From NCBI GenBank assembly GCA_021784895.1, contig JAJYHG010000028.1, positions 1 to 60,431 on the forward strand: 60,431 bases of DNA, written 5' to 3'. This DNA comes from Actinomycetes bacterium. Lineage in GTDB: Bacteria > Actinomycetota > Thermoleophilia > Solirubrobacterales > Solirubrobacteraceae. Position 1 is the stretch's first letter; every line of letters begins with the position of its first letter. The notes beneath the pieces are model-generated. The model was not told the DNA's origin. It did not search any database and saw only the letters and a list, made by a program, of their open reading frames with translations. This document shows positions 1-60,431 of this stretch, in pieces. The translations under genes and the position numbers were made by a program.

Positions 1-369
1 CTGGCTCACCCCGCCCGTCAGGTCGTGCTGTTCCAGGGCGACGGCGCGTTTGGCTTCTCGGCCATGGAGTGGGACACGCTTGTGCGCCACCGCGTGCAGG
101 TGGTGGCGGTGGTCGGCAACAACGGCGTCTGGGGGCTCGAGAAGCACCCGATGGAGATGCTCTACGGCTACTCGCTCGCCGCCGAGCTGCAGCCTGGGCT
201 GCGCTACGACCAGCTGGCAGCGGTGATGGGCGCCCACGGTGAGCTCGTGCGCACGCCGCAGGCGCTGCGCCCCGCCTTCCAGCGCGCCCTGAGCTCCGGC
301 CGCCCGGCGGTGATCAACGTGATCACCGACCCCGGTGTCGCCTACCCGCGCCGTTCGAGCCTGGCCTGA
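1..369 (+). CDS. Thiamine-pyrophosphate enzyme, C-terminal part (acetolactate synthase / oxalyl-CoA decarboxylase type), 5' end outside window
   Basis: The open frame enters from the left edge in frame 1 and ends at the TGA at 367-369. Visible residues include GDGAFGFS followed about 25 residues later by VVGNNGVWG. This is the GDG-X(n)-NN signature that binds Mg-thiamine pyrophosphate in acetolactate synthase-like enzymes. The end ([12 protein letters not shown]) is typical of the C-terminal pyrophosphate domain. The substrate cannot be assigned from about 120 residues; acetolactate synthase, oxalyl-CoA decarboxylase and glyoxylate carboligase are all possible. It converges on the phosphatase gene at 457-1395, with a hairpin between them. 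Confidence 0.85.
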
Positions 370-413
370 GCGCTTGGCGGGGCGGTCGTGGCCATCCTGA
401 TGTGGCCTCTGCC

Positions 414-447
414 CCGTGCCGGGGGTCCCGCTAGACCCCCGGCACGG
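414..447. terminator. Bidirectional hairpin terminator between convergent genes
   Basis: Two perfect 14-base arms, 414-427 (CCGTGCCGGGGGTC) and 434-447 (GACCCCCGGCACGG), enclose a 6-base loop. It lies between the stop at 369 (plus) and the stop at 457 (minus). There is no clear T-tract, so the terminator role is inferred from position and stem strength. Confidence 0.7.
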
Positions 448-456
448 CCACGGCGC

Positions 457-1395
457 TCAGCAGCTCGCGTAGTGCAGCGCCGCGCCGCGCAGGATGTCGT
501 GCTCGGAGACCTCGATCTCTGCGAGCCCGAACAGCGCCATGACCTCGGCCAGGATGACGACGCCGGGCAGGATCGCGAGCGCGCGGTCGGGGTGCAGGCC
601 GGGCACCCGCTGGCGCTCGGTCAGCGGCATTGACGCAAGGCGCGCGAAGATCGCGTCGCGCTCGGCGGCGCGCAGCCGGTAGCCGTGGACGCGCGCCGGG
701 TCGTAGGGCTCGAGCTGCTGGGCGATTGCGGCGAGTGATGTAGGCGTGCCAGCCACGCCGATCGCGCGCTCGGGCTGCGTGCGGCGCGCAGCCGGCACCG
801 CCTCGCTGAGCACCGCCCGGACATCCTCGGCGACGGCGCGCAGCTCGGGTTCGGTGGGCGGGTCGGAGCGGATGTGACGGTCGGCCTGGCGCACCACGCC
901 CGCCTGGGTTGAGACGTGAAAGTCGGGTGCCGGGCCGTGGCCGAGCACGATCTCGGTCGAGCCGCCACCGATGTCGAACACGAGCGTCGTCTCTGCCTGG
1001 TCGCCGGAGGCTGGGGGGTTCCAGCCGTCGCCAGCCGCGCCCTGGTAGGTCAGCTGGGCCTCGAGCTCGCCGCTCAGGATGTGCACGTCCAGGCCGAAGC
1101 GGGCGGCGACCTGCTCCGCAAACTCGCCGCCGTTGGCCGCGTCGCGCACGGCGCTCGTCATGACCGCGACCGCTCTGTCAACACGGCTGGACCGGATCGT
1201 CTCCGCGTACGCCTGCAGCACCGCGTACTCGCGCGCGAGCGCGTCCGGCGCCAGCAGGCCCGTGCAGTCAACGCCCGCGCCCAGTCTCGTCACCTGGCTG
1301 ACACGGGTCAGCTCGGCGCCCACGCCAGCCTCGGTGACCTCGGCCACGTAGAGCCTGGTGGTGTTGGTGCCCACGTCGACTACTGCGATTCGCAA
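457..1395 (-). CDS. Ppx/GppA family phosphatase (exopolyphosphatase / pppGpp phosphohydrolase)
   Basis: The product has 312 residues. It shows both phosphate-binding motifs of the ASKHA fold: DVGTNTTRLYV at residues 7-17 and FDIGGGSTEIV near residue 140. That matches the short actinobacterial Ppx/GppA form (about 300-320 residues), which lacks the C-terminal HD-like domain of E. coli Ppx. Members hydrolyse inorganic polyphosphate or pppGpp in the cytoplasm; which of these applies cannot be told from sequence. It starts 41 bases after the dehydrogenase gene and may be the last gene of a leftward transcription unit. Confidence 0.88.
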   Translation of the reverse strand: MRIAVVDVGTNTTRLYVAEVTEAGVGAELTRVSQVTRLGAGVDCTGLLAPDALAREYAVLQAYAETIRSSRVDRAVAVMTSAVRDAANGGEFAEQVAARFGLDVHILSGELEAQLTYQGAAGDGWNPPASGDQAETTLVFDIGGGSTEIVLGHGPAPDFHVSTQAGVVRQADRHIRSDPPTEPELRAVAEDVRAVLSEAVPAARRTQPERAIGVAGTPTSLAAIAQQLEPYDPARVHGYRLRAAERDAIFARLASMPLTERQRVPGLHPDRALAILPGVVILAEVMALFGLAEIEVSEHDILRGAALHYASC

Positions 1396-1436
1396 TGGCT
1401 GTCCTCAGTCGAAAGCTGCGCCGCCGGGCCGCTGCT

Positions 1437-2375
1437 TCAGTCCTTGAGCTGTGCCGGGACCTGGTAGGGCAGCGGGTCGCCGTCCAGGCCGGCGAGGATG
1501 TTCTGCACCGCGATCTCAGTCATGCGCTCGCGCGCAGACCAGGTGGCCGAGCCGATGTGGGGCACGACCAGCAGGTTCGGCGCCTCCCACAGCGGATCAT
1601 CCTCGGGCAGCGGCTCGGGTTCGGTCACATCCAGGGCGGCGCCTGCGATCTGGCCGGTGTGCAGCGCCCTGGCGAGCGCGCTGCGCTCTACGATCGCCCC
1701 ACGGGCGGTGTTTATGAGGATCGCCGTCGGCTTCATCAGCGCCAGTGCGTCGGCTCCGATCAGGCCCCGCGTACCGGCCGTCAGCGGCAGGTGGATGGAG
1801 ATGAAGTCCGACCGCCGCAGCAGGTGCTCGAGGTTGTGCTGGTCACGCGTCTCTGTGGTGAGAACCTCCATCCCGAAGCCTGTGGCACGCCGCGCGACCG
1901 CCTGGCCGATGCGGCCGAGGCCGATGATGCCGAGTGTGGCGCCGTGGACGTCGGCGCCGAGGAAACCGGCCGGCTCCCATGTTTGCCAGCGCCCGCCGCG
2001 GGCGAACGCCGCTGCCTCGGGGATCCGGCGTGCAGCCGCCATCAGCAGTGCGAAGGTGAGATCGGCTGTGGCATCGGTCAGGGCGTCCGGGGTGTTTCCG
2101 ACCGGGATCCCGCGGGCGCTGGCGGCGTCCACGTCGATGTTGTCGTAGCCCACTGCGTAGTTGGCGATCACGCGCAGGTTCGGTGACGCCGCCATCAGCG
2201 GGGCGTCGACACGGTCGGTCAGCAGCGCCAGCAGGGCGTCGGCCCGTGCGGTGTGCTCGCGCAACTGCTCGTAGCTCGGCGGCAGCTGATCGGGCCAGAC
2301 GAAGGTCTCGTGGAGCTGCTCGAGCTGTGTGAGGGCTGCGCCCGGCAGCCGGCGGGTGACGAATACGCGCCCCAT
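1437..2375 (-). CDS. D-2-hydroxyacid dehydrogenase (glyoxylate/hydroxypyruvate reductase type)
   Basis: The product has 312 residues, the usual length for the family. The NAD(P)-binding loop GLGRIG is at residues 152-157. The catalytic Arg is in NTARG (about residue 225), the Glu is in the EPEP motif (about 252-254), and the His is in VPHIGSA (about residue 273). The enzyme would reduce a 2-keto acid such as glyoxylate or hydroxypyruvate with NAD(P)H. It is 51 bases downstream of the MFS gene and 41 bases upstream of the phosphatase on the same strand. Substrate is not determined. Confidence 0.9.
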   Translation of the reverse strand: MGRVFVTRRLPGAALTQLEQLHETFVWPDQLPPSYEQLREHTARADALLALLTDRVDAPLMAASPNLRVIANYAVGYDNIDVDAASARGIPVGNTPDALTDATADLTFALLMAAARRIPEAAAFARGGRWQTWEPAGFLGADVHGATLGIIGLGRIGQAVARRATGFGMEVLTTETRDQHNLEHLLRRSDFISIHLPLTAGTRGLIGADALALMKPTAILINTARGAIVERSALARALHTGQIAGAALDVTEPEPLPEDDPLWEAPNLLVVPHIGSATWSARERMTEIAVQNILAGLDGDPLPYQVPAQLKD

Positions 2376-2426
2376 CTGGAGCGTATTCTCGTCTACCTCG
2401 CTATCCGCTGCTCGGCCGTCCGGCGC

Positions 2427-3899
2427 TCACATCTCCGCTGCGACGGCCACCTGCGACGGGATCGCCTCTCTGCTGCGGATCGACGGCATGCCGACCAGAG
2501 CGACGAGGATGCCGGCCGCGGCGATCCCGCCGGCGACCACGAACGCGAGCTGGAAACCGCCCACCAGCGCCGCGCTCGCTGCGTGCGCGCCCGCGCCCGG
2601 GTGGCGCAGCAGCGCGTCGGAACGTGAACTCGCGATCGTCGCGAGGATTGCGAGCCCAAGCGCGCCGCCAAAGAGCCGCGCTGTGTTTGCGACTGCGGAA
2701 GCGAGGCCAGCTTCGTGCGCCTCGACGCCGGCGGTCGCGCTGATGGTGCCGGGAATGAAGGCGAACGGCATCGCAAAGGACGCGAGCAGGCCCGGGACGA
2801 GCAGCTGGCCGAGGTAATTGGAGTGCACGCCTATGTCGCTCAGCGACACCAGACCGATCGCCAGCGCGGTCATTCCGGCCACGAGCAGCCGCTTGGCTCC
2901 GAACCGGATCGTGACCCGCGAGGCGATCGTTGATCCGGCGACGATCGCGAGCGTCATCGGCAGGAAGACGAGCCCGGTCTTGATCGGTGAGTAGCCGAGC
3001 ACCTCCTGCAGGTAGAGGGAGAGGAAGAACCACATCGCGAACGTGGCGGCGCCGACCAGGCCAATCACCGCGTTGGCCGCGGATAGCTGGCGTGAGTGGA
3101 ACAGCCGTAGCGGCATCAGTGGTGCCGTCGCGATCCGGCCCTCGATGAGCAGGAACAGAGCCATCAGGCCCACGCCCAGGGCGATTGCCACGAGTGTGAT
3201 GGGGTTACCCCAGCCCGAGGTGTCGGTGCGCACGATTCCGTAGACCACCGAGGAGAGCCCGAGCGTCGCGGCGAGCGCGCCCGCAAAGTCGAAGTTACGG
3301 GTTGCCTGGCGGCTGCGGCCGTCGACCAGCATCCGCTGTGAGTAGTAGGCGGTGGCCAGCCCAATCGGCAGGTTGATGAACAGAATCCAGCGCCAGCTGA
3401 GCAGGTCGGTGATGACGCCGCCGGCCAATACGCCGGCTGCGCCGCCCGCGCCGCCCATGGCCCCCCAGATCCCGACCGCGCGGTTGCGCTCCCGGGGCTC
3501 GGTGAAGGTGCTGGTGAGGATCGAAAGCGAAGCGGGCGCTACCACGGCTCCGCCGAGGCCCTGCGCCAGCCGGGCGGCGATCAGTATCGTGCGACTGTCT
3601 GCCAGCCCGCCGGCGAGCGAGGAGAGCGAAAAGAGCACCAGTCCGGCCACGAAGACGCGCCGGCGGCCGAGCAGGTCCGCGGCGCGGCCGCCGAGCAGCA
3701 GGAAGCCGGCGAAGGTGACCGTGTAGCCGTTGACGACCCACTGCAATCCGGACTCGGTGAAGTTCAGCGCGTGCTTCATCGACGGCAGCGCGACGTTGAC
3801 GACGGAGACGTCGAGGATGACCATGAACTGCGCCAGGCAGGCCAGGATCAGGGTGGCGGTCAGGTGCGGTTTTGCGTGCTGCTTCAGGGCGTGGGTCAT
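2427..3899 (-). CDS. MFS drug exporter, DHA2 (14-TM, EmrB/QacA) type
   Basis: The product has 490 residues with many hydrophobic segments. Near residues 75-90 there is a GGRAADLLGRRRVF loop, the MFS motif A between TM2 and TM3. A motif-C-like GGAGGAAGVLAGG occurs near residues 150-163. Length and pattern fit proton-driven efflux pumps with 14 segments. It is divergent from an ArsR-type regulator across a 135-base region that carries an operator-like inverted repeat (3985-4013), so local control by that regulator is likely. The exported compound is unknown. Confidence 0.88.
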   Translation of the reverse strand: MTHALKQHAKPHLTATLILACLAQFMVILDVSVVNVALPSMKHALNFTESGLQWVVNGYTVTFAGFLLLGGRAADLLGRRRVFVAGLVLFSLSSLAGGLADSRTILIAARLAQGLGGAVVAPASLSILTSTFTEPRERNRAVGIWGAMGGAGGAAGVLAGGVITDLLSWRWILFINLPIGLATAYYSQRMLVDGRSRQATRNFDFAGALAATLGLSSVVYGIVRTDTSGWGNPITLVAIALGVGLMALFLLIEGRIATAPLMPLRLFHSRQLSAANAVIGLVGAATFAMWFFLSLYLQEVLGYSPIKTGLVFLPMTLAIVAGSTIASRVTIRFGAKRLLVAGMTALAIGLVSLSDIGVHSNYLGQLLVPGLLASFAMPFAFIPGTISATAGVEAHEAGLASAVANTARLFGGALGLAILATIASSRSDALLRHPGAGAHAASAALVGGFQLAFVVAGGIAAAGILVALVGMPSIRSREAIPSQVAVAAEM

Positions 3900-3984
3900 C
3901 AGACGGGCTCCGAGTCCGGCATCGTGTGGATCAGCTGTGTCGGCGCGGCCTGTCAGTGCGCCATGGAGGTCCTTGGTACTACGA

Positions 3985-4025
3985 GCGTCGAACTGTAGCA
4001 GACCGTTCGACGCTTCTCGTACTAT
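3985..4025 (+). promoter_or_regulatory. Operator-like inverted repeat and -10 box for the ArsR-type gene
   Basis: Perfect 9-base arms GCGTCGAAC (3985-3993) and GTTCGACGC (4005-4013) are 11 bases apart. A TACTAT -10-like hexamer at 4020-4025 lies 9 bases before the ATG at 4035, with no Shine-Dalgarno sequence between them, so the mRNA may be leaderless. The repeat would overlap the -35 region. Position between the divergent MFS and ArsR genes suggests one dimer site controlling both. This is inference. Confidence 0.6.
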
Positions 4026-4034
4026 GCTTGCCAG

Positions 4035-4535
4035 ATGGGAGTCACTGCCCGCAGCGCCTTCGCCCCGGACAGCCCCGCGGGGCTCTCACCGGAAGCTGCC
4101 GTCCGGTTCCGGCCTTCTGCGACGGCTCAGCCCGGGGCTCCCGGGCTGGCTACACCCCCCGCACCCGGGCCGCACACCACCCGTGCGGATGGCGAGTGGG
4201 CTGGCGACGGCACCCGCCTGCCGGAGGATGGTTCGCACGACCTTCCCGCGGCAGCGCTCGCACTGAGTCTCCCGGCTGTCCTGCATGCACTGAGCGACCC
4301 GGTGCGCCTGCAGATCGTCGCCCAGCTCGCCGATGGCACCGAGCGGACCTGCAGCAGTCTCGAGGTCCCGGTCGCCAAATCAACCTCGTCGCATCACTTT
4401 CGCGTCCTGCGTGAGTCTGGCGTGCTGGCGCAGCGCGCTCACGGCAAGTGCCGCCTGAACCGTCTGCGAGTCGAAGAGCTCGAGCGCTCCTTCCCGGGGC
4501 TGATCGACGCCGTGCTGCGAGCCACCGGCGGGTGA
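4035..4535 (+). CDS. ArsR-type winged-helix transcriptional regulator
   Basis: The product has 166 residues. The conserved part starts near residue 80 ([14 protein letters not shown]) and continues through the recognition helix ([17 protein letters not shown]) to about residue 155, the standard ArsR/HTH_5 layout. The first 75-80 residues are low-complexity and unlike the family, so the true start may lie further downstream; ATG 4035 is kept because of the upstream -10 box. No Cys metal-site motif is seen apart from one Cys in ERTCSS. It is divergent from the MFS exporter and its stop overlaps the start of the GNAT gene. Confidence 0.82.
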
Positions 4536-5395
4536 GATCTCCGGAACTCCTCGGCTCTGAGCTCGACCGCGTAGCCGCGATCGAGGCCCATACCGTGCGG
4601 GCTTGGCCGGCGACCTTCGTCGAGACCACCGCTGACGGATGGGTGCTGCGCGCGACCCCGGATCTGAACGGCCGCGGTCGCTCCAACCACGCGCTGGTCC
4701 CGGCCAGTCCGCTGACCGTGGACGAATACCGACGCGGACTGTCCGCGGCGGCGGCCTTTGCCAGCGCACACACAATCCCGTGCGGCGTGCAGGTCAGCCC
4801 GATCGATCGCCACCGCCCGCTTCTGGAGATCTTGGCCGGGCTTGGCTGGACGATCGGTGAGGAGGTGGTCGTGATGACAGCCGAGACTGGCCAGGTCGGT
4901 CGCGGGTCTGCCCAGGGTCTCGCTCAGGAGGTTCTCGAGCTTTCGGTAACCGACGCCGCAACGCGCGACTGGGTGGACGCCTGGAGCCACTGTGATAGGC
5001 GCGCCGACGTCGACGCGCATGTGCAGAGCGTGTTCCGCCGCATGGCGGGTGTCGCTTCCTTCGCGCACGCGCAGCGCCGCGCCGCCGGCATCAGTGTCGA
5101 GATTGACGGCATCGTCGGCCTCTTTTGCATCGCGGTCGCCCCGGAGGAGCGCCGTCAGGGCCTCGGGCGGCGTCTTGTACAGGCCATGCTCGCCCGCCAC
5201 GCGGCGCCACTCACCTACCTGCAGGTGTTCAGCCGGAACGCCGCGGGGCGCGCCCTCTACAGCAGCCTTGGATTCCGCGACGAGTACCGCTACTGCCATT
5301 GCGTCGCACCGCCTGCAGAGGCCAGCTCGCTACCCGACGCGGGGGCGGCGCGCACCGCCCCCGCGTCAGCAGCCGTCGCCAGCGACGGCTGCTGA
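4532..5395 (+). CDS. GNAT-family N-acetyltransferase
   Basis: The start is taken as GTG 4532, which overlaps the regulator's stop (GTGA), giving 287 residues; an open frame reaches back to 4448. The C-terminal half carries the acetyl-CoA loop [11 protein letters not shown] followed by [13 protein letters not shown], the hallmark of GNAT motifs A and B. The N-terminal half ([19 protein letters not shown]) resembles the first domain of two-domain acetyltransferases. Translational coupling to the ArsR gene suggests co-regulation. The acceptor is unknown. Confidence 0.85.
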
Positions 5396-5396
5396 C
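5336..5396 (+). terminator. Tandem hairpins overlapping the end of the GNAT gene
   Basis: The first hairpin has 13-base arms at 5336-5348 and 5355-5367. The second has perfect 14-base arms at 5365-5378 and 5383-5396. They share three bases, and the second includes the TGA stop at 5393-5395. No T-run follows. Confidence 0.55.
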
Positions 5397-5441
5397 CGGC
5401 TTGGGGGGAGATGTGCGGGGCTGGGGGGTGAGCGTCCGCGC

Positions 5442-5657
5442 TCACGCTGTGATGCCCTCCCGCGTGTGGGCGCCATTGGCGTCCGCGGCCTCGAACTCCT
5501 CATCGAGCTCGACGACCACAGCGACCCTGAGATCGAGCCAGAGGAAGCGAACGCATGCGGCCCCGTATTCGACCTCGTCTGGTAGCGGCAGCCCGCTGTC
5601 CTCCAACAGCGCCAGCATCCGGCGCTCGGCGAGCCGCTTGCGATCGATTGGTTGCAT
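5442..5657 (-). CDS. Small conserved-looking protein of unknown function
   Basis: The preferred start is ATG 5657 (71 residues, beginning MQPIDRKRLAERR); the frame stays open to 5708. The body has a plausible globular pattern (SGLPLPDEVEYG, then LRVAVVVELDE). I do not recognise the family. It lies between the GNAT terminator and the tRNA, on the opposite strand, in the stretch that still looks like native chromosome. No clear ribosome-binding site was seen. Confidence 0.5.
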   Translation of the reverse strand: MQPIDRKRLAERRMLALLEDSGLPLPDEVEYGAACVRFLWLDLRVAVVVELDEEFEAADANGAHTREGITA

Positions 5658-5938
5658 GCCGGAAAGGATGCGGCCAAGGCATGTAACGGAACAAGACACG
5701 TTCGTCACAGATCTGTGCCAAATCTGTGCCGGCTTTCAGACCGTGGCTGCGGTCCAGGAGCCAAGCGGTTTCCTCCGCGTTATCGGCGCGTCAAGCTGGC
5801 TGCGAGCCAGCGCATGCCGGCGCGCACACTGAGGGCTGATGACCGTAGCCGCAAAGGGGCCCTCGGGACCGTGCGTGCGGCTCAACGCTCACAAACGCCC
5901 AGCAGCGGCACGCCATCTGCTATCACTAGCTGAACCAT

Positions 5939-6012
<74 letters not shown>

Positions 6013-6015
6013 CTC

Positions 6016-6044
6016 GAAAAGCCCTGCAAATCGCGGGGCTTTTC
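6016..6044 (+). terminator. tRNA-distal hairpin
   Basis: Arms GAAAAGCCC (6016-6024) and GGGCTTTTC (6036-6044) are followed by TCGTTC. It resembles the perfect hairpin after att copy 2 (10683-10714). Confidence 0.65.
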
Positions 6045-6078
6045 TCGTTCTAGAGCGGTCGCGGGTGGGCTGTTTGGG

Positions 6079-6104
6079 CCATGGGTAACAGCCATGGGTA
6101 ACAG
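6079..6104 (+). repeat. Type A arm-site repeats, left end (2 copies)
   Basis: Two exact, contiguous copies of the 13-mer CCATGGGTAACAG lie 67 bases inside the left att. The same motif occurs four times near the right end (40025-40077). Inferred integrase or excisionase arm sites. Confidence 0.75.
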
Positions 6105-6137
6105 ACCGGTGGTCCAATGTGGTTGCGTGAGGGGCGA

Positions 6138-6437
6138 TCATCGGGTTGCTTTCGTGCCGCTGTGGATCAGATACGCCTCCAGGCAGGGGCGGTAGACGAC
6201 CCACTGGCCGCCGAGTTTGCGAAGCGGGAAGGCGAGTGTTTGGGACCAGTTGACGAGCGTCTGTTTGCTGCGTCTCAAAAAGGTGGCGGCCTCGGCCAGG
6301 GTGAGGATCTCGCGTGCTTCGGGGCCGCGTTCCATCCGGTACTCGACCACGCCGCCGTCGTCGTCGAGCCTGATCGACACGTCGCGGATCGCGCTTCGGA
6401 TCCAGTCCTGATCGCCGGGTGCGTGCCGTGCGCTCAC
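6138..6437 (-). CDS. Excisionase-like small HTH (MerR/Xis fold) protein
   Basis: The product has 99 residues. The C-terminal half reads LTLAEAATFLRRSKQTLVNWS, then GGQWVVYRPCLEAYL, the HTH_17 pattern of phage and plasmid excisionases (helix-turn-helix plus a beta wing ending in a short helix). The first 45 residues are family-specific. It sits 34 bases from the arm repeats at 6079-6104 and next to attL, so it is a strong candidate for the recombination directionality factor of the integrase at 38709-39914. Confidence 0.75.
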   Translation of the reverse strand: MSARHAPGDQDWIRSAIRDVSIRLDDDGGVVEYRMERGPEAREILTLAEAATFLRRSKQTLVNWSQTLAFPLRKLGGQWVVYRPCLEAYLIHSGTKATR

Positions 6438-6958
6438 GTGATCCCTCGAGCGGCGAGTGATCCTGCTCTGCCGCGGTGTCGCGAGCTCGTCGCGCGGCGA
6501 TAGCGGACCTTCGAAGCGTGATCGCTGCTGAACGGCGCGCTTGCCGAGCCTGGGCGCAGCCGGGCGAGATCAGCGCTCGCCTGCTTGTCCTCCCGCTGCT
6601 TACCGCGAGCTCCTGCGCCGGCCGTGTGCCAGCCAGCACCCGGGGGCAGCGGGAGACGGTCCGCTCTGGCGCAACCGTGCTCTGAGGCTGCCTTCGGTGG
6701 GCGAGCGGCCTGGTTCCGGTTCGTGTGGGTGACGGGTCTCATCACTACCTATGGGGGGTTGAGAGGCCCGTTTGGGAGAGAAACCGCAAAATATTTTTGT
6801 TCGTGGCGGTCCTGTCGTCCGTCGAGCAGGAGTTCTGGGACGCTCGTTGCTGTGTGCGTCCGCTCGAGCACGCCGCCCGGGTCGGGTCCCGGGTGTTTGG
6901 CTGGTCGGTGTGGTTGAGGACGGCTTGTGTTGATGTCGCGGCGGCGTGCGCGGTCTGC
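6438..6958. other. Region without a convincing gene
   Basis: Long frames exist on both strands, but their residues are arginine/proline/serine-rich and show no domain pattern. There is a short AT-richer stretch near 6785-6800. I see no tRNA, repeat or clear promoter. Confidence 0.4.
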
Positions 6959-7195
6959 TCAGGCGGTGATCGCGGGTAGCTGCAGCCGGATGTTGTGGCC
7001 GTTTGTGTTGAGCAGGTCGATCATTTGCGCGAGGTGCTCGTTGATGCACGCGGCCGGATGTGTTGCCGGGTGATACCACGCTGGGTCGAGGTCGTGGTGT
7101 GTGAGCGCGGGTCTTTGGCCGATCGGGCCGAGTGCGAGGTGGCAGGCGCTCACGAGCGTTTGTGGGTGGCCTGTGAAGGTGGAGTGCAGCTCGAC
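6959..7195 (-). CDS. Possible small protein, unknown
   Basis: From GTG 7195 the frame gives 78 residues; GTG 7153 gives 64. The composition is protein-like (ALTHHDLDPAWYHPATH, then EHLAQMIDLLNTNGHN), unlike the surrounding shadow frames. A purine-rich AGGGG lies just before the longer start. No family was recognised. Confidence 0.35.
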   Translation of the reverse strand, partial: VELHSTFTGHPQTLVSACHLALGPIGQRPALTHHDLDPAWYHPATHPAACINEHLAQMIDLLNTNGHNIRLQLPAITA

Positions 7196-7539
7196 TGTGC
7201 TTCACCCCTGAGCCAGCGCGGAGGACGAGCTACCGCCCTCCGGCGACGCGAACCCCTCGCCTAGCGGCTCGGGAACCCCGTCACCTCCGGTTGGTCGATT
7301 TTCTCCCGGTCTGGCCAGCCCAAATTTCCAAGATCTGATTCATGATGTCGGCGGTCCTGAGCAAGATCCACGTCCGATTTTGCGACGGGCTTGGATGCCC
7401 GTCGTGAAATCGGACGTGACCAAGACAACGGAGCTGAGTTGTCCCGGGCCGACGGTCTGTCGCGTCCGCCGGGCGCGGGCGCCAGCTGGATGAGCACGAC
7501 CCTGCGTCGGAGTGGCAAGCTGGAAGCAGCGTAACGGCC

Positions 7540-7847
7540 TCAGACGGAGGCGAGGACCCCGTACGTGTACTTCTCGGCGGATGGGTGCCAACCTGGAGCT
7601 GGGTCAAACCCAACGTCGAGGACGCGGATGTCAACGACCCGCATGAGTTGGAGTTCCCGCCAGCCGGCAGAGTCCCTGAGCTGGTATCGCCCGCGATCTG
7701 CACGCCGTCGAGGCACAGCCTGCCCCTGGACGTGCGGTAGACCACATGCGGCTGGATGATGCGGGTCCCGATTCCGTGTGAGCCGCGGTAGCTGAGCTCG
7801 ACCACGCGCCGGCCGCGGACTGCGTCTAGAAGGTTCGCAGTGTCCAT
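7540..7847 (-). pseudogene. WYL-domain-like protein, frameshifted
   Basis: From ATG 7847 the first frame gives LLDAVRGRRVVELSYRG, then HVVYRTSRGRLCLDGVQIAG, resembling the WYL fold of nucleic-acid- or ligand-sensing regulators. At about 7675-7695 the matching sequence moves to another frame (GWRELQLMRVVDIRVL, then ending YGVLASV) and stops at 7540-7542. Together these make about 100 residues with one frameshift. It lies immediately upstream of, and divergent from, the restriction-modification pair. A sequencing indel is an alternative. Confidence 0.6.
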
Positions 7848-7994
7848 CTGCGCAAAGGTTTGCATGCTGGCTCGTCTGTCCCAGGTGAGCCTGTCGCTTG
7901 CTCAGTCGCGCTCGCCCTGGCGGCTTCCACTCGCCCGACCCCGCCGCTAGTCTTGCTGCACGGCGGGTTGAGCCGCGGACGCAACGGAACCGGT

Positions 7995-8735
7995 GTGATA
8001 GATCTCGAGACACGCAAGGCGGTGCAGGAACTCGCAAGCGACTATTGGCGTGAGCGAGTCAAGACCCCCGAGTTCAGAGCGATGGCGTCAGGCAAGGAGA
8101 TTGGGCACCGCATCGCTGACTACGTTGACGAGCACACGGCCGCGAAACTCTTCGCTGAGCTAGACGTCAAGCACGAGGTCGATAACGCTGGTCGCGTCCT
8201 GGCGCGCTCAATGGGCGACCTGTGGCTCAAGTCAAGCGGTATTTACAACCCTGTCAACGTGAAGGCTGGGATCGTTACGACCGGCCAGCCGAACCTTGTG
8301 TCATTGACGAAGCTGCTGGACCGGCTCTTGGCCCACCAGATTGACTCTTACGACCTTTTGATAGTCAAGATGAGCATCCCCGGGGTTTCTGACGATGCTG
8401 GGTCCGCGGACGAGGGCTCGACACCCGCCGACATCGGGTGTGCTGTTCATTTTGTCGACATGCTCGACTTTCTGGACCACGTCACGTTTGACGCCGGGCC
8501 GGGCCAGGTGATGCTCAAGGAGCGCGAGTTCTACCCGGCGTTAGAGTCAGGCTATCGTCCTTCTGAAAGGGGTCTACCCGAGAAGGTGACTGCATGCATG
8601 GACCTCATGGAGGATGGAATTGCCCGCCTACTGAAGAACCGCGAGAAGCGAATGGTGAAGCTTCGGGCTGAGGTGAAGGCCTTCATGGACGGCGGCGCGT
8701 TCGTGGTGAATCAGTCGGAGTTGCGGCTTGGCTGA
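7995..8735 (+). CDS. Putative type II restriction endonuclease
   Basis: GTG 7995 gives 246 residues (VIDLETRKAV); the frame is open upstream to 7860, but those residues look non-coding. The middle reads YNPVNVKAGIVTTGQPNLVS, where NVK could be the end of a D-X(n)-(E/N)VK nuclease motif. The gene overlaps the adenine-methyltransferase gene by 8 bases, the usual order in a restriction-modification pair. Assignment rests mainly on that context; no family was recognised with certainty. Confidence 0.62.
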   Translation: MIDLETRKAVQELASDYWRERVKTPEFRAMASGKEIGHRIADYVDEHTAAKLFAELDVKHEVDNAGRVLARSMGDLWLKSSGIYNPVNVKAGIVTTGQPNLVSLTKLLDRLLAHQIDSYDLLIVKMSIPGVSDDAGSADEGSTPADIGCAVHFVDMLDFLDHVTFDAGPGQVMLKEREFYPALESGYRPSERGLPEKVTACMDLMEDGIARLLKNREKRMVKLRAEVKAFMDGGAFVVNQSELRLG

Positions 8736-10413
8736 GCGCAAGGCAGCCCGTGAGGCAAAGCGGCAGCTTGGCCAGTTCATGACCCCCTTGGCGCTCGCAG
8801 CTGCGATCGTGGATGGCCTTGTACTGACTCCGGAGGCAAGGATCCTCGAACCGGCGTTCGGAGACGGCGCGTTCTTGGTCGCCCTTATCGAGCGCCTCAT
8901 GAGAGTTGGCCCTGAGGCTCCAGCAGACCGGTTTGCCCGGATCATGACCCGACAGTTGTTCGGCGTCGAGATCGACGAGGAGCTGGCCGAAGAGGCGGTC
9001 AAACGCATCGTTGAGCGGTGGGGTCCTCTGCCGGCTCAGCACAACCTGCTCACTGCCGACTTCTTTCGGGCTGAGTTCATCAACGAGAGCTTTGACCTGG
9101 TCGTCGGGAATCCGCCCTTCGGAGGTACGTTCGATCCTGCCATCGAAGATCAGCTGGACAGGCGATACGGTCGTTGGGATGGGCACAAGCTCAAGAAAGA
9201 GACATACTCCTTCTTCATCGCTCGTTCGCTGGAGCTGATCAGACCCGAAGGCACGCTCTGCTTCATATCGAGTGACACATTCACGACGATCAGCACGATG
9301 GGCGGCCTCCGGCGGCGTTTGATGGATGAGACATCCGCCTCGCTCAAGCACCTGGATTCCTTCTCTGGCGAGACCACGCAACCGTCACTTGTGTTGACGG
9401 CATCGAAGACGGGACGCTCAACCGAGCTTCACGTCGACGGAGCCGTAGTACCACGCGATGAGATCGCTCTGACCGGCAACTTCTCGTGGAAGATCGATAG
9501 CGAGATGGCGCGATATTTCCGCGGTCCCGTCCTCGCCGATTACATCGTCGCGACCGGAGGCATGACGATCGGTCGTAACGAGCTGTTCGTTCGTGACCTG
9601 GGTGAGGACGGACGGTTCACTGAGCCCTTCTCGTTCGAATTCTTCGACGATCCGATTACGCTAGACAAGGAGCTAGCTAAGGCCCGGCTCGGTCGACTGT
9701 CGCCTCGCCTCCGGTCGCGGATCGAGGAGCAGGAACGGCGCGGTGCGGTCCAGAGAAACGTGCGGGTTATCGAGCGCAAGGCGCCGTTGACTCTTGACTT
9801 TCCACATCCCGATTACCGGCCGTACAACAAGGCCAACAAAGGGATCGTGTACGCGCCGCCGCGTCACGTCATCTTCTGGCGCGACGAGGGCGATGCAGTT
9901 CTGACATTTAAGAGAAACGGGAATTGGTACCTACACGGGGTCGGCGGCCAGCCATATTTTGGTCGGGAGGGGTTGTCATGGCACCTTGTCTCGTCGAGCA
10001 TCCGCATGCGCTACCTGCCAGCTGGGTGCATACTGGACAGCGGCGCGCCGTGTGCGTTTCTTCGACCTGGAGTCGCGCGCGATGAGCTGTGGTTCATCCT
10101 CGGCTGGTGCTTGACCAAGGAGGCCACACGCATCATGAAGACAGTGCTGAACCACACCCGAAACATCCAGTCGAAGGATGTCGAGCGGCTTCCGTACCCA
10201 TGGTGGGTGGCTGAAGCAGCAAAGGCAGCGATCATCGATGCCGTCCAGAGGCTGGTGCGGTCAGCTCTCGAAGGTGCCGAGTTCGGTGCCGACGCTCCCG
10301 AGGTACGTGCTCTCGATGCGATGTTCGCCTTTGTGGCGCAGGAGGGGCGGGTAGCTGAGTGCGTGCCCGCATCCAGGACGGGCATGGATCCTGACAGTCT
10401 CCTCGCGGCCTAA
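8728..10413 (+). CDS. N6-adenine DNA methyltransferase of a type II restriction-modification system
   Basis: The product has 561 residues from TTG 8728, which overlaps the upstream stop at 8733-8735. Motif I is EPAFGDGAFL (about residues 46-55, S-adenosylmethionine binding) and motif IV is GNPPFGG (about residues 128-134, catalytic). This is the gamma-class order. The C-terminal 250 residues (HTRNIQSKDVERLPYP near residue 483) fit a TaqI-like target-recognition domain. It would methylate adenine in the site cut by the upstream enzyme. Its base composition is slightly more AT-rich than the flanking chromosome. Confidence 0.85.
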   Translation: MAERKAAREAKRQLGQFMTPLALAAAIVDGLVLTPEARILEPAFGDGAFLVALIERLMRVGPEAPADRFARIMTRQLFGVEIDEELAEEAVKRIVERWGPLPAQHNLLTADFFRAEFINESFDLVVGNPPFGGTFDPAIEDQLDRRYGRWDGHKLKKETYSFFIARSLELIRPEGTLCFISSDTFTTISTMGGLRRRLMDETSASLKHLDSFSGETTQPSLVLTASKTGRSTELHVDGAVVPRDEIALTGNFSWKIDSEMARYFRGPVLADYIVATGGMTIGRNELFVRDLGEDGRFTEPFSFEFFDDPITLDKELAKARLGRLSPRLRSRIEEQERRGAVQRNVRVIERKAPLTLDFPHPDYRPYNKANKGIVYAPPRHVIFWRDEGDAVLTFKRNGNWYLHGVGGQPYFGREGLSWHLVSSSIRMRYLPAGCILDSGAPCAFLRPGVARDELWFILGWCLTKEATRIMKTVLNHTRNIQSKDVERLPYPWWVAEAAKAAIIDAVQRLVRSALEGAEFGADAPEVRALDAMFAFVAQEGRVAECVPASRTGMDPDSLLAA

Positions 10414-10502
10414 CACCAGTTGAGGTCGCCTGCCGTTCCTCGACGATGCGTACAGCGGAGCAGCCGTGCGGTCCCGCGGGCTGGGCTGGCACTGGCCGGC
10501 CG

Positions 10503-10520
10503 GTCAAACATTTGTCAAAC
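10503..10520 (+). repeat. Type B arm-site pair, left of att copy 2
   Basis: Two GTCAAAC heptamers with an 11-base period lie 120 bases left of att copy 2. The only other such pair I found, with the same period, is at 40277-40294 just right of att copy 3. Confidence 0.6.
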
Positions 10521-10639
10521 GATCGACGCCACACGGGGCGGACTCAGGGCGACCGTGACGGCGTCCGGAGACTCGGAAAGGCTGTAGATATCGGCATTCT
10601 CCGACATCTACCCGCACCAGCCGGACCGTCGAGTCCTGA

Positions 10640-10681
10640 CTCATAACCCGAAGGTCGCAGGTTCGAATCCTGCCCCCGCTA
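10640..10681 (+). repeat. att core copy 2
   Basis: This is an exact 42-bp copy of the tRNA-fMet 3' end. It is not a functional tRNA because the 5' half is missing. A perfect hairpin terminator (10683-10714) follows at once, so this junction may keep the original downstream flank of the tRNA. Confidence 0.93.
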
Positions 10682-10682
10682 T

Positions 10683-10714
10683 GAGAAAAGCCCCGCAAAT
10701 GCGGGGCTTTTCTC
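10683..10714 (+). terminator. Perfect rho-independent-type hairpin after att copy 2
   Basis: Arms GAGAAAAGCCCCGC (10683-10696) and GCGGGGCTTTTCTC (10701-10714) enclose the loop AAAT. The stem ends in a T-rich 3' arm. It is a better version of the hairpin that follows the tRNA itself. Confidence 0.75.
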
Positions 10715-10759
10715 GTCTGTGAGCGTCGAGTTTCGCAGATGAGGCTCGATGTACTCCAT

Positions 10760-10775
10760 CCCGAGTTCCGCAGTT
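10760..10775 (+). repeat. 16-bp inverted repeat flanking the IS pair, left member
   Basis: CCCGAGTTCCGCAGTT at 10760-10775 is the exact reverse complement of 14758-14773. The two copies flank the two IS1634-type elements as a unit. The right copy is also codons near the broken 3' end of the IS21 istA-like gene. Confidence 0.7.
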
Positions 10776-10857
10776 AGTCCGTAGTTCCCCCGTGTGAGGC
10801 GGTGAGATCTGGCTTATTCGCTGGGATCGCGCGGGGTCCGGTGTGTCGGCGTCGTGT

Positions 10858-12600
10858 CTACTTGGTGAGGACTGGCGCGTCGGCTGCGAGTTTCAGCGCT
10901 TGTGCTTGGAGCGGGGTGGGTTGGGTGAGTTTCTCGAACGTGTCGTTGCGGCCCGCGATTCGTGTGCGGTTCCGGGTTTGGGTCGCTAGCTCGGCCAGCA
11001 GCGTTCGGTAGCTGTGTGCGGGGCTGCCGTCGGTGGTGCGTTTGGTTCTGGCCTTGGCGTCGGCTTCGGGTGAGCGGATGGCCTTGGCGACCGGGTCCTC
11101 GCTCTCGGGTCGGTGCTCGTCGGTGAACAACAACGGTTTCCACGCGGCTTTCAAATGCCAGGTCAGGTAGTAGGCCAGCATGCAGATGAACACGTGGGTC
11201 CGGACCCTGGTTTCGAGGTGGTGATGGATTGGGCGGATCTGTAGGTCCGGGCCTTTCAAGGACCGGAACGCGCGCTCGGCTTGTTCGAGGTTTTTGTAGG
11301 CGGCGACGACATCGCCGGTCGGAAGGTCGGTGTCGGTGAGGCTGGTGCGGAGGATGTAGAACCCGTCCAGGGCGGCCTCCTCGTCGATCTGCTGCGTTCG
11401 GCGCTGGTAGGTGAAGCCTGTGTCTGTGATCTGGATGTCGAAGTGTTTTTTGACGTGGAAGCGTTTCAGTGCGGGGCCGACCGCCAGGCCGATCTGGGCT
11501 GAGCCGAGCAGTGTGCCGTTGTCCACCCGCGCCTTGATGGCCTTCAGCTCGTTCTCTGTTGCTTCCAGCAGCTCGGTGCGTTTGCGCGCGCGCTGCGCAC
11601 CGACCAAGGGGTTGCGGCAGACGATCAGCCGCTCCCCTGGGAAGTTCACGGGGTCGGTGATCTCGCCCAGGTTCTGCTGATCGAACAAGGAGGGCTGAAA
11701 CACGCCGTCCTTGACGAGCTTCTTGATCGTCGGGGCCTTCAGCGCGGTGATCCACGACACCCCGCCGGTGACCGTGAGCGTCTCGATGTTCGCTTTGGTG
11801 ACCATCCCTCGATCCGCGACCACGGTGATGTTCTCAAGGCCGTAGCGGTCCTTGATCTTCGTGACCTGCACGGGAAGGGTCTTGTCGTCGTGGGTCTCGC
11901 CGCTGAACACCTCGATCGCGACCGGCCGACCCTCCCGATCACAGAGCAGGCCGTAGACGATCTGGGGCAGGTTCTTCTGACCGTCACGGGAGTACCCGAG
12001 CTTCCCAAGCGGGCAGGCACGCCCCTCGAAATAGCTTGAGGACACGTCATAGAGCACCATCTCCCCATCCCGCAGGTGACGTTTGGCGAGCCGCTCCTCG
12101 ATCAGCTGCTGGCGGCCGGACAGCCAGTCCATCGCGGCATAGAGATCGTCCTCGTCGACGCCCTCGACACCAAGCTCCGAGGCCAATGTCGACTGGCCGA
12201 GCATGCGGACGGTCTGAAGCTTGGACCCGGGCGAGATCACCCTGGAGAGGATCATCGCCATGCACAGATCCCGTCGGCGGGAAGGCCGCGAATCCACAAG
12301 CTCCGCCAACCCCAACCGGCGGGCCATGATCAGCGCGGCGTTCACATGCCCCGCCGGCAGCGCTCGCTCGATCACAAACGCATCCTCGACAGAGACCAGG
12401 CTCTCCCCAGCCAGCACGCGGCGGATCGCCTCGATCGCCTCCGCGGGGAGATAGGACAGGTTCGCGAGCGTCTGCTTCTTGACCTTCCCGTCCTCCCGGT
12501 AGGAGCGCCGCAACAGCGTCGCGGTGTACTCACGATCCCCAGCCCGACGCCTTGTCGTGCTCACATGCATCGCGCCTAACTCTCTAGCAGGACGGCCCAT
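10858..12600 (-). CDS. IS1634-family DDE transposase (copy 1)
   Basis: The start is taken at ATG 12600 (580 residues); ATG 12570 is also possible, and the frame is open to 12699. Landmarks are MVLYDVSSSYFEG (first Asp), GYSRDGQKNLPQIVYGL, ITVVADRGM (second Asp), and in the C-terminal third YKNLEQAERAFRSLK, the YREK/E-type motif of the IS4-related superfamily. The full length suggests an intact enzyme. It catalyses movement of the element 10765-12745. Confidence 0.88.
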   Translation of the reverse strand: MGRPARELGAMHVSTTRRRAGDREYTATLLRRSYREDGKVKKQTLANLSYLPAEAIEAIRRVLAGESLVSVEDAFVIERALPAGHVNAALIMARRLGLAELVDSRPSRRRDLCMAMILSRVISPGSKLQTVRMLGQSTLASELGVEGVDEDDLYAAMDWLSGRQQLIEERLAKRHLRDGEMVLYDVSSSYFEGRACPLGKLGYSRDGQKNLPQIVYGLLCDREGRPVAIEVFSGETHDDKTLPVQVTKIKDRYGLENITVVADRGMVTKANIETLTVTGGVSWITALKAPTIKKLVKDGVFQPSLFDQQNLGEITDPVNFPGERLIVCRNPLVGAQRARKRTELLEATENELKAIKARVDNGTLLGSAQIGLAVGPALKRFHVKKHFDIQITDTGFTYQRRTQQIDEEAALDGFYILRTSLTDTDLPTGDVVAAYKNLEQAERAFRSLKGPDLQIRPIHHHLETRVRTHVFICMLAYYLTWHLKAAWKPLLFTDEHRPESEDPVAKAIRSPEADAKARTKRTTDGSPAHSYRTLLAELATQTRNRTRIAGRNDTFEKLTQPTPLQAQALKLAADAPVLTK

Positions 12601-12661
12601 AGCTGAGTCGCACCATATCACACCCCGTAGTAGTCGTGGGTACATTCTGTGGCAAACAAAA

Positions 12662-12696
12662 AGCCGGGATCCCAACAACCACAAGGAATCCCGGCT
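12662..12696. terminator. Hairpin near the right end of IS1634 copy 1
   Basis: Arms AGCCGGGAT (12662-12670) and ATCCCGGCT (12688-12696), with an A-rich stretch before and after. It probably insulates the transposase from incoming transcription. Confidence 0.5.
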
Positions 12697-12729
12697 CAAA
12701 ACCGGTCGACTACAAGGGGGAACTACCGG

Positions 12730-14760
12730 TTAGTGGGCACGGAACACCGATTTTGGGGCTGAATCGCCTATAAACACTGGGGCTAGGGTCCGCTGAGAAG
12801 CGAAAGGCGTGGGCACACGGCTGACACTGTTTCACTTGTGGTGTCAGCCATTTTGTGCTAGTTCTGTGGGCATGTATCTGCGGACTACGCAGCGGAAGCG
12901 TTCCGACGGGTCAGCGGTCCGGTATCTGCAGCTCGCCCACAACCAGCGGGTGGGCGGGTCGACGCAGGCGAAGGTGTTGTTGAACCTCGGCCGGGAGGAT
13001 CAGCTCGACGTGGACGGGTTGCGTCGGTTGGCGGCGTCGATCACCCGGTTCACCGATGGTGACGGTGCGGCGGGGGTGCTGCCCGGCCGGCCTGGCGAGT
13101 TCGAGGTGACCGCGTCGCGGCCTGTGGGCGGGGTTTGGCTGCTGGACGGGCTCTGGCAGCGGCTCGGGATCGCGAAGGCGCTCGCCGGTGTGCTTGGGTC
13201 CCGCAGGTTCTCAACTGATGTGGAGCGGGTTCTGTTCGCGCTGGTCGCGAACAGGGCGCTGGACCCGTCCTCGAAGCTGGCCGCGGCGGAGTGGGCGTCC
13301 TGTGATGTCGCGATCCCGGGCTTGTTGGGGATGGATGAGGACCAGGCCTACCGGGCGATGGATCTGCTGGTGGACGCAGATACCGACGCGAAGGTGCAGG
13401 AGGCGGTGTTCTTCGCTTGCGCGGACTTGTTGAACCTTGAGGTCGACCTGTTGTTCTTCGACACGACCTCAACGTATTTCGAGCGTGATAAGCCCGACCC
13501 GGCCCTTGGTGATGGTGGTGAGCGGGATCGGGAAGGCGCCGCCGACGCGGGCGGCGGCGCGGCGGTGCAGCGGGCACCGTTCCGTGCTTATGGCCACTCC
13601 AAGGACCACCGTCCTGACCTGCCTCAGATCGTGATCGGCCTCGCGGTCACCAGGGAGGGGATCCCGGTCCGCGTGTGGTGCTGGCCCGGGAACACCTCAG
13701 ACATGAGCGTGATCGGTGAGGTCAAGGACGACATGCGCGGCTGGCGTCTCGGCAGGGTGATCACCGTTGTAGACCGCGGGTTCTCGAGCGATGAGAACCT
13801 GGCCTACCTCACCCGGGCGGGTGGGCACTGGATCGCTGGGAAACGGATGCGCGACGGCGCCAAGGATGTCGCCGAGGCGCTCGCCCGGCCCGGGCGTTAT
13901 CAGCATGTGCGGGACAACCTCCAGGTCAAGGACATCCGTCTCGGCGAGGGCGACAAGCAGAGACGGTTCGTGCTCTGCCACAACCCCCAGGAAGCCGAAC
14001 GGCAGCAGCAGATCCGGGAGAACACGATCACACGCTTGGAGGCCGAACTCGCCCGGATAGATGCCCAACACCAGAAGGCCCAGGCGGCCAAGACCGCCAA
14101 GGCGAAGGCCAGCCAAACCGCTGTGCACTCCAAGGCCGAGTGCGCGCTCCGCGACCATCCCAGCCTGGGGCGTTACCTCCGCCAAACCGCGACGGGCCGG
14201 CTCAAGATCGACCGGGCGAAGATCACGGCCGAGCAGAAGCTGGACGGCAAGTACCTGCTGTCCACCTCAGATCCAGACCTCTCAGCCGAAGACGTCGCGC
14301 TGGGCTACAAGAACCTGCTCGAAGCTGAACGCGGGTTCCGGGACCTCAAAGGCACCCTGGAACTCCGCCCGGTGTTCCACCGCCTTGAGCCTCGCATCCG
14401 CGCGCACGTTCTGATCTGCTGGCTCGCGCTACTGCTGATCCGCGTCGCTGAACGCCAGAGCAGCCAGACGTGGCGACGGATCAGCCTCGAACTCGGACGC
14501 CTGCACCAGGTCACGCTCACCGGCCCGGCTGGCACGGTGCAGCAGACCACGACCCTGACCGCAGCCCAGCAACAGATCTACACCGCGGCCGGCGTCACAC
14601 CGCCACCGAAGATCACCGCGCTCACCCCAGCCTGACCCGCGGCCCACCCGAAACCGGACCCGAAAACAGCCTCACAGCGTGGACACACGGCCACCACGCC
14701 CAAAAACAGCCGAATCACCAGTATTCACGGGCGATTCCGGGATTCCGTGCACCCACCAAC
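12730..14760 (+). mobile_element. IS1634-type insertion sequence (copy 2)
   Basis: The left end reads GTTAGTGGGCACGGAA (from about 12729) and the right end is the complement of GTTGGTGGGTGCACGGAA (to about 14760). A second inner repeat (GAATCGCC, then ACTGG) is at 12761-12780 and its complement at 14719-14737. It carries one transposase gene on the plus strand and truncates the IS21 element to its right. Confidence 0.55.
12872..14635 (+). CDS. IS1634-family DDE transposase (copy 2)
   Basis: The preferred start is ATG 12872 (587 residues, MYLRTTQRKRSDGS). Landmarks are LLFFDTTSTYFE (first Asp), GHSKDHRPDLPQIVIGLAV, ITVVDRGFSS (second Asp) and YKNLLEAERGFRDLKG (Glu motif). An Ala/Lys-rich coiled stretch (about residues 390-425) is inserted before the last catalytic part. 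It is only distantly related to copy 1, so the two elements arrived independently. Confidence 0.88.
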   Translation: MYLRTTQRKRSDGSAVRYLQLAHNQRVGGSTQAKVLLNLGREDQLDVDGLRRLAASITRFTDGDGAAGVLPGRPGEFEVTASRPVGGVWLLDGLWQRLGIAKALAGVLGSRRFSTDVERVLFALVANRALDPSSKLAAAEWASCDVAIPGLLGMDEDQAYRAMDLLVDADTDAKVQEAVFFACADLLNLEVDLLFFDTTSTYFERDKPDPALGDGGERDREGAADAGGGAAVQRAPFRAYGHSKDHRPDLPQIVIGLAVTREGIPVRVWCWPGNTSDMSVIGEVKDDMRGWRLGRVITVVDRGFSSDENLAYLTRAGGHWIAGKRMRDGAKDVAEALARPGRYQHVRDNLQVKDIRLGEGDKQRRFVLCHNPQEAERQQQIRENTITRLEAELARIDAQHQKAQAAKTAKAKASQTAVHSKAECALRDHPSLGRYLRQTATGRLKIDRAKITAEQKLDGKYLLSTSDPDLSAEDVALGYKNLLEAERGFRDLKGTLELRPVFHRLEPRIRAHVLICWLALLLIRVAERQSSQTWRRISLELGRLHQVTLTGPAGTVQQTTTLTAAQQQIYTAAGVTPPPKITALTPA

Positions 14761-15876
14761 TGCGGAACTCGGGTGATGCTTCGGGTCGATGATTGTCTGA
14801 TGCCCCGCGAACACGCGCTGATGCTGCGCCGCTAGCTCTCCGGTGTCCAACACGACCGCCGTGACCAGCGTTTGCGAGACGCGGACCTCGACGCGTCGGC
14901 CGGCGAACGCCGGGTCGACGGAGTAGTCGTTGCGGTCCACACGAATCAGCGGCTGTTGCGGCACGCGGACCACCGCCCGCCGATCGGTGTCGACGCGGAC
15001 GTCGCCGAGCGGTGAGCGCTGCCGCTCCTCGGCGAGCCGGTCCGCCGGCACGGCACGGATCGTGCGATGCTGCCGGCCGTTGGCCTTCTCTGACCAGGCG
15101 TCGAGCTGGTCCTGGAAATCGAGGTGGTTCGCGAAGCTGCGCCGCGGCTCGAAGTTCTTCTCCAGATAATCGTGCTGACGCTCGAGCTGTCCCTTCGCCT
15201 CCGGATCAGCGACGGCGAGAATGACCCACCCGACCTGCAACTGGCCGCAGAACGCAAGGAACGCGGCCGTCGGCTTCCCGCGACCCGCGATCGCTGACTC
15301 CCGGTCCCACACCAGCTTCTCTGGCCGGACGCCGAGCCGGCGCAGGTTCCTCGCAAGACCGGCGAGGATGTCCGGCGCCTCCTTGCTGAACACCAGCGTC
15401 CCAGCGAACGCACGTGACCAGCACAACTGGGTCGTCACCACATAGCCGCGGCGGGTCTGACCCCACCCGACCGGCACATGTTCTGACGGCTCCCACAGAT
15501 CGCACTGCGCGAGCTCCACCGGCCGATAAACAGTCCGCTGATAGGTCCGCTTCGGCGGCTCAAACCGCGGACGAACCTCGCGAACGTACTCGTCGAAGAT
15601 CGTCTTCCCGCCCGCATAGCCCAGCTCGACAGCGTCCTCCCGCAACCGCTGCGCCGTGACCGTCGCATCAGCTCGCAACTGCTCACAGATCCAGTCCTTG
15701 AACGGATCAAGGATCGACCCGGCCGGCGCGCGCGAGTACTTCGGCGGCTGCTCCGCCGCCAACAACCGCGCGACGGTATCCCGAGCGAGCCCCGTCCGCT
15801 TGCAGATCTCCCGGCCCGACAAACGCTCAACGCGCTTCATCCGCCGCACTTCAGCCCACATCTCCACGCCAATCAA
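14725..15876 (-). pseudogene. IS21-family transposase (IstA-like), 3' truncated
   Basis: The open frame gives 383 residues. An N-terminal HTH (SGREICKRTGLARDTVARLL, residues 20-39) is followed by an integrase core with LAQCDLWEP (Asp), LVWDRESAI (Asp) and DPEAKGQLER (Glu). The normal sequence stops near HQTIIDPKH, after which the frame runs into the end of IS1634 copy 2. No istB ATPase gene follows, and IS21 needs it, so the element should not move on its own. Confidence 0.8.
14758..14773 (-). repeat. 16-bp inverted repeat flanking the IS pair, right member
   Basis: This is the exact complement of 10760-10775. It lies at the junction between IS1634 copy 2 and the truncated IS21 transposase gene. 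Confidence 0.7.
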
Positions 15877-15955
15877 CCAGCCTTCCTCCCGTCCGATCCA
15901 TAGATCAAACGAGGGTCACGGCCCGGCCAGACACAACCCGCCGCCGCGCCACGGT

Positions 15956-15992
15956 GGCCTAGTCTTCGAGCGGCGCAGGCGGCCTAGTTTTC
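15956..15992. repeat. IS21 terminal repeats
   Basis: GGCCTAGTCTTC (15956-15967) and GGCCTAGTTTTC (15981-15992) are spaced 25 bases apart upstream of the istA-like gene. IS21 elements carry multiple terminal repeats of this kind at their left end. Confidence 0.55.
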
Positions 15993-16029
15993 ACCCGGCG
16001 CCGACAATGGTTTAGGATCCGTCAGCACG

Positions 16030-16665
16030 ATGACCGCAAAATCACGACACGGTGATCCTCACGCTTCCGATCACGGCAGTGATTCAGTACAGCCGCTGAA
16101 CACACTCGCCTACATCGACAGCGTTCCGTTACTGGCTATCGCCGCCAAATTGGTCGGAAATAGTGTTTCCACTGCTAGCTCTGACGGAGGGAGCATCGGA
16201 TTTCAGTGGGGGGCTACATTCGAAGCACGGGTGCAAGAAAGCCGAGAGATTCAGCGCGACCTGGCGTTGTTTCTGCCTGAGGACTTGATGTATGAAGTCT
16301 ATGGCGCTATTACTCAGCGACACTCGGGCTTGCAACAAGTCAAGGCCAAGCTCACCACCGGGACCGAAGGTGGCTTTCGTCCAGGGAGCGTTGTCTCGAT
16401 CGAGGGGCGGCTCGAACGGCCTGAAGGGGCAGCTGCATGGCAGGCTGAGCGCTTCCATGGTGAAGACGCCCTTGCCGCCCAGCTCGCATCTGACGACCTG
16501 CGACTACAGGTACGAATTCCCCATGCTGCGCGAGAGCAAGCGGACGCTCTTGTCGGCGAGCCGGTAGAGCTCACCGGAATCCTGAGATGGACCCCCGGCT
16601 ATTCCCCAGGAGGGTCAGCAACCTGGAACCTAGCTCTCAGAGCGGTCGCTATCTGGCTGCGATGA
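16030..16665 (+). CDS. Unknown protein, first gene of the radical-SAM operon
   Basis: The product has 211 residues from ATG 16030. There is no signal peptide or membrane segment. It begins with a disordered, His/Ser-rich stretch, then LAYIDSVPLLAIAAKLVG and FQWGATFEARVQESREIQRDL. That start (a Y-hydrophobic-D at the N-terminus, then a channel-less alpha/beta body) faintly recalls DUF6414-type proteins, but I would not assign it. Its stop overlaps the next start (ATGA, 16662-16665), so it is translated together with the methyltransferase. Confidence 0.65.
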   Translation: MTAKSRHGDPHASDHGSDSVQPLNTLAYIDSVPLLAIAAKLVGNSVSTASSDGGSIGFQWGATFEARVQESREIQRDLALFLPEDLMYEVYGAITQRHSGLQQVKAKLTTGTEGGFRPGSVVSIEGRLERPEGAAAWQAERFHGEDALAAQLASDDLRLQVRIPHAAREQADALVGEPVELTGILRWTPGYSPGGSATWNLALRAVAIWLR

Positions 16666-17447
16666 CGGTTGACCGCGAGGTTGCCCTCCACCATGTCCAG
16701 CGGTTGCCAGCATACCTACTCGAAGCAACGCTAACGACGCTGCGCAATCTTCGCGCGCCTTTGCAACCAGCGGTCCCGTCAGACCGTGTCAGGGACTACT
16801 TCGAGGCACGCTCGGGCGACGCTGCTGACAATTTCGATGACTTTGTCGACTCGTCTGGGTCGGACTATGCCTTGCTTTACGCCCGAGCTGGACTCTCCGA
16901 GCGACTGCGGCGCTCAGATCGCGTCGTTGACCTAGGTTGTGGTCGCGCTGGCGTCCTGAAGCGGTCGCCATTTTCAGGTCGAACAGGCCCGCGGTACCTC
17001 GGATTTGACATAGACCGTGTGGCAATAGAAGCTTTGGCAGCGAGCCTGGACGGCGTGGATGGCTCGCGCCAATTTATGAGCGGCTCGTCACTCCTCGATC
17101 TGTGTGCGCATCTGCGCGCCGGCGACATTCTGCTCGCCTCCAACGTGCTGCCCTATTGCGAGGACCTAGAGGCTTCGGGTTTCCTTGCGCTCTGTAGGAT
17201 CGCGCGCGAGGTCCGCGCACCGGTGGTAGTGGTGGACCCACTCCCTGGTGGACCAACTTGGGAGTTGGCTTTCGGTGGCTTGCGGCTGGCGTACCGGACG
17301 CCCGAAGTCGTTCAGGCAGCCATCGAGGCGACTGGTCTGGCTCTTGAATCCCGCACCCGGGCGTATGCGTGTCGGATTCTTGGCAGACTCGTCGTTCCTA
17401 TCTCCTACGCCGCGATATTTTCGCCCCCTACGACCGGAGTGATCTAG
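16662..17447 (+). CDS. SAM-dependent methyltransferase (class I)
   Basis: The start at ATG 16662 overlaps the previous stop, giving 261 residues. RVVDLGCGRAGVL (about residues 88-100) is motif I; YLGFDIDRVAIEAL follows as the acidic loop that binds the ribose of SAM; ILLASNVLPYCED is motif IV-like. It would methylate a small molecule or peptide. Neighbouring GNAT and radical SAM genes point to a tailoring role in the same pathway. The substrate is unknown. Confidence 0.82.
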   Translation: MTVDREVALHHVQRLPAYLLEATLTTLRNLRAPLQPAVPSDRVRDYFEARSGDAADNFDDFVDSSGSDYALLYARAGLSERLRRSDRVVDLGCGRAGVLKRSPFSGRTGPRYLGFDIDRVAIEALAASLDGVDGSRQFMSGSSLLDLCAHLRAGDILLASNVLPYCEDLEASGFLALCRIAREVRAPVVVVDPLPGGPTWELAFGGLRLAYRTPEVVQAAIEATGLALESRTRAYACRILGRLVVPISYAAIFSPPTTGVI

Positions 17448-17450
17448 GAC

Positions 17451-18218
17451 ATGTCGCATTCGTCTCAGGCGCTGATGGCTCATCACGTGCGGTTGCATCT
17501 AGGTGGTTACTTCAGCGAGGACATCGAAATATGCCCGGGTTGGAGGTTTGCCTCATCAGCCGTAGTTCCCGACATCTATTGGAACTACGCCTACTCGACA
17601 AGCGGCGCCTCGATGACCCCAGAGGTTGAGGAAAGCATCCGCACGCACGCCTCGCGCATTTCAAGGAGCCCGGCGTGGTGGCACCCTAGTGAGCCGGGCG
17701 ACCACGCCGACAGCCTGGAAGCCTGGATGATGCTTCGGGACCTTGACGCACTACGCGAGGCGCAGACAACCACCAGTCCATGGCGACTCGCCACGAGCTC
17801 CGTGGCGAACGATGACGTACTCAGTGTGTTTGGCGACGCGTACGGTCCCGAAGGTAGCCCCGATGATGCTGGCTATTTCGAGTTGCCCCCAGCGTACATT
17901 GACGCGCTGAGAGATACGGTCCCCGAGGGCGGAGTCCGAGTCGCGCACACGGTCGCGTATCACGACGGCGAGCCTGTCGGGATTGCGTCCGTTTACCAAG
18001 AGGCGGAGGGTTTCGCTGGCCTTTACAACGTCGGCGTCTCACACGGTTTCCGCCGTCGAGGGGTGGGTTCCGCCGTGTCGGCATCAGCGGTTGCGAGAGC
18101 ACTTGACACCGGCGCAACAGAGGTGATCCTGCAGACGCCAGCATCGTCGCCCGTCGAGTCTCTCTACCGGGCGCTCGGTTTTGAGCGAGTGTTCTGCGGC
18201 GTGCTAGCCGCTCTCTGA
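17451..18218 (+). CDS. GNAT-family acetyltransferase
   Basis: The product has 255 residues and starts 3 bases after the methyltransferase stop. The C-terminal half has VGIASVYQEAEGFAGLYNVG followed by the acetyl-CoA loop FRRRGVGSAVS and SPVESLYRALGFER, standard GNAT motifs. The first 120 residues form an extra N-terminal domain (PGWRFASSAVVPDIYWNYA) seen in some two-domain acetyltransferases. Possible roles are acylation of the pathway product or self-protection. Confidence 0.82.
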   Translation: MSHSSQALMAHHVRLHLGGYFSEDIEICPGWRFASSAVVPDIYWNYAYSTSGASMTPEVEESIRTHASRISRSPAWWHPSEPGDHADSLEAWMMLRDLDALREAQTTTSPWRLATSSVANDDVLSVFGDAYGPEGSPDDAGYFELPPAYIDALRDTVPEGGVRVAHTVAYHDGEPVGIASVYQEAEGFAGLYNVGVSHGFRRRGVGSAVSASAVARALDTGATEVILQTPASSPVESLYRALGFERVFCGVLAAL

Positions 18219-18221
18219 GTT

Positions 18222-18833
18222 GTGCAGACCGTTCGTGGCAGCCGTGAAGCGCTCGTTCTAATGGGAGATTCGAGGCTGCAAGACAGACTGGAATGGCTTT
18301 TCTTGCCGCTCCTTGTAGTCGTCGCGTACGCCGCTAGCCGGGTATCGAGTGTCCTCGATGGTCTTCTCGTGGCCACCTCTCTAGCCGTGGCAGTGAGCGG
18401 GTGGATTTCCTTTCGAGCGGCTGGGCGCTCGATATACAGCGACGGGCTCTTTGCGATAGACGTGTGTCTTCTCCTAGCCTATGCACTGCAGGTGTTTTCA
18501 ATCCCGTCGCTTGGCCGTGCGCACGGTACCGGCTTGTTTTGGGGCGTATCTGCAGCGATCAATCTGCTCTACGCGGGTTGGGATTTTCGGGTGTATGTCG
18601 CGACTCGGTCGGACGGCAAGACGCACCCCGCTGTCTGCGCACAGTTTCTGCGTTTCGGAGTGATAACGCTCGTCTGCGCTCTCTGTTTCGTTGTCGTCGC
18701 CACTATCGAAACCCATCATGGGCCTGACCTCAATGGGGCTGACGTTGCTGGGTTCGCAATTTGGCTGGCTCTGCTGGGAGCCTGGCACGGTGAGCGTCTC
18801 AGGAACATCGCCGGCTCCGGCGCGGACAAATGA
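18222..18833 (+). CDS. Polytopic membrane protein, unknown
   Basis: The product has 203 residues from GTG 18222. Hydrophobic segments lie at about residues 27-42, 47-63, 78-94, 103-120, 145-165 and 172-188, so 5-6 membrane passes are likely. I recognise no family. The gene is sandwiched between the GNAT and radical SAM genes, and its stop overlaps the radical SAM start (ATGA). It could be an exporter-like or membrane anchor component; there is no ATPase partner in the operon. Confidence 0.7.
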   Translation: MQTVRGSREALVLMGDSRLQDRLEWLFLPLLVVVAYAASRVSSVLDGLLVATSLAVAVSGWISFRAAGRSIYSDGLFAIDVCLLLAYALQVFSIPSLGRAHGTGLFWGVSAAINLLYAGWDFRVYVATRSDGKTHPAVCAQFLRFGVITLVCALCFVVVATIETHHGPDLNGADVAGFAIWLALLGAWHGERLRNIAGSGADK

Positions 18834-19810
18834 CACCGGTCAATCCGAGCAATGTCGCGGCCGTTCGCGCGGCTTACGCGGCTGGCGACACTGCTGCGGC
18901 GATAGCGCCCTCCGTCTATGTGGTTGAAGTGACGAACCGCTGCAATGTCAATTGCATTATGTGTCCGCAGAGCTCGATCAATCCTGGTCGGCACCGCGAT
19001 CTCACTACCGAAAGCGCCGTTCGTTTGGCCGACTGGATCGCTCCTTACGCCGAGCTCGTCATGTTGTATTTCATGGGTGAGCCAACTCTGAACGCCGATC
19101 TGGACGAGATCATCGACATCTTTCGGAGTCGGATCGCCGGTCGCCTGGTGCTGAGCACCAATGCGGTAGCGCTCCGCGATGAAGACATCCGTCTACTCAC
19201 CGACGGACGTCTTGACCTCCTTATCGCCTGCATCGATCGTTGGGATGGTGAGGCGTACGAAGGAATCCGTCGCGGCGCGACGTTCGACGAAGTGGTGGCG
19301 AATGTGGAGGCGCTCGCGGCAGAGTGTCGGGCAACGACGACGGAGCTGTTGGTTAAGGCTCTGGACATCAAGATGCCGCTCGAGGAGCGGGAGAGATTCG
19401 TCGTGCATTGGGAGGCACATGGGGCCCGCGCACTAGTTGGGTGGCTCGACACCTGGGCGGGCCAGCGTCCCAATCTTGCGAAGCTGGCCAGCACGAACGC
19501 AGCTCCCTACGCAGCTGAAGAACGCAACGCGTGCGCGGATCTGTGGTTCAAGATGGTGATCAACGTCAATGAGGACGTTGTCCTGTGCTGTCACGACTGG
19601 AATTCGATGACCGTCCTGGGGTCCGCGCTGAGCGGTCAGTCCGTGCATCAGGTCTGGGGAGGGCGGGAACTTCAGCGACTGCGGCAGGAACATGCCCAAC
19701 GCAACTTTGGCTGTCACAAGCTCTGCCGTGGTTGTCGTGAGTGGGGTGAGTTCTCTGAGTTAGACGCTTACCTCAGTACCGACGCCGAGGGTTACTACTT
19801 GGTCTTCTGA
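18830..19810 (+). CDS. Radical SAM protein with SPASM-like C-terminal Cys cluster
   Basis: The product has 326 residues. CNVNCIMC at residues 38-45 is the CX3CX2C motif holding the 4Fe-4S cluster that cleaves SAM. YFMGEPTLN near residue 80 is the GGE-like motif. The C-terminal part has VNEDVVLCCHDW and a CX3CX2C cluster (residues 295-302, CHKLCRGC), as in SPASM auxiliary-cluster domains. SPASM enzymes mature peptides (sactipeptide/PqqE-like) or act on small molecules. Overlap with the membrane-protein gene and a 4-base gap to the next GNAT fix it in the operon. Confidence 0.87.
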   Translation: MTPVNPSNVAAVRAAYAAGDTAAAIAPSVYVVEVTNRCNVNCIMCPQSSINPGRHRDLTTESAVRLADWIAPYAELVMLYFMGEPTLNADLDEIIDIFRSRIAGRLVLSTNAVALRDEDIRLLTDGRLDLLIACIDRWDGEAYEGIRRGATFDEVVANVEALAAECRATTTELLVKALDIKMPLEERERFVVHWEAHGARALVGWLDTWAGQRPNLAKLASTNAAPYAAEERNACADLWFKMVINVNEDVVLCCHDWNSMTVLGSALSGQSVHQVWGGRELQRLRQEHAQRNFGCHKLCRGCREWGEFSELDAYLSTDAEGYYLVF

Positions 19811-19814
19811 GCTG

Positions 19815-20399
19815 GTGGTTGATTCTCGACGGGACCCGGATGGCTCGCTAGTTCGCATTCTGGCCAGCGCTTTCGCCAGCGACGGGCTCTTTCGCTGGCT
19901 TCTTGCCGGTCACGACAACCTCCAAGTAGCGTACGCATGCCGCGCTGCTTTCTTTCGGGACGAGCTTCGGTTTCGGCGAAACACCGGAGCCGTCATCACT
20001 ATTCCTGGTGGTGTCGCGCTACTGGGAATGCCGCCTAATGTGCTGATGCCGGACGATGCGCTCACCGGTCCCACAGCGGAGCTTTGGGACGACCCTGGCG
20101 GTCTCACGAGAGAGCGGTTGAACTACATGGATCTGTTGGCGAGGATGCATCCGCCGACGCCACACGTCTATCTCTCCGCGATCGGCATCACCCCAGCGAT
20201 GCAGCAGAGAGGGTGCGGAACGGTGCTGATGAAACTCGTGTGTGCAGAGGCGGCCCAGCGTGGGCGCGATCTGTATCTCGAGACTGGCAACGATCTCGTC
20301 CCATGGTACGTGCGGTTGGGTTTTCACGTGCTCGGCTCCACAAGCCTGCCATCGGCCGGGCCAACGCTGTACGGAATGGTGAGACCGCCCAACGAGTAG
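19815..20399 (+). CDS. GNAT-family acetyltransferase (last gene of operon)
   Basis: The product has 194 residues from GTG 19815, 4 bases after the radical SAM stop. It has AIGITPAMQQRGCGTVLM (acetyl-CoA loop, QRGCG) and YLETGNDLVPWYVRLGFHV, close to the pattern of the GNAT family that includes puromycin/small-molecule acetyltransferases. A self-resistance or tailoring role is inferred from the operon; the acceptor is unknown. Confidence 0.8.
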   Translation: MVDSRRDPDGSLVRILASAFASDGLFRWLLAGHDNLQVAYACRAAFFRDELRFRRNTGAVITIPGGVALLGMPPNVLMPDDALTGPTAELWDDPGGLTRERLNYMDLLARMHPPTPHVYLSAIGITPAMQQRGCGTVLMKLVCAEAAQRGRDLYLETGNDLVPWYVRLGFHVLGSTSLPSAGPTLYGMVRPPNE

Positions 20400-20789
20400 G
20401 CACCGTCTCGAGTGCCGCTTCGCGGCGACGGATCCGGAATTCCCCGGACGTGGGTAGTTCGGTGGCGGAGGGTGAGATTACGAGAGATCGCTTTGGGCCG
20501 TCGTGGCTTTCGTAACCATGGATTCCGGTTACTGTTGGCCTATCGCGACTCCGAAACACCTCAAGGACGCAAATGCGGGGCTCTTTCGTTCTAGGGGGGC
20601 GATTCCGGTCGCCGGTGTCGCGATGTACTCCGAGCGTGCACTTCAAACTGCGCCGGAGAGGCACCAAGGTCTCCGAGCGTATCCGGCTTCCGATGGTCGC
20701 GGTGACGACTGATCTGTGACCTTGGGCGCGGACGCGGCCGGCGTCTGACGAGTGGAGCCGACTATGCACCCTGGCACGATCGTGATGCC
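20400..20789. other. Intergenic region between radical-SAM operon and nuclease gene
   Basis: No convincing gene. It contains the att-flank relic at 20569-20631. No clear promoter hexamers were recognised ahead of the long gene at 20790. Confidence 0.5.
20569..20631 (+). repeat. Degenerate copy of the tRNA downstream flank
   Basis: GCAAATGCGGGGCTCTTTCG, then TTCTAG, matches the sequence after the tRNA (6026-6052) and after att copy 2 (10695-10714) with small indels. CGATGTACTCC at 20621-20631 also occurs at 10748-10758, at nearly the same distance from the hairpin remnant. The 42-bp att core itself is absent here. Confidence 0.5.
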
Positions 20790-23700
20790 ATGGCTCGCCA
20801 CCGCGTACCCCCCGCCAAGACATTCGTGTCCGGACTGGAGCGCTACGACTCGTGGTCGGTCGCGCGTGGCGCCGCGGCGTTGTCGCTGTGGCCACCCAAC
20901 GCCGATCGCCACGTGGCGCTCAGAGCTCTCGTTGAAACCGTGCCTGCCCTGGCGAACGAGGTCGGTCCGGCCATCGACGCGAAGGATTGGCAGCTGTGGC
21001 TTACGAGCCGCTCGAGCAAGAAGCTTCGAGGGCTCCGCCGGGACGGAACTCATGACGAGCCGATCGCTGTCGACGCTGCGCTGCGCGGACGCCGATACGG
21101 GCTGCTCGCCGGCTCGCTTGAATCTCCGGCCCTCCAGTACAGACTCCTGATCGAAGCGATATGTGCGTGCGATCCCTGCGACGAGGATGAGCGGCTTCTC
21201 GAAGCCGTGAGCCTGCTCGAAGTTGTGGCGCTCCTGTCCGATCGCGTCACCCGACTTGCCGACCTAGGCCGCTGCCGCTGGCCAGATCACTCACTCAAAC
21301 AGAGCATCGGTGTCCCTGACGATGACGAGTATCGGCGCTTGTGTGGAGCACTCACGTTCACTCCGCAAGCCATCGCCGAGGACTCGGACCGCATTGACCA
21401 GCTCGCGCTGCTGGTTGCTGAGCATGGGGACCATCGGTGGAAACCGCTCCGACGAAACGAAGCGACGGGGGAATGGCTGGTCGCCGAGCCGTGGGGCCTT
21501 ACGCAAGCTGGCCTTGTGCGCGCCTACGCGCTTGTCGCTGGTTCAGAGCGCCGCGCCGAAGTACATAGACGGCTCGAAGCTGGAGCGCTTGAGGTAGCCC
21601 GACAGGCCGCGTGCGATATGAGCTGGAAGATCGAGAGGGTCGATGAGCGGTGCACGGTGGCGCTGGCTGACACCGACTGTCGCGTCATGATTTCGGTCGC
21701 GGCGCTACCGCCGGACACGTGGGATCTCGGCGAACCCGAGGTCGAGATCCCTGGCTCGATGATCGACCGACTCCGCGGTGTTGAGACCCAAGCTCGCGAA
21801 CAGCGCGCCCAGCTGACCCTGGCCGCGATGCTCTTTGACGGACGCACCGTCTTCGTTCCGCACGGCCTCGAGCTGTTCGAGGAACCAGATTCGACCGGGG
21901 TGTGGCTGCTCGGCCTCACCGACCTGCGGCTGCTCGGCGACGCTCTGCGCCTCGATCCGCTGGCATTGCCCACCGCACTCGAGCACGCGCCTCCCGCACC
22001 GTGGCCGGAGAACTTCGACGTTGTGGACATCGTCGGCATCGCGCATCGGGCCGAGGCCACGCCACCGGAGCAGCAAGAGATTCCGATGGATGGAACCGAG
22101 CACATGCAATGGAAGGCTCGGTTCATGTCGATGCGGCACTGCGCCCCGGGGGCTGACAACGACGGGTGGGTTGAGGTGTACCGGTGGGCGGGCAGCCCTG
22201 ACGATCGGTGCTTCACGACCGCCAACTCGGATCGGTTCGATCTCCTGGTTCGGCTTCCGGGACTCTCTGTTTGGCTGTTGTGCACTAAGCCGGATGTCGG
22301 GCCTCACGATCTCGAAGCATTCATTTGCCGCGTGCTGGGTCTATGGCTGACTCGAATGGCCGACCGCGGTTTCCCGGAGTTGTCCGAGCCCGTCGGCGTC
22401 GAGGTCGCTGCGCGGATCGATATCGAGTTCACCGAGCTGCCTGGCCCGGCGCTCGCGATCAAGCACCGCGACCATTACGCGACCCTTGTGCTCGGACCAG
22501 GCTTCGTCCACGCGCTCTGCCGGGGAGACAACGTCGCCGACCGCATGTTGATTGCCGCGGTCCTCGACGCTCTGGCAGACAGGAGCGCGGATCAGCGCCG
22601 TGAGTTCGTCGACACGCTCGCGCCTCTGGGAACCGCGACAGCCGGGATCTGGCCCTACCCCTCGTTGCGTAGCAATCCCCCGGTGATTGGTTCGCCGCCC
22701 TTGGTGCTACGCCGTGACCGTTTGGCGGTGGGGCGCGAGCTCGCATCTAGTCGCGTCAGCCCAGACACGATCGTTGTGTTGCAGGGACCCGAGTCTGCCA
22801 GTGCTCTGAACGACCTTGCAGTCGAACTTGAGCGCCTCCTGGCGAACCGAGTCACAGACCTTCGACCCGACTGCTTGTTGGAGCTCATCGAACTGCACGA
22901 AGCAGCGGCGATTCAGAACGCGAGCGAGGAAATGGGCTTGCCGGCGCGTGCCGCCATGACCGGCGCGGAATCGCACTTCGGTAAGCGTGAATCGACCGGC
23001 GAGCGCAATGTCGCACTTCGCGCGTTGATCGAACGTGCTGCGGCGAGCCGGCCACAGGGGGATCGGAAGCTCGGGCTACGTGAGGCAGGCTGGCTGCGTG
23101 CCGCAGCCGAATTGCAGGTGAGGCTCGGCGGCGTCTCGGAGTTTTTGTTGAGCGGCAGAGCGGACGCGCGGATTCTGGTCGGGCCTAGCGTCGGGGTCGA
23201 GGCGATTGTGGACGGAGATCTACCTGCTGCTACGGAACTGTTTCTCGCGCAGGTGGAGGAGGCGGCGCCGGAACTGATGTACCAGGAGTACCACGATTGG
23301 TGGAGCGCCGATCCCCGAGAGCCGACCGAGATGGCGGTTGACGAACCGATTGAACTTCACGAGCTGGTCTGGCAAGGACTGGACGATGCTTTCCTCGATC
23401 ACCAGCACGTTCGATTCGAAGAGCTTCTCCGGCTTTTCAAGGCACTCAGTCAGCTCGCCGAGCGCCAGGACAACAACGTCGGGGTCTCAGGGGTTGCCGA
23501 GCTCGTGACCACGCTGGTTGAGATGACGAAGATCGCCCGCTCCCGCGTCCATGCTGCCGTCGATCTCGCCACACTCGGCCCGGCCGAGTACAGCGCCATC
23601 CACGGCGACAATCGGCCATGGCGCTCAAACCGCGAGCGTTCGTACCTGCGTCGGCCGCTCGTCGACCTAGGCGACGGCCGGCTGGCCTGGTCAAGCACGC

Positions 23701-24254
23701 ACGTCCTCATCGCCAGCCGGAATCTGTACAAGCTCATCGAAGCAGGGCGTCTCCGTTGCCAAGGAACGCTCGCGAAGGCCGTGATGAAGGTGTCCCAGCA
23801 GCTCGACAACGAATTCGAGCAGGCCGTGATCCAGAGAGTCAGGGAAGCTGGTTGGCAGGCATGCCCGCGGGTCAGGAAGATTGCCGGGGTCTGGCTACAG
23901 CGCGAGGGGCCTACCGGCCCGGACCAGATCGGCGACATCGATGTCCTTGCCTGGCACCAGGGGTACCGGCACGTCTGGCTGCTTGAGACAAAGCGGCTGG
24001 CGCCGGGCCTGATCGCGGACTCGATGCTGCGTGACGCTGAGAAGCTCGAGGAGAGCCAGCCCCATCAACGTGAACGTCTGCAGTGGGTGCTGTCGCATCT
24101 CGACGAGCTTTCGGAGCATCTCGAGGTCGATTGCAGGGACTGGTCGGTCGCGTCGGCGACGATCATCGACAGCCCGCTAGTAGGCGCGCACCTAGCGAAC
24201 GTCGATGTGCCGATTTGGACTTTCCGCGAGCTCCCGCACCGACTCGCCGTTTGA
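20790..24254 (+). CDS. Large unknown protein with C-terminal PD-(D/E)XK nuclease-like domain
   Basis: The product has 1154 residues from ATG 20790. Most of it has no recognised domain, no membrane segment and no Walker motif. Near the C-terminus, GPDQIGDIDVLAW is followed by HVWLLETKRLA. Asp1051, then Glu1066 and Lys1068, reproduce the D-X(n)-E-X-K catalytic signature of restriction-endonuclease-like folds, preceded by a helical stretch with FEQAVIQRVREAGW as in NERD- or Mrr-type nucleases. A defence function is inferred from the nuclease and the island context. It is followed by a small gene 213 bases downstream on the same strand. Confidence 0.72.
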   Translation: MARHRVPPAKTFVSGLERYDSWSVARGAAALSLWPPNADRHVALRALVETVPALANEVGPAIDAKDWQLWLTSRSSKKLRGLRRDGTHDEPIAVDAALRGRRYGLLAGSLESPALQYRLLIEAICACDPCDEDERLLEAVSLLEVVALLSDRVTRLADLGRCRWPDHSLKQSIGVPDDDEYRRLCGALTFTPQAIAEDSDRIDQLALLVAEHGDHRWKPLRRNEATGEWLVAEPWGLTQAGLVRAYALVAGSERRAEVHRRLEAGALEVARQAACDMSWKIERVDERCTVALADTDCRVMISVAALPPDTWDLGEPEVEIPGSMIDRLRGVETQAREQRAQLTLAAMLFDGRTVFVPHGLELFEEPDSTGVWLLGLTDLRLLGDALRLDPLALPTALEHAPPAPWPENFDVVDIVGIAHRAEATPPEQQEIPMDGTEHMQWKARFMSMRHCAPGADNDGWVEVYRWAGSPDDRCFTTANSDRFDLLVRLPGLSVWLLCTKPDVGPHDLEAFICRVLGLWLTRMADRGFPELSEPVGVEVAARIDIEFTELPGPALAIKHRDHYATLVLGPGFVHALCRGDNVADRMLIAAVLDALADRSADQRREFVDTLAPLGTATAGIWPYPSLRSNPPVIGSPPLVLRRDRLAVGRELASSRVSPDTIVVLQGPESASALNDLAVELERLLANRVTDLRPDCLLELIELHEAAAIQNASEEMGLPARAAMTGAESHFGKRESTGERNVALRALIERAAASRPQGDRKLGLREAGWLRAAAELQVRLGGVSEFLLSGRADARILVGPSVGVEAIVDGDLPAATELFLAQVEEAAPELMYQEYHDWWSADPREPTEMAVDEPIELHELVWQGLDDAFLDHQHVRFEELLRLFKALSQLAERQDNNVGVSGVAELVTTLVEMTKIARSRVHAAVDLATLGPAEYSAIHGDNRPWRSNRERSYLRRPLVDLGDGRLAWSSTHVLIASRNLYKLIEAGRLRCQGTLAKAVMKVSQQLDNEFEQAVIQRVREAGWQACPRVRKIAGVWLQREGPTGPDQIGDIDVLAWHQGYRHVWLLETKRLAPGLIADSMLRDAEKLEESQPHQRERLQWVLSHLDELSEHLEVDCRDWSVASATIIDSPLVGAHLANVDVPIWTFRELPHRLAV

Positions 24255-24467
24255 CCGCCGCGTTGACGAGCGCCCTAGCGAGAGCGTCAGCAGACCCCTT
24301 TCGGTCGGTCCGCCAGCGGGATACCATTCGGATTGCGCTCCCGCTAGGGCGCTCCGTAGGGGCTGAGTCCCAAGCACTCACGTCCCGCCAACCGGAAAGC
24401 GTCAATGACGACTTGCGGATGTCACCTCGCGCGGTGGGCTTGGGACGCTGCGGAAGAGGAGACCAAA

Positions 24468-25181
24468 ATGGCTGATCACAAGAGCAGTAACCGCAATGAG
24501 CAGCGCCTCGCGCGTGCGCTTCAGAAGCAGCGTGGGATCTCATACATGCAGGCACTACAGGCAGTGCGAGCGGGCCAAGCAATGCGACAGATACCCGTCG
24601 AATACCAGTTCGTCGCCGCCGTGGTCGAGGACCTTCGGCGTAGCGGCAGGGCCGGCGCGGCCGAGGCTGTGCTCCGCAGTCGCAGCGCGGACTCCTTCCA
24701 GGACCGCAGCTCGCTATCGAAGGACTCGCGCGACCTCGTGCAGCTAGCGAACCACGCCATGAAGTACTGGGCGATCAGTGGAATGCGACAGATCGAGGAG
24801 CTAGAGCTCTGCGAGCAACCCGATAACTGGATCCCGATCGACAACCTCCAGGGCACAGCGATGTTGGATCGTGTGCTTGGTGAGTGGCAAGAGGCGCTGA
24901 AGTCGCGAGCCGAACCCTCACTGCGTCGCCTGCCGGTACGGCGCGAGCGGGTCATCGAAACCCTCGCACAGATTCAGCTCGCGATGCGCGCGACATCTCA
25001 TCTCGAGACCGCAACCGACTGGACCCCGGACGCGCTCCGATCCGCCGCAACTGCTGCGGACCGGTTCGGTCGGGGCCTGGCTACCGCGTTCGGCAGCGGA
25101 ATAGTTCTCGCGATTCCGCCCGCGGTAACGGATGCTTTGGCAGCTATGCGGGAGCCGTTGCGAGCGGGACGACTTGTTTAG
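24468..25181 (+). CDS. Unknown helical protein downstream of the large nuclease
   Basis: The start is ATG 24468, with a GGAAGAGGAG ribosome-binding site just upstream, giving 237 residues. The N-terminus (RNEQRLARALQKQRGISYMQALQAVR) resembles a short helix motif seen at the start of several mobile-element proteins. The rest is predicted mostly helical and soluble. I do not recognise a family. It may be a partner of the 1154-residue protein; the 213-base gap means it could also have its own promoter. Confidence 0.6.
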   Translation: MADHKSSNRNEQRLARALQKQRGISYMQALQAVRAGQAMRQIPVEYQFVAAVVEDLRRSGRAGAAEAVLRSRSADSFQDRSSLSKDSRDLVQLANHAMKYWAISGMRQIEELELCEQPDNWIPIDNLQGTAMLDRVLGEWQEALKSRAEPSLRRLPVRRERVIETLAQIQLAMRATSHLETATDWTPDALRSAATAADRFGRGLATAFGSGIVLAIPPAVTDALAAMREPLRAGRLV

Positions 25182-25216
25182 CTGCACTTGCCAGCCACAG
25201 CGGCGGACGGGAAGCC

Positions 25217-26062
25217 TTAACTCAGCAGCGCATCAATGAACTGAGCGACGGCCGCAACGGCCGTCGCTCGGAGCTGCGGCTCGAGCATGCTGGGATCGAC
25301 AAGCAGACTCTGCGATGCGAACCCGGCTGGGCCCTGGCTGGACGTGCCGAAGAACCGCGCGCGGATCTCTTGAAAGGTCGATCGGAGCGGTTCAATGTGC
25401 GCCGCGAGATCACCCGATCCGAGCTGATTGGCAGCCTCCGATGGGCCGCCAGCGCGGTTGTAGAGGAGCACGAAGACCAGGTCGTAGTAGTCCTTTTCTG
25501 CGCCTCGTTGTCGGGCTGCGACCGATTTCGACAGGAGGTATCCCTCGAGACCCGCGAACCGGGCCCTGACCCGGACCTGACCGTGAGCTTCCAGCTCGGC
25601 CGTGAGCTCTCGCCACACCCAGTCTTGCGTGACATAGCCGGTGCCGCGGAGGTTCATCGCTCGCAGGGTTGCGCAGCCAGCAAGCGGGATCAGCGCTTCG
25701 GTTCGCTCGGTCTCGAGGTCACAGAGGAACTCGAGTTTCATCGCGATTCCGTCGATGGTTCCGCGCCATCGCCAGCCGCCTTGCCCAGGTATGGGCTTGA
25801 AGCCCGTTGCGGTCAACGCTCGCTCGAGTTCGACCATTTCAACGCGTGAGTCGAGATGGGCGGCGACAAGCATGTCGACATCCGTCGTGCCGAGGTGTGT
25901 GGGGCCGGCTTCGTGACCTTCGGTCAGGACCTCGGGCAGCAAGCCACCGAGGACGATCAGCGGGATGTCCTCATTGTCGAGGCGATGCACGAGCGTGACG
26001 AGTGCCTTCTCGGCACGTGCTCGTCCCGCCGGGGATCTGTCCTCCTCGAGATCAGCGGACAC
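25217..26062 (-). CDS. AbiEii-like nucleotidyltransferase (toxin candidate)
   Basis: The product has 281 residues. PLIVLGGLLPEVL, then LGTTDVDMLV (residues 36-67), is the GG...TXDXD signature of the nucleotidyltransferase fold. KDYYDLVFVLLYN is a later motif typical of AbiEii-type proteins. It begins 14 bases after the gene for the AbiEi-like fusion (26077-27882) on the same strand, the type IV antitoxin-toxin order. A toxin role is inferred. The sequence is far from the classic AbiEii at 29743-30636. Confidence 0.72.
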   Translation of the reverse strand: MSADLEEDRSPAGRARAEKALVTLVHRLDNEDIPLIVLGGLLPEVLTEGHEAGPTHLGTTDVDMLVAAHLDSRVEMVELERALTATGFKPIPGQGGWRWRGTIDGIAMKLEFLCDLETERTEALIPLAGCATLRAMNLRGTGYVTQDWVWRELTAELEAHGQVRVRARFAGLEGYLLSKSVAARQRGAEKDYYDLVFVLLYNRAGGPSEAANQLGSGDLAAHIEPLRSTFQEIRARFFGTSSQGPAGFASQSLLVDPSMLEPQLRATAVAAVAQFIDALLS

Positions 26063-26076
26063 GATGCTTGTTCGCC

Positions 26077-27882
26077 TCAGAGGGCCCGGTCTCGCATGAA
26101 CGCGAGCTCGGAGGTGTAGAGCGACAGCGGCGGAGCGAAGAAGTCGAAGAGCTCGAAGAGCGGCGAGACCAGCGCTTCGACGAGCGGCGGCAGGCGGTCC
26201 TCGATCTCCTCGGGGGTCGCCTGCACATAGGTCGAAATCTCATCCTGATGTGCGATCCGCCCCGGCGGCATGAAGTGCTTGGGCGACGTGATCGATCTCA
26301 GCTCTCGGCCGTCTAGACCGGTCCAGTGCACGAGGAATCTAATCCTCGGCGCAGATACGTAGCGAGCCATGCGGGAGGCATGAAGGAGGCACTCACCGAC
26401 ACGCCAGATCGGAAGAGTGAGGTCTAGGATCGAGCCTGGCTCACCCGTGATCTCGTCCTCCTGATACCCACGGAGCAGAAACATCCGAACCCCCGGCTCG
26501 GCCCGCCAGAAGTCGGCGTGCCCAGCTTCGGTCAGGGCGTTGTCCTTTATCCAGCACTCGATGCCGTCTTCGCGCGGCTCCGGGCGTATGTCGTCTCGGG
26601 TCGGGACCCACCAGGCAGGCCACCCAGTCTCGCGGCCTTGTGACTGGGTCAAGGCGGTCTTCAGCTCGGTAAGCGAAAGCGACGAGCCAATGGCCGTGTA
26701 TGCGACCGACCATGCGCCGGCTGAGTACACGGTCGGTGCCAAGCCGAATTCGTGCTCGACCCGCTCCCGAAGTTTTCGCCGACCGGCACCGTCCAGATCG
26801 ACGAGATCACTCGAGGGTCTACGCCGGCTGGTCGCGCGGTGCTGGGGGACGATGACCTCGTCTCGCAGATGAGCAGCAGCTTCTTCGCCGCGCCCGCCCA
26901 GCGCGCGCAAGTCCGCGAACACGCGGGCTGAGCTCACGATCGGCAGCTCCTCGACCCGTGTCACAAGATCGAACATCATGGTCCCACCGCTTCGGAACTC
27001 GATCCGCCCGCCCTCGGAGACCTCCGAAACCGAAGCGTCGGCCAGCGCCTGTGTGAGGGCACCCGTGAACTGCGAGTCGGGAACGTAGATCTGCAACGAG
27101 GGGACCGCCGTCGTGAACGGCGCGAGTTGCTCGGCGGCCGCCCACCCAGTGACAGCCCATTTGACGTGACGGTCCAAAACCGGTCCGAGCTCCAGGCGCA
27201 AGAACTCGATTGGGTCGGTGAAGATTCGCTCGGCCAGGCGGCGGCGTTGTCGCTCCGAGGCGACCTCTTTCGCCCACGCGTCGAGTAGGCCGTGGATGTC
27301 TGCGAGCTCGCGGCGGGATTTGGGACCTCGCTGTGGCCCCCATTTCGCCGTCCACCCTTCGGCATCGAATGCCTGCAGTACCTGAGAGACCTGCGGTGGC
27401 GACCAGCTTGTCAACTCAGCCAGCTCCGTCGTGCCAATCCCGGAGCTCCAGCCCCGGCTCAGCACCGTCTCGGCGATCGATAGAGCCGACGGCGACCAAG
27501 AGAATTCGCCGCCGGTCGTGTCAGGCTGCGTCTGAACGGAGTCTCGAGCCACGAGAATGCCGTCACCGACGATGTGGGCAGCACCGCTGCCGTCGGCCCA
27601 GTTGGCGCCTAGCTGATCGAGAAACTCGATTGAACCTGGCGAGAGATGACGAGCGACCAGCACCAGGTCTGGCGGCCAATCTTCCTCGAACGATCCGGTC
27701 ACGCGGCGAACGTCCGCCGGCCAGCCCGCTCCCGCCCACAGCGCTCGCACCTCATACGAAGTGGTTGGCGTTCGCAACACGAACCGTTCCGTCGGCGTTA
27801 GTGCGTCGTCGCCGATAGGCTCGACGACTGCTAAGCCGTCGAGTGCGCGGCCGAGTATCGACTGGGCGGGTTTTTCGTTCAT
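26077..27882 (-). CDS. AbiEi-type antitoxin fused to a C-terminal domain known from AlbA_2 proteins
   Basis: The product has 601 residues. Residues about 130-180 form a winged helix (TTELAELTSWSPPQVSQVL). Residues about 240-345 match the AbiEi core, including ARVFADLRALGGRGEEAAAH. Residues about 400-545 (PAWWVPTRDDI, HADFWRAEPGVRMFLLRGYQED, TGLDGREL) resemble the sensor-like C-terminal domain I associate with AlbA_2/Schlafen-type proteins, here without the ATP-binding part. Ordinary AbiEi proteins are about 250-300 residues. The start is ATG 27882, just downstream of the inverted repeat 27888-27912. It is upstream of the nucleotidyltransferase. Confidence 0.68.
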   Translation of the reverse strand: MNEKPAQSILGRALDGLAVVEPIGDDALTPTERFVLRTPTTSYEVRALWAGAGWPADVRRVTGSFEEDWPPDLVLVARHLSPGSIEFLDQLGANWADGSGAAHIVGDGILVARDSVQTQPDTTGGEFSWSPSALSIAETVLSRGWSSGIGTTELAELTSWSPPQVSQVLQAFDAEGWTAKWGPQRGPKSRRELADIHGLLDAWAKEVASERQRRRLAERIFTDPIEFLRLELGPVLDRHVKWAVTGWAAAEQLAPFTTAVPSLQIYVPDSQFTGALTQALADASVSEVSEGGRIEFRSGGTMMFDLVTRVEELPIVSSARVFADLRALGGRGEEAAAHLRDEVIVPQHRATSRRRPSSDLVDLDGAGRRKLRERVEHEFGLAPTVYSAGAWSVAYTAIGSSLSLTELKTALTQSQGRETGWPAWWVPTRDDIRPEPREDGIECWIKDNALTEAGHADFWRAEPGVRMFLLRGYQEDEITGEPGSILDLTLPIWRVGECLLHASRMARYVSAPRIRFLVHWTGLDGRELRSITSPKHFMPPGRIAHQDEISTYVQATPEEIEDRLPPLVEALVSPLFELFDFFAPPLSLYTSELAFMRDRAL

Positions 27883-27887
27883 ATGTG

Positions 27888-27912
27888 CTTATTCAGTCTA
27901 GAAGCGAATAAG
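27888..27912. promoter_or_regulatory. Operator-like inverted repeat in a divergent promoter
   Basis: CTTATTC (27888-27894) and GAATAAG (27906-27912) are perfect 7-base arms 11 bases apart, 6 bases from the ATG of the AbiEi-like gene. A TAGACT -10-like hexamer on the minus strand lies between the arms, so binding would block that promoter. AbiEi proteins are known to repress their own operon at such repeats. The plus-strand gene at 27959 is divergent from the same region. Confidence 0.6.
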
Positions 27913-27958
27913 GCAGAATCACCGAAAAACTCTCGTTGGCCCGTAAGAGGACAGACCA

Positions 27959-29461
27959 ATGACATTACGGCGACTGAAGGTCGAGCAAGGATCGCGCCCC
28001 ACCTTTCCTGCATGGCCTGAGCCGACTGATAAGGAGCGCGGGGCTCTATTTGCCGGCCGTGCGCGCTATCGCCGGCTGACGATCCTGCTCGACGAAGACG
28101 TCCTGTCAAACGCAGATCTCTTTAGCTGGGGGAAGGACGCGTTGTTGGCGGGGCTGCTCTCGATCGAGCTGATCGATTGCTTTCAATATGCCGACGCCGG
28201 TCCGTCCAACTACATCGTCAGACAGAACGATGAGCACATGGGCAGTTACGTGCCTGGTTGGGTGGTGCTCGAGGCCGACGCTGGCACCGGCATACGAGGA
28301 GTACGGACAGCAAAGCCAGGGCTCATCAGCGACACCGCAATATCCGGCAACCTCGCCGAGATCGCTGCGGCCGACTCAACAACCAGCGCTTACACCGACT
28401 TGCCCCCGAGTGACGCAGCTCACCGCAGGAGGAACGACGCCGTCGCCTTGCAGGTTGCAGCTGCGATTGGTGCCGACCTCTTCATCACCACACGGCCGTA
28501 CCTCTACGAGAAGCGGTGGGGCATGGGCGGTGGTGTCACGCTGGTCGGCGTCGACGACGCGCTCGCAATCATCGGGCTCTACCTGCGGGCCCAAGGTCGC
28601 TACGTGACCTGGCGAGGAGCCGACGGCCGGGGCACGTCGACGATGAATCGCGGTCTGTTCTACTGGGTGGGCACGCGAGAGCTCCTGCCGGCGGCTTGGC
28701 GATGGTTCACAGCCTGTCTGCAGCATTCACACGGTGGGGGCGACGAGCGTCTCGTCTTCGTCGCACAGTCTGTCCTGCAACGCACTCAGCGCGCGATCCA
28801 GGCGCGCGACGACTTGCACGTCGCATTGAATAAACCACCTGACAACGACACGGCTGAGGAGGCACTCGCGGCGATGGACGTCGTGCTGTTGCTCCTGATG
28901 GGTGCCGTCGACGGAACGGCGCGCGTGGCGCACACGACCCTGCGTCTCGCGAGCGAGCCACACAACAGCGGCTGGCAACGACGGCGACGATGGCTGCGCG
29001 AGGTAGCGGATCACTCGTCGGAGCTTGCTGACCTGTTCATCACAGACACCGACCAGTGGAACGTGCTTACGATCCTCCGACTCCTCAGGAACGCGATCCA
29101 CGGTGAGGCGCTGCAACCACTCGCCGTTGGAGCCGCGCATCACCGCGAGCGAACGCTCGTAGGACTACCAAGTGCGGATACGGGCGAACTCATGACGGCG
29201 ATCGACGCGCTAGGCGGCGGCGCGATGTGGGGCGTCGAATCGTTGATACCGGGAAGCCTGCACTTTGAGCCCGGGCAGCTCATCGAGGAGCTGTTCCCGC
29301 GAGTACTCGCGCTACTCAATCGCGTCATGGAAACGACACCAGTAGAGCAACTGAGCCACGTAGCACTCAGTCCCACTGACAGTCTCCCACCACGGGATAA
29401 CCGCTTTGAAACGTTCGGCGACGTGAACCGCCATAGCATTCGTTGGCAGCTCGGCCTGTAG
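27959..29461 (+). CDS. Unknown 500-residue protein divergent from the AbiEi-like operon
   Basis: ATG 27959 is preceded by an AAGAGGA ribosome-binding site. There is no membrane segment or signal peptide. Residues about 155-175 (NDAVALQVAAAIGADLFITT) have a PIN-like look. Near residue 380, RLLRNAIHGEAL resembles the short RN-X-X-H helix ends of HEPN-like domains, but spacing differs from the catalytic R-X4-6-H form. Neither is enough to assign a function. Shared intergenic DNA suggests common control with the AbiEi-like gene. Confidence 0.6.
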   Translation: MTLRRLKVEQGSRPTFPAWPEPTDKERGALFAGRARYRRLTILLDEDVLSNADLFSWGKDALLAGLLSIELIDCFQYADAGPSNYIVRQNDEHMGSYVPGWVVLEADAGTGIRGVRTAKPGLISDTAISGNLAEIAAADSTTSAYTDLPPSDAAHRRRNDAVALQVAAAIGADLFITTRPYLYEKRWGMGGGVTLVGVDDALAIIGLYLRAQGRYVTWRGADGRGTSTMNRGLFYWVGTRELLPAAWRWFTACLQHSHGGGDERLVFVAQSVLQRTQRAIQARDDLHVALNKPPDNDTAEEALAAMDVVLLLLMGAVDGTARVAHTTLRLASEPHNSGWQRRRRWLREVADHSSELADLFITDTDQWNVLTILRLLRNAIHGEALQPLAVGAAHHRERTLVGLPSADTGELMTAIDALGGGAMWGVESLIPGSLHFEPGQLIEELFPRVLALLNRVMETTPVEQLSHVALSPTDSLPPRDNRFETFGDVNRHSIRWQLGL

Positions 29462-29742
29462 GTGCCAAGAGCAAGAACGCCACCATCAGATAGACGCGAA
29501 CTGCGGCGGGGGCATTGGCAAAGCACCAAGCCCCAACGCAGCGTATGAGCCCAGCGGTCGGCGAAGAGCCACACCGGTGCGCCCTGTCTCGCCGCGGGCG
29601 AATAGCCCGAAAGTCAGCTGGGCAAGTCCTAGGCCAGAAGCTGACGAACGTCCTGCATGGGCTGGACTTCAGGACAGCTCGCTGACGAGGAGCAAGGGCG
29701 CGTACTCCAGCCGCGTACTCCCATCGCACAGCGACGCAGCCG
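29462..29742. other. Non-coding segment duplicated near 52.3 kb
   Basis: No gene seen. Much of 29590-29742 recurs at 52300-52436 (for example GAATAGCCCGAA, then CCAGAAGCT and ACAGCTCGCTGAC), always just downstream of an abiEii-like gene. Confidence 0.5.
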
Positions 29743-30636
29743 TCAGTCCTCCCAGACGGCGGAGGCCGGGTTCCATCTGCCGGCAGCGGTGCCGCCGAAC
29801 AGCGGCTCGGCGAACGGTCTCACGATCCCCAGGGCCTCGTCGAGGTTGTGTGCGATCGGCAGTAGGGACTTGGTTGCGGTGGCCGCATAGCCGGGCGTCC
29901 ACAGGGCTCGGTCCTCAACGTCGAAGCGTGTCGGTGGCTGGATCGCGCGGCGTTCAAGCTCAGAGTGCAGGGCGGTGAGCTGTTCGGCTGCAGGGATCGA
30001 CGCGGAGGTGACGATCGCTACGAGGTCGACCAGGTCGCGGAAGCGGGTTGATGGTGCCTCCCGTGTTCCGTAGCGCTGAAGGATCGCGGCGATCTTGTCG
30101 GCGACGTGGTCGACAAGCGGATACGCGCGGTAGCCCTGCTGCTCGATATCGGGGATGGCAATGCGCGCCAGGGCGGGAACGTCGTCAGGGTCGCCGGTCA
30201 TCTTGACGTCAGAGCCGACCAGGTCCACATGAAATCGCGCCCACTGCGCGGTACCGAGGTGCGCAATGACCGGGACGCGTGCGCCCTCGGTCCCGGACTC
30301 GATGATCTGCGTGTTGCCGAGCTCGAAGCGAAACCAGTCACCAATATCCGCGGCGGCGGCGGCCCGGAGGTCGGCTAGGGCTTGCTCGCGTGCTCTGTTG
30401 CGGTGAACATCTATGTCGAGGCTCCCGCGAACGCCGATCTCGCGTGCGAGCAGCGCGGTTGCGCCCTTGAGGATCCAGTCCTGGTCGTTGAGGTACAGGC
30501 GCGCAAGCAGGCGGTCGTACGCGAACTGGCGCTGCAGCTGAGGCAGGTTCCAGGGGCTTGTCTTAGCGAGGTTCTGAAGCCTTGAGGTGAGCGCTGCACG
30601 GAACGCCGCCGGCGACCTGTAATGGCGGCTGGTCAC
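29743..30636 (-). CDS. abiEii: Type IV toxin AbiEii, nucleotidyltransferase
   Basis: The product has 297 residues, the usual size. KGATALLAREIGVRGSLDIDVHR near residues 58-80 is the nucleotidyltransferase motif (LKGATAL, then DxD). DHVADKIAAIL and FRDLVDLVAI are conserved AbiEii helices. It overlaps the antitoxin gene by 4 bases (ATGA, 30633-30636). Family members block growth by transferring nucleotides to an RNA target and act in phage abortive infection. A dead paralogue is at 52432-52928. Confidence 0.86.
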   Translation of the reverse strand: MTSRHYRSPAAFRAALTSRLQNLAKTSPWNLPQLQRQFAYDRLLARLYLNDQDWILKGATALLAREIGVRGSLDIDVHRNRAREQALADLRAAAAADIGDWFRFELGNTQIIESGTEGARVPVIAHLGTAQWARFHVDLVGSDVKMTGDPDDVPALARIAIPDIEQQGYRAYPLVDHVADKIAAILQRYGTREAPSTRFRDLVDLVAIVTSASIPAAEQLTALHSELERRAIQPPTRFDVEDRALWTPGYAATATKSLLPIAHNLDEALGIVRPFAEPLFGGTAAGRWNPASAVWED

Positions 30637-31460
30637 CGGTGATCACCAACCGCGCTTTGTGTTTCCTCCCAGCCACCCGGATCGGGATCGCGCCTGGATG
30701 CTTGGGGTATGAGGCTGTTGCGGGCCTCCTGTAGCCAACGTCCGCTATCTGGATGGTGTACGAGGTCTAGGAGCCATGCGAGCAGCGCGAGGCCGTCGTG
30801 GCGACGCAGCCCGAAGCGTGCCGCCGACGGGGCGAGCGACCTGGCGAACGTCGCCGGGTAGTCGTAGACCTTCTCGATCGAGGCCGTGATGATCTGTGCG
30901 ACTGCCTCGGGGTCTTCGCTGTCGAGCAGGAGATCGGCGGCTATCTCTGAGGGGCGGGTGACCGGGAGCCCGCCCATCTCGATCCACCTGCCGGGTCCTT
31001 CCCGTCGGACGTGAAACCGTACGCCAGGCTTGCGCGACTGCCGTCGTCTGGGGACGGTGAACTCGTGCCGGTCGGCGGGCAGATCACCTACGCCATACAC
31101 CGAAGCGGCCGAACGGTGCGAAACGACGCCTTGATCGATCGTGCGCCGCCAGCGCTGCACATCAGGTGCCAGATGCAGCCAGGCTGCCCTGAGCTCCACA
31201 TGGTCGGGCACCGGGGCGCCGGCGAGCCGGTAGACCCCTGTATCGACGCGTTCAAGCGATGTTGCGGCAACGAGCCGTTCGAACGTGGCACGAGGAACCC
31301 CAGCAGTCTGCGCCTGCTGGCGCGTGACCAGCCCCCACTGGTCTTCAGCAACGTGAGCCAGGCGAAGAAGAGGCGGAGTTCGCACAGCTGTATCGCATTC
31401 TACATCCGTTAGGGTAGTAACTGCAGTATCTCGTGCTGGAACCGCTGCGAAAACCATCAT
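30633..31460 (-). CDS. abiEi: Type IV antitoxin AbiEi
   Basis: The product has 275 residues. LVTRQQAQTAGVPRATFERL (residues 43-62) is the N-terminal winged helix. RSAASVYGVGDLP and VTRPSEIAADLL are conserved AbiEi landmarks. The C-terminal domain follows with helical repeats. The start may be ATG 31460 or 31457, inside a palindrome (31455-31468), or further downstream near residue 20-30. It acts as transcriptional repressor and neutraliser of the adjacent AbiEii. Confidence 0.84.
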   Translation of the reverse strand: MMVFAAVPARDTAVTTLTDVECDTAVRTPPLLRLAHVAEDQWGLVTRQQAQTAGVPRATFERLVAATSLERVDTGVYRLAGAPVPDHVELRAAWLHLAPDVQRWRRTIDQGVVSHRSAASVYGVGDLPADRHEFTVPRRRQSRKPGVRFHVRREGPGRWIEMGGLPVTRPSEIAADLLLDSEDPEAVAQIITASIEKVYDYPATFARSLAPSAARFGLRRHDGLALLAWLLDLVHHPDSGRWLQEARNSLIPQASRRDPDPGGWEETQSAVGDHR

Positions 31461-31468
31461 TAATGATG
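31455..31468. promoter_or_regulatory. 14-bp perfect palindrome at the AbiEi start
   Basis: CATCATTAATGATG spans the putative start codons. It is a plausible autoregulatory site or a chance symmetric start region. No second copy was seen. Confidence 0.4.
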
Positions 31469-31470
31469 TA

Positions 31471-31878
31471 TTAAGCAGTCCTAACTCGGTCGCATGTCGG
31501 GTCGGGAGGAGAAGGATCCCTGCCGCTGGAGTCCTGACGGCTTCGGCCGGGGGACGAGTTCGCTTGGCATCGGGCTGCGTCTCGCATCGGGCCGCCTGGG
31601 GAAGACAGCAACCAGTGCTCGATCTCTGAGCGGATGAACTTCCAACGCTTGCCGATCTTGTGTCCCGGGATCAGTCCTGCTCGAGCCCATGCCTCCACGG
31701 TGTGAATCGGTTCTTTGATGAGCTCGGAGACGTCCGCTGATGTCATCACGTCATCCGCGGTGAGCCGAATGTCGTGAACCTCGCGCATCACGCGGAGGAG
31801 CTCTGCAACTTCTTCTGGTGTACGGAAGGGGCGACGGGCTGGGCCCTGCCGCTGCATGCCTTCATCAAAAATGGCCAC
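31471..31878 (-). CDS. Excisionase/HTH_17-type DNA-binding protein
   Basis: The start is GTG 31878, preceded by GGAG at good spacing (GGAGAAACCAAACC), giving 135 residues; ATG 31857 is the alternative. MTSADVSELIKEPIHTVEAW, then GKRWKFIRSEIEHWL (about residues 48-90), is a typical HTH_17 fold. The tail is Ser/Pro/Arg-rich. The stop lies 10 bases from the AbiEi gene, so the two genes run in the same direction. The 5' region is duplicated at 56.5 kb. Confidence 0.68.
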   Translation of the reverse strand: MAIFDEGMQRQGPARRPFRTPEEVAELLRVMREVHDIRLTADDVMTSADVSELIKEPIHTVEAWARAGLIPGHKIGKRWKFIRSEIEHWLLSSPGGPMRDAARCQANSSPGRSRQDSSGRDPSPPDPTCDRVRTA

Positions 31879-32126
31879 GGTTTGGTTTCTCCAATGTCGT
31901 TGGTCTGGGGCAGGGATGACCGCTGCTGTGCAGTGGTCTTCGCCCTGCGGTGGGCCACGGCATTGGAGATGGCACTCGGCGGCTGGTGGGCGCCGGGCGG
32001 TGGTGGAGGTTCCGTTACGCCGGCGTCGGGATCGAGCGGGCGTGCGTGCCAGAACGCGGCCGGGCACCGTGACCACCACGGCGCATCGACTGGGTGCGGG
32101 TTCTGGTCACGCGTCTTGCCGGCGGT
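31874..32126 (-). repeat. Duplicated ~250-bp segment, copy 1
   Basis: It aligns with 56512-56765 at high identity with small indels. It starts at the shared GTGGC/CCAAACC boundary and includes a block with CCGTGACCACCACGG. Indels break both reading directions except at the far end, where both copies encode the same protein tail (RSIPTPA) on the minus strand. Confidence 0.7.
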
Positions 32127-32704
32127 GGTCCGGGCGGGGGCATGGCTCGCAGCTGACCAAGCTCAAGCTCGGGCAGGCTGTCGGCGCCTGTGTTGGCAGG
32201 CTGTATAGCGGCGAAGCCGTCTAGCAGCGTGTCTTCGCGGATTGGTCGCACGATTTCGCGGAAGGCTCGGCGCTCCCCGCGCCACCCGCGACTGCGGCAA
32301 GCAAGCTCTTTCCGGGCTCTGGTGGCGGCGCCCTGGCGGCAGAGCTGCCGTTGCTCGGGTGTTCGGGCGCGCTTCATCAGCGCCTCCCAGTCGCGCGGGA
32401 TGCACGCTGCGAACTGTCCCGGGACGCCGATGAACATGAGCCGCTCCTGGATCTGGTCCTCGAGGTCCCAGCAGGTTCCACGAGCCCAGTCCTTGCGTGC
32501 TCGCACCTTCGGCCGCGGCGCCTGACGCGGCATGTCTGGCTCGGCGGTGATTTCGCCGCACACGACCCGCTCGAGCGCCAGGAAAACCTCAGGCTCGGGT
32601 GTTGGAGGCAGCTCGGGTAGCTGTTGGCGTCTCTCGGGGCGCCGCTTCGGGAGCCTGGTGATCGCCTTGCGCAGAACCTGGGAGATGGAGCCAGAGCATG
32701 CCAT
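32015..32704 (-). CDS. Unknown protein with conserved basic tail
   Basis: ATG 32704 gives about 230 residues; the frame is open further upstream. The middle part (CWDLEDQIQERLMFIGVPGQ, FAACIPRDWEALMKRAR) looks coding and mostly helical. The last 35 residues (RRVTRTR, then RRGGHGAR, then RSIPTPA) are nearly the same as the tail of the short protein at 56654-56893. No family recognised and no obvious ribosome-binding site. Confidence 0.5.
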   Translation of the reverse strand: MACSGSISQVLRKAITRLPKRRPERRQQLPELPPTPEPEVFLALERVVCGEITAEPDMPRQAPRPKVRARKDWARGTCWDLEDQIQERLMFIGVPGQFAACIPRDWEALMKRARTPEQRQLCRQGAATRARKELACRSRGWRGERRAFREIVRPIREDTLLDGFAAIQPANTGADSLPELELGQLRAMPPPGPPPARRVTRTRTQSMRRGGHGARPRSGTHARSIPTPA

Positions 32705-32860
32705 TTGTGGACGATAAAGAAAAGCAGCCCGCGCGGACGGAAAGCCTTCGGGGGCTTTCGCGAGCGTTCTTGTGTTTGCGGGAAACGCTCGACGCCTGTT
32801 CGTTGATCCGCTCTTTCGGGGCTGTCTCAGAACCGGATCGAGCACTGCGGCTGCTGCTGG

Positions 32861-33130
32861 CTACCGGGGATCGTCGGTGTCAGCCGCGCACGCGTCCAGC
32901 CGTGCTTGTCTGCCTGCTTGGGCGAGTAGCTGGGCGGTCTGTGAGAGCCGCTGGCACTCGATGAGACGCTCCTCGCCGGTCATGAGCATGCTTTTCCGCA
33001 GTAGGGCCCGGTCGATGCCTGTCGCCTCGGTGATGTCGTACTGACGGCCGAGGACGATAGGGCCGTGCCGGAATGCGCGGTAGCGGCGTTTGAGCCGGTA
33101 AAGCCGCGTGACTCGATAACGGTCGGGCAC
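32861..33130 (-). CDS. Small basic protein, unknown
   Basis: The product has 89 residues from ATG 33130. RVTRLYRLKRRYRAFRHGP, then GRQYDITEATGIDRALL, gives a plausible helical DNA-associated protein. It is followed downstream by the gene at 32015-32704 on the same strand. No family was recognised. Confidence 0.45.
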   Translation of the reverse strand: MPDRYRVTRLYRLKRRYRAFRHGPIVLGRQYDITEATGIDRALLRKSMLMTGEERLIECQRLSQTAQLLAQAGRQARLDACAADTDDPR

Positions 33131-33169
33131 GTCTCGGAGGGTAGCTGGACATGTGCGCGCGAGACAGGG

Positions 33170-33697
33170 CTACGGGGGCCAGTTGATCGCGGCCGCGACC
33201 GTCCTGGCCTGCAGGTCGAGCACCCGGCTCTGCTCGGTCGGCTCGTATGTGTCGGTGTTCAGCGCGTACCAGTCCAGGCGCCGCGTGTCCGGGTCGGCGA
33301 TGATCAGCTCGTTGACGCTGTGGGTGGCGTAGAAGTCGAGCTTTGCGTGGGTCTCATCCCCGGGGGAGAGGACCTCGATCACGACCTGCGCGGTCCGTAG
33401 GTACAGCGCGTCACCGGGCCCGGGGTTGAGGATCCCGCCATCGGGGACACGGAAGTTATTGGGCTGGCCGAGGTTGAACGCGTCGAGATACTCAAGGCCG
33501 CGCCGGTGCGCTGCCGGCGCGAGCGCGATCGCGAGAGCGACCTTGAGCGCGGAGTGACCGGTCGGCCGCGGGGGGCGTATGTGAAGGATGCCTTCCCAAA
33601 CCTCGTCAAAGCGCCCGTTGCCCGTCGCTTCGCGCCGCTCGAGAAACGCGACGAGCTCTGGCGGGAGCGGATCACGAACAAGGACCGGAACCAGGAC
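33170..33697 (-). pseudogene. Uma2-family (PD-(D/E)XK-like) protein, 5' end damaged
   Basis: The frame 33170-33697 gives PLPPELVAFLERRE, FRVPDGGILNPG (Asp), VVIEVLSPGDETHAKLDFY (Glu and Lys) and NELIIADPDTRRLDWY, the Uma2 core. A stop precedes it with no ATG, GTG or TTG in frame. Just upstream a GTG (about 33704) lies in another frame, so a one-base shift near the start explains the loss. Uma2 proteins are common in cyanobacteria and actinobacteria; function is uncertain. Confidence 0.68.
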
Positions 33698-33759
33698 TCA
33701 CGATCGGGAAGCTCAGGGGTTCGTGCACGCGGTCTACCAGTCGAGCATCTCTGCCCAGT

Positions 33760-34062
33760 TCAGCAGCCGTCCGCGTCGTAGCGGGGCTCTGGTTTGGATG
33801 GGGGCTTGTACCCGGCGGCGAGCTCATCGAAGGCGCCGGGCACGAACCTTGTGGCGCCGTCGTAGGTGAACCACCCGCCGGCCTGCTCAACCAGCCACCG
33901 GTACGTTTCTAGGTCGCGCTTGTAGCGGGGGTCAAGTAGCGCATACTCGAGATCGCGGTCCCAGACGGTCGCCCAGCGGTCCTCGCTGACGTAGCGCATG
34001 AACCCCAGCAGCGCGTTCTGCTGAACCGTCAGATCGTCTCTGGAAAACAACTCGATCATCAT
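33760..34062 (-). CDS. Small acidic protein, unknown
   Basis: ATG 34062 (or 34059) gives about 100 residues; the frame is open to 34176, but those extra residues look non-coding. A GGGGATAA lies upstream of the start. DDLTVQQNALLGFMRYVSED, then DPRYKRDLETYRWLVEQAGGW, looks coding. No family known to me. It ends 63 bases before the Uma2 relic. Confidence 0.5.
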   Translation of the reverse strand: MMIELFSRDDLTVQQNALLGFMRYVSEDRWATVWDRDLEYALLDPRYKRDLETYRWLVEQAGGWFTYDGATRFVPGAFDELAAGYKPPSKPEPRYDADGC

Positions 34063-34444
34063 CACGATCTTATCCCCATGGCGGACCGATCCCGGGGAGA
34101 TTGGACCTCGAGCGAACCCATCCGGGCCTCGAGCTGGCAGCCCTCGCTCTACCAACCCGCCAGCTGGCCGGGGCACTGCACCCGGCTACCAGGCCGCTCT
34201 GTCGCCGGGTCTACGCCCAACGCCTACCGGTAACCACCGCTCGCTCACCGGTCCTGCCACCACGCCACCCCAGGTTCCGCGGCCCGCTAACGGCGCTTCC
34301 CGCGGCCCATCCGGGCCGCTCGGTCCTAAGCCCCCTCCTCGGCCCAGGGGCCTCGTCTCGCGCTTGCACAGTTGGATCAACATGATCCGGGGTATGTCAG
34401 CCAGTCATCTGGCGTGTGTTTTCGTGGTGTTTGACGGCAAGCGA
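34063..34444. other. Region without a gene
   Basis: GC-rich sequence with short runs of CCGGG/CGCGG repeats. I see no coding frame with protein-like composition and no RNA gene. Confidence 0.45.
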
Positions 34445-34477
34445 CGTGATCTTGTAGCCCCCGGCTACAAGATCACG
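34445..34477. promoter_or_regulatory. 15-base-arm palindrome upstream of small HTH gene
   Basis: CGTGATCTTGTAGCC (34445-34459) and GGCTACAAGATCACG (34463-34477) are perfect arms around CCC. The core TGTAGC-N5-GCTACA recurs at 34533-34549 and, imperfectly, at 34871-34887. Operator-like. Confidence 0.6.
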
Positions 34478-34532
34478 GACTGGGTGTGTGACCGTCACCT
34501 GGATGACCGGCGGCCGGTGCCTGCACCGCGTG

Positions 34533-34549
34533 TGTAGCCCCCCGCTACA
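34533..34549. promoter_or_regulatory. Second TGTAGC-N5-GCTACA palindrome
   Basis: TGTAGC (34533-34538) and GCTACA (34544-34549) end one base before the GTG start at 34550. A protein bound here would cover the start of the small HTH gene. Confidence 0.6.
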
Positions 34550-34828
34550 GTGATTGGTGTGGTAGGTGGTAGCGGGTATGGCGAGCAGCTGCGTCTGGAG
34601 GACGATCCGGTGCTAGCCGCGTGGGACACGCTCGTGCACCTCTCTGAACGTGAGCGCGCGCTTGCCGGTGAGCTTGAGGTGGTGCGTGGCGAGCTTTACG
34701 CGCACGCGAGGGCGATGAGAGCCAGCCGGGTCGCGACGGTCGCACAGATCGCCGTACGGCTTGAACGCAACCGCCAGCGCGTGAACGCGTGGATGCGAAC
34801 CGCGCCGAAGCTAGCCGACGACAGTTGA
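34550..34828 (+). CDS. Small HTH-like protein, unknown
   Basis: The longest frame starts at GTG 34550 (92 residues); GTG 34559 is an alternative. There is no room for a ribosome-binding site, so the mRNA may be leaderless. The C-terminal part TVAQIAVRLERNRQRVNAWM resembles a helix-turn-helix after a long helix (SERERALAGELEVVRGEL). It is bracketed by three related palindromes, which makes autoregulation likely. Confidence 0.5.
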   Translation: MIGVVGGSGYGEQLRLEDDPVLAAWDTLVHLSERERALAGELEVVRGELYAHARAMRASRVATVAQIAVRLERNRQRVNAWMRTAPKLADDS

Positions 34829-34870
34829 GCGACAGGACCACTGGTTGGGCCGCCGACTCGGTGCCGCGCG

Positions 34871-34887
34871 CGTAGCCCGCGGCTAAC
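34871..34887. promoter_or_regulatory. Third, imperfect copy of the palindrome
   Basis: GTAGCC (34872-34877) and GGCTAA (34881-34886) follow the small HTH gene. This half-degenerate copy supports a family of sites rather than one accidental hairpin. Confidence 0.4.
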
Positions 34888-34968
34888 GTGAGGAGATCAG
34901 CGTTTGTGAGAGAGCTCCGCTGGGGCAGCGTCGTTGGATCTCGGCAACGCAAAGCGGTATCCCAACGC

Positions 34969-36424
34969 GGGAGCTATACCCGAAAGTTGTGGATGCGCGT
35001 GTTCAGGAAGGCGGCGTACCTTCCCGGTTGATCAAAACCGATTCGCTCGTAACGGGCGAGAGAGGAAGGCACGCCATGGTGGATGTTGGCACGCTCCCGG
35101 TGGGGGAGCGGATCGAGGGCCGGTTCTGGCTGGATGAGCTCGCGCGGGAGGGTGCTCGGCGGATGATCGCGGCGGCGCTCAGGGCTGAGGCTGATGAGTA
35201 TGTCGCCTGTTTCGAGGAGGATGTCGCCTGTTTGGAGGAGGAGATCGGCGAGGACGGCAGGCGGCTGGTGGTTCGTAACGGGAAAGCGCGGGAGCGGAAG
35301 CTGACGATCGGCGCGGGAACCGTCCCTGTCCGGGCGCCCAGGGTCAACGACAAGCGCGTGGATGAGGAGACCGGGGAGCGTAAGCGGTTTAGCTCAAGGA
35401 TCCTGCCGGCGTATGCGCGCCGTTCACCGAAGGTGACTGAGGTGCTGCCGGTGCTGTATCTGCACGGGCTGTCGACCGGCGACTTCAGGCCGGCGCCTGC
35501 GGGATCTGCTCGGCGAGGACGCCTCAGGACTGTCGCCTTCCTCGATCCAGCGCCTGACGGAGTCCTGGCGGGCCGAGCATGAGGCTTTTCGTAAGCGGGA
35601 GCTGCGCTTTGCCCGCTACGCGTACCTGTTCGTCGACGGTGTGAACGTCGGTGTGCGGCTCGGTGAGGACCCGAAGCTGTGTCTGCTGGTTGTGATCGGT
35701 GTGCGTGAGGATGGGGTCAAGGAGCTCTTGGCGGTCGAGGACGGCTACCGGGAGTCAGAGGAGTCCTGGAGCCAGGTGTTGCGTGATCTGCGCGACCGCG
35801 GCCTGAACGCCCCGAAGCTCGTGACCGGGGACGGCGCCCTGGGCGCGTGGGCGGCGCTGCGGACCGTGTTCCCCGGCGCCCGCGAGCAGCGTTGCTGGGT
35901 TCACAAAACCGCGAATGTGCTTGACGCGCTGCCGAAAAGGCTGCAACCACGCGCCAAGAGCCTGCTGCACGAGATGGCAGAGGCGCCCTCACGGGCGGAC
36001 GCTTCAAAGGCGCTGGAGCGCTTCCGCTCCGAGTTCGACGCGAAGTACCCCAAAGCGGTCGCCAAGCTCGACAAAGACTGGGAGCAGCTGACCGCGTTCT
36101 ACGACTTCCCCGCCGAGCACTGGCGGCACTTGCGGACGACAAACCCGATCGAGTCAAGCTTCGCGACCGTCAAGCTCCGCACCAAGGTCACCAAAGGCTC
36201 AGGCTCAAAGAAGGCCGCGCTCGCGATGGCCTACAAACTCCTCGATGCCGCACAGCAACGCTGGCGGCGCATCAATGGCCGCGAGCTCGTCGCTGACGTG
36301 CTCGCGGGCGTGAAGTTCAAGGACGGCATCAAGGTCACCGAGGACGACACCACGACGCAGGACGAGAAGGTCGCCGCCTAACACTTGACCACGCAAGCAT
36401 CCACAAGATTTGACAATAGCTCCC
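34969..36424 (+). mobile_element. IS256-family element
   Basis: Terminal inverted repeats are GGGAGCTAT (34969-34977), with TTGTGGATGC inside, and the complement at the right end (TGCGTGG side; GCTCCC at 36419-36424). Length about 1456 bp, normal for the family. No clear target duplication was seen. The transposase is frameshifted, so the element should be inactive. Confidence 0.8.
35076..36381 (+). pseudogene. IS256 (Mutator-type) transposase, frameshifted
   Basis: The N-terminal part from ATG 35076 is intact through LPVLYLHGLSTGDFRPA. An extra C near 35498 then shifts the frame; the next frame resumes with LRDLLGEDASGLS and continues to the stop at 36379-36381. The catalytic core is recognisable: YLFVDGVNVG (Asp), LVTGDGALG (Asp), QRCWVHKTANVL and a C-terminal FATVKLRT. 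Removing one base restores a normal-length protein of about 430 residues. Confidence 0.85.
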
Positions 36425-36520
36425 GCAAGGCGACAGCGGAGGCTCTGGTAGCTCCACAGCTAGGACTGGTGGGGTGAGACTGAGACTGCGTTGTCGCCCA
36501 TGACGCTGTCACGCCCGGGT

Positions 36521-36997
36521 TCAGTGCCGGACGAGCGAACCGACGAGCGCGATGATCGAGACAGCGAGCGTCACGCCGGCGATCCACAGCATGGCGCGCG
36601 TGAGCCTTGCGATCCGGTCATCGCGTTTGGTTGCACGTTCATCTCGCTCAATGAACGCGACGTTCATCTTGTAGACGGTGCTACGCATCTCAGCGACGGA
36701 TTCAGTTGATATGGCGGCGGCACGGAAATGGCTGGCCGATGCCATCGACCAAGCCGCGATCGCTAGAGCGGCTGTGATGTCCTCTTTGCACCCCTGTTTC
36801 ACGTTTTCGCCGCGAAGTGCTCGAACAATCATTGAGGCCCAGGACACAAGCGCGAGGAACGTCGAGAACCAGAGAAACAATCCAAAGATCGCATCGAAGC
36901 CGTCGAATGTGGCCAGGACGGCTCGAAACTCCGAGACGAACTTCGGCGTCCAGTTGCGGGTCTCGTGCTCGCCCTCGTCGTGCTGCGTCATCGTCAT
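36521..36997 (-). CDS. Membrane protein with two hydrophobic segments, unknown
   Basis: ATG 36997 gives 158 residues; the frame is open to 37060. Hydrophobic stretches lie near residues 36-58 (GLFLWFSTFLALVSWASMIV) and at the C-terminus (AMLWIAGVTLAVSIIALVGS), with a helical, charged region between them. The layout (membrane-helix-membrane) recalls small effector-like membrane proteins. No family assigned. Confidence 0.6.
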   Translation of the reverse strand: MTMTQHDEGEHETRNWTPKFVSEFRAVLATFDGFDAIFGLFLWFSTFLALVSWASMIVRALRGENVKQGCKEDITAALAIAAWSMASASHFRAAAISTESVAEMRSTVYKMNVAFIERDERATKRDDRIARLTRAMLWIAGVTLAVSIIALVGSLVRH

Positions 36998-37084
36998 GCT
37001 CACCCGCTGGATATGCATGAGCGGCCCGACGGATCTGGGGAGGCCGCCTGTCATCGGCATGAGACGGGCGGAGCTATGCGACGC

Positions 37085-37390
37085 CTACGCCGCGACGTCG
37101 GAAACGTCGTGCAGGAGCACGTACTCTGTGTCACCAAATATCGCCTTGAGCTCGAGCCGGCCATCGAGTACGTGGATGTACCTGGCGATCGTTGAGAGCC
37201 TGAGGTCGCTGGTCTCGCGCTCGGAGACGTTTGACAGGATGGTGCCAACCAGATCAGCGCTATCCATCTGCGTAGCACCGTAGCGCTCGCCCAGAACGGC
37301 AAGCGTGATCTTCAGGGTCTCACGGTGTGCCGCCTGTTCGTTGATCGGGCGGCGGGCGCGGACCTCACGCCAAGGTGTTGTGTTCGGCAT
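37085..37390 (-). CDS. XRE-family HTH regulator (antitoxin-like)
   Basis: The product has 101 residues from ATG 37390. ATQMDSADLVGTILSNVSERE, with LRLSTIARYIHVLDGRLEL after it, matches the HTH_3 pattern common in HigA- and MqsA-like antitoxins. The start PWREVRARR resembles the lead-in of such antitoxins. No toxin gene is adjacent; the neighbours are a membrane protein gene downstream and a small gene upstream. Confidence 0.72.
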   Translation of the reverse strand: MPNTTPWREVRARRPINEQAAHRETLKITLAVLGERYGATQMDSADLVGTILSNVSERETSDLRLSTIARYIHVLDGRLELKAIFGDTEYVLLHDVSDVAA

Positions 37391-37422
37391 TCGGGGTCAC
37401 CCTTTACTTACACTCGGATCGA

Positions 37423-37686
37423 TCATTGCCAGGTCATGGTGGTCGATGCGCCCGGCCGATCGGCCGCTTGGATTAGCGCTGCGACCACCTCGCGCGGAGC
37501 TTCTCTACGCCTCATGGCGATGCGTTGGAGACGTTCGAAGTCCGGTGCGTCGATGTCGATGATGAAGCGTGACTTCGCGTCAGGGTTCGGCGCAAGCCGC
37601 ACGAACTGGCTTGGGTCGGCAGACTCGAGCCCGGTGTCGAAATCGCCGGGCGGCGGATCGGCTGATGTCCAGGGAGGTTCGCTCAT
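37423..37686 (-). CDS. Small unknown protein in the integrase-proximal operon
   Basis: ATG 37686 gives 87 residues and lies 1 base after the stop of the HTH gene upstream, so the two genes are co-transcribed. The body (SRFIIDIDAPDFERLQRIAM, then APREVVAALIQAAD) suggests a short strand-helix-helix protein like a ribbon-helix-helix factor. Not assigned. Confidence 0.58.
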   Translation of the reverse strand: MSEPPWTSADPPPGDFDTGLESADPSQFVRLAPNPDAKSRFIIDIDAPDFERLQRIAMRRREAPREVVAALIQAADRPGASTTMTWQ

Positions 37687-37687
37687 G

Positions 37688-38149
37688 TCAGCTTTTTGAC
37701 CCACTCGTCGCGGCACCGAGGAGGCGACGGTCTTCCGCTGTGATGATTCCGCTCGCGGTGCCCGGAGACGCAGATGCGGCCGCGTGTTGTTCGGCGACCA
37801 GGCCGGCGGCGGAGACGGTGAACGCCATGTTCTTGGCGGTGTCGAGCTCCGGCTCGGATGTGGTCCAGTCGGTTAGCCACTGTTGAGGCGTCTTGCCAGC
37901 GTCGCGTTCGAACTGGGCCAAGCGGGTCTCCAAGTCGTCCTGCGTGCGGAGGCGCTCCGGGGCGGGGGTGGTCTGTCCGTTGAGTCGCCGGACGTATGCG
38001 TCGAAGGCCGGCCCGGGGATCAGGATGTTGCGCTCGCTGCGTCTGATGGCCGGCAGCTTGCCGCGTGTGATGAGCTTGCGGACGCCGTCGTCGGTGATAT
38101 CGAGTGCGGCTGCCGCTTCCTTGACCGTGAAGTAAGCCCGTTCTGACAT
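37688..38149 (-). CDS. HTH_17 (excisionase-type) DNA-binding protein
   Basis: ATG 38149 gives 153 residues; a GTG two codons upstream is possible. FTVKEAAAALDITDDGVRKL, then LPAIRRSERNILIPGPAFDAY, is the canonical HTH_17 fold. The C-terminal 90 residues are unknown. The tandem 9-bp array at 38172-38205 sits just upstream of the start, suggesting that the protein binds there. It may be a second recombination directionality factor or a plasmid-type regulator. Confidence 0.72.
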   Translation of the reverse strand: MSERAYFTVKEAAAALDITDDGVRKLITRGKLPAIRRSERNILIPGPAFDAYVRRLNGQTTPAPERLRTQDDLETRLAQFERDAGKTPQQWLTDWTTSEPELDTAKNMAFTVSAAGLVAEQHAAASASPGTASGIITAEDRRLLGAATSGSKS

Positions 38150-38171
38150 GAGCACAGCCTACCAGAGAACT

Positions 38172-38205
38172 GTCGTGTTAGTCGTGTCTGTCGTCTAAGT
38201 CGTGT
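38172..38205 (-). repeat. Tandem 4 x 9-bp array (GTCGTGT core)
   Basis: GTCGTGT, GTCGTGT, GTCGTCT and GTCGTGT start at 38172, 38181, 38190 and 38199, an exact 9-base period. The array lies between the HTH_17 gene start and the 3' end of the 150-residue gene. Candidate operator or iteron set. Confidence 0.65.
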
Positions 38206-38657
38206 CAGTACCCGTAGTACGCGGCGATGGCTTCCTCAACCGCGGTCACCCATGCCTGAGGGTGTCTCAGTGGCGCGGCTGGTTGGCGGACGTCATTCGG
38301 TTCTCCCAACGGATGCCGATGAACAACCAGCTCCGCCGGCTTGTCTCGTTCTACGTCCAGGCGCTCGGCGCCGGTCGGTCCTGCGTCTGGTGCAACCTGG
38401 GCGTGCCAGCTCGCTGAGAAGAGGAAGCAGTCGTGGAGTGTGATTCCGAGGTCGGGATCGGCGCCTGGGAGCCACGTCTCGCGGATGTCCACCCCAACCG
38501 GCTGGATCCGTCCGCGAGCGGGCCGGACTGCGCGGAAGGCAAGCTCGTTCCGTGTTCGCGGCGGGCGGGTCGGCGTGGCTGCCTCGTAACCAAAGAGGTC
38601 GCACAGCACCTGATGCCACAGGGCGTAGCGGTCCGTGAGGGCAGACTCAAGCGACAT
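38205..38657 (-). CDS. Unknown protein
   Basis: The product has 150 residues from ATG 38657. There is no membrane segment. VDIRETWLPGADPDLGITLHD and AVEEAIAAYYGY (C-terminus) look coding. Family not recognised. The stop overlaps the 9-bp repeat array. It lies between the integrase and the HTH_17 gene, on the same strand as both. Confidence 0.55.
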   Translation of the reverse strand: MSLESALTDRYALWHQVLCDLFGYEAATPTRPPRTRNELAFRAVRPARGRIQPVGVDIRETWLPGADPDLGITLHDCFLFSASWHAQVAPDAGPTGAERLDVERDKPAELVVHRHPLGEPNDVRQPAAPLRHPQAWVTAVEEAIAAYYGY

Positions 38658-38708
38658 GGATAGGCGACGATATGGCCGGGTGCGGCGGCGTAGGTGGTCG
38701 TCGACTGC

Positions 38709-39914
38709 TCAACTCGAGGCGTCGAGCGCCTTGGTGAACAGGTCCGCCTGCTGCTTGGCGTCCTTGGCGTGCAGGTAGATCATCGTCGTCTGGATCTGCG
38801 CGTGGCCCATCGCCTGCTGGATATCGACCAGGTTCACGTTGCCGGCAGCAAGGAGAGACCCGAAGCTGTGGCGGAGGTCATGCACGCGAAGCGGGTCCAG
38901 GCCGGCGGCGGCGACGGCTTTCTTGTAGCGCTCGCGTAGCGCCGAGTCGTCGATCCGCCGTCCGATCGCGTTGCAGAACACCAGGTCTCCCGCGGATGTG
39001 AAGTGCTCGCGTTCGGAGAGTCGCCGGAGTGCATCGGCCGCTTGCTGGGGCAGCCCGAAGTCGCGGTTGCGGCGGCTCTTGGTGCCCGCACGCTCAACAC
39101 CGGCCGACAGGCTACGGCTCACAACGAGTGCAGAACGGTTCCAGTCGATGTCTCGCCACCGCAGCTCCCGCAGTTCTCCCAGCCGCAGGCCGGTGTATGC
39201 GGCGATGCGGATCATCTCGGCGTCGCGTCTGTCGCTCTCGATGTCCCACACAGACCGTGGGGGGCGCCCCCGCCACGCGCCTGACTGAAGGGCGGTCGCG
39301 ATCGCCTCGACGTCCGCCGCCTTGTAATAGGCGAGCGGCTTGCGTGGGGGCAGCGTCCGGCGGTGGGCAGCTCTGACGGGGTTGCGTGGAAGGTCGAACC
39401 CGTTGCCCTCCTTCATGCCGTAGTTGAACACGGCCGAGAGGATCTGGCGGTATCGCGTCACCGTCTTGGCTGACACGCCCGTCTCCGCGATGGCGCTGAG
39501 CAGATCGTTGATCTCCAACGTCGAGATCTCGGCCGCCGGACGGTTCCCGAGCGCCTTCATGATGTGACCAGCCGTTACGCCCGGACCGCCACGCCCTCGG
39601 GAGAACGGGACGCCCGGCTCAGCAAGATCCGAGCGGTAGCCGCGCAGCGTCGCAGGCGTCGCGTCCTTGACCTGCTCGAGCCACCGCAGATACGAGTGCG
39701 CGACCTCGCGGAAGGTTGGACCGTGGAGCTTGCGCTCCTTCTCCCGGCGCTCGCGCGCCTCCTCCCCGGAGACGAACCTCTCAACAATCTCGGCTGCCCT
39801 GATGTGCGCCTGGCCCTCGGTCAGATGGGTATCGGGCTTGCCCTTCGCGCCGCGGGCGATGTAGCCGCCAGAGCTGTCCGGCTTGACCCACGCACGCCCG
39901 ACACGGCGACGCAC
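38709..39914 (-). CDS. int: Tyrosine-type site-specific integrase
   Basis: The open frame gives 401 residues from GTG 39914. The catalytic set is visible: Arg in AAYTGLRLGELR, His345/Arg348 in HDLRHSFG, His371 in AMGHAQ and Tyr380 in MIYLH. Upstream codons in the same frame still look like the N-terminal arm-binding domain (GSFFYDAVFRYDGRQVRRRV) but run into a stop near 40020 with no ATG, GTG or TTG; an ATG at 40018 is in a different frame. So the start is unclear and a frameshift there is possible. It lies 248 bases from att copy 3 and should have driven insertion at tRNA-fMet. Confidence 0.86.
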   Translation of the reverse strand: MRRRVGRAWVKPDSSGGYIARGAKGKPDTHLTEGQAHIRAAEIVERFVSGEEARERREKERKLHGPTFREVAHSYLRWLEQVKDATPATLRGYRSDLAEPGVPFSRGRGGPGVTAGHIMKALGNRPAAEISTLEINDLLSAIAETGVSAKTVTRYRQILSAVFNYGMKEGNGFDLPRNPVRAAHRRTLPPRKPLAYYKAADVEAIATALQSGAWRGRPPRSVWDIESDRRDAEMIRIAAYTGLRLGELRELRWRDIDWNRSALVVSRSLSAGVERAGTKSRRNRDFGLPQQAADALRRLSEREHFTSAGDLVFCNAIGRRIDDSALRERYKKAVAAAGLDPLRVHDLRHSFGSLLAAGNVNLVDIQQAMGHAQIQTTMIYLHAKDAKQQADLFTKALDASS

Positions 39915-40024
39915 CTGACGGCCGTCATAACGGAAGACCGCGTCGTAGAAGAAGCTGCCTTTGTGCTCGCGGATCTGGAGCGTCGCGGTGGGGAGGACGG
40001 AGACGGCGATGAGGCCATTCTAGG

Positions 40025-40077
40025 CCATGGGTAACACCATGGATAACAGAATCCGTGGGTAACAGAATGGGTAACAA
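40025..40077 (+). repeat. Type A arm-site repeats, right end (4 copies)
   Basis: Copies at 40025-40036, 40037-40049, 40053-40065 and 40066-40077 share (C)CATGGGTAACAG with one or two changes. They lie between the integrase and att copy 3, matching the pair at 6079-6104. Confidence 0.75.
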
Positions 40078-40161
40078 ATCCGCCAAAAAAGCCTATGCCA
40101 ATTACGGTTTTGGCATTACATGGCATCAGTATTTATGGGAGTTTTGGTACTTCCCCTCGAA

Positions 40162-40203
40162 CTCATAACCCGAAGGTCGCAGGTTCGAATCCTGCCCCCG
40201 CTA
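40162..40203 (+). repeat. att core copy 3
   Basis: This is an exact 42-bp copy of the tRNA-fMet 3' end. The three following bases (CTC) match the tRNA copy but not copy 2. It forms the right end next to the integrase and perhaps the left end of a further element. Confidence 0.93.
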
Positions 40204-40276
40204 CTCACGAACTCCCTGGAAATCTCGGGGAAAGCAGAGCCTCGGAGATCCGGGGCTCGCTTTGTTTCAGGGGTTT

Positions 40277-40294
40277 GTCAAACGTATGTCAAAC
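40277..40294 (+). repeat. Type B arm-site pair, right of att copy 3
   Basis: GTCAAAC at 40277-40283 and 40288-40294, with an 11-base period, as at 10503-10520. It overlaps the start of the nucleotidyltransferase gene. Confidence 0.6.
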
Positions 40295-41242
40295 GCACCG
40301 GGACGGACGGGGCGAACTCCGCGCCAGCGAGCGACGGCCCATGTGGTCGAGTTGTTGGAGCGCGTCTGCGCCGGCGAGGGAGCTGCGGCGTGCGTTACGG
40401 CCGTCTATGCGTTTGGCTCCTGGTCGCGAGGGGCGCTTGAGGTCGGCGACGTGGACCTGGACATCGAGTACGACCGCTCTCGCGATCCCGAGACGGCGCG
40501 GCAGATGCTGGACCTGCTCGTCGCCGGGCGTGACTGGAACTCGCCGCTGCGCAAAGCGTTGAAGCCGCGGCGGACGCTGCAAGTGTTGTTCGAGAGCATC
40601 GACAAGCTCGGCGAACCGGTCTTGATCTACCAGGACGGCGACGACCTGGAGGCTGCGCTTGCGCGCGTCCACGCGATCAAACCGGATCCGAGGGCCGACA
40701 GAGCCGAACGTGACCCCGTGCACCCGACGCTCGAGCCGGTGGCCGCTGCGCTGAGCCGGCCCTCACTGATCACCCTCAGCGAGCTGATCAGCCACGGCCT
40801 GATCACGGTGTCGGTGGTTGATCTGACGGACGTCGCGATGAGCGAGATCCACGACGATGAATTTCGTGAGTTCCTGCTCGACGCCTGGGACGAGGGTGGG
40901 CCGCGCGCACGCGCCGCCCGGGCCGGTGGCAGTTATCTGCTGGGCCGTGGACTTCTGCTGTCGGACCTGGAGATCCTGGAGCGCAAGCCGACGGGACACG
41001 CCGCCCGCGCCACCTGGGCTGTCGAGGCCCGTGAAGGCAAGCTCAAGAACTTCGCCTGGGACCTCGGCCATGGGTTTGAGGGCTGGCTGTACGTGGTCCG
41101 GCCCGAGCGCAAGCAACCGTTGCGCGCGCTGGAAATCACCGCCCCGGCGACGTCGGTGCTCCACAACGAGGACTTTGAGATGAACGCGTGGCTGCTGAAG
41201 CACGCGCCGCACATCCAACAGATCGGCTCCGCCCGAGGCTGA
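40286..41242 (+). CDS. Nucleotidyltransferase-domain protein
   Basis: ATG 40286 gives 318 residues; a TTG at 40262 is in frame. VYAFGSWSRGALEVGDVDLDIEY (from about residue 37) is the GSXXRG...DXDLD signature of minimal nucleotidyltransferases such as MNT. A longer unknown C-terminal region includes a helical middle and HGFEGWLYVVRPE. It is the first gene right of att copy 3 and is convergent with the HigA gene. Enzymatic target unknown; a toxin, antitoxin or antibiotic-modifying role is possible. Confidence 0.72.
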   Translation: MSNAPGRTGRTPRQRATAHVVELLERVCAGEGAAACVTAVYAFGSWSRGALEVGDVDLDIEYDRSRDPETARQMLDLLVAGRDWNSPLRKALKPRRTLQVLFESIDKLGEPVLIYQDGDDLEAALARVHAIKPDPRADRAERDPVHPTLEPVAAALSRPSLITLSELISHGLITVSVVDLTDVAMSEIHDDEFREFLLDAWDEGGPRARAARAGGSYLLGRGLLLSDLEILERKPTGHAARATWAVEAREGKLKNFAWDLGHGFEGWLYVVRPERKQPLRALEITAPATSVLHNEDFEMNAWLLKHAPHIQQIGSARG

Positions 41243-41350
41243 CGAGACTCTCGGCGGCGCCGGTGGTTCTCATCCGGACCGGAGGGCAGATCCTTACAGC
41301 GTGGTGTACGCGTCGGGATCACTTGTGTGCTTGGAGCTTGCGGTCGCGGT

Positions 41351-41398
41351 ACTGCCCGTTGGCGCGCGCTCATCCGCGACCGCGCGCCAACGGGCAGT
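41351..41398. terminator. Strong bidirectional hairpin
   Basis: Perfect 18-base arms at 41351-41368 and 41381-41398 with a 12-base loop lie between the convergent nucleotidyltransferase (ends 41242) and HigA-type (ends 41448) genes. Confidence 0.75.
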
Positions 41399-41447
41399 CT
41401 TTGATGCCCAGACTGAACGGCCCAGCCGGACCAGAGAGGAATCGCTT

Positions 41448-41813
41448 TCAGGCGACGGCGGCGAACTCGCGCTCGACCTCGCCGTCAACGGTGCTCTGGA
41501 AGCAGAGGATCAGTTCTTCATCCAGGACGGCGGCGATCTTTTGCAAGGTGGCGAGGCTGGGCGTGTGCGTACCGCTCTCAAGCCGGGAGATTGCGGAGTG
41601 CGACGTGCCGGCGGCCGTGGCGACCTCCTGCTGCGTTAGGCCGAGTTCGAACCGGCGCTCGCGAAGGTGAGCGGCTACCGGGTTGGTCTTACGGAGTTCG
41701 CGGATACGCGCGTATTCATCACGCGCGGCCCGGTACTCCGGATTGGTCGCCGTCAGTTCGGCGATGCGGTCCGTGACCGTGCCGCCGACAGGGCTGATCC
41801 ACTCTTCGCTCAT
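41448..41813 (-). CDS. HigA-type XRE antitoxin
   Basis: The product has 121 residues from ATG 41813. LRERRFELGLTQQEVATAAG, SHSAISRLESGTHTPSLATL is a textbook HTH_3. It lies 34 bases downstream of the RelE/HigB-type gene; toxin-first order is usual for HigBA. A palindromic site sits in the gap. It should repress the pair and neutralise the toxin. Confidence 0.84.
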   Translation of the reverse strand: MSEEWISPVGGTVTDRIAELTATNPEYRAARDEYARIRELRKTNPVAAHLRERRFELGLTQQEVATAAGTSHSAISRLESGTHTPSLATLQKIAAVLDEELILCFQSTVDGEVEREFAAVA

Positions 41814-41821
41814 GGGGCTAG

Positions 41822-41839
41822 CTTACCAAGGTTGGTAAG
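41822..41839. promoter_or_regulatory. Operator-like palindrome between toxin and antitoxin genes
   Basis: CTTACCAA (41822-41829) and TTGGTAAG (41832-41839) are perfect 8-base arms around GG, 9 bases before the antitoxin ATG. Likely HigA-binding site. Confidence 0.6.
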
Positions 41840-41847
41840 GGCGGTGC

Positions 41848-42264
41848 TCATGGTGCGTCCCTTCCCGCGGCCCGTGGAGGGCGTCGCGGGTTGGCGTCCA
41901 TCCGTGCCTTGAAGTCATCAAACCGGGTCTTCGCGAGCGCGATGTCGGCTGTCGGGATAGCGCCGGTGTTCTTCTCGAAGACGTGGAGCAGGACAACGAG
42001 TTGAGTAGAGCGTCGGTAGAGCACGCGGTAGCGGGTGCGGCCGAAGCGGACCCGCAGTTCTCGAAGTTCGCCATCAACCTGGGAACTGATCGGGAAGGCG
42101 GGAGGCGGTGAATCCGTCGGCTGATTGTTGAGATGCTCGTCAATGAGCCCCTGAATCTTGTCCGCCGCGCTGGGTCTGGTGGCTGCGAGTCCGCGCACGA
42201 ACTGCCAGACCGGCTCATTCCCGTTTGCGTCCCGGTAGTAGACAGCCTGAGTACGCCCGGACAT
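41848..42264 (-). CDS. RelE/HigB-type toxin (Gp49-like)
   Basis: ATG 42264 is preceded by GAGGAG at good distance, giving 138 residues. QAVYYRDANGNEPVWQFV, LRELRVRFGRTRYRVLYRRS and VVLLHVFEKNTG form the RelE-superfamily core of phage-derived Gp49-like toxins, mRNA endonucleases that act on the ribosome. The antitoxin gene follows. The C-terminus (after KTRFDDFKARM) is a longer tail than usual. Confidence 0.84.
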   Translation of the reverse strand: MSGRTQAVYYRDANGNEPVWQFVRGLAATRPSAADKIQGLIDEHLNNQPTDSPPPAFPISSQVDGELRELRVRFGRTRYRVLYRRSTQLVVLLHVFEKNTGAIPTADIALAKTRFDDFKARMDANPRRPPRAAGRDAP

Positions 42265-42320
42265 CACCGGCGCTCCTCGGTCTGTTCGACCTGTCGGGTC
42301 GTGATCAGCGGCATCGCCGC

Positions 42321-42565
42321 TCACGATACGGCCGGGCGCTGATGGTCGACCATCGCCGCGACCTGCGCGGCGGCCTCGGCCTGCATCCCCGGGATCACGT
42401 GCGCGTACTGCTTGAGCGTGAACGCGGGGGACTCGTGCCCCAGCCGCTCTGAGATTACCTTGACGGGAACACCTGCCTTGAGCGCGAGGCTGGCGTGGGT
42501 GTGGCGCAGGTCGTGGAGCCGGATCTTCCGCAGGCCGGCGTTGGCGATGATCTGAGCCGGACCGG
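42321..42565 (-). pseudogene. C-terminal stump of a tyrosine integrase
   Basis: The frame reads LRKIRLHDLRHTHASLALKA, then ISERLGHESPAFTLKQYAHV, the His-X-X-Arg, Gly-His and Tyr motifs of a second integrase. The rest is missing, and IS110 sequence begins about 42560-42619. Only the last 80 residues remain. Confidence 0.8.
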
Positions 42566-42618
42566 TTCTGTCCGCCCTTCCCGACCGGGCCGTCCCGCCG
42601 GATGAAGGAGAGACGACG

Positions 42619-43764
42619 ATGCAAAGCATGACTCAAGACCTGACGCGGGTGGTGATCGGTGGTGTCGACGCGCACGCCGACGTTCATCACTACGCCGTGC
42701 CCGATAGCGTCGGTGTGCTGCTTGCCAGCAAGCAGTTTGCGGCCAGCACCAGCGGCTACAGCCAGGCGCTGGCCTGGCTTGAGAGCTTCGGGCGGCTCGA
42801 GCGGATCGCGGTGGAGTCAACCGGGTCGTATGCGGCCGGGCTTGTGCGCCACCTACGAGCGAACGGTGTCGAGGTTCGCGAGGTCAACCAGCCACACCCG
42901 CATTCCAGGCGGCGCGTAGGCAAGAGCGACGCGATCGATGCTGAGATGGCAGCCAGAACACTGCTGGCTGGGAAAGCGAATGCGATCCCGAAGCAGACAG
43001 ACGGGATCGTCGAGGCGATCCGCACGCTCCGCGTCGCGCGCGACAGCGCCGTGAAAGCCCGCAGCGTCGCACTGGTACAGATCCGTGACCTGATCATCAC
43101 CGCACCAGCACCGCTGCGTGAGCAACTCTCCAACCGCAAGTCGCTGCGCGGCAAAGCGAGCATCTGCGCCCGGTTCCGGGTCGCTACCAGCGAGCTGCGC
43201 GACCCGTCCCAGGCAGCCAAGCTGGCGCTCAAGACACTAGCCCGCCGCATCCAGGCGCTCGATCAGGAGATCGCCGAGCTCGACCGGCAGCTCGAGCCGC
43301 TCGTGCAAACTGCCGCGCCACGCACGGTCAAGCTGCTTGGCATCTCCACCGGCCACGCCGGCCAGATGCTCATCACCGCCGGCCAGAACATCGACCGTCT
43401 CTCGAGCGAGGCATCGTTCGCGGCGCTACGGGGCACCAGCCCCGTCCCGGCCTCATCAGGCAAAACTACCCGTCACCGCCTGAACCCCGGCGGTGACCGC
43501 GACGCCAACCGGGCGCTGCACATGATCGCCGTCTGCCGGCTGCGCTACTGCCAACGCACCCGCGCCTACGCCGAGCGGCGCACCCAGGAGGGAAAGTCCA
43601 AACGCGAGATCATCCGCTGCCTGAAACGCTACATCGCCCGCGAGATCTACACCACCCTCAAAGCCGACCTCGCCCAGATAGGCACCCCCAACGCCCAGCA
43701 CCCACCAGAACGCGCCGCCACCCGCATCCCAGGATCCAGGCCAGGATTATGTATAACCCGATAG
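42619..43764 (+). CDS. IS110-family transposase (DEDD type)
   Basis: ATG 42619 gives 381 residues; ATG 42628 is also possible. The N-terminal RuvC-like part has VIGGVDAHADVHHY, VESTGSY and KSDAIDAEMAA, giving the Asp-Glu-Asp residues. The C-terminal Transposase_20 part has FAALRGTSPVPASSGKTTRH with the Ser used by this family. It appears intact. IS110 elements lack inverted repeats, so boundaries are estimated: left near 42560 (end of integrase homology), right soon after 43764. Confidence 0.88.
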   Translation: MQSMTQDLTRVVIGGVDAHADVHHYAVPDSVGVLLASKQFAASTSGYSQALAWLESFGRLERIAVESTGSYAAGLVRHLRANGVEVREVNQPHPHSRRRVGKSDAIDAEMAARTLLAGKANAIPKQTDGIVEAIRTLRVARDSAVKARSVALVQIRDLIITAPAPLREQLSNRKSLRGKASICARFRVATSELRDPSQAAKLALKTLARRIQALDQEIAELDRQLEPLVQTAAPRTVKLLGISTGHAGQMLITAGQNIDRLSSEASFAALRGTSPVPASSGKTTRHRLNPGGDRDANRALHMIAVCRLRYCQRTRAYAERRTQEGKSKREIIRCLKRYIAREIYTTLKADLAQIGTPNAQHPPERAATRIPGSRPGLCITR

Positions 43765-43768
43765 CCCC

Positions 43769-44155
43769 TTGACATCTATAGGAACGTCCCGGCCTGGCTC
43801 ATTGCTTGCATACGAGAAGGCGCCCGTGCTCGAGAGCAGCGCATGGCCAAACAACGCCTGGCTCGCTGAGCACGCCGTCTACGTTTGGAACTCGCGCACC
43901 GGCACGACCAGACGCGTCGGGAACCTCAACGGCTCCGCGCTCCCGACCTGGTCAGCAAATGGGAAGGACCTCTTATATGAGAGCGGCGACGGTCTGTGGC
44001 TGATGCCCATCGCGACAGGCAAACCAGTTGAGGTCGTGCACCCGCTGTACCCACTGGCCGCCTGGAACAACAAGATCAGCCATCTCGGGTTCATTTCCTA
44101 CTACGGCCAGATCCCGTGGCACGACCAGTTCAGCTGGTGGTCACCGTCTCAGTAA
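43769..44155 (+). pseudogene. TolB-like beta-propeller protein, C-terminal fragment
   Basis: The open frame contains YVWNSRTGTTRRVGNL, LPTWSANGKDLLYES and GLWLMPIATGKP, the repeated WD40/PD40 blade of TolB-type proteins, and ends WHDQFSWWSPSQ. The rest of the propeller would lie upstream, where IS110 now sits. About 120 residues survive. Confidence 0.62.
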
Positions 44156-44205
44156 TCACCCACGTTGCTCACGCCAGGTGTCATGGCCATCTCTTCCCCA
44201 TTCGC

Positions 44206-44403
44206 ATGACGAAGAGGACGTCCGCCGGCTGTGATCTGTCGCTCGTGCTGGTCGCCCTGCTCGACGGCTGCGCGCTGCAGTCCTCAGACGCAAGACTGGG
44301 ACGCGGCTCCGACCCGCGCGACGGTCCGCACACCCATTCAGTCCGGAGCACTGGCAACACTTCGCCTATTCCCATGGAGAAGCGAGCGGGCAAGAGCAGA
44401 TGA
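44206..44403 (+). CDS. Possible small lipoprotein, doubtful
   Basis: From ATG 44206: MTKRTSAG, then a hydrophobic run ending LLDGC, a lipobox-like site, then a short polar tail to 65 residues. It follows the TolB-like relic and could be the 5' piece of a decayed secreted protein gene. Weak evidence only. Confidence 0.25.
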   Translation: MTKRTSAGCDLSLVLVALLDGCALQSSDARLGRGSDPRDGPHTHSVRSTGNTSPIPMEKRAGKSR

Positions 44404-44657
44404 CGTTCTGGGATGACTGGACGCAGGAGCAGGAGATGGGTGTCGAGCATGTCCTTGGCTGCCGTTGCCAGGGCTGCAGGTTCGCGAGCGAGCCAGGCAG
44501 GCGTTACTTGGTGTGTGGCCCGCGCGCTCTGCGCCGCGCCGGCCGCGGGCTGTCCTTGCCCGCCTCCCCGGTCAACACCGCCCTTGAGGTCAATCCGCTC
44601 GCTCAGGCGCCCCGGCACTTCCAGCCGCCGATGCGGGGCGGGGAGGTACGCGGATGA
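44400..44657 (+). CDS. Small protein coupled to the HNH gene
   Basis: The product has 85 residues from ATG 44400. EHVLGCRCQGCRFASEPG has three Cys in a zinc-knuckle-like spacing. The stop overlaps the start of the HNH nuclease gene (ATGA, 44654-44657), which favours a real coupled gene. Family unknown. Confidence 0.45.
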   Translation: MTFWDDWTQEQEMGVEHVLGCRCQGCRFASEPGRRYLVCGPRALRRAGRGLSLPASPVNTALEVNPLAQAPRHFQPPMRGGEVRG

Positions 44658-45142
44658 CCGAGCGGGCGTCAACTTCCACGCCCCCGAGGCTGACGATCGA
44701 GGTCATCCCGACCAGCCTGCACGGCAAGAGCCCGCGCGAGGTCAGCGGCAAGGCATGGTGGGACCGCAACCGCAGGAGGGCCTATCAAGCGGCCGGGTAC
44801 CGCTGCGAGATCTGCGGCGGCGTTGGGAAGCGGCATCCCGTTGAAGCGCACGAACGCTACGAGTACGACGAGGCCAGCCGACCTCCCTGCCAGCGGCTCG
44901 TTGGCCTGATCGCGCTGTGCCCCGCCTGCCACGCCGTCAAGCATCTGTACCGCACCCACGCCGTGTCGATCGAGCAGAACGACCCCTTGATCTATGAGGA
45001 CGCCCTGAGGCACCTCGCGCAAGTCAACGGATGGGAGGAGGCCCAGGTCCACGAGTATCTTCACGAGATACGCCAGACGTTCCTCCGCCGCGAAGCTCTC
45101 GGGCAGTGGACCCACGACTTCCACGCCTTCCCGGGCGAGTAA
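44654..45142 (+). CDS. HNH endonuclease-like protein
   Basis: The product has 162 residues from ATG 44654. YRCEICGG, then PVEAHERYEYD (His), then ALCPACHAVKHL give the CX2C...H...CX2CH zinc-binding HNH pattern. The C-terminal 60 residues form a helical tail. A free-standing HNH protein on an island may be a defence or homing-type nuclease. It overlaps the small Cys-containing gene upstream. Confidence 0.74.
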   Translation: MTERASTSTPPRLTIEVIPTSLHGKSPREVSGKAWWDRNRRRAYQAAGYRCEICGGVGKRHPVEAHERYEYDEASRPPCQRLVGLIALCPACHAVKHLYRTHAVSIEQNDPLIYEDALRHLAQVNGWEEAQVHEYLHEIRQTFLRREALGQWTHDFHAFPGE

Positions 45143-45343
45143 CACGCGCGAGCCCGTGGGAACGTCTCACTCGCTCCGCCACCGGCGAGCAGCAGCACTA
45201 CGGCAGTTTGGCGCAAGCTGCGATTCGTTCGCAGCCAGCCGCACCTGAGATGCGCGGATTGCTCGCCTCGCCGCCTCGCGAAGCCTGGTCGCCTACCCAG
45301 ATGGCAGGCAAACGCGACCGCCGCTGCTGCCAACATCAAGCCG

Positions 45344-45885
45344 ATGGGCTCACCGCAGACACTGACCTTGGCGGAGCGGCGGCTGCTGGCCGCCTGGGCG
45401 GCAGACTGTGCGCAACGGGTGCTTGTGGTGTTCGAGGCGGCCGCCCCGGATGACGAACGCCCCCGGGAGTCCCTTGCCCGCACACGCGCGTTTGCTCGTG
45501 GTGAGCTGGATGTCGCGGGCGAGATCCGCCGCCGCTTCCGTGGAGCTGACGCCGCGCGCGAAGTAAAAGCTCCCGCGGCGGTCGCCGCCGCCAGAGCGGT
45601 CGGGCAGGCTGAGCCGGTGTGGCTCACATGGGCGCGCACGCGCTAGGTGCCGCCGGCTACGCCACCTACGCCGCCGGTCTCTCAGCACAACAGCAACCCG
45701 ATGCCGCCAGCCGCGAGATCGGCTGGCAGCTCGCCCACGCGACCGAGCCGGTCAAGACGGCGCTGCGGAAACTCCCGCCGCTTGGCGAGAACCAGTCCGG
45801 CCCACTCGGGCGGGGGCTACTCGCATCCGGGGCTCTCGCCCCGATCATCCGCGAGCTGCAGTCAAGACTCAACGAAGACGCATGA
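45344..45885 (+). pseudogene. Putative immunity protein (Imm5-like helical repeat), frameshifted
   Basis: The first frame (45344-45646) reads LTLAERRLLAAWAADCAQRV, then ARAFARGELDV. The second, overlapping frame (45619-45885) reads AHMGAHALGAAGYATYAAGL, then EIGWQLAHATEPV. Together they resemble the 'putative immunity protein' family of about 180 residues, whose order is exactly that. The switch is near 45620-45640, so one indel separates the halves. Confidence 0.6.
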
Positions 45886-46218
45886 ACGACGGCGGCCAGC
45901 CACCGCCAGCCCAGGCAAGGGTTGCACACGGGACCACAGTCCGTCGCCGATCCGGTCGGGCGAGCGAGCTCGCACCCGCAGCACCAAAGCGACGGGAGGT
46001 GCGTCCCTCGTGCGCGCGGCAGTGGAAGTTGGCAGGCGGCCGAGATGCCGGTGGTCTATGCATGACGGCACCCGGTAGAGCTACGCGGTTCGGTCAGACC
46101 GGCACGCTGAACCGGCCGTCAGGCTGAGCGCGCATCCATGAACCCGCAGCTCGCCAAAGCCAATGGCCGACTGCGCGCACAGCCGGATAAGCTCGCGTCT
46201 CATCACAGGTGTTGGCGG
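45886..46218. other. Region without a supported gene
   Basis: Short frames only, with arginine-rich or proline-rich composition. No RNA gene or repeat was recognised. Confidence 0.4.
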
Positions 46219-47013
46219 TCACGCAACGCTGCCTACCGTACTCAACACGACGCCTGCGAGAATGCAGACCGTCGCGAAGGCCTGCCAGCTACCAGAGCGG
46301 CCGCGTTCGACTCGGCGCGCTAGCTCCGCTCGCTCAAGTTCCGCGAGAAGCTCGCGCATGAGGCTCTCCAGCGCCCTGTTTGCGGCGTCCAACTCTTGTT
46401 TGGTTGTCCGACGTCCTTGCTCAATCAGCTCGTTCGTTGCATCCATCTTCCGCTGGATCCACGCCATCGCCTGCGCAATCGTGGGGTTAGTTGGCGGCGG
46501 CTCCGGCTCGCTGACGATGGCAGTCGCGGTGCCGGCGAACGCGATGTCCCCGGCACCCGTCCCCTCGAGCGTCACGGCCTGGTGTCGGTTGAACATGGTC
46601 TTGAGTCCGTTCCCCACGTGCTCGGTCAGCTCATTCAGCCACGGCGGGGCTCCGGTCTCAACAGTACGGACCAAGCCGAGCTGCCACACGAGGATTACCC
46701 CGTCGATGAACTCCAACGCACCTCCCGTGATGATTGCCCACCGCACGCTGCGGATACTGGCGCCGACGACGGACGTCCGCTTGGCAGATGACGTCCTGGA
46801 ACAGTGGGGGTCGCCTCGTCTCGGCGCTCCGCTCCATGTGTCCGCGATCAGGAACTCTCCCGACGTCGTCTGCGAGCGGGTGTCTCCGCGCCAGCCGAAG
46901 TACAGCGTCAGGCTGGGTTGCGCGTTGGCACTCCACTGGCCTTGCCACGTGATCTGACGCCGAACCGCGCAGCTGCCGCTGCGCTGGGTGGGCCCGGCGC
47001 CCTGGTGAAGCAA
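46219..47013 (-). CDS. Membrane protein with C-terminal coiled region, unknown
   Basis: The longest frame gives 264 residues; the start is uncertain (GTG 46746 would give 175). Hydrophobic stretches are AIITGGALEFIDGVILVWQL (about residues 93-112) and the C-terminal AFATVCILAGVVLSTVGSVA. Between them is a long charged helix (ATNELIEQGRRTTKQELDAA) likely to form a coiled coil. The 5' part overlaps the next gene, so the shorter version is more likely. Confidence 0.55.
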   Translation of the reverse strand: MLHQGAGPTQRSGSCAVRRQITWQGQWSANAQPSLTLYFGWRGDTRSQTTSGEFLIADTWSGAPRRGDPHCSRTSSAKRTSVVGASIRSVRWAIITGGALEFIDGVILVWQLGLVRTVETGAPPWLNELTEHVGNGLKTMFNRHQAVTLEGTGAGDIAFAGTATAIVSEPEPPPTNPTIAQAMAWIQRKMDATNELIEQGRRTTKQELDAANRALESLMRELLAELERAELARRVERGRSGSWQAFATVCILAGVVLSTVGSVA

Positions 47014-47735
47014 CGCATCGATAACCCGACGCGCTTGTCCCGGAAACGCACCAAATCTGAGGCTGCCAATCCCGTCCCGACGCAGGACATCGAGCTGGCA
47101 GCGCTTCTGAGCTGTCGATACAGACGGGCAGGTGCATCACGCCGGACCCACGACCCCCTTTCAGACCGGCTGTACGGCAGGTGCATCCCGCCGCTCTGGC
47201 TGAGTTGCTCCATTGCGGTGTAGAACGCCTCCGAGCTCTGGATCGGGGAAACGGCTATCCACACGTGAGGGCAGACCACGTGCCGCTCGGGCATGGAAAC
47301 CGCGAGCCTTCCGCCGTCATGAGGAGCCTCGAAGGTGAGCTCCGCGCGAGCCGCGCATCCTGCGTGAGGGCTGTGGAGGATCGGCTGGGCCATCTGCGCA
47401 AATGCGCGCCCGCCTGGACGTAGCAGAAAGGGCCTGGTGGTGTGCCCGTAGGCTGCGAAGCCATATCTGAACTCTGCGTGCATCGGGCGCCCGCGTGGAT
47501 CGCGCACGCTCGAGAACCGAAGCCAGCCGCCAATGCGGCACGCCGTGCTTTCAGCATTGCGCAACTGCAATGCCCACACCGAGGTCTGCATTGAGCCCTC
47601 CCGCGAATGGGCCGCCGTCGAGTTGGAGAGCGTCAGCTGGCGTGCAGCACACCACGGCGTCCGACTGTGCGTATCTGCGGCAGTTGCGACAGCGGCCCCC
47701 GCCCAGCCGAGTAACCCAGCGGTCACGACGAGCAC
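46908..47735 (-). CDS. Secreted protein, DUF4232-like
   Basis: GTG 47735 (a start of convenience) gives about 275 residues; the open frame extends to 47930. VVTAGLLGWAGAAVATAADT fits a signal peptide. WCAARQLTLSN, QLRNAESTACRIGGWLRFSS and HAGCAARAELTFEAP show the Cys and beta-strand pattern of DUF4232 proteins. The last 40 residues are low-complexity. Extracellular role unknown. Confidence 0.5.
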   Translation of the reverse strand: MLVVTAGLLGWAGAAVATAADTHSRTPWCAARQLTLSNSTAAHSREGSMQTSVWALQLRNAESTACRIGGWLRFSSVRDPRGRPMHAEFRYGFAAYGHTTRPFLLRPGGRAFAQMAQPILHSPHAGCAARAELTFEAPHDGGRLAVSMPERHVVCPHVWIAVSPIQSSEAFYTAMEQLSQSGGMHLPYSRSERGSWVRRDAPARLYRQLRSAASSMSCVGTGLAASDLVRFRDKRVGLSMRCFTRAPGPPSAAAAARFGVRSRGKASGVPTRNPA

Positions 47736-47743
47736 AGCGATCC

Positions 47744-48259
47744 TCAGGCCCTTAATCGCTCTCCCGGTTGGATGAATCCGAACGCCGAACGATCGCGGAT
47801 TGCGGTGGCTATGTGACGCGCGTATCGCGCGACACGCAGCGACTCGCCTGACTCGCACGAGCCGAGCGAGGGCTCGCCGCGACAACGTCTCACAATGACC
47901 CGCTCTCGGTCGCCTGCGCATCGCTCGCAACCGCGCCCGACCGGCGTGCTCCGCGCGGAACCCAAGACAAGCGCCTTCACGATCGGGCTCCCGCGAGCGC
48001 CGCTAGTGCAATGGCGACAAACGACTTTGGCGGTCTGCTGAAACGGTGGTTGGTCGTAAGTCTTAGCGACGGCGTCACGACCCTGAAACTCGACGTAGCT
48101 TCGATGCTGGACGGCGCCAGCATGGGCAACCAACTTTGCGGCCCAGCTCGGCCAGACGTGCTCGAGCGTCATCTGGCCGCCACCACAAAAGATGCAAGAT
48201 CGGGCCACGCCGACGAGGCTACGAACCTCGGCAGATGCAGAGACGATCGCTTTTGCCAT
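47744..48259 (-). pseudogene. HNH-type protein, 3' part damaged
   Basis: SCIFCGGGQMTLEHVWPSWAA (residues 21-41) and VVCRHC match a known HNH family with CIFC...EHVWP...CxxC. After VVCRHCTSGARG the expected CNSGWM pattern is lost and the remainder looks out of frame. ATG 48259 start. Probably truncated or frameshifted near 48010. Confidence 0.5.
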
Positions 48260-48289
48260 GTCTCGGCCGTCACCGTCCGCTAATGCATT

Positions 48290-49044
48290 GTCGCCTTATG
48301 TGAGGTTGGGGTTGTCAGGCCCCGCTGTTGTTGGGGTTTGACGTGGTTGACATGTCTTCGACAACGAGCCTGAGGGCGAGCACTCGACGCGCCGGCGATC
48401 TACGAAATAAACGAATGAATGGTGAGTGAGAGCCGCTTGCCACGACTCGGCGTGATGGTCGCGCGTGCTGCCGAGCCGTCAAGGTCGGGCGTTCGGCCCG
48501 CGCTTCGCGCCTTGACTGCTCGGCGGTCACTCGCTGTGCTCCGCCGAAGTCGAGGCAGGGGAGCCTGTCGCCAGTGCGATCAAGGAACACGCGGGGCCGT
48601 GATTGCGGGCTTCAGCTCGCCGTGCTCGCGCAAGATGTCCCGTGGCTGGGTGTCAGGCGGCGGCGGGGGTGAGCACAGGGATCCACACTTCGGCGGAGCG
48701 GCCGCGCTCGGCCTGGCGGGTTTCGCGGCGTAGCCGCCCGGCGTGCTCGAGCGCTGCGAGCCGTCGATCACCCCGACCACACGGCCGTCCGGGCCGACCA
48801 CCGTCCACGACACAACACCGCTAGACGGCATCCGCACACGACGAGCCACGAAAACAGGCTGCGTCCGATCCTCGCGCTGAGCGTCATCCATGACACACCA
48901 GAAAGTAGATCCCGGATCGGACGGAACTCAGCGACCGACATCACCGACGTCCCGGCAAACCTCACATAACGCCTCAATCAGCCCGGCTCGGAGCACGCTC
49001 GTTGACGTGGTTGACACCCACGGAGCGACCTCACATAAGGCGAC
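48290..49044. mobile_element. Decayed element with 17-bp perfect terminal inverted repeats
   Basis: GTCGCCTTATGTGAGGT at 48290-48306 is the exact complement of 49028-49044. A further partial copy (CCTCACATAACGCC) is at 48959-48972. Inside, the 15-mer TTGACGTGGTTGACA occurs as a direct repeat near each end (48338-48352 and 49002-49016). A short frame with an integrase-like N-terminus lies between. Length 755 bp. It resembles a remnant of a tyrosine-recombinase transposon, but I do not know the family. Confidence 0.6.
48580..48891 (-). pseudogene. N-terminal fragment of a tyrosine recombinase-like gene
   Basis: ATG 48891 gives 103 residues. VFVARRVRMPSSGVVSWTVV, then GPDGRVVGVIDG, resembles the start of actinobacterial site-specific integrases ahead of their SAM-like domain. 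After that the sequence is proline/serine-rich and unlike the family. No catalytic part is present. Confidence 0.4.
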
Positions 49045-49070
49045 GTTTGGCAGGGGCGATGGGATCTGGC

Positions 49071-49460
49071 CTAGCTGATGAGCTCGATGCCTGGGCGTGC
49101 GCGAGCGAGGCGTGCGTCAGTGGTCACCAGCGTTGCTTGCAGGGTGGTGGCGAGCTCGACGTATAAGGCGTCGACGAGGCGCAGTTGATCGCGGGCTGCC
49201 CAGGCGCCGGCGAGTAGGCCGGTGAGCGGTTGGCGGGTGATTGGCGCGAGTTCGAGTTCGCGCAAAGCCGCGGATATTGTTGTGCTGTCTAGCTCGCCGG
49301 CACGGTGCAGTCGTCCAAGCGCCGATAGTGCTTCAGCGTCGATGTGTGCGGGTGCGTGAAGGTTGCAGCCACGCAGTCGCCGACGAACTGCGCCAGCGAG
49401 TTGTGTGCCGATCAGCGCTTCTACGAGCGCGGAGGCATCGACGACGATTGCTTCAGGCAC
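49071..49460 (-). CDS. vapC: VapC toxin (PIN-domain ribonuclease)
   Basis: The product has 129 residues. IVVDASALVEAL (first Asp), HIDAEALSALG (Glu), LRLVDALYVELA (Asp) and LVTTDARLARA (Asp) give the four acidic residues of the PIN active site. It overlaps the antitoxin gene by 8 bases. Acts as a Mg-dependent RNase when released from its antitoxin. Confidence 0.88.
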   Translation of the reverse strand: MPEAIVVDASALVEALIGTQLAGAVRRRLRGCNLHAPAHIDAEALSALGRLHRAGELDSTTISAALRELELAPITRQPLTGLLAGAWAARDQLRLVDALYVELATTLQATLVTTDARLARARPGIELIS

Positions 49461-49674
49461 CGAACTCGTCGCGGGCTTCGTCCAGCGCGCTGATCACGGC
49501 TTCGTGGGTCAGGCCGTTGCTCGGCAAACGTTCCAGACGTTCGAGCCAGGCGTCAGTTTCGATGCTGGCAAGTGCGCCGCGAATCGCGTCCTGAGCGACA
49601 CCGGAGACGTTCACGCCCGCAGAGCGTGCGCGCTCAGCCAGCTCATCAGGCAGATACACGTTCACTCGTGCCAT
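49453..49674 (-). CDS. vapB: VapB-type antitoxin (ribbon-helix-helix)
   Basis: ATG 49674 gives 73 residues; the frame is open upstream to 49893, but those codons look non-coding. MARVNVYLPDELAERARSAG is a ribbon-helix-helix DNA-binding start, followed by the toxin-binding tail. Upstream, the direct TGTGTATA-type repeats at about 49676-49693 are a likely operator. Confidence 0.85.
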   Translation of the reverse strand: MARVNVYLPDELAERARSAGVNVSGVAQDAIRGALASIETDAWLERLERLPSNGLTHEAVISALDEARDEFGA

Positions 49675-49942
49675 ACACACAGTATACACACAGCGGTGTT
49701 CTTGTGGTTCGGCTATCGATCTCGGCTGGCGCCTCCAACAAGTTCCGCCATCCCAATGGGGACGTTCGGACATCTGCTGAACTGTGCTCGTCGGCCGCTC
49801 TGCGGGTAAGAGGCCACACCGGTTGCCTGGCAGGAGCGAGACCCGGGTGGCTCGCCGACCTACGCGGCCACGGCTATCGCTTCCGCGATTCAAACCCCGA
49901 TCGCCTGGCTTGCGCTACGGCGACGGAATGCCCGTCGCGCGA

Positions 49943-50440
49943 TCAGGACGGGCCTAGCTTCTTTGCCGCGCTGTCCACTGCCTGAGTGAACGCCTGCTGA
50001 GAGAAGCCGAACACAATCGCGTACCCACATGCCGCCGTTGCCGTGACATTCAAGCCACTGACGGCTCCGGACCTCACAAGCAGCACCCCGAGCAGCGCCG
50101 ACGTGGCTCCGGCGGAGACTTTCAGTGTGGCCTGCGTCGTGCTGACGGAGTATGGCCCGCTCAAATGCGTCAGGCTCCTCCAAGCGACGGCTGTCGTGAG
50201 CATGCCGGCTACTGCACCGATGATCAGATACCGGAATCCATGGGCAGTGATCGCAGCAAGCGCAACTGAACCGCCAGCGAGCCCAACGGTCCACAGCACC
50301 AAGTTGTTTCGGAACTGCCGGACCGGAGTGTTGTCGTTTTCGATCGCCGCCCGGTGGCGGACCGGCCAGAGGCCGTCGAGTCCCGAAGGCGATAGTTTGA
50401 AAGCACTCGCTGCCGCGCAATCCGCGTCTGTCGGAGGACG
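49943..50440 (-). pseudogene. Membrane protein fragment, 5' end lost
   Basis: The frame encodes RQFRNNLVLWTVGLAGGSVA, YLIIGAVAGMLTTAVAW, ATSALLGVLLVRSG and ACGYAIVFGFSQQ, about four membrane segments, and ends at 49943. No start codon with sensible context lies before the first segment. The upstream side is occupied by the divergent HTH/nucleotidyltransferase pair, which may have replaced it. Confidence 0.5.
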
Positions 50441-50542
50441 GCTCGAGGTACGAGAGCAGTAGCGAATACGGGACTGCTGGCCTGTATGAAAGTTGCCACT
50501 AAAGCGTGGTTTCTGGAAACTTTGCGCTATGCTCTGTTGGCC

Positions 50543-51238
50543 ATGCGTACCAGCACACTCCCCCGTAAACGTGAGCTTTTTGAGCAGCTTTTGGCACTGC
50601 GTCAGACGGCGCAACGTGTTCCGCTTGACGCGGGGCTTGCGGCCGTGCGTGCGTCGCTTGAGCGCGAGCTAGGGCAAACGGTGTCGATCAGGCTTGCGAG
50701 TGAACTGCTCGGTGTCAGCCATACCGCGATCCGGCGGTGGGTATGCAGCGGTGATCTTGCGACTGTGTACGCCCGTTCCGGTCGGCAGGAGATTCCCCTC
50801 GGCACGGTGCTTGATTTGTACGAGACGATCAGTGAGGCGCGTGAGGCGGGGCGGCGTCATGTGATTGAGCCTGCGATGCGCGAGGCCCGCCAACGGGCGA
50901 GACGGCTCAGGCCCGCCACGCTCGTCAGCGACACCCAGAGCGACGGCGGCCATAGCGGTGCGGAGCGGCGGGCGCTGGCGTATCACCGGGTGGTCGCTAA
51001 GCGTCTGCGTCGCAAGGACGTGAATGACGCGCAACAGCTTCTGCTCTCGTGGCGTGAGGGCGGGCGGATAGACGCCCGGTACGCCGACGAGTGGGCGCAG
51101 TTGCTGGCCCAACCAATGCCTGCGATCCGGCGTGCCCTCAGCGCAGACACACAGCAGATGCGCGATCTGCGGCAGAACAGCCCGTTCGCCGGGATGCTCA
51201 GCGACCGTGAGCGCGCCAAGATAATCGCGGAGGTCTAG
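50543..51238 (+). CDS. HTH-containing antitoxin-like protein
   Basis: ATG 50543 gives 231 residues; the frame opens at 50486. SIRLASELLGVSHTAIRRWV (about residues 48-67) is a helix-turn-helix of the kind found in excisionase and antitoxin proteins. The rest is helical, Arg-rich. It ends 4 bases before the nucleotidyltransferase-like gene, so they form an operon. TATGCT at 50530-50535 could be its -10 box, giving a leaderless mRNA. Confidence 0.65.
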   Translation: MRTSTLPRKRELFEQLLALRQTAQRVPLDAGLAAVRASLERELGQTVSIRLASELLGVSHTAIRRWVCSGDLATVYARSGRQEIPLGTVLDLYETISEAREAGRRHVIEPAMREARQRARRLRPATLVSDTQSDGGHSGAERRALAYHRVVAKRLRRKDVNDAQQLLLSWREGGRIDARYADEWAQLLAQPMPAIRRALSADTQQMRDLRQNSPFAGMLSDRERAKIIAEV

Positions 51239-51242
51239 TCCG

Positions 51243-51815
51243 GTGCGACGCGCGGACATTGACCACATTATTGGGGCGGCGGCGAACGTCACCGGGGAGC
51301 AAGAATTCGTCATCATTGGCAGCCAGGCGATCCTCGGGAACCAGGTTGATGATCCTCCGGCCGACCTGCTCGAGTCGATGGAAGCCGACATTTACCCTTC
51401 CCGCGCGCCGGAGAAGGCGGACCTGATCGACGTGAGTCTTGGGGACGGCTCACGCTTCCATGAAACGTTCGGGTACTACGCGCACGGCGTTGGGCCGGAG
51501 ACGGCCAAGGCCCCGGCCGGGTGGGAGAACCGCCTGATCGAAGTGCCCATCGCGCCGCGCCTCGGCTCCAGCACAGAGTCCACCGCACTGTTCATGGAAA
51601 TGCACGACATAGTGCTCTCCAAGTGCGTGGCTGGACGCGACCGCGACTGGGACTACGCCCGCGAGGCGATGCGGCACGGCCTGGTGACGCTCGAAGGGTT
51701 GCGGGCCGGTATCCCGATGCTGCCGATCCCCGAGCCGGACCAGCAGCGCATCGAGGCGATGCTTGAAGCTCTCGCCAGGCAGGCCGCCGCCCCTCCGGAG
51801 CGCCCGCAAGTCTGA
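51243..51815 (+). CDS. DUF6036-type nucleotidyltransferase-like protein
   Basis: The product has 190 residues from GTG 51243. EFVIIGSQAILGN, then SMEADIYP (acidic pair), is the nucleotidyltransferase-like start; FHETFGYYAHGVGPETA and MHDIVLSKCVAGRDRDWDYA are the later landmarks I associate with DUF6036. Paired with an upstream HTH protein, it looks like a toxin-antitoxin module; activity is inferred. Confidence 0.72.
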   Translation: MRRADIDHIIGAAANVTGEQEFVIIGSQAILGNQVDDPPADLLESMEADIYPSRAPEKADLIDVSLGDGSRFHETFGYYAHGVGPETAKAPAGWENRLIEVPIAPRLGSSTESTALFMEMHDIVLSKCVAGRDRDWDYAREAMRHGLVTLEGLRAGIPMLPIPEPDQQRIEAMLEALARQAAAPPERPQV

Positions 51816-52431
51816 CGACGCTGGAAGCGCGGTGGCGAGTGCGCACCTGCTGGCCTAGCTGATGCTGTTCTTGGTGACCGGCGTGCTCGTGCTCACGCTG
51901 ACGCGCGACATGATGCTCTCGCTGATGCTGTTCATGGTGCCGCTCAACGCCCCGCTCAACGTCGTCGTAATGACGCTGTAGCTCGGCAGGAGCAGGGAGC
52001 GTGCAAGTTGTCGGGCGCGGGCGCGAAGGAGCTCGATACCAGTCCGGCCGGCACCCGTCGCGACACGAAAGCACAACCCGACCAGGCTGAGGCGATCCTC
52101 CCTCCTGTTCGCCGAGTCCACGCATCACAGCGAGATGTGCAGGGACCGGGTGGCGGATGCTGGCATATCGCCGATCCCCTCATGCAGCGTGAAGAACTTG
52201 CAGCCAAAAACCGCCTGACCCCGGAGCGACATAACGCGATGACCCCGCGGCCCACTGCTGGCCATCACCACGGCGCCCAGGGATTCCGGTGTACCCCGAG
52301 GCGAATAGCCCGAAGGTCAGCCGTGCCCGGCCTGGGCCAGAAGCTCACAAACGTCCTGCGTTGGCCGCCTTCACGACAGCTCGCTGACAAGCAGCTGAGG
52401 CGCGTACTCCAATCGCGCTGTGATGCATCCG
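51816..52431. other. Region without a supported gene; contains duplicated abiEii-downstream DNA
   Basis: 51861-51980 could encode a 39-residue hydrophobic peptide (MLFLVTGVLVLTLTRDMM), but nothing supports expression. 52300-52431 repeats 29590-29742. No RNA gene seen. Confidence 0.4.
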
Positions 52432-52928
52432 TCAGCCCTCCCAGGCGGCGGTGGCCGGGTTCCATCTGCCGGCTGCGGTGCCGGTAAACAGCGGCTCGAC
52501 GAACCGTCTCAGGACCTCCAGGGCCTCGTCGATTGTGTGTGCGATCAGCAGTAGGGACTTGGTTGCGGCGGCCGCATAGCCTGGCGTCCACAGCGCTCGA
52601 TCCTCAACATCGAATCGTGTCGGTGGCTGGAGAGCGCGGCGTTCAAGTTCGGAGCGCAGGGCGGTGAGCTACTCGGCTGCGGGGATCGACACGGAGGTGA
52701 GGATCGCTACGAGGTCGACCAGGTCGCGAAAGGGGGTTGATGGTGTCTGCCGCGTGCCGTAGTGCTGCAGGATTGCGGCGATCTTGTCGGCGGCGTGGTC
52801 GACAAGCGGATATGCGCGGTAGCTTTGCTGCTCGATATCGGGGATGCCAACGCGCGCCAGGGCGGGAACGTCGTCAGGGACGCCGGTCATCTTGATGTAA
52901 GAGCCGACCAGGTCCACATGAAATCGGG
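52432..52928 (-). pseudogene. abiEii remnant, 5' truncated and with an internal stop
   Basis: The sequence aligns with residues about 135-297 of the AbiEii at 29743-30636 (DLVGSYIKMTGVPDDVPAL, DHAADKIAAIL, RWNPATAAWE). A TAG interrupts the frame at about 52671 after SIPAAE. Homology stops at about 52928, where the IS701-type element begins, so the N-terminal catalytic part is gone. No abiEi is present here. Confidence 0.85.
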
Positions 52929-52949
52929 TGGCGTCTCTGGGTCGCTGTA

Positions 52950-54515
52950 AATTCGTCGCGGCGCAGGTTCCTTCTCGACTTTCGCGATCTCACGCGGCGG
53001 TGAGGTCTGACGGTGGCTGGGCTTGACTGATTTGTGGTGTGGTGGTCGTGCGGGGTGCTTGTGCGTGAAATTCGGCGCGGATCAGTTCGCGGCGCAGCGC
53101 GGCGAGCATGTCGGTGTAGCTGATTGTGGTCTTGTGTCGGTACCACGGGGCGGTCGGTCTGCGGACGGTGAGGTCATGGTCGGGATCGCCGTGAAGCTGA
53201 TACCAGCAGATGGTGATCGTCTGGGTGAGGAATCCGAACGGGACGGTCCGCTCAACGGCGGTCTGGACTCGGTTGCGGGCCTCGCCCACGCCGTGCGCCT
53301 TGGCTTCCTGATGGCAGGTTTCGATCGTCCAGCGCGAGTCGTAGCCGCTGATGATTGCCGTGGTCTGGGCGCTGGCGGCGGTCGACGCGAGCGCGATGTC
53401 GAACCCGTCCCGGGTGCCGGGGTTGCGGATCATCAGGACGGTGATCGGCTGGGTGTGGAACGGCCCGTACCAGAGGCATTGGAAGCGGTGGACGTAGCTG
53501 GTTCGCTGACGTCGGTCAGGGCCGGTGATCGTCGCCGTCGTGAACGTCGCGGTGCGCGCGATCTCGGCGAGGCTGGGCATCAGCGCGCCTTTCAGGGCGG
53601 GACGGCCGCGCTTCCCGGTCGGCGGCGGCGCCGGCTCATACAGCGCGGCGGTCGAGCGCATCCGGCTGGTGAGCGTCACCCGGTCGGGCAGGCCGCGCCA
53701 CGCGCGGGTGGCGTACGCGCCGTCCATCACCAGTTCAACGGTGCGGTCGGGGAGCCGTGCGATCGCCTTGTCGATCAGCACTCGGCCGAGCTCTGGCTGG
53801 GAAGCGCGGTCGGGATGCTCGTCGTCTTTGGGGCAGAACAGGCGGAACAGGATCGGCAGACCGACCGGCCGCCCGCCCGTGCACGGCAGCGAGACGACGA
53901 GCACGACCACCACCCAGCAGTTCCCCCACCGCGTGCGTCGGCCTGATCCTTCGGGTTGCGCGCCGTCGTGGAGGTAGTGCGCGCCGTAGACGTGGCGGCC
54001 GGAGCGGCCGAACAGCGTGTCATCGACCGCGAACCGCACCGGCCGGCCGTCCTTCACCAGCACCGTGACGAGGAACTCCAGGAGCCTCAAGCCCAGGTCG
54101 TCCGGATCCCAGTTGCGGCGCGCGAAGAAGTCATGCGCACGGCTGTGATGCCACACCCCTGCCAGCCCCGCCGCTTGCAGCATCCCGGTGATCGTCCGGT
54201 CACGAACGCGGCTGACGGCACCGACCACGAGCAGGCTGAACGTCTCAAAGGTCGGCTGGGTGAAGCACGGCGCAAGCAGGGACAGCAGACCCTGAAGCGA
54301 ACTGGGAACCTGAAGCATGGCGGCGACCCTCCGGTGAGCAGGCCGCGATCAGGCGCGTCAACGCCCGCGGCCGATGGACTTATCGCCCACCGATTCGGGG
54401 TCGCCGCCCTTTCTCCCTGCTCACAACCACCAGCGTCCGCAAAGAGCCACCCTCAGAACGGCTCGCTCAGACCCTCAAGATCCCGAAAGTCGAGGTTCCT
54501 TGCTTACCTACATTT
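52950..54515 (-). mobile_element. IS701/IS4-related insertion sequence
   Basis: Near-terminal inverted repeats are CTCGACTTTCGCGATCT (about 52974-52990) and the complement of AGATCCCGAAAGTCGAG (about 54478-54494). One transposase gene lies inside. It separates the abiEii remnant from the IS256/IS3 nest. Exact ends are uncertain by about 20 bp. Confidence 0.65.
52990..54318 (-). CDS. IS701-type DDE transposase
   Basis: The product has 442 residues from ATG 54318. FAVDDTLFGRSGRHVYGA (first Asp), ELVMDGAYATRAW (second Asp) and SRWTIETCHQEAKAHGVGEA (Glu) are the DDE residues of this IS4-like group. Length fits an intact enzyme. No frameshift seen. Confidence 0.84.
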   Translation of the reverse strand: MLQVPSSLQGLLSLLAPCFTQPTFETFSLLVVGAVSRVRDRTITGMLQAAGLAGVWHHSRAHDFFARRNWDPDDLGLRLLEFLVTVLVKDGRPVRFAVDDTLFGRSGRHVYGAHYLHDGAQPEGSGRRTRWGNCWVVVVLVVSLPCTGGRPVGLPILFRLFCPKDDEHPDRASQPELGRVLIDKAIARLPDRTVELVMDGAYATRAWRGLPDRVTLTSRMRSTAALYEPAPPPTGKRGRPALKGALMPSLAEIARTATFTTATITGPDRRQRTSYVHRFQCLWYGPFHTQPITVLMIRNPGTRDGFDIALASTAASAQTTAIISGYDSRWTIETCHQEAKAHGVGEARNRVQTAVERTVPFGFLTQTITICWYQLHGDPDHDLTVRRPTAPWYRHKTTISYTDMLAALRRELIRAEFHAQAPRTTTTPQISQAQPPSDLTAA

Positions 54516-54519
54516 TACC

Positions 54520-55085
54520 TTACGCGGCAACCACCCCCTCGGCGCTGGGTGTGGGGTGGCTGTCGGCGAGGTGTCTGAGTGCTTGGCGCTCGAGGTCGGT
54601 GAACACAACCCGGGTTGACTGGGTGATGATGAGGTCGAGCACTGCCCAGCACAGCGACAGGCAGCTGGTCTCGCCGGGGAAGCGGCCGATGACTTTGGTG
54701 CGGCGGCGGACCTCTCCGAGCGAGCGCTCAAGCAGGTTCGTTGAGCGCCACTTGCGGCGGTGTCTGAGCGGATACTTCAGATGCACCAGCAGCGCGGGCA
54801 GGTCGTCGGCGAGGCAGGCCGCGGCGGCGTGATACCCGCTGTCGGTCAGCTTCCCGATCAGCGCCCGCATCCCTTGCTCGCCGTCCTGGATCGAGGTGGC
54901 CTCGTCGAGGATCTTCCAGTACGCGGCACGGACCCGGTCGCGCTCTGCCTCTGGCAGCTTCGCTAGGAGGTTGCGCAGGCGGTGCACTGTGCAGCGTTGA
55001 CGGTCAGCAGCCGGCCAGCACTGCTCGACGGTGTTGTTCAGGCCTGGTGCGCCGTCGACGACTGGAGCGCTCCCGTCTGGTGTTG
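54520..55085 (-). pseudogene. IS256-family transposase, C-terminal part
   Basis: The frame reads VVDGAPGLNNTVEQCW, RQRCTVHRLRNLLAKLPEAE and LLERSLGEVRRRTKVIGRFP, the second half of an IS256 transposase including its second catalytic Asp. The frame is open to 55125, but family sequence starts about 55080, where the IS3 element interrupts it. The matching N-terminal piece is at about 56365-56514. Confidence 0.78.
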
Positions 55086-55960
55086 ACAGTTCGGGCCGCT
55101 TGTTTTTGGTGTTGTCCTGTTGCATTGTCCCACGTGGCTCTGACCTCGCGGGGGGTCCGGTAGTTGAGCCGGCTGTGGGGCCGGTCGTGGTAGTGGTTGA
55201 TGTAGTTGGCGATCACCTCCCGGGCCTGGTCGAGGGTCTCGAACTCGTTGCGCCACACGCACCGTTCCTTCAGGTAGCGGAACCAGGATTCGATGAACGC
55301 CTGGCTCTCGGGGTCGCGATAGCCGCCGCGACGGTGTGTGATCCCGAGCGTGGAGAGCACCAGCCGGGTGGCCCGCGCGGTGAACGCGGAGCCGTTGTCG
55401 GTGCCCAGGGTCAGGCTGCCTGGCCTGATGCCTTGCTCTGAGACCGCCCGCTGGATGACCGCGATCGCCTCGACCGCTCGGCAGCGGACGGTCAGGTCCC
55501 AGCCTACGATCTCACGGGTGCAGCAGTCGATGATCGCGTTCAGATACACCCAGCCGTGCTCAGCGACCCAGATCGAGGTCATGTCCAGATGCCAGAGCTC
55601 CCCAGGCCGGGTCACCTTGAAGAACCCGGGCCGGCGGCGGCGGGGCTCGGTTTGGCGGCGCTGGATCAGTTTGCGCTCGCGCATCACCCGCAGCACCCGT
55701 TTGCGGTTGATCGCACGCCCCAGCTTGCGGCAGGCGATCGCACAGACCATCCGGTAGCCGTCGGTCGGGTTCTGCTCGGCCACCTGCACGATCGCCTGCT
55801 CGACCTCATCGACGGGCGGGTGCTTTGTGGCGTCCGGCGGCCGGGCCGGGCGGGGTGTCCGGTAGATCGCTTGGCGTGTGATCTGCATGACGCGCGCCAC
55901 GACCGCGACCCTGTAGCCGCTGTTCACTAGTTCGCGGGACCGGGTGACGCGCTCGCTCAC
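55004..55960 (-). CDS. IS3-family transposase OrfB (integrase core)
   Basis: The product has 318 residues. LWHLDMTSIW (Asp), TLGTDNGSAFTA (Asp) and AFIESWFRYLKERCV (Glu) form the DDE triad; YINHYHDRPHSRLNYRTP is the typical end. The last 30 residues run past the normal end into flanking IS256 sequence. Starts by ATGA overlap with OrfA. The family normally makes an OrfAB fusion by frameshifting. Confidence 0.86.
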   Translation of the reverse strand: MSERVTRSRELVNSGYRVAVVARVMQITRQAIYRTPRPARPPDATKHPPVDEVEQAIVQVAEQNPTDGYRMVCAIACRKLGRAINRKRVLRVMRERKLIQRRQTEPRRRRPGFFKVTRPGELWHLDMTSIWVAEHGWVYLNAIIDCCTREIVGWDLTVRCRAVEAIAVIQRAVSEQGIRPGSLTLGTDNGSAFTARATRLVLSTLGITHRRGGYRDPESQAFIESWFRYLKERCVWRNEFETLDQAREVIANYINHYHDRPHSRLNYRTPREVRATWDNATGQHQKQAARTVNTRRERSSRRRRTRPEQHRRAVLAGC

Positions 55961-56286
55961 TCCCAGCCCCGCAATGCTTTTCCCGCGATCTCCAGCTCGT
56001 AGGTCTTGCGGCCAAGGGCCCGCTCGAGCTCGCTGACGCGCTTGCGCAGCTCGGCCAGCTCGGTGCGCTCCTCCTTACCGGCCAGACGCTCCGCGCCGCC
56101 CTCCAACAGCTTCTCACGCCAGCTGTAGAACAGCGTGTCTGAGATCTGATGCTCCCGGCAGACCTCCGCGACCGACCGGTCGCCACGCAGGCCGGCGATC
56201 ACGATCTCCAGCTTCTGCTGGACCGTCCAATTCCGATACTGCTTCTTCTCGCTCAACTTGATTCTCCTACTGGTTGAGCGGCCCAT
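55957..56286 (-). CDS. IS3-family OrfA (HTH)
   Basis: The product has 109 residues. YRNWTVQQKLEIVIAGLRGD, then SVAEVCREHQISDTLFYSWR, is the HTH; LAELRKRVSELERALGRKTY is the leucine-zipper-like helix. The stop overlaps the OrfB start by 4 bases. Confidence 0.86.
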   Translation of the reverse strand: MGRSTSRRIKLSEKKQYRNWTVQQKLEIVIAGLRGDRSVAEVCREHQISDTLFYSWREKLLEGGAERLAGKEERTELAELRKRVSELERALGRKTYELEIAGKALRGWE

Positions 56287-56298
56287 GCTGAGGCTCGC

Positions 56299-56355
56299 CC
56301 CGGACGTGATCTACGCCTCGCCGCCTACGGCGGCTCGGCTCAGATCACGTCCGGG
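56299..56355. terminator. Long nested hairpin ahead of the IS3 element
   Basis: Outer perfect 14-base arms are CCCGGACGTGATCT (56299-56312) and AGATCACGTCCGGG (56342-56355). A nested stem GCCGCC/GGCGGC lies inside at 56320-56325 and 56329-56334. It begins 13 bases upstream of the OrfA start and probably blocks read-in transcription. Confidence 0.6.
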
Positions 56356-56364
56356 AGGCCTCAC

Positions 56365-56514
56365 TCAACAGCTGTCAACAAGCCCATGGGGAGCGAACCA
56401 GTAGGCAGCCAGATCGCGTCAAGGAACAGACACACCATGGTGGATCTGGGAGAGATCCCGGGCTTGGAAGGCCGCGAACCGCTCGCGCAGCTCTTTGCAG
56501 TTGGCGTCAGCCAC
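56365..56514 (-). pseudogene. IS256-type transposase fragment cut by IS3
   Basis: From GTG 56514: KELRERFAAFQARDLSQIHH to a stop at 56419. A neighbouring frame continues VCLFLDAIWLP, the LFLDAIYL-like strand with the first catalytic Asp of IS256 transposases. This suggests the middle of the transposase whose C-terminal part is at 54520-55085, interrupted by the IS3 element and by a frameshift. Confidence 0.5.
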
Positions 56515-56765
56515 GGTTTGGTTTCTCCAAGTGTCGTTGTTCTGGGGCAGGGGTAACCGCTGCCATGGGCAGTGGTCGTGGGCCTGCGGCGGGCCACGGC
56601 AATGGAGGTGGCGCTCGGCGGCTGGTCGGCGCCGGGCAGTGGGGGAGGCTTCGCTACGCCGGCGTCGGGATCGAGCGGGTGTGCACGCCAGGGCGCGACC
56701 GGGCACCGTGACCACCACGGCGCTTCGGTTGGCTGCGGGTTCTGGTCACGCGTTTGGCCGGTGGT
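56512..56765 (-). repeat. Duplicated ~250-bp segment, copy 2
   Basis: Aligns with 31874-32126. Both copies lie between a protein ending RSIPTPA and a minus-strand start beginning GTGGC. Copy 2 joins IS256-like sequence at its left edge. Confidence 0.7.
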
Positions 56766-56893
56766 GATCCCGAGGTGGGTGCGTGTCGCCGGAGCGTCAG
56801 CCGGGCGTGATCGTCACGACTGTCGAGCTGGGGGAGCGTGTTTTCGGGCGACTCGTCATCGTTGAGGTCGAGGAGGTAGTGCGCGATTGCCAT
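56654..56893 (-). CDS. Small protein with basic tail shared with the 32.0 kb gene
   Basis: ATG 56893 gives 79 residues. MAIAHYLLDLNDDESPENTL is an acidic start; the last 35 residues (KRVTRTR, RRGGHGAR, RSIPTPA) are nearly the same as in the protein at 32015-32704. No family known to me. Confidence 0.45.
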   Translation of the reverse strand: MAIAHYLLDLNDDESPENTLPQLDSRDDHARLTLRRHAPTSGSPPAKRVTRTRSQPKRRGGHGARSRPGVHTRSIPTPA

Positions 56894-57129
56894 GTTGAGG
56901 GTGGTGATGTCGCCGGGCGCGGATGTTGTGCGACGACACTGTGGTGGTGATGGTCGGTTCCGGACGGTCGTTTGTCCGCAATTTGCGTGCGCTGATCGAC
57001 CTCTCGGTGCTAGATGTCCGTGCGGCAGCGACTGCAGCGCTGCGGACGGCGTGAGTCTCATCCGGCGTGGAGGTGCTCGGCATGGGCACTGGCCGGTGTC
57101 GGATCTGGACTGGATCTGTGGTCGTGGTT

Positions 57130-57558
57130 TTAGAGCGTGCCGCGATCCGCTAGCCAAAGACTCTGGTAGCTCAGGTCGGTCTTCTCTGCCAGGAGGTCAT
57201 AGTCGCTGTCGTAGTGAAGGATCCCGAGGCCGTGCGTGTCCGCGAGCGCGGCGAGGATCAGGTCCACGGGCGGCATGCGGTGATGGCCGACGCGGGCGAG
57301 TTGTCGCTGCGCATCGAGCGCGCGCTCCTCGACCTGCTCATCTATGACAAGGCGCGGGAGCGCAAGCAGATCGCCGATCAGCGCCGCGTGGTCAGCACCG
57401 CTGCGCGCCGAATAGCCAGCCTCGAGCAGAAACGGTAGGCAGACAACCAGCCGGCCCTGTTCGAGCCAGGCCGCGACCGTCTCAGCGCGTTGCTGGGGCA
57501 GCGATGGATGCCCAAGCCGCGCCCACGCTGAGTTGTCCAGCAGCAGCTCGCCGCTCAC
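57130..57558 (-). CDS. vapC: VapC-type PIN-domain toxin (second system)
   Basis: The product has 142 residues. LLLDNSAWARLG (Asp, Ser), PFLLEAGYSAR (Glu), PPVDLILAALAD (Asp) and ILHYDSDYDLLAEKT (Asp) match the PIN pattern of the subgroup with LDNSAW at the start. Overlaps its antitoxin by 4 bases. Confidence 0.87.
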   Translation of the reverse strand: MSGELLLDNSAWARLGHPSLPQQRAETVAAWLEQGRLVVCLPFLLEAGYSARSGADHAALIGDLLALPRLVIDEQVEERALDAQRQLARVGHHRMPPVDLILAALADTHGLGILHYDSDYDLLAEKTDLSYQSLWLADRGTL

Positions 57559-57827
57559 GTCCGCGCCCAGCCGCGGACACGGACCTCATCCGCGGCGTCA
57601 ACGTCCACGCCGAGACGTCTAGCGCGTACCCGCTCGGCCAGCCGCGCGCGCCGCTGTGCGGTGTCACTGTGCGCGGCACGTAGCGACGCCAGCTTGACGC
57701 CAGCACCAAGCACGACGAGTTCGCCGAGCTCGACCCGATCGCTCCCGAGTTCACGTCGCAGCTCGTCGAGCGCGGCCTGAACAGGCGGTGTTTCCGTAAC
57801 GGCGTGTCGGCGACGGTTGGTCGGCAT
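57555..57827 (-). CDS. vapB: VapB-type antitoxin (second system)
   Basis: The product has 90 residues from ATG 57827, overlapping the toxin start. VQAALDELRRELGSDRVELG is an unusual start; the C-terminal part (RARRLGVDVDAADEVRVRG) resembles other small antitoxins of this PIN subgroup. Identified mainly by position and overlap. Confidence 0.7.
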   Translation of the reverse strand: MPTNRRRHAVTETPPVQAALDELRRELGSDRVELGELVVLGAGVKLASLRAAHSDTAQRRARLAERVRARRLGVDVDAADEVRVRGWART

Positions 57828-58188
57828 TAGTTCAGTGTAGCACCAGTGTCACACCAATGCCGCGAGCAAATTGACCACGGCCAGCGCACCCCGCTGTGAA
57901 GCGTGGAACCCGCGCACCGCAGGTTAACCCGCGGGGTGCACGAGATTCACGTTGCAGGCTCGAAACAGGAGCCAGCGCTATCGCGCGCGTGGCTAAGCGC
58001 TCACCCGTCGACGATGATCCTCGTCATCTCTTGGTCGCCGAAGTAATCACGTTGATCCGCCAGCCCGGGAGACGAAGGCAATAGCGGCGCGTTGCCCGCT
58101 GGCCGCGCAACCCAGGTCTGTCGAAGCTGGCGTCGAGATTTCTGTCGCGGGAAGAGAGCAGGTCAGGGTCGGGCCGTCCGGTAGGCGG
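57828..58188. other. Region without a supported gene
   Basis: GC-rich, with short repeats around 57838-57860 (TGTAGCACCAGTGTCACACC) that could belong to the VapB operator. No coding frame was convincing. Confidence 0.4.
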
Positions 58189-58470
58189 TCAGCGTGGTCG
58201 GTAGACGTCGCTGCGGTGCTCGACACAAAGGACGATGACCTCGGGTGGGTTAGCGTGGATCCGGTAGAGCACGCGGTAGGTGCCGCGTCGCGCCGACCAG
58301 ATCCCGGCCAGTTCACGACGGAGTTGTTTGCCGACCCTGCGCGTCTCCGGGCACTTTGACCGTTTCGAATGCGAGCCGCACGGGCGCGCTGAGCCTGGTG
58401 ATCGCCGCAAGTAATGTGAGTATCGCAAGCGCCCGACGGCACGGCAGTCCTCAGACGAACGCAGCGCCAC
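58189..58470 (-). pseudogene. RelE-type toxin, frameshifted N-terminus
   Basis: The C-terminal 50 residues are clear: RRVGKQLRRELAGIWSARRG, then YRVLYRI and VIVLCVEHRSDVY. The expected N-terminal helix (AITRLSAPVRLAFETV) lies in a different frame between about 58350 and 58415. One indel near 58345 therefore splits it. No antitoxin could be placed upstream. Confidence 0.65.
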
Positions 58471-58559
58471 GATCTGGATCGCGGGCCGGCACCTGCATCG
58501 CTCGGGAGGAGGGCATCTCGCGCTTGGCGTCCAGAGGCGCGCTCTGCGCGGATCCGAGA

Positions 58560-58772
58560 TCAGCCTCCCAGTTTGGCGAGTTCCTCGGCTGTCGCAGGAC
58601 GGATCGCATGGACCTTCGCGTCGAGGATCTCCGCGTCTGGAAGGTGGCCGACGAGGGCGCCGCCGTGCTCGGCAGCGATCTTCTCCACGTCGATCTCTTC
58701 GGGAACCAGCATGAACGTGGTCCCCTCGATCGCATACACGGATCCCCGGATTCCAAGTTCAACGTTGCTCAT
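58560..58772 (-). CDS. Small acidic protein, unknown
   Basis: ATG 58772 gives 70 residues (open frame to 58838). MSNVELGIRGSVYAIEGTTF, then IDVEKIAAEHGGALVGHLPD, has good protein-like composition. Family not recognised. Confidence 0.48.
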   Translation of the reverse strand: MSNVELGIRGSVYAIEGTTFMLVPEEIDVEKIAAEHGGALVGHLPDAEILDAKVHAIRPATAEELAKLGG

Positions 58773-59040
58773 CGACAGAGCTTCCCACATGCCCACCGGC
58801 GGTGACTGCTTCAGGCTTGCCGTGCCGACGAAATACACCGGTTCGCCGAGTAACTGTGTCTGCTGGTTGGGGAGCGTTCATGTAGACGCGGGCGCCACTC
58901 CCTGCAAAGCTATCCGCATGATCCGGGTGATCGCGGAGGAACAGGCCGAGGCTTTCGGGATTCTCCGCAGCCAGCAGAGCCGCGCCCACAGCGTGCTCGA
59001 GGCGCTAGCCACGCTCTGAGACGCGGCCGAGCGCCCCGAC

Positions 59041-59301
59041 ATGTATGCCGGTGGGCTAAAGCGCGAGCAGCCGCTGGTGCAGGATGTCGTCGAGGCTGTC
59101 CGCGGGCTGGGTGAGCAGACCGCGCCAGCGGTCTACACCAACGCCGGGGTCGCCCGCCGCGCCCGGCTTGTCGACCTCGCGGATAAGCAGCGTGACCGCC
59201 TCAGCCAGGCGATCGCAGCAACGCTCGGGATCCGTGTGCGCCGAAAGCTCACAGAGCTGCTCGACGACGAGCATGCCGAAGCAGAGCTACCCGCCCAGTG
59301 A
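59041..59301 (+). CDS. Small helical protein, unknown
   Basis: The product has 86 residues from ATG 59041. LVDLADKQRDRLSQAIAATL, then VRRKLTELLDDEHAEAEL, is strongly helical. It overlaps the 3' end of the rep-like gene by about 15 bases tail to tail. Perhaps a plasmid maintenance gene; not assigned. Confidence 0.45.
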   Translation: MYAGGLKREQPLVQDVVEAVRGLGEQTAPAVYTNAGVARRARLVDLADKQRDRLSQAIAATLGIRVRRKLTELLDDEHAEAELPAQ

Positions 59302-60149
59302 GGCCCGCAGGGCGGCCCTGACCCTCTGGCGCTGCGCGCGGCGGCAGCTCTCGGCGGTGATGCCAGAAGATCTCCACACCGCCCCCTGGCGTGCCTTCGC
59401 GCGCGCCTTGGCGCCCCGCACGCGGCGCACCACAAGCACCCAGCCTGACCGCCGCTGGCAGCGCACAAGCGCATACCCTGGATCCTCGGCCACGATCTTC
59501 TGCCCAGCACGATGAAGCCCCCGCCGGGCGTCCTGCGTTCGCGCGTAGTCGACCACCCACGCCTCGAGTAACACCCACGTGCGGGCCGCAAGCCCGGTCC
59601 CAGCCGTCGCAGCAGATCCAGGTCAAGCCAGGTTGTCTGACCAGCCAGCACCTGCTGGGCCGCCCACCGCCCGATCTCGACCCGCAGCGAGGTGCTGCCA
59701 TGCAACGCGCCGCGCTGCGCCGGCTCGGTCAGATCTAGCTCATCACCAGCAAGCCAGATGTCGCCAACCAGGCTGAGGATGCCGCGCGCGACACGCCGCG
59801 CCGCAAGCTGCGGGTCCTCATAGGTCCGGTCCACCGTCACCCGGCACGAGGCAAGGCGCCCCAGCGAGGCATAGAGCTTGCGGTAGGTCGCCGAGCCATC
59901 GTCGGCGTGCACGGCATCAGCCAGCTGATAGCCAGTCAGGTCAACCGTCCGCACCGACGCACGGTCCAGGGTAGGATCATCGCTCGGAGGCTCGGGGAGC
60001 TGCTCGTGCAGCCGTGCGCACCACGCCGCCCAGACGCGCAAATCAAGCAGGGAGAGCCGACGCGTACCGGCCACCCAGCCGGCGTTCAGGATCGTGCGCG
60101 CGACCCACGCCTCAGCGTCAGGGTCAGAGACGCGGGTTGGCTGCCACAC
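59287..60149 (-). pseudogene. Plasmid replication-initiator (RepA-like) gene, frameshifted
   Basis: From GTG 60149 (frame open further upstream) the first frame reads LLDLRVWAAWCARLHEQLPE, then DLTGYQLADAVHADDGSATY and RKLYASLGRLASCRVTV, as in winged-helix plasmid initiators. At about 59590 the matching sequence moves to another frame (WVLLEAWVVDYARTQDARRG) and continues to the stop at 59287. One indel splits a protein of about 285 residues. Suggests that a plasmid-like replicon was part of this stretch. Confidence 0.6.
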
Positions 60150-60431
60150 AGGAGAGAGAATCGCATCTCTCGGCGCCTGGCCTTGCCTGTGGACGAACTC
60201 AGGATCGGGGGCACAGCCCCATCGCCCAACTGTCCTTCAGAAGGAACCAGAGGCTCTAGCGCGTCGAGCGCCTCGTGCCAGGTCTCAAGGGGCGATGTGA
60301 GCCGGACCGGGTTCGACGGAGACTGTTTTAGTAGGTTCTTGATGGTTGGTGGTGGTCTGATCCTAGTGTCAGAGAGACCAGCTGGGAGGTTTCGTCGACC
60401 ACCAGGCCGGGCGCGGTCTTAGCGGGACCCG
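60150..60431. other. Right edge; no gene supported
   Basis: The rep-like frame stays open for some distance upstream of 60149, so the true start may lie here. I see no other convincing gene, RNA or repeat before the edge. Confidence 0.35.

Follow-up and report, generated by a model that had tools for sequence, protein, structure and literature searches.

BtrN, the 2-deoxy-scyllo-inosamine dehydrogenase of the butirosin pathway, is a radical SAM twitch enzyme that carries one auxiliary cluster and oxidises an aminocyclitol (PMC9012708). Natural-product clusters with a radical SAM enzyme can be very small, as in thmABC of Photorhabdus, a three-gene 4′-thiothymidine cluster that includes its own resistance gene (PMC12691670), and puromycin N-acetyltransferase is a known self-resistance enzyme (PMC11641026). 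We analysed a six-gene operon of 4.4 kb within a window of 60,431 nt from a member of the Thermoleophilia (the window being the whole stretch of DNA under analysis). Its gene E shares with BtrN the radical SAM and twitch domains and aligned auxiliary cysteines, whereas the two proteins are only ~18% identical and BtrN sits within a full aminoglycoside cluster; from thmABC the operon differs in its partner genes. A possible function, which we favour tentatively, is that genes A to F form a compact mobile operon tailoring a small polar amine-bearing molecule of the amino-sugar, aminocyclitol or nucleoside type.

The operon consists of six plus-strand open reading frames placed end to end at 16030-20399 (Table 1), encoding in order a protein without a family match, a class I methyltransferase, a GNAT, a membrane protein, a radical SAM enzyme and a second GNAT. 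The junctions from A/B to E/F (4-base overlap, 3, 3, 4-base overlap and 4 bases) agree with the ATGA overlaps and 3-4 base gaps described in the initial annotation. Stretches of ≥190 codons without a stop numbered 6 on the plus strand and 0 on the minus strand of the operon region, compared to 0.68 for both strands summed in shuffles of the same bases. This tight packing is consistent with co-transcription of A to F. The initial annotation had taken such coupling to mean a single pathway, a further step that is unproven, since the samples searched contained no other genome with this gene order. No terminator-like site was detected on the plus strand of the operon region, and no significant RNA fold was found downstream of gene F. 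A longer in-frame start of gene B at 16587 was judged less likely, and an internal ATG at residue 14 of gene D is possible as its start.

Table 1. Positions of the operon genes and of the features that delimit the mobile island.
Feature	Position	Strand	Description
tRNA-Met(CAT)	5939..6013	+	ARAGORN; 3′ part 5971-6015 = left attachment repeat
Second exact copy of tRNA-Met 3′ repeat	10640..10681	+	42 nt; repeat search
IS21-family transposase (istA type)	14725..15876	-	rve/Mu-transpos_C_2 matches
Gene A	16030-16665	+	211 aa; ORF
Gene B	16662-17447	+	261 aa, class I SAM methyltransferase; ATGA overlap with A
Gene C (GNAT1)	17451-18218	+	255 aa; 3-nt gap after B
Gene D	18222-18833	+	203 aa membrane protein; GTG start; 3-nt gap after C
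Gene E	18830-19810	+	326 aa radical SAM/twitch; ATGA overlap with D
Gene F (GNAT2)	19815-20399	+	194 aa; GTG start; 4-nt gap after E
Tyrosine-recombinase integrase of island	38709..39914	-	Phage_integrase 4e-33; PHROG integrase
Right attachment repeat	40162..40206	+	45 nt identical to tRNA-Met 3′ end

Gene E matched the Pfam families Radical_SAM (7e-18) and PF13186 'SPASM' (5e-8), the latter over residues 235-302 only. Its radical cluster motif CX3CX2C corresponds to C38-C42-C45, and the auxiliary-cluster cysteines are C235, C253, C299 and C302. Judged by its sequence, the C-terminal region is a single-auxiliary-cluster twitch domain, an assignment made because exactly these 3+4 cysteines are invariant in 17/17 homologues and none occurs downstream of C302. 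A full SPASM domain with two auxiliary clusters would have ~7 C-terminal cysteines for AuxI and AuxII; gene E has four that are conserved, and the 'SPASM' label of the initial annotation, together with the peptide association that it carried, was not upheld. Among all PDB chains, BtrN was the best sequence match of gene E, with a weak score (31.5 bits); the alignment was collinear over the barrel and the twitch region, and the four auxiliary-ligand cysteine positions of BtrN matched C235/C253/C299/C302. Foldseek comparison of a predicted model of gene E (pLDDT 72, pTM 0.78) also placed BtrN first (18% identity in the structural alignment), with the peptide-modifying enzymes SuiB, CteB and SkfB close behind it and BlsE, DesII and SpeY lower.

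The relatives of gene E whose surroundings were read lie mostly in glycan or amino-sugar clusters, where DegT aminotransferases, WbqC, glycosyltransferases, nucleotide-sugar epimerases and methyltransferases are their neighbours; one, on an Azospirillum plasmid, lies outside any glycan cluster. Radical SAM/twitch proteins of these glycan clusters, such as those of Solidesulfovibrio plasmid pDCAR1 (adjoining DegT, a methyltransferase and WbqC) and of the Thermoleophilia loci L024 and L026, align with gene E at full length with ~23-32% identity and share the same seven cysteines. They differ in being accompanied by glycosyltransferases or aminotransferases, and the GNAT/membrane/GNAT partners were present in none of the loci read. 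Twitch-type radical SAM enzymes recur in glycan clusters here, yet the closest one with a solved structure, BtrN, is distant. Chemistry on a small molecule, which the initial annotation had listed as its second option, is favoured both by the likeness of the twitch domain to that of BtrN and by the glycan and amino-sugar surroundings in which the relatives occur.

Both acetyltransferases and the methyltransferase retain intact motif residues. Gene C matched Pfam GNAT (1.4e-10) and combines an N-terminal extension with the acetyl-CoA motif RRRGVG; its PDB match was 4ius. Full-length relatives of this protein lie inside hydroxamate-siderophore clusters of Chelatococcus, where the GNAT is ~30% identical to GNAT1 over 97%, whereas a siderophore context is absent around GNAT1. 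Gene F matched Pfam Acetyltransf_1 (7.5e-6), carries the acetyl-CoA motif QQRGCG and reached no NCBIfam equivalog cut-off. Its best solved relative was puromycin N-acetyltransferase (PDB 7k09; 6.4e-8), of which only the C-terminal half aligns, and the relatives of GNAT2 that were read on plasmids stand alone, with no tie to biosynthesis. Gene B gave weak matches to Pfam Methyltransf_23 (0.0014) and to rRNA/tRNA methyltransferase models, with the motif VVDLGCG intact. No family was assigned at a credible score to genes A and D by Pfam, nor to A by other profile searches. Hydropathy revealed four clear hydrophobic segments in gene D. A beta/alpha pattern in the C-terminal half of gene A loosely suggests an OB-like domain; the structure prediction called for in the initial annotation was uninformative for this 211-residue protein (single-sequence AF2, pLDDT 34).

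Conservation of the gene order had been named beforehand as a test, and it was not conserved elsewhere in the samples searched: no orthologous operon was found in ~300 genomes of the class, ~400 of the phylum or sampled genomes from two further phyla, nor among plasmids, phages and viral contigs. It is thus the packing by itself that points to a shared function of A to F. For gene E, nothing above 32% identity over its length was found in 299 class genomes, in 396 phylum genomes (at 1e-38), in 247 genomes from the phylum of the Acidobacteria locus, in 269 from the phylum of the Rhodospirillaceae locus (a search run without a positive control), or in plasmids, phages and viral contigs. A two-sequence pattern scan of genome contigs returned as its best match the already known 31% Thermoleophilia homologue. 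Genes A, B and D had nothing convincing in the 299 class genomes and no match in plasmids or viral contigs, and GNAT1 had none in the 396 phylum genomes (at 1e-14) or in viral contigs.

According to the small-molecule reading, a 5′-deoxyadenosyl radical formed by E would remove hydrogen from the substrate at a carbinol carbon, and the single auxiliary [4Fe-4S] cluster would accept an electron to give a ketone (dehydrogenation, as in BtrN); return of hydrogen would instead give an epimer. B would then methylate O or N, C would acetylate or acylate an amine, and F, as a puromycin-acetyltransferase-like GNAT, could provide self-protection by acetylating the product or add a second acyl group; D might retain the product or carry it out of the cell. 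In this scheme we infer the substrate, the order of the steps, what A, D and F do, and the joint action of all six genes. Scaffold enzymes (DegT, glycosyltransferase, NRPS) are absent from the operon, and therefore the substrate would come from elsewhere or upstream genes have been lost. It is doubtful that the six genes are instead a complete, self-sufficient mini-cluster. Such a cluster would make an amino-sugar or nucleoside metabolite not described before, oxidised by radical chemistry, methylated and N-acetylated, would protect its own host from it, and would travel on the tRNA-Met island as a chemical weapon. If the six genes are self-sufficient, mobile islands of the under-studied Thermoleophilia would carry compact small-molecule pathways beside restriction and toxin-antitoxin genes. 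The operon, with its twitch enzyme, methyltransferase and pair of acetyltransferases, is compact enough to be transferred intact to a laboratory host, so that the kind of substrate used by this branch of enzymes could be tested directly.

The same enzymes could act on a polymer: E, B, C and D would oxidise, methylate and N-acetylate a sugar in an exopolysaccharide or wall polymer and thereby alter the cell surface, which might, for instance, hinder phage adsorption. The polysaccharide or O-antigen-like clusters around most E relatives read, the membrane protein D and the restriction/AbiE-type genes on the same island agree with such a cell-surface role, which we nevertheless regard as rather unlikely: the operon lacks genes for a glycosyltransferase, a flippase and a polymerase, F looks like an acetyltransferase that detoxifies antibiotics, and no such cassette was found in the other genomes sampled. 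GNATs and methyltransferases occur in RiPP clusters, and E might modify a ribosomal peptide encoded elsewhere that B methylates and C and F acetylate, as the PF13186 match and the fold similarity to SuiB, CteB and SkfB would allow. This is very unlikely given the single auxiliary cluster of E and the sugar clusters of its relatives. Moreover, the initial annotation's remark that RRE, peptidase and ABC transporter are missing from the operon held in Pfam searches (and for the RRE in NCBIfam, across the six proteins); there is no intergenic room for a precursor gene, and the only space outside genes, 20400-20789, holds small frames that look arbitrary. Slightly more improbable still is a role in defence through action on nucleotides or RNA, perhaps in the manner of viperins, to which the restriction/AbiE-type neighbours, the rRNA/tRNA methyltransferase matches of B, weak pVip matches of E (24 bits) and viperin structures among the Foldseek matches could point. 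The viperin matches span only the common radical SAM barrel, however, and none of the other five genes had a PADLOC match. Viperins are not known to carry an auxiliary cluster; E, by contrast, retains four additional invariant cysteines, and identification of E as a prokaryotic viperin was rejected on its pVip score and these cysteines.

The final alternative concerns the left edge of the operon. Homologous copies in related genomes, stopping at query base 605-608, place the end of an IS21-type element at ~16006, 23 bp upstream of gene A, and the operon may therefore be 5′-truncated. It could accordingly be what is left of a larger biosynthetic cluster that lost its upstream genes to the insertion, the remaining genes perhaps being unexpressed or non-functional alone. 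Besides the element's end, this is suggested by the three transposase genes stacked at 10858-15876, by a G+C of 0.60 in the operon, below that of the island (~0.65) and the flank (0.70), and by the lack of a sigma-70-like promoter match in 15800-21000, although promoter searches by consensus have little power in Actinomycetota. None of the six frames is interrupted and A keeps a plausible ATG at its start, and we consider a remnant unlikely. The description of the surroundings as a mobile island next to defence genes was borne out: exact repeats of 42-45 nt of the tRNA-Met 3′ end and a tyrosine recombinase at the far end identify a tRNA-site integrative island, which also carries restriction/AbiE-type neighbour genes. 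The internal repeat copy divides the island into a left part of 4.7 kb and a right part of 29.5 kb. Partial repeats were also seen at the same tRNA in related genomes.

The initial annotation described six coupled genes, and all six open reading frames were present, lying end to end on a single strand at positions 16030-20399. Genes A and B share an ATGA, as do D and E, and gaps of 3, 3 and 4 nt separate B from C, C from D and E from F, respectively. The plus strand holds 6 stretches of 190 or more codons without a stop and the minus strand 0, compared to a mean of 0.68 for both strands together in same-base shuffles. Genes B to F displayed a coding-like G+C distribution over codon positions (GC3 0.63-0.69, GC2 lowest); the signal was weaker in gene A (GC3 0.57), which is therefore the least certain gene of the six. 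The start of gene B is most likely 16662; an alternative longer frame from 16587 has a 79-base overlap with A.

Features of the island and its operon
Feature	Position	Strand	Remark
tRNA-Met	5939-6013	+	3' 45 nt form the left repeat
Left repeat	5971-6015		45 nt
No-family protein, then Eco57I/PglX-like DNA methylase	7860-10413	+	first protein 291 aa
Partial repeat	10640-10681		exact copy of first 42 nt of the 45-nt repeat
Gene A	16030-16665	+	no credible family match
Gene B	16662-17447	+	class I methyltransferase
Gene C	17451-18218	+	GNAT1
Gene D	18222-18833	+	membrane protein
Gene E	18830-19810	+	radical SAM
Gene F	19815-20399	+	GNAT2
1154-aa protein	20790-24254	+	no Pfam family; 390 bp past operon
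281-aa protein	25217-26062		no Pfam match
AbiEi_2-like protein	26077-27882		601 aa; second of its kind
AbiEii/AbiEi-type pair	29743-31460	-	strong PADLOC matches
Tyrosine integrase	38709-39914	-	
Right repeat	40162-40206		exact copy of tRNA-Met 3' 45 nt; adjoins integrase
Direct repeats, pair 1	29709-30008 / 52398-52697		87%
Direct repeats, pair 2	31927-32140 / 56566-56779		85%

Profile searches gave no credible family match for A and D, the latter having four hydrophobic segments, all clear. The products of C and F are GNATs, B matched class I methyltransferases weakly with its DLGCG motif intact, and E is a radical SAM protein with a match to PF13186. When all PDB chains were searched with phmmer, the top match of E was BtrN, the aminocyclitol dehydrogenase of the butirosin pathway, in two collinear pieces covering the barrel and the C-terminal region. 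In this alignment, C235, C253, C299 and C302 of E fall on four BtrN cysteines, and four cysteines are the ligands of the BtrN auxiliary cluster; a twitch domain is a truncated SPASM domain with one such cluster (PMC9012708). We aligned E with 17 homologues from Thermoleophilia, Omnitrophota, Veillonellaceae, Azospirillum, Solidesulfovibrio and one genome of the phylum sample of the Acidobacteria locus. Exactly seven cysteines were invariant (C38, C42, C45, C235, C253, C299 and C302), and none of the sequences had a cysteine downstream of C302. By this pattern, the C-terminal region of E is a one-cluster twitch domain. The label of SPASM enzyme given to E earlier was not borne out, and a full SPASM domain was rejected on the same four conserved C-terminal cysteines. 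With an AF2 model of E (five-sequence input; pLDDT 72.5, pTM 0.78, low in the C-terminal region), Foldseek ranked BtrN first, followed by peptide enzymes and viperins, with BlsE, DesII and SpeY lower; since the query-normalised TM-scores were about 0.4-0.6 throughout, this ranking is suggestive, not decisive.

We tentatively regard a small-molecule tailoring operon as the best reading of these genes. Full-length relatives of GNAT1 (about 30%) lie within hydroxamate-siderophore clusters on two Chelatococcus plasmids, where they adjoin a lysine/ornithine hydroxylase. The best PDB relative of GNAT2 is puromycin N-acetyltransferase, and its relatives on plasmids, among those read, are free-standing genes. 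Self-resistance through acetylation of the product is established for puromycin (PMC11641026), and by analogy GNAT2 may play such a role here. Modification of a surface glycan is a main rival, distinctly less probable than small-molecule tailoring. Across the loci of E relatives that we read (L023, L024, L025, L026, L031, L032 and L137), the neighbours included DegT aminotransferases, WbqC, methyltransferases, glycosyltransferases, epimerases, an aldo/keto reductase, a carbamoyltransferase and B12-radical SAM proteins, suggesting glycan and amino-sugar chemistry; the exception is a relative on an Azospirillum plasmid, outside this context.

The other main rival, that the six genes are a truncated remnant, is unlikely, with a probability somewhat below that of glycan modification. 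Homologous copies of the IS21-type element in relatives stop at about window base 16006, 23 bp upstream of gene A, so the operon may have lost its original promoter and any genes that once preceded it. As for the claim of a single pathway, the tight packing stands but a second locus with the same genes was not found in the genomes sampled, so we infer one pathway from packing only. No orthologous operon was found in the class, phylum or other-phylum samples (about 250-400 genomes each) or in the genome_contigs search. The best identity to E was 31% in the class sample and in genome_contigs and 32% in the phylum sample of the Acidobacteria locus, and the rest of its own phylum sample held no match stronger than 1e-38. 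Because the samples were limited, the genome_contigs pattern scan is insensitive to distant relatives, and the E search in the phylum sample of the Rhodospirillaceae locus (269 genomes) had no positive control, absence of the operon elsewhere is not proven. Each part belongs to a known kind; their combination is new as far as searched.

The Veillonellaceae locus L032 carries an adjacent pair of twitch-type radical SAM genes (9986-10978 and 11037-12035 of that locus), which adjoins an epimerase, an ATP-grasp-like gene and a DegT aminotransferase. This pair is a promising site for finding the chemistry of E's enzyme branch.

The operon has a G+C of 0.60, lower than that of the island (about 0.65), which is in turn lower than that of the flank (about 0.70). 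Related genomes (e.g., G127, G139, G163, G175 and G664) hold 1-2 partial repeat copies about 3-52 kb from a full-length tRNA-Met, and the site looks like a recurrent integration hotspot. The description of a mobile island with defence genes was supported, the cargo including the Eco57I/PglX-like methylase, AbiE-type genes and a Upx-like protein. Flanked by the first and second copies of the tRNA repeat, the methylase and its 291-aa neighbour form a mini-island of 4.7 kb. Towards its C-terminus the 1154-aa protein matches Upx weakly (E 1e-4), and it is a possible defence nuclease. The 281-aa protein adjoins the 601-aa AbiEi_2-like protein and may be its partner. Two pairs of diverged direct repeats keep their order at a spacing of about 23-25 kb, which suggests either that the region was duplicated long ago or that another, related element lies on the right.

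Follow-up and report, generated by a model that had tools for sequence, protein, structure and literature searches.

A divergent Upx-family protein with a C-terminal PD-(D/E)xK nuclease domain on a tRNA-Met island of an Actinomycetes bacterium

A long reading frame with a C-terminal nuclease site

The window, by which we mean the whole stretch of 60,431 nucleotides analysed from an Actinomycetes bacterium (GCA_021784895.1 JAJYHG010000028.1:1-60431), contains a rightwards-transcribed open reading frame that starts at an ATG codon and encodes a protein of 1154 aa (20790-24254, + strand). It is followed on the same strand, after a 213-bp gap, by a gene for a 237-aa protein (24468-25181), and the codon-position GC of both (GC3 of 0.75 and 0.72, respectively) is that of real genes.

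The C-terminal end of the larger protein is a PD-(D/E)xK nuclease domain (residues 992-1150; 23763-24239, + strand), as judged from the secondary structure of an AlphaFold2 model and from its structural neighbours. The catalytic residues D1051 (23940-23942), E1066 (23985-23987), and K1068 (23991-23993) lie in the sequence context GDIDVLAWHQGYRHVWLLETK, and the site that the initial annotation placed here holds up well, as all three are identical in each of 60 aligned sequences, window protein included. G1048 is likewise present in 60/60 and D1049 in 58/60. In a 50-row alignment just eight columns are invariant (G1048, D1051, E1066, K1068, E748, R948, P956, and G108), and since four of these belong to the nuclease motif, its conservation goes far beyond chance. 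In the model D1051 is on a strand (1050-1056) adjacent to that bearing E1066 and K1068 (1061-1068), with flanking helices at 992-1019 and 1076-1088, all with high pLDDT. A restriction-endonuclease fold near the C-terminus, on which the initial annotation had made its nuclease call depend, is thus present in the predicted structure, and XisH, AF1548, Cdn1, Can2, McrC, and archaeal Hjc rank among the closest structural matches to residues ~1004-1154 in VIA-align (Z 7.2-9.7), together with a Pyrococcus repair endonuclease.

A composite island at a tRNA-Met gene

The two genes lie within an insertion at a tRNA-Met gene (5939-6013). A 45-bp exact attachment repeat within the 3' end of the tRNA gene (5971-6015, + strand) recurs at 40162-40206 (+ strand), adjoined by a tyrosine integrase gene (38709-39914, - strand; Pfam Phage_integrase, 4e-33), and a 42-bp exact internal copy (10640-10681, + strand) divides the insert into segments of 4.7 kb and 29.5 kb. 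The region 5971-40206 is a composite tRNA-Met insertion, in which a 29.5-kb element sits beside a 4.7-kb one with an Eco57I/N6-methylase-like gene. The nuclease gene is in the 10640-40206 segment, as are transposases and two AbiE-type loci: an AbiEi/AbiEii type IV toxin-antitoxin pair (29743-31460, - strand; Pfam AbiEii 3e-16, AbiEi_4 1e-8) and a second AbiE-like pair (25217-27882, - strand). The latter consists of an AbiEi_2 antitoxin-like gene (26077-27882; Pfam AbiEi_2 5.5e-6) and a gene for a small protein (25217-26062) with no Pfam match, which is presumably the toxin of the pair. Facing the AbiEi_2-like gene is a gene for a 500-aa protein (27959-29461) with no Pfam or PADLOC match, the middle of which (DAVALQVAAAIGADLFITTRPYL) looks PIN-like by eye. 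Elsewhere on the island, a run of methyltransferase-like, GNAT, membrane, radical SAM/SPASM, and GNAT genes (16587-20399) is possibly a small cluster for a modified peptide or other natural product.

Two congeners (L091, G368:C1, and L090, G369:C1) have kept the right flank of the island at 76-82% identity, and their tRNA-Met-type repeats enclose other inserts, with an AbiE-like pair in one and another integrase in the other. The presence of different cargo at the same tRNA-Met-type site indicates an integration hotspot in the genus. Integrative elements have been described as Upx carriers (PMC12824646), and Upx has been found almost exclusively in one PAGI-1 hotspot (PMC12629846).

Among 145 other genomes from this bacterial family none has a close homologue of the nuclease, and a sensitive profile applied across the class (399 genomes) matched members of the protein family in 3 other genomes. 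The gene is therefore accessory and patchily distributed; homologues mainly in core genomes, which the initial annotation had regarded as counting against a defence role, are not what is seen, the gene being carried on a mobile island.

Membership in the Upx family

Upx is a single-protein bacterial anti-phage defence that has a DNA-cutting enzyme at its C-terminal end. The 1154-aa sequence on its own has no match in Pfam or by phmmer against the PDB, and no close relative in scans of genome and viral contigs. Searched alone against family models it matches NCBIfam NF042954 (Upx) over residues 942-1070 only (E 2e-6, 25.3 bits) and PADLOC Upx (PDLC02221) over its C-terminal part only (1e-4). 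The full protein was reached from this C-terminal match by way of relatives: three homologues came first and, once aligned with the window protein, led to further loci. One of the three is from an Acidimicrobiales genome (P0006) and two are from Deinococcus plasmids (P0001 and P0003), and the Upx model covers most of each sequence (E 1e-32 to 1e-50). Their alignment with the window protein found 61 further loci in many phyla, including archaea, the proteins of which are mostly 1170-1310 aa and align with the family profile over their entire length; the A1 profile, in which the window protein is included, also matches the relatives at full length. All 40 family proteins scanned, the window protein among them, have an Upx match in both NCBIfam and PADLOC. 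The curated NF042954 cut-off is 1900 bits, so the window protein is no 'equivalog' in NCBI's narrow sense, and the relatives that match this model at full length (110-170 bits) are likewise below it.

Structure prediction and Foldseek comparison, the route that the initial annotation had proposed for the N-terminal 1000 residues, gave a confident model and an unambiguous neighbour. AlphaFold2 run on the full-length protein with 50 sequences returned a mean pLDDT of 82.2 and a pTM of 0.81, and in Foldseek a single PDB entry, which also ranks first, matches significantly: 9wuf (E 5e-37, TMq 0.72), released on 2026-02-11 under the title 'Cryo-EM structure of Upx'. VIA-align superimposes 1044 residues of the model (4-1151) on 9wuf at Z 27.2 and 15% identity, the next row having a Z of 9.7, and a profile of the window protein and 49 relatives (A3) matches positions 10-1209 of 9wuf with an E of 1.7e-257. 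The agreement of these three full-length comparisons shows that the protein has the Upx fold end to end, and it is almost certainly a deep, fast-diverged member of the family. The original description of a large body with a terminal nuclease, of a kind common in anti-phage systems, is borne out by the Upx fold and the mobile island; its further statement that the protein has no other known domain is not, as almost the whole length corresponds to Upx.

Divergence from other Upx proteins

The window protein shares with Upx (NF042954, PDLC02221, 9wuf) the full-length fold, the size class (1154 aa versus about 1240-1272 aa), a C-terminal GD(I/V)D...ExK nuclease, a probable single-gene organization, and a mobile-island setting, but is only 14-23% identical to every aligned relative, and lies far below the NCBI equivalog cut-off. 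It has the longest terminal branch among the 60 sequences (2.82 versus a median of 0.74), with unsure placement. It also differs at 9 of the 37 columns in which at least 86% of the family agree, the most of any member (median 2), with replacements that include D86, L147, E871, G873, E1078, and H1093. None of the nine is a catalytic residue, and the lost residues may reflect an altered trigger or activity. The highest identities (20-23%) are to three Acidimicrobiales relatives (L013, L037, and L020) that align at full length; these group with other Actinomycetota, whereas the window protein falls outside them, on a long branch of unsure placement. Can2/Cdn1, XisH, and McrC resemble the nuclease fold of residues ~1004-1154 (Z 7.9-9.7) but have only this domain in common with the window protein, the rest of which aligns to Upx.

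A further, apparently non-catalytic restriction-endonuclease-like fold

Domain model matches place a second, apparently non-catalytic restriction-endonuclease-like fold at residues ~262-410 (21573-22019, + strand). Residues 112-446 of the full model match the nuclease part of Nt.BspD6I, and residues 96-455 folded alone give a pLDDT of 83.8 and a pTM of 0.86. The best match of this separate model is Upx (Z 20.5), followed by EcoT38I, R.BspD6I, FokI, Can2, and others with the same fold at Z 7-8.7, values of which those below 8 can reflect a common arrangement, in a match list that is largely of one fold. The matches to EcoT38I, R.BspD6I, FokI, and Can2 are carried by residues ~262-410. The likeness to the catalytic domains of Nt.BspD6I, the R.BspD6I small subunit, EcoT38I, and FokI is thus in the fold of this region (Z 7.6-8.7), and the difference is that the Upx family has no conserved catalytic set there: a single acidic column is well conserved (D296, in 40/50 sequences), there is no conserved E-x-K in the region, and any (D/E)-x-K occurs in just 17/50. 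To judge from these columns, the region is probably not a catalytic site.

Neighbourhoods of Upx relatives

The initial annotation had also suggested examining the neighbourhoods of homologues, and these include defence genes. Gabija genes adjoin Upx relatives at two loci (L051 and L040). The relative at L036 has as neighbours type I R-M genes (an R subunit also at L041) and a class II Argonaute together with the gene associated with it, and an Avs2-family protein and a TIR-type protein are encoded beside those at L003 and L020, respectively. Many more defence models match among 144 neighbours of the relatives, a count that is to be read qualitatively.

At L036 (1013-13239) the genes form a tight same-strand run of a type I specificity gene, the class II Argonaute and associated gene, the Upx-family gene, and a type I R subunit gene, and the gene order of L038 and L041 resembles it. 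In a Pyrinomonadaceae genome (L024:5808-13186), one full-length Upx-family gene is followed in tandem by another after 6 bp. At two loci the Upx-family protein is encoded in two adjacent frames (L032:4998-8669, 752+452 aa; L075:6088-9803, 259+979 aa), which may mean that body and nuclease have separated naturally, or else reflects frameshifts.

The downstream gene and alternative readings

The reading frame of the 237-aa protein opens at 24405 (258 aa), and the ATG at 24468 is its likely start, hence 237 aa, because GAGGAG is located eight bases upstream. Its leader (24322-24467, + strand) is part of a stretch (24322-24556) comprising leader and first codons. Contig C234, from the same genome, has a copy of this stretch at an unrelated gene, with 81% identity over 236 bp. 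The C234 copy (L092:5834-6069) is near a contig end, with an OLD/AAA-like ATPase gene upstream on the other strand, and the two copies have the appearance of a recurring cassette of leader plus N-terminal segment. No family match above cut-off was obtained for the 237-aa protein, and no homologue is present in viral contigs or in 145 genomes of the family.

The initial annotation had proposed this protein as the partner of the nuclease, and a two-gene system in which it serves as regulator, adaptor, or antidote would fit with the genes being adjacent, on the same strand, and found nowhere but on this island, with neither present in relatives. However, none of the other Upx-family loci encodes a homologue or has any conserved partner gene that we could find, the canonical Upx of PADLOC and NCBIfam is one protein, and the gap separates the two genes; moreover, the duplication of the leader before a different gene suggests that the 237-aa gene is a separate, mobile transcription unit. 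We conclude that it is probably not the partner, and consider the two-gene system quite improbable. Similarly doubtful is a more elaborate proposal, of an Actinomycetota-specific Upx sister branch with a changed trigger surface (having lost D86, E871, E1078, and H1093) that recruited the 237-aa protein as a co-factor to give a two-component Upx.

Another reading, unlikely but worth weighing, is of a stand-alone sequence-specific restriction enzyme that constantly cuts unmodified DNA, with its methylase encoded elsewhere; the PDB depositors named 9wuf_A 'Restriction endonuclease', the protein contains the second restriction-endonuclease-like fold, and there is an Eco57I/N6-methylase-like protein at 8728-10413. 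This, though, is the nearest methylase match, genes within several kb either side of the nuclease gene having none, and it belongs to the other sub-element, separated from the nuclease gene by 10 kb that include transposases and an attachment repeat. Each type II methylase model matches just 2 of the 144 proteins encoded next to relatives, which argues that there is no obligate methylase. The longest branch in the tree and the nine changed columns could alternatively mean that the protein is what remains of an Upx in decay or put to another use, and no longer has a defence role, but we regard this as decidedly improbable, as 1154 codons remain open with normal codon-position GC, all catalytic residues are retained, and the full-length fold is confidently predicted. 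A DNA-repair or housekeeping nuclease, to which the resemblance of the domain to Hjc and the Pyrococcus enzyme might point, was already disfavoured and is very improbable in view of the island location, the lack of a close homologue in the 145 family genomes, the defence neighbours of relatives, and the Upx fold.

Proposed mechanism and implications

Upx membership by fold and profile, an intact invariant catalytic site, a location on a tRNA-Met island with an integrase, and a patchy occurrence are shown here, and as a whole we read the gene, with good confidence, as very probably encoding a divergent one-gene anti-phage Upx protein that joins a body of several domains to a metal-dependent PD-(D/E)xK endonuclease at its C-terminus. 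The large body would detect infection or, in the uninfected cell, hold the nuclease idle, and a signal that phage has entered, whether a protein or DNA of the phage or some DNA structure, would relieve this. The freed nuclease would then cut DNA, most likely that of the phage, and replication would stop; the N-terminal non-catalytic fold may help to hold DNA or form an oligomer. The activation step is a guess, as apt to be wrong as right, because a literature search found no published Upx mechanism, nor a paper on 9wuf.

The Upx family reaches much deeper than its curated models: the 60 aligned sequences span at least ten phyla, with archaea among them. Annotation pipelines would give the 1154-aa protein no name. 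The alignment shows the few residues that never change in the family, and any mechanism for Upx must account for the non-catalytic restriction-endonuclease-like fold in its N-terminal half.
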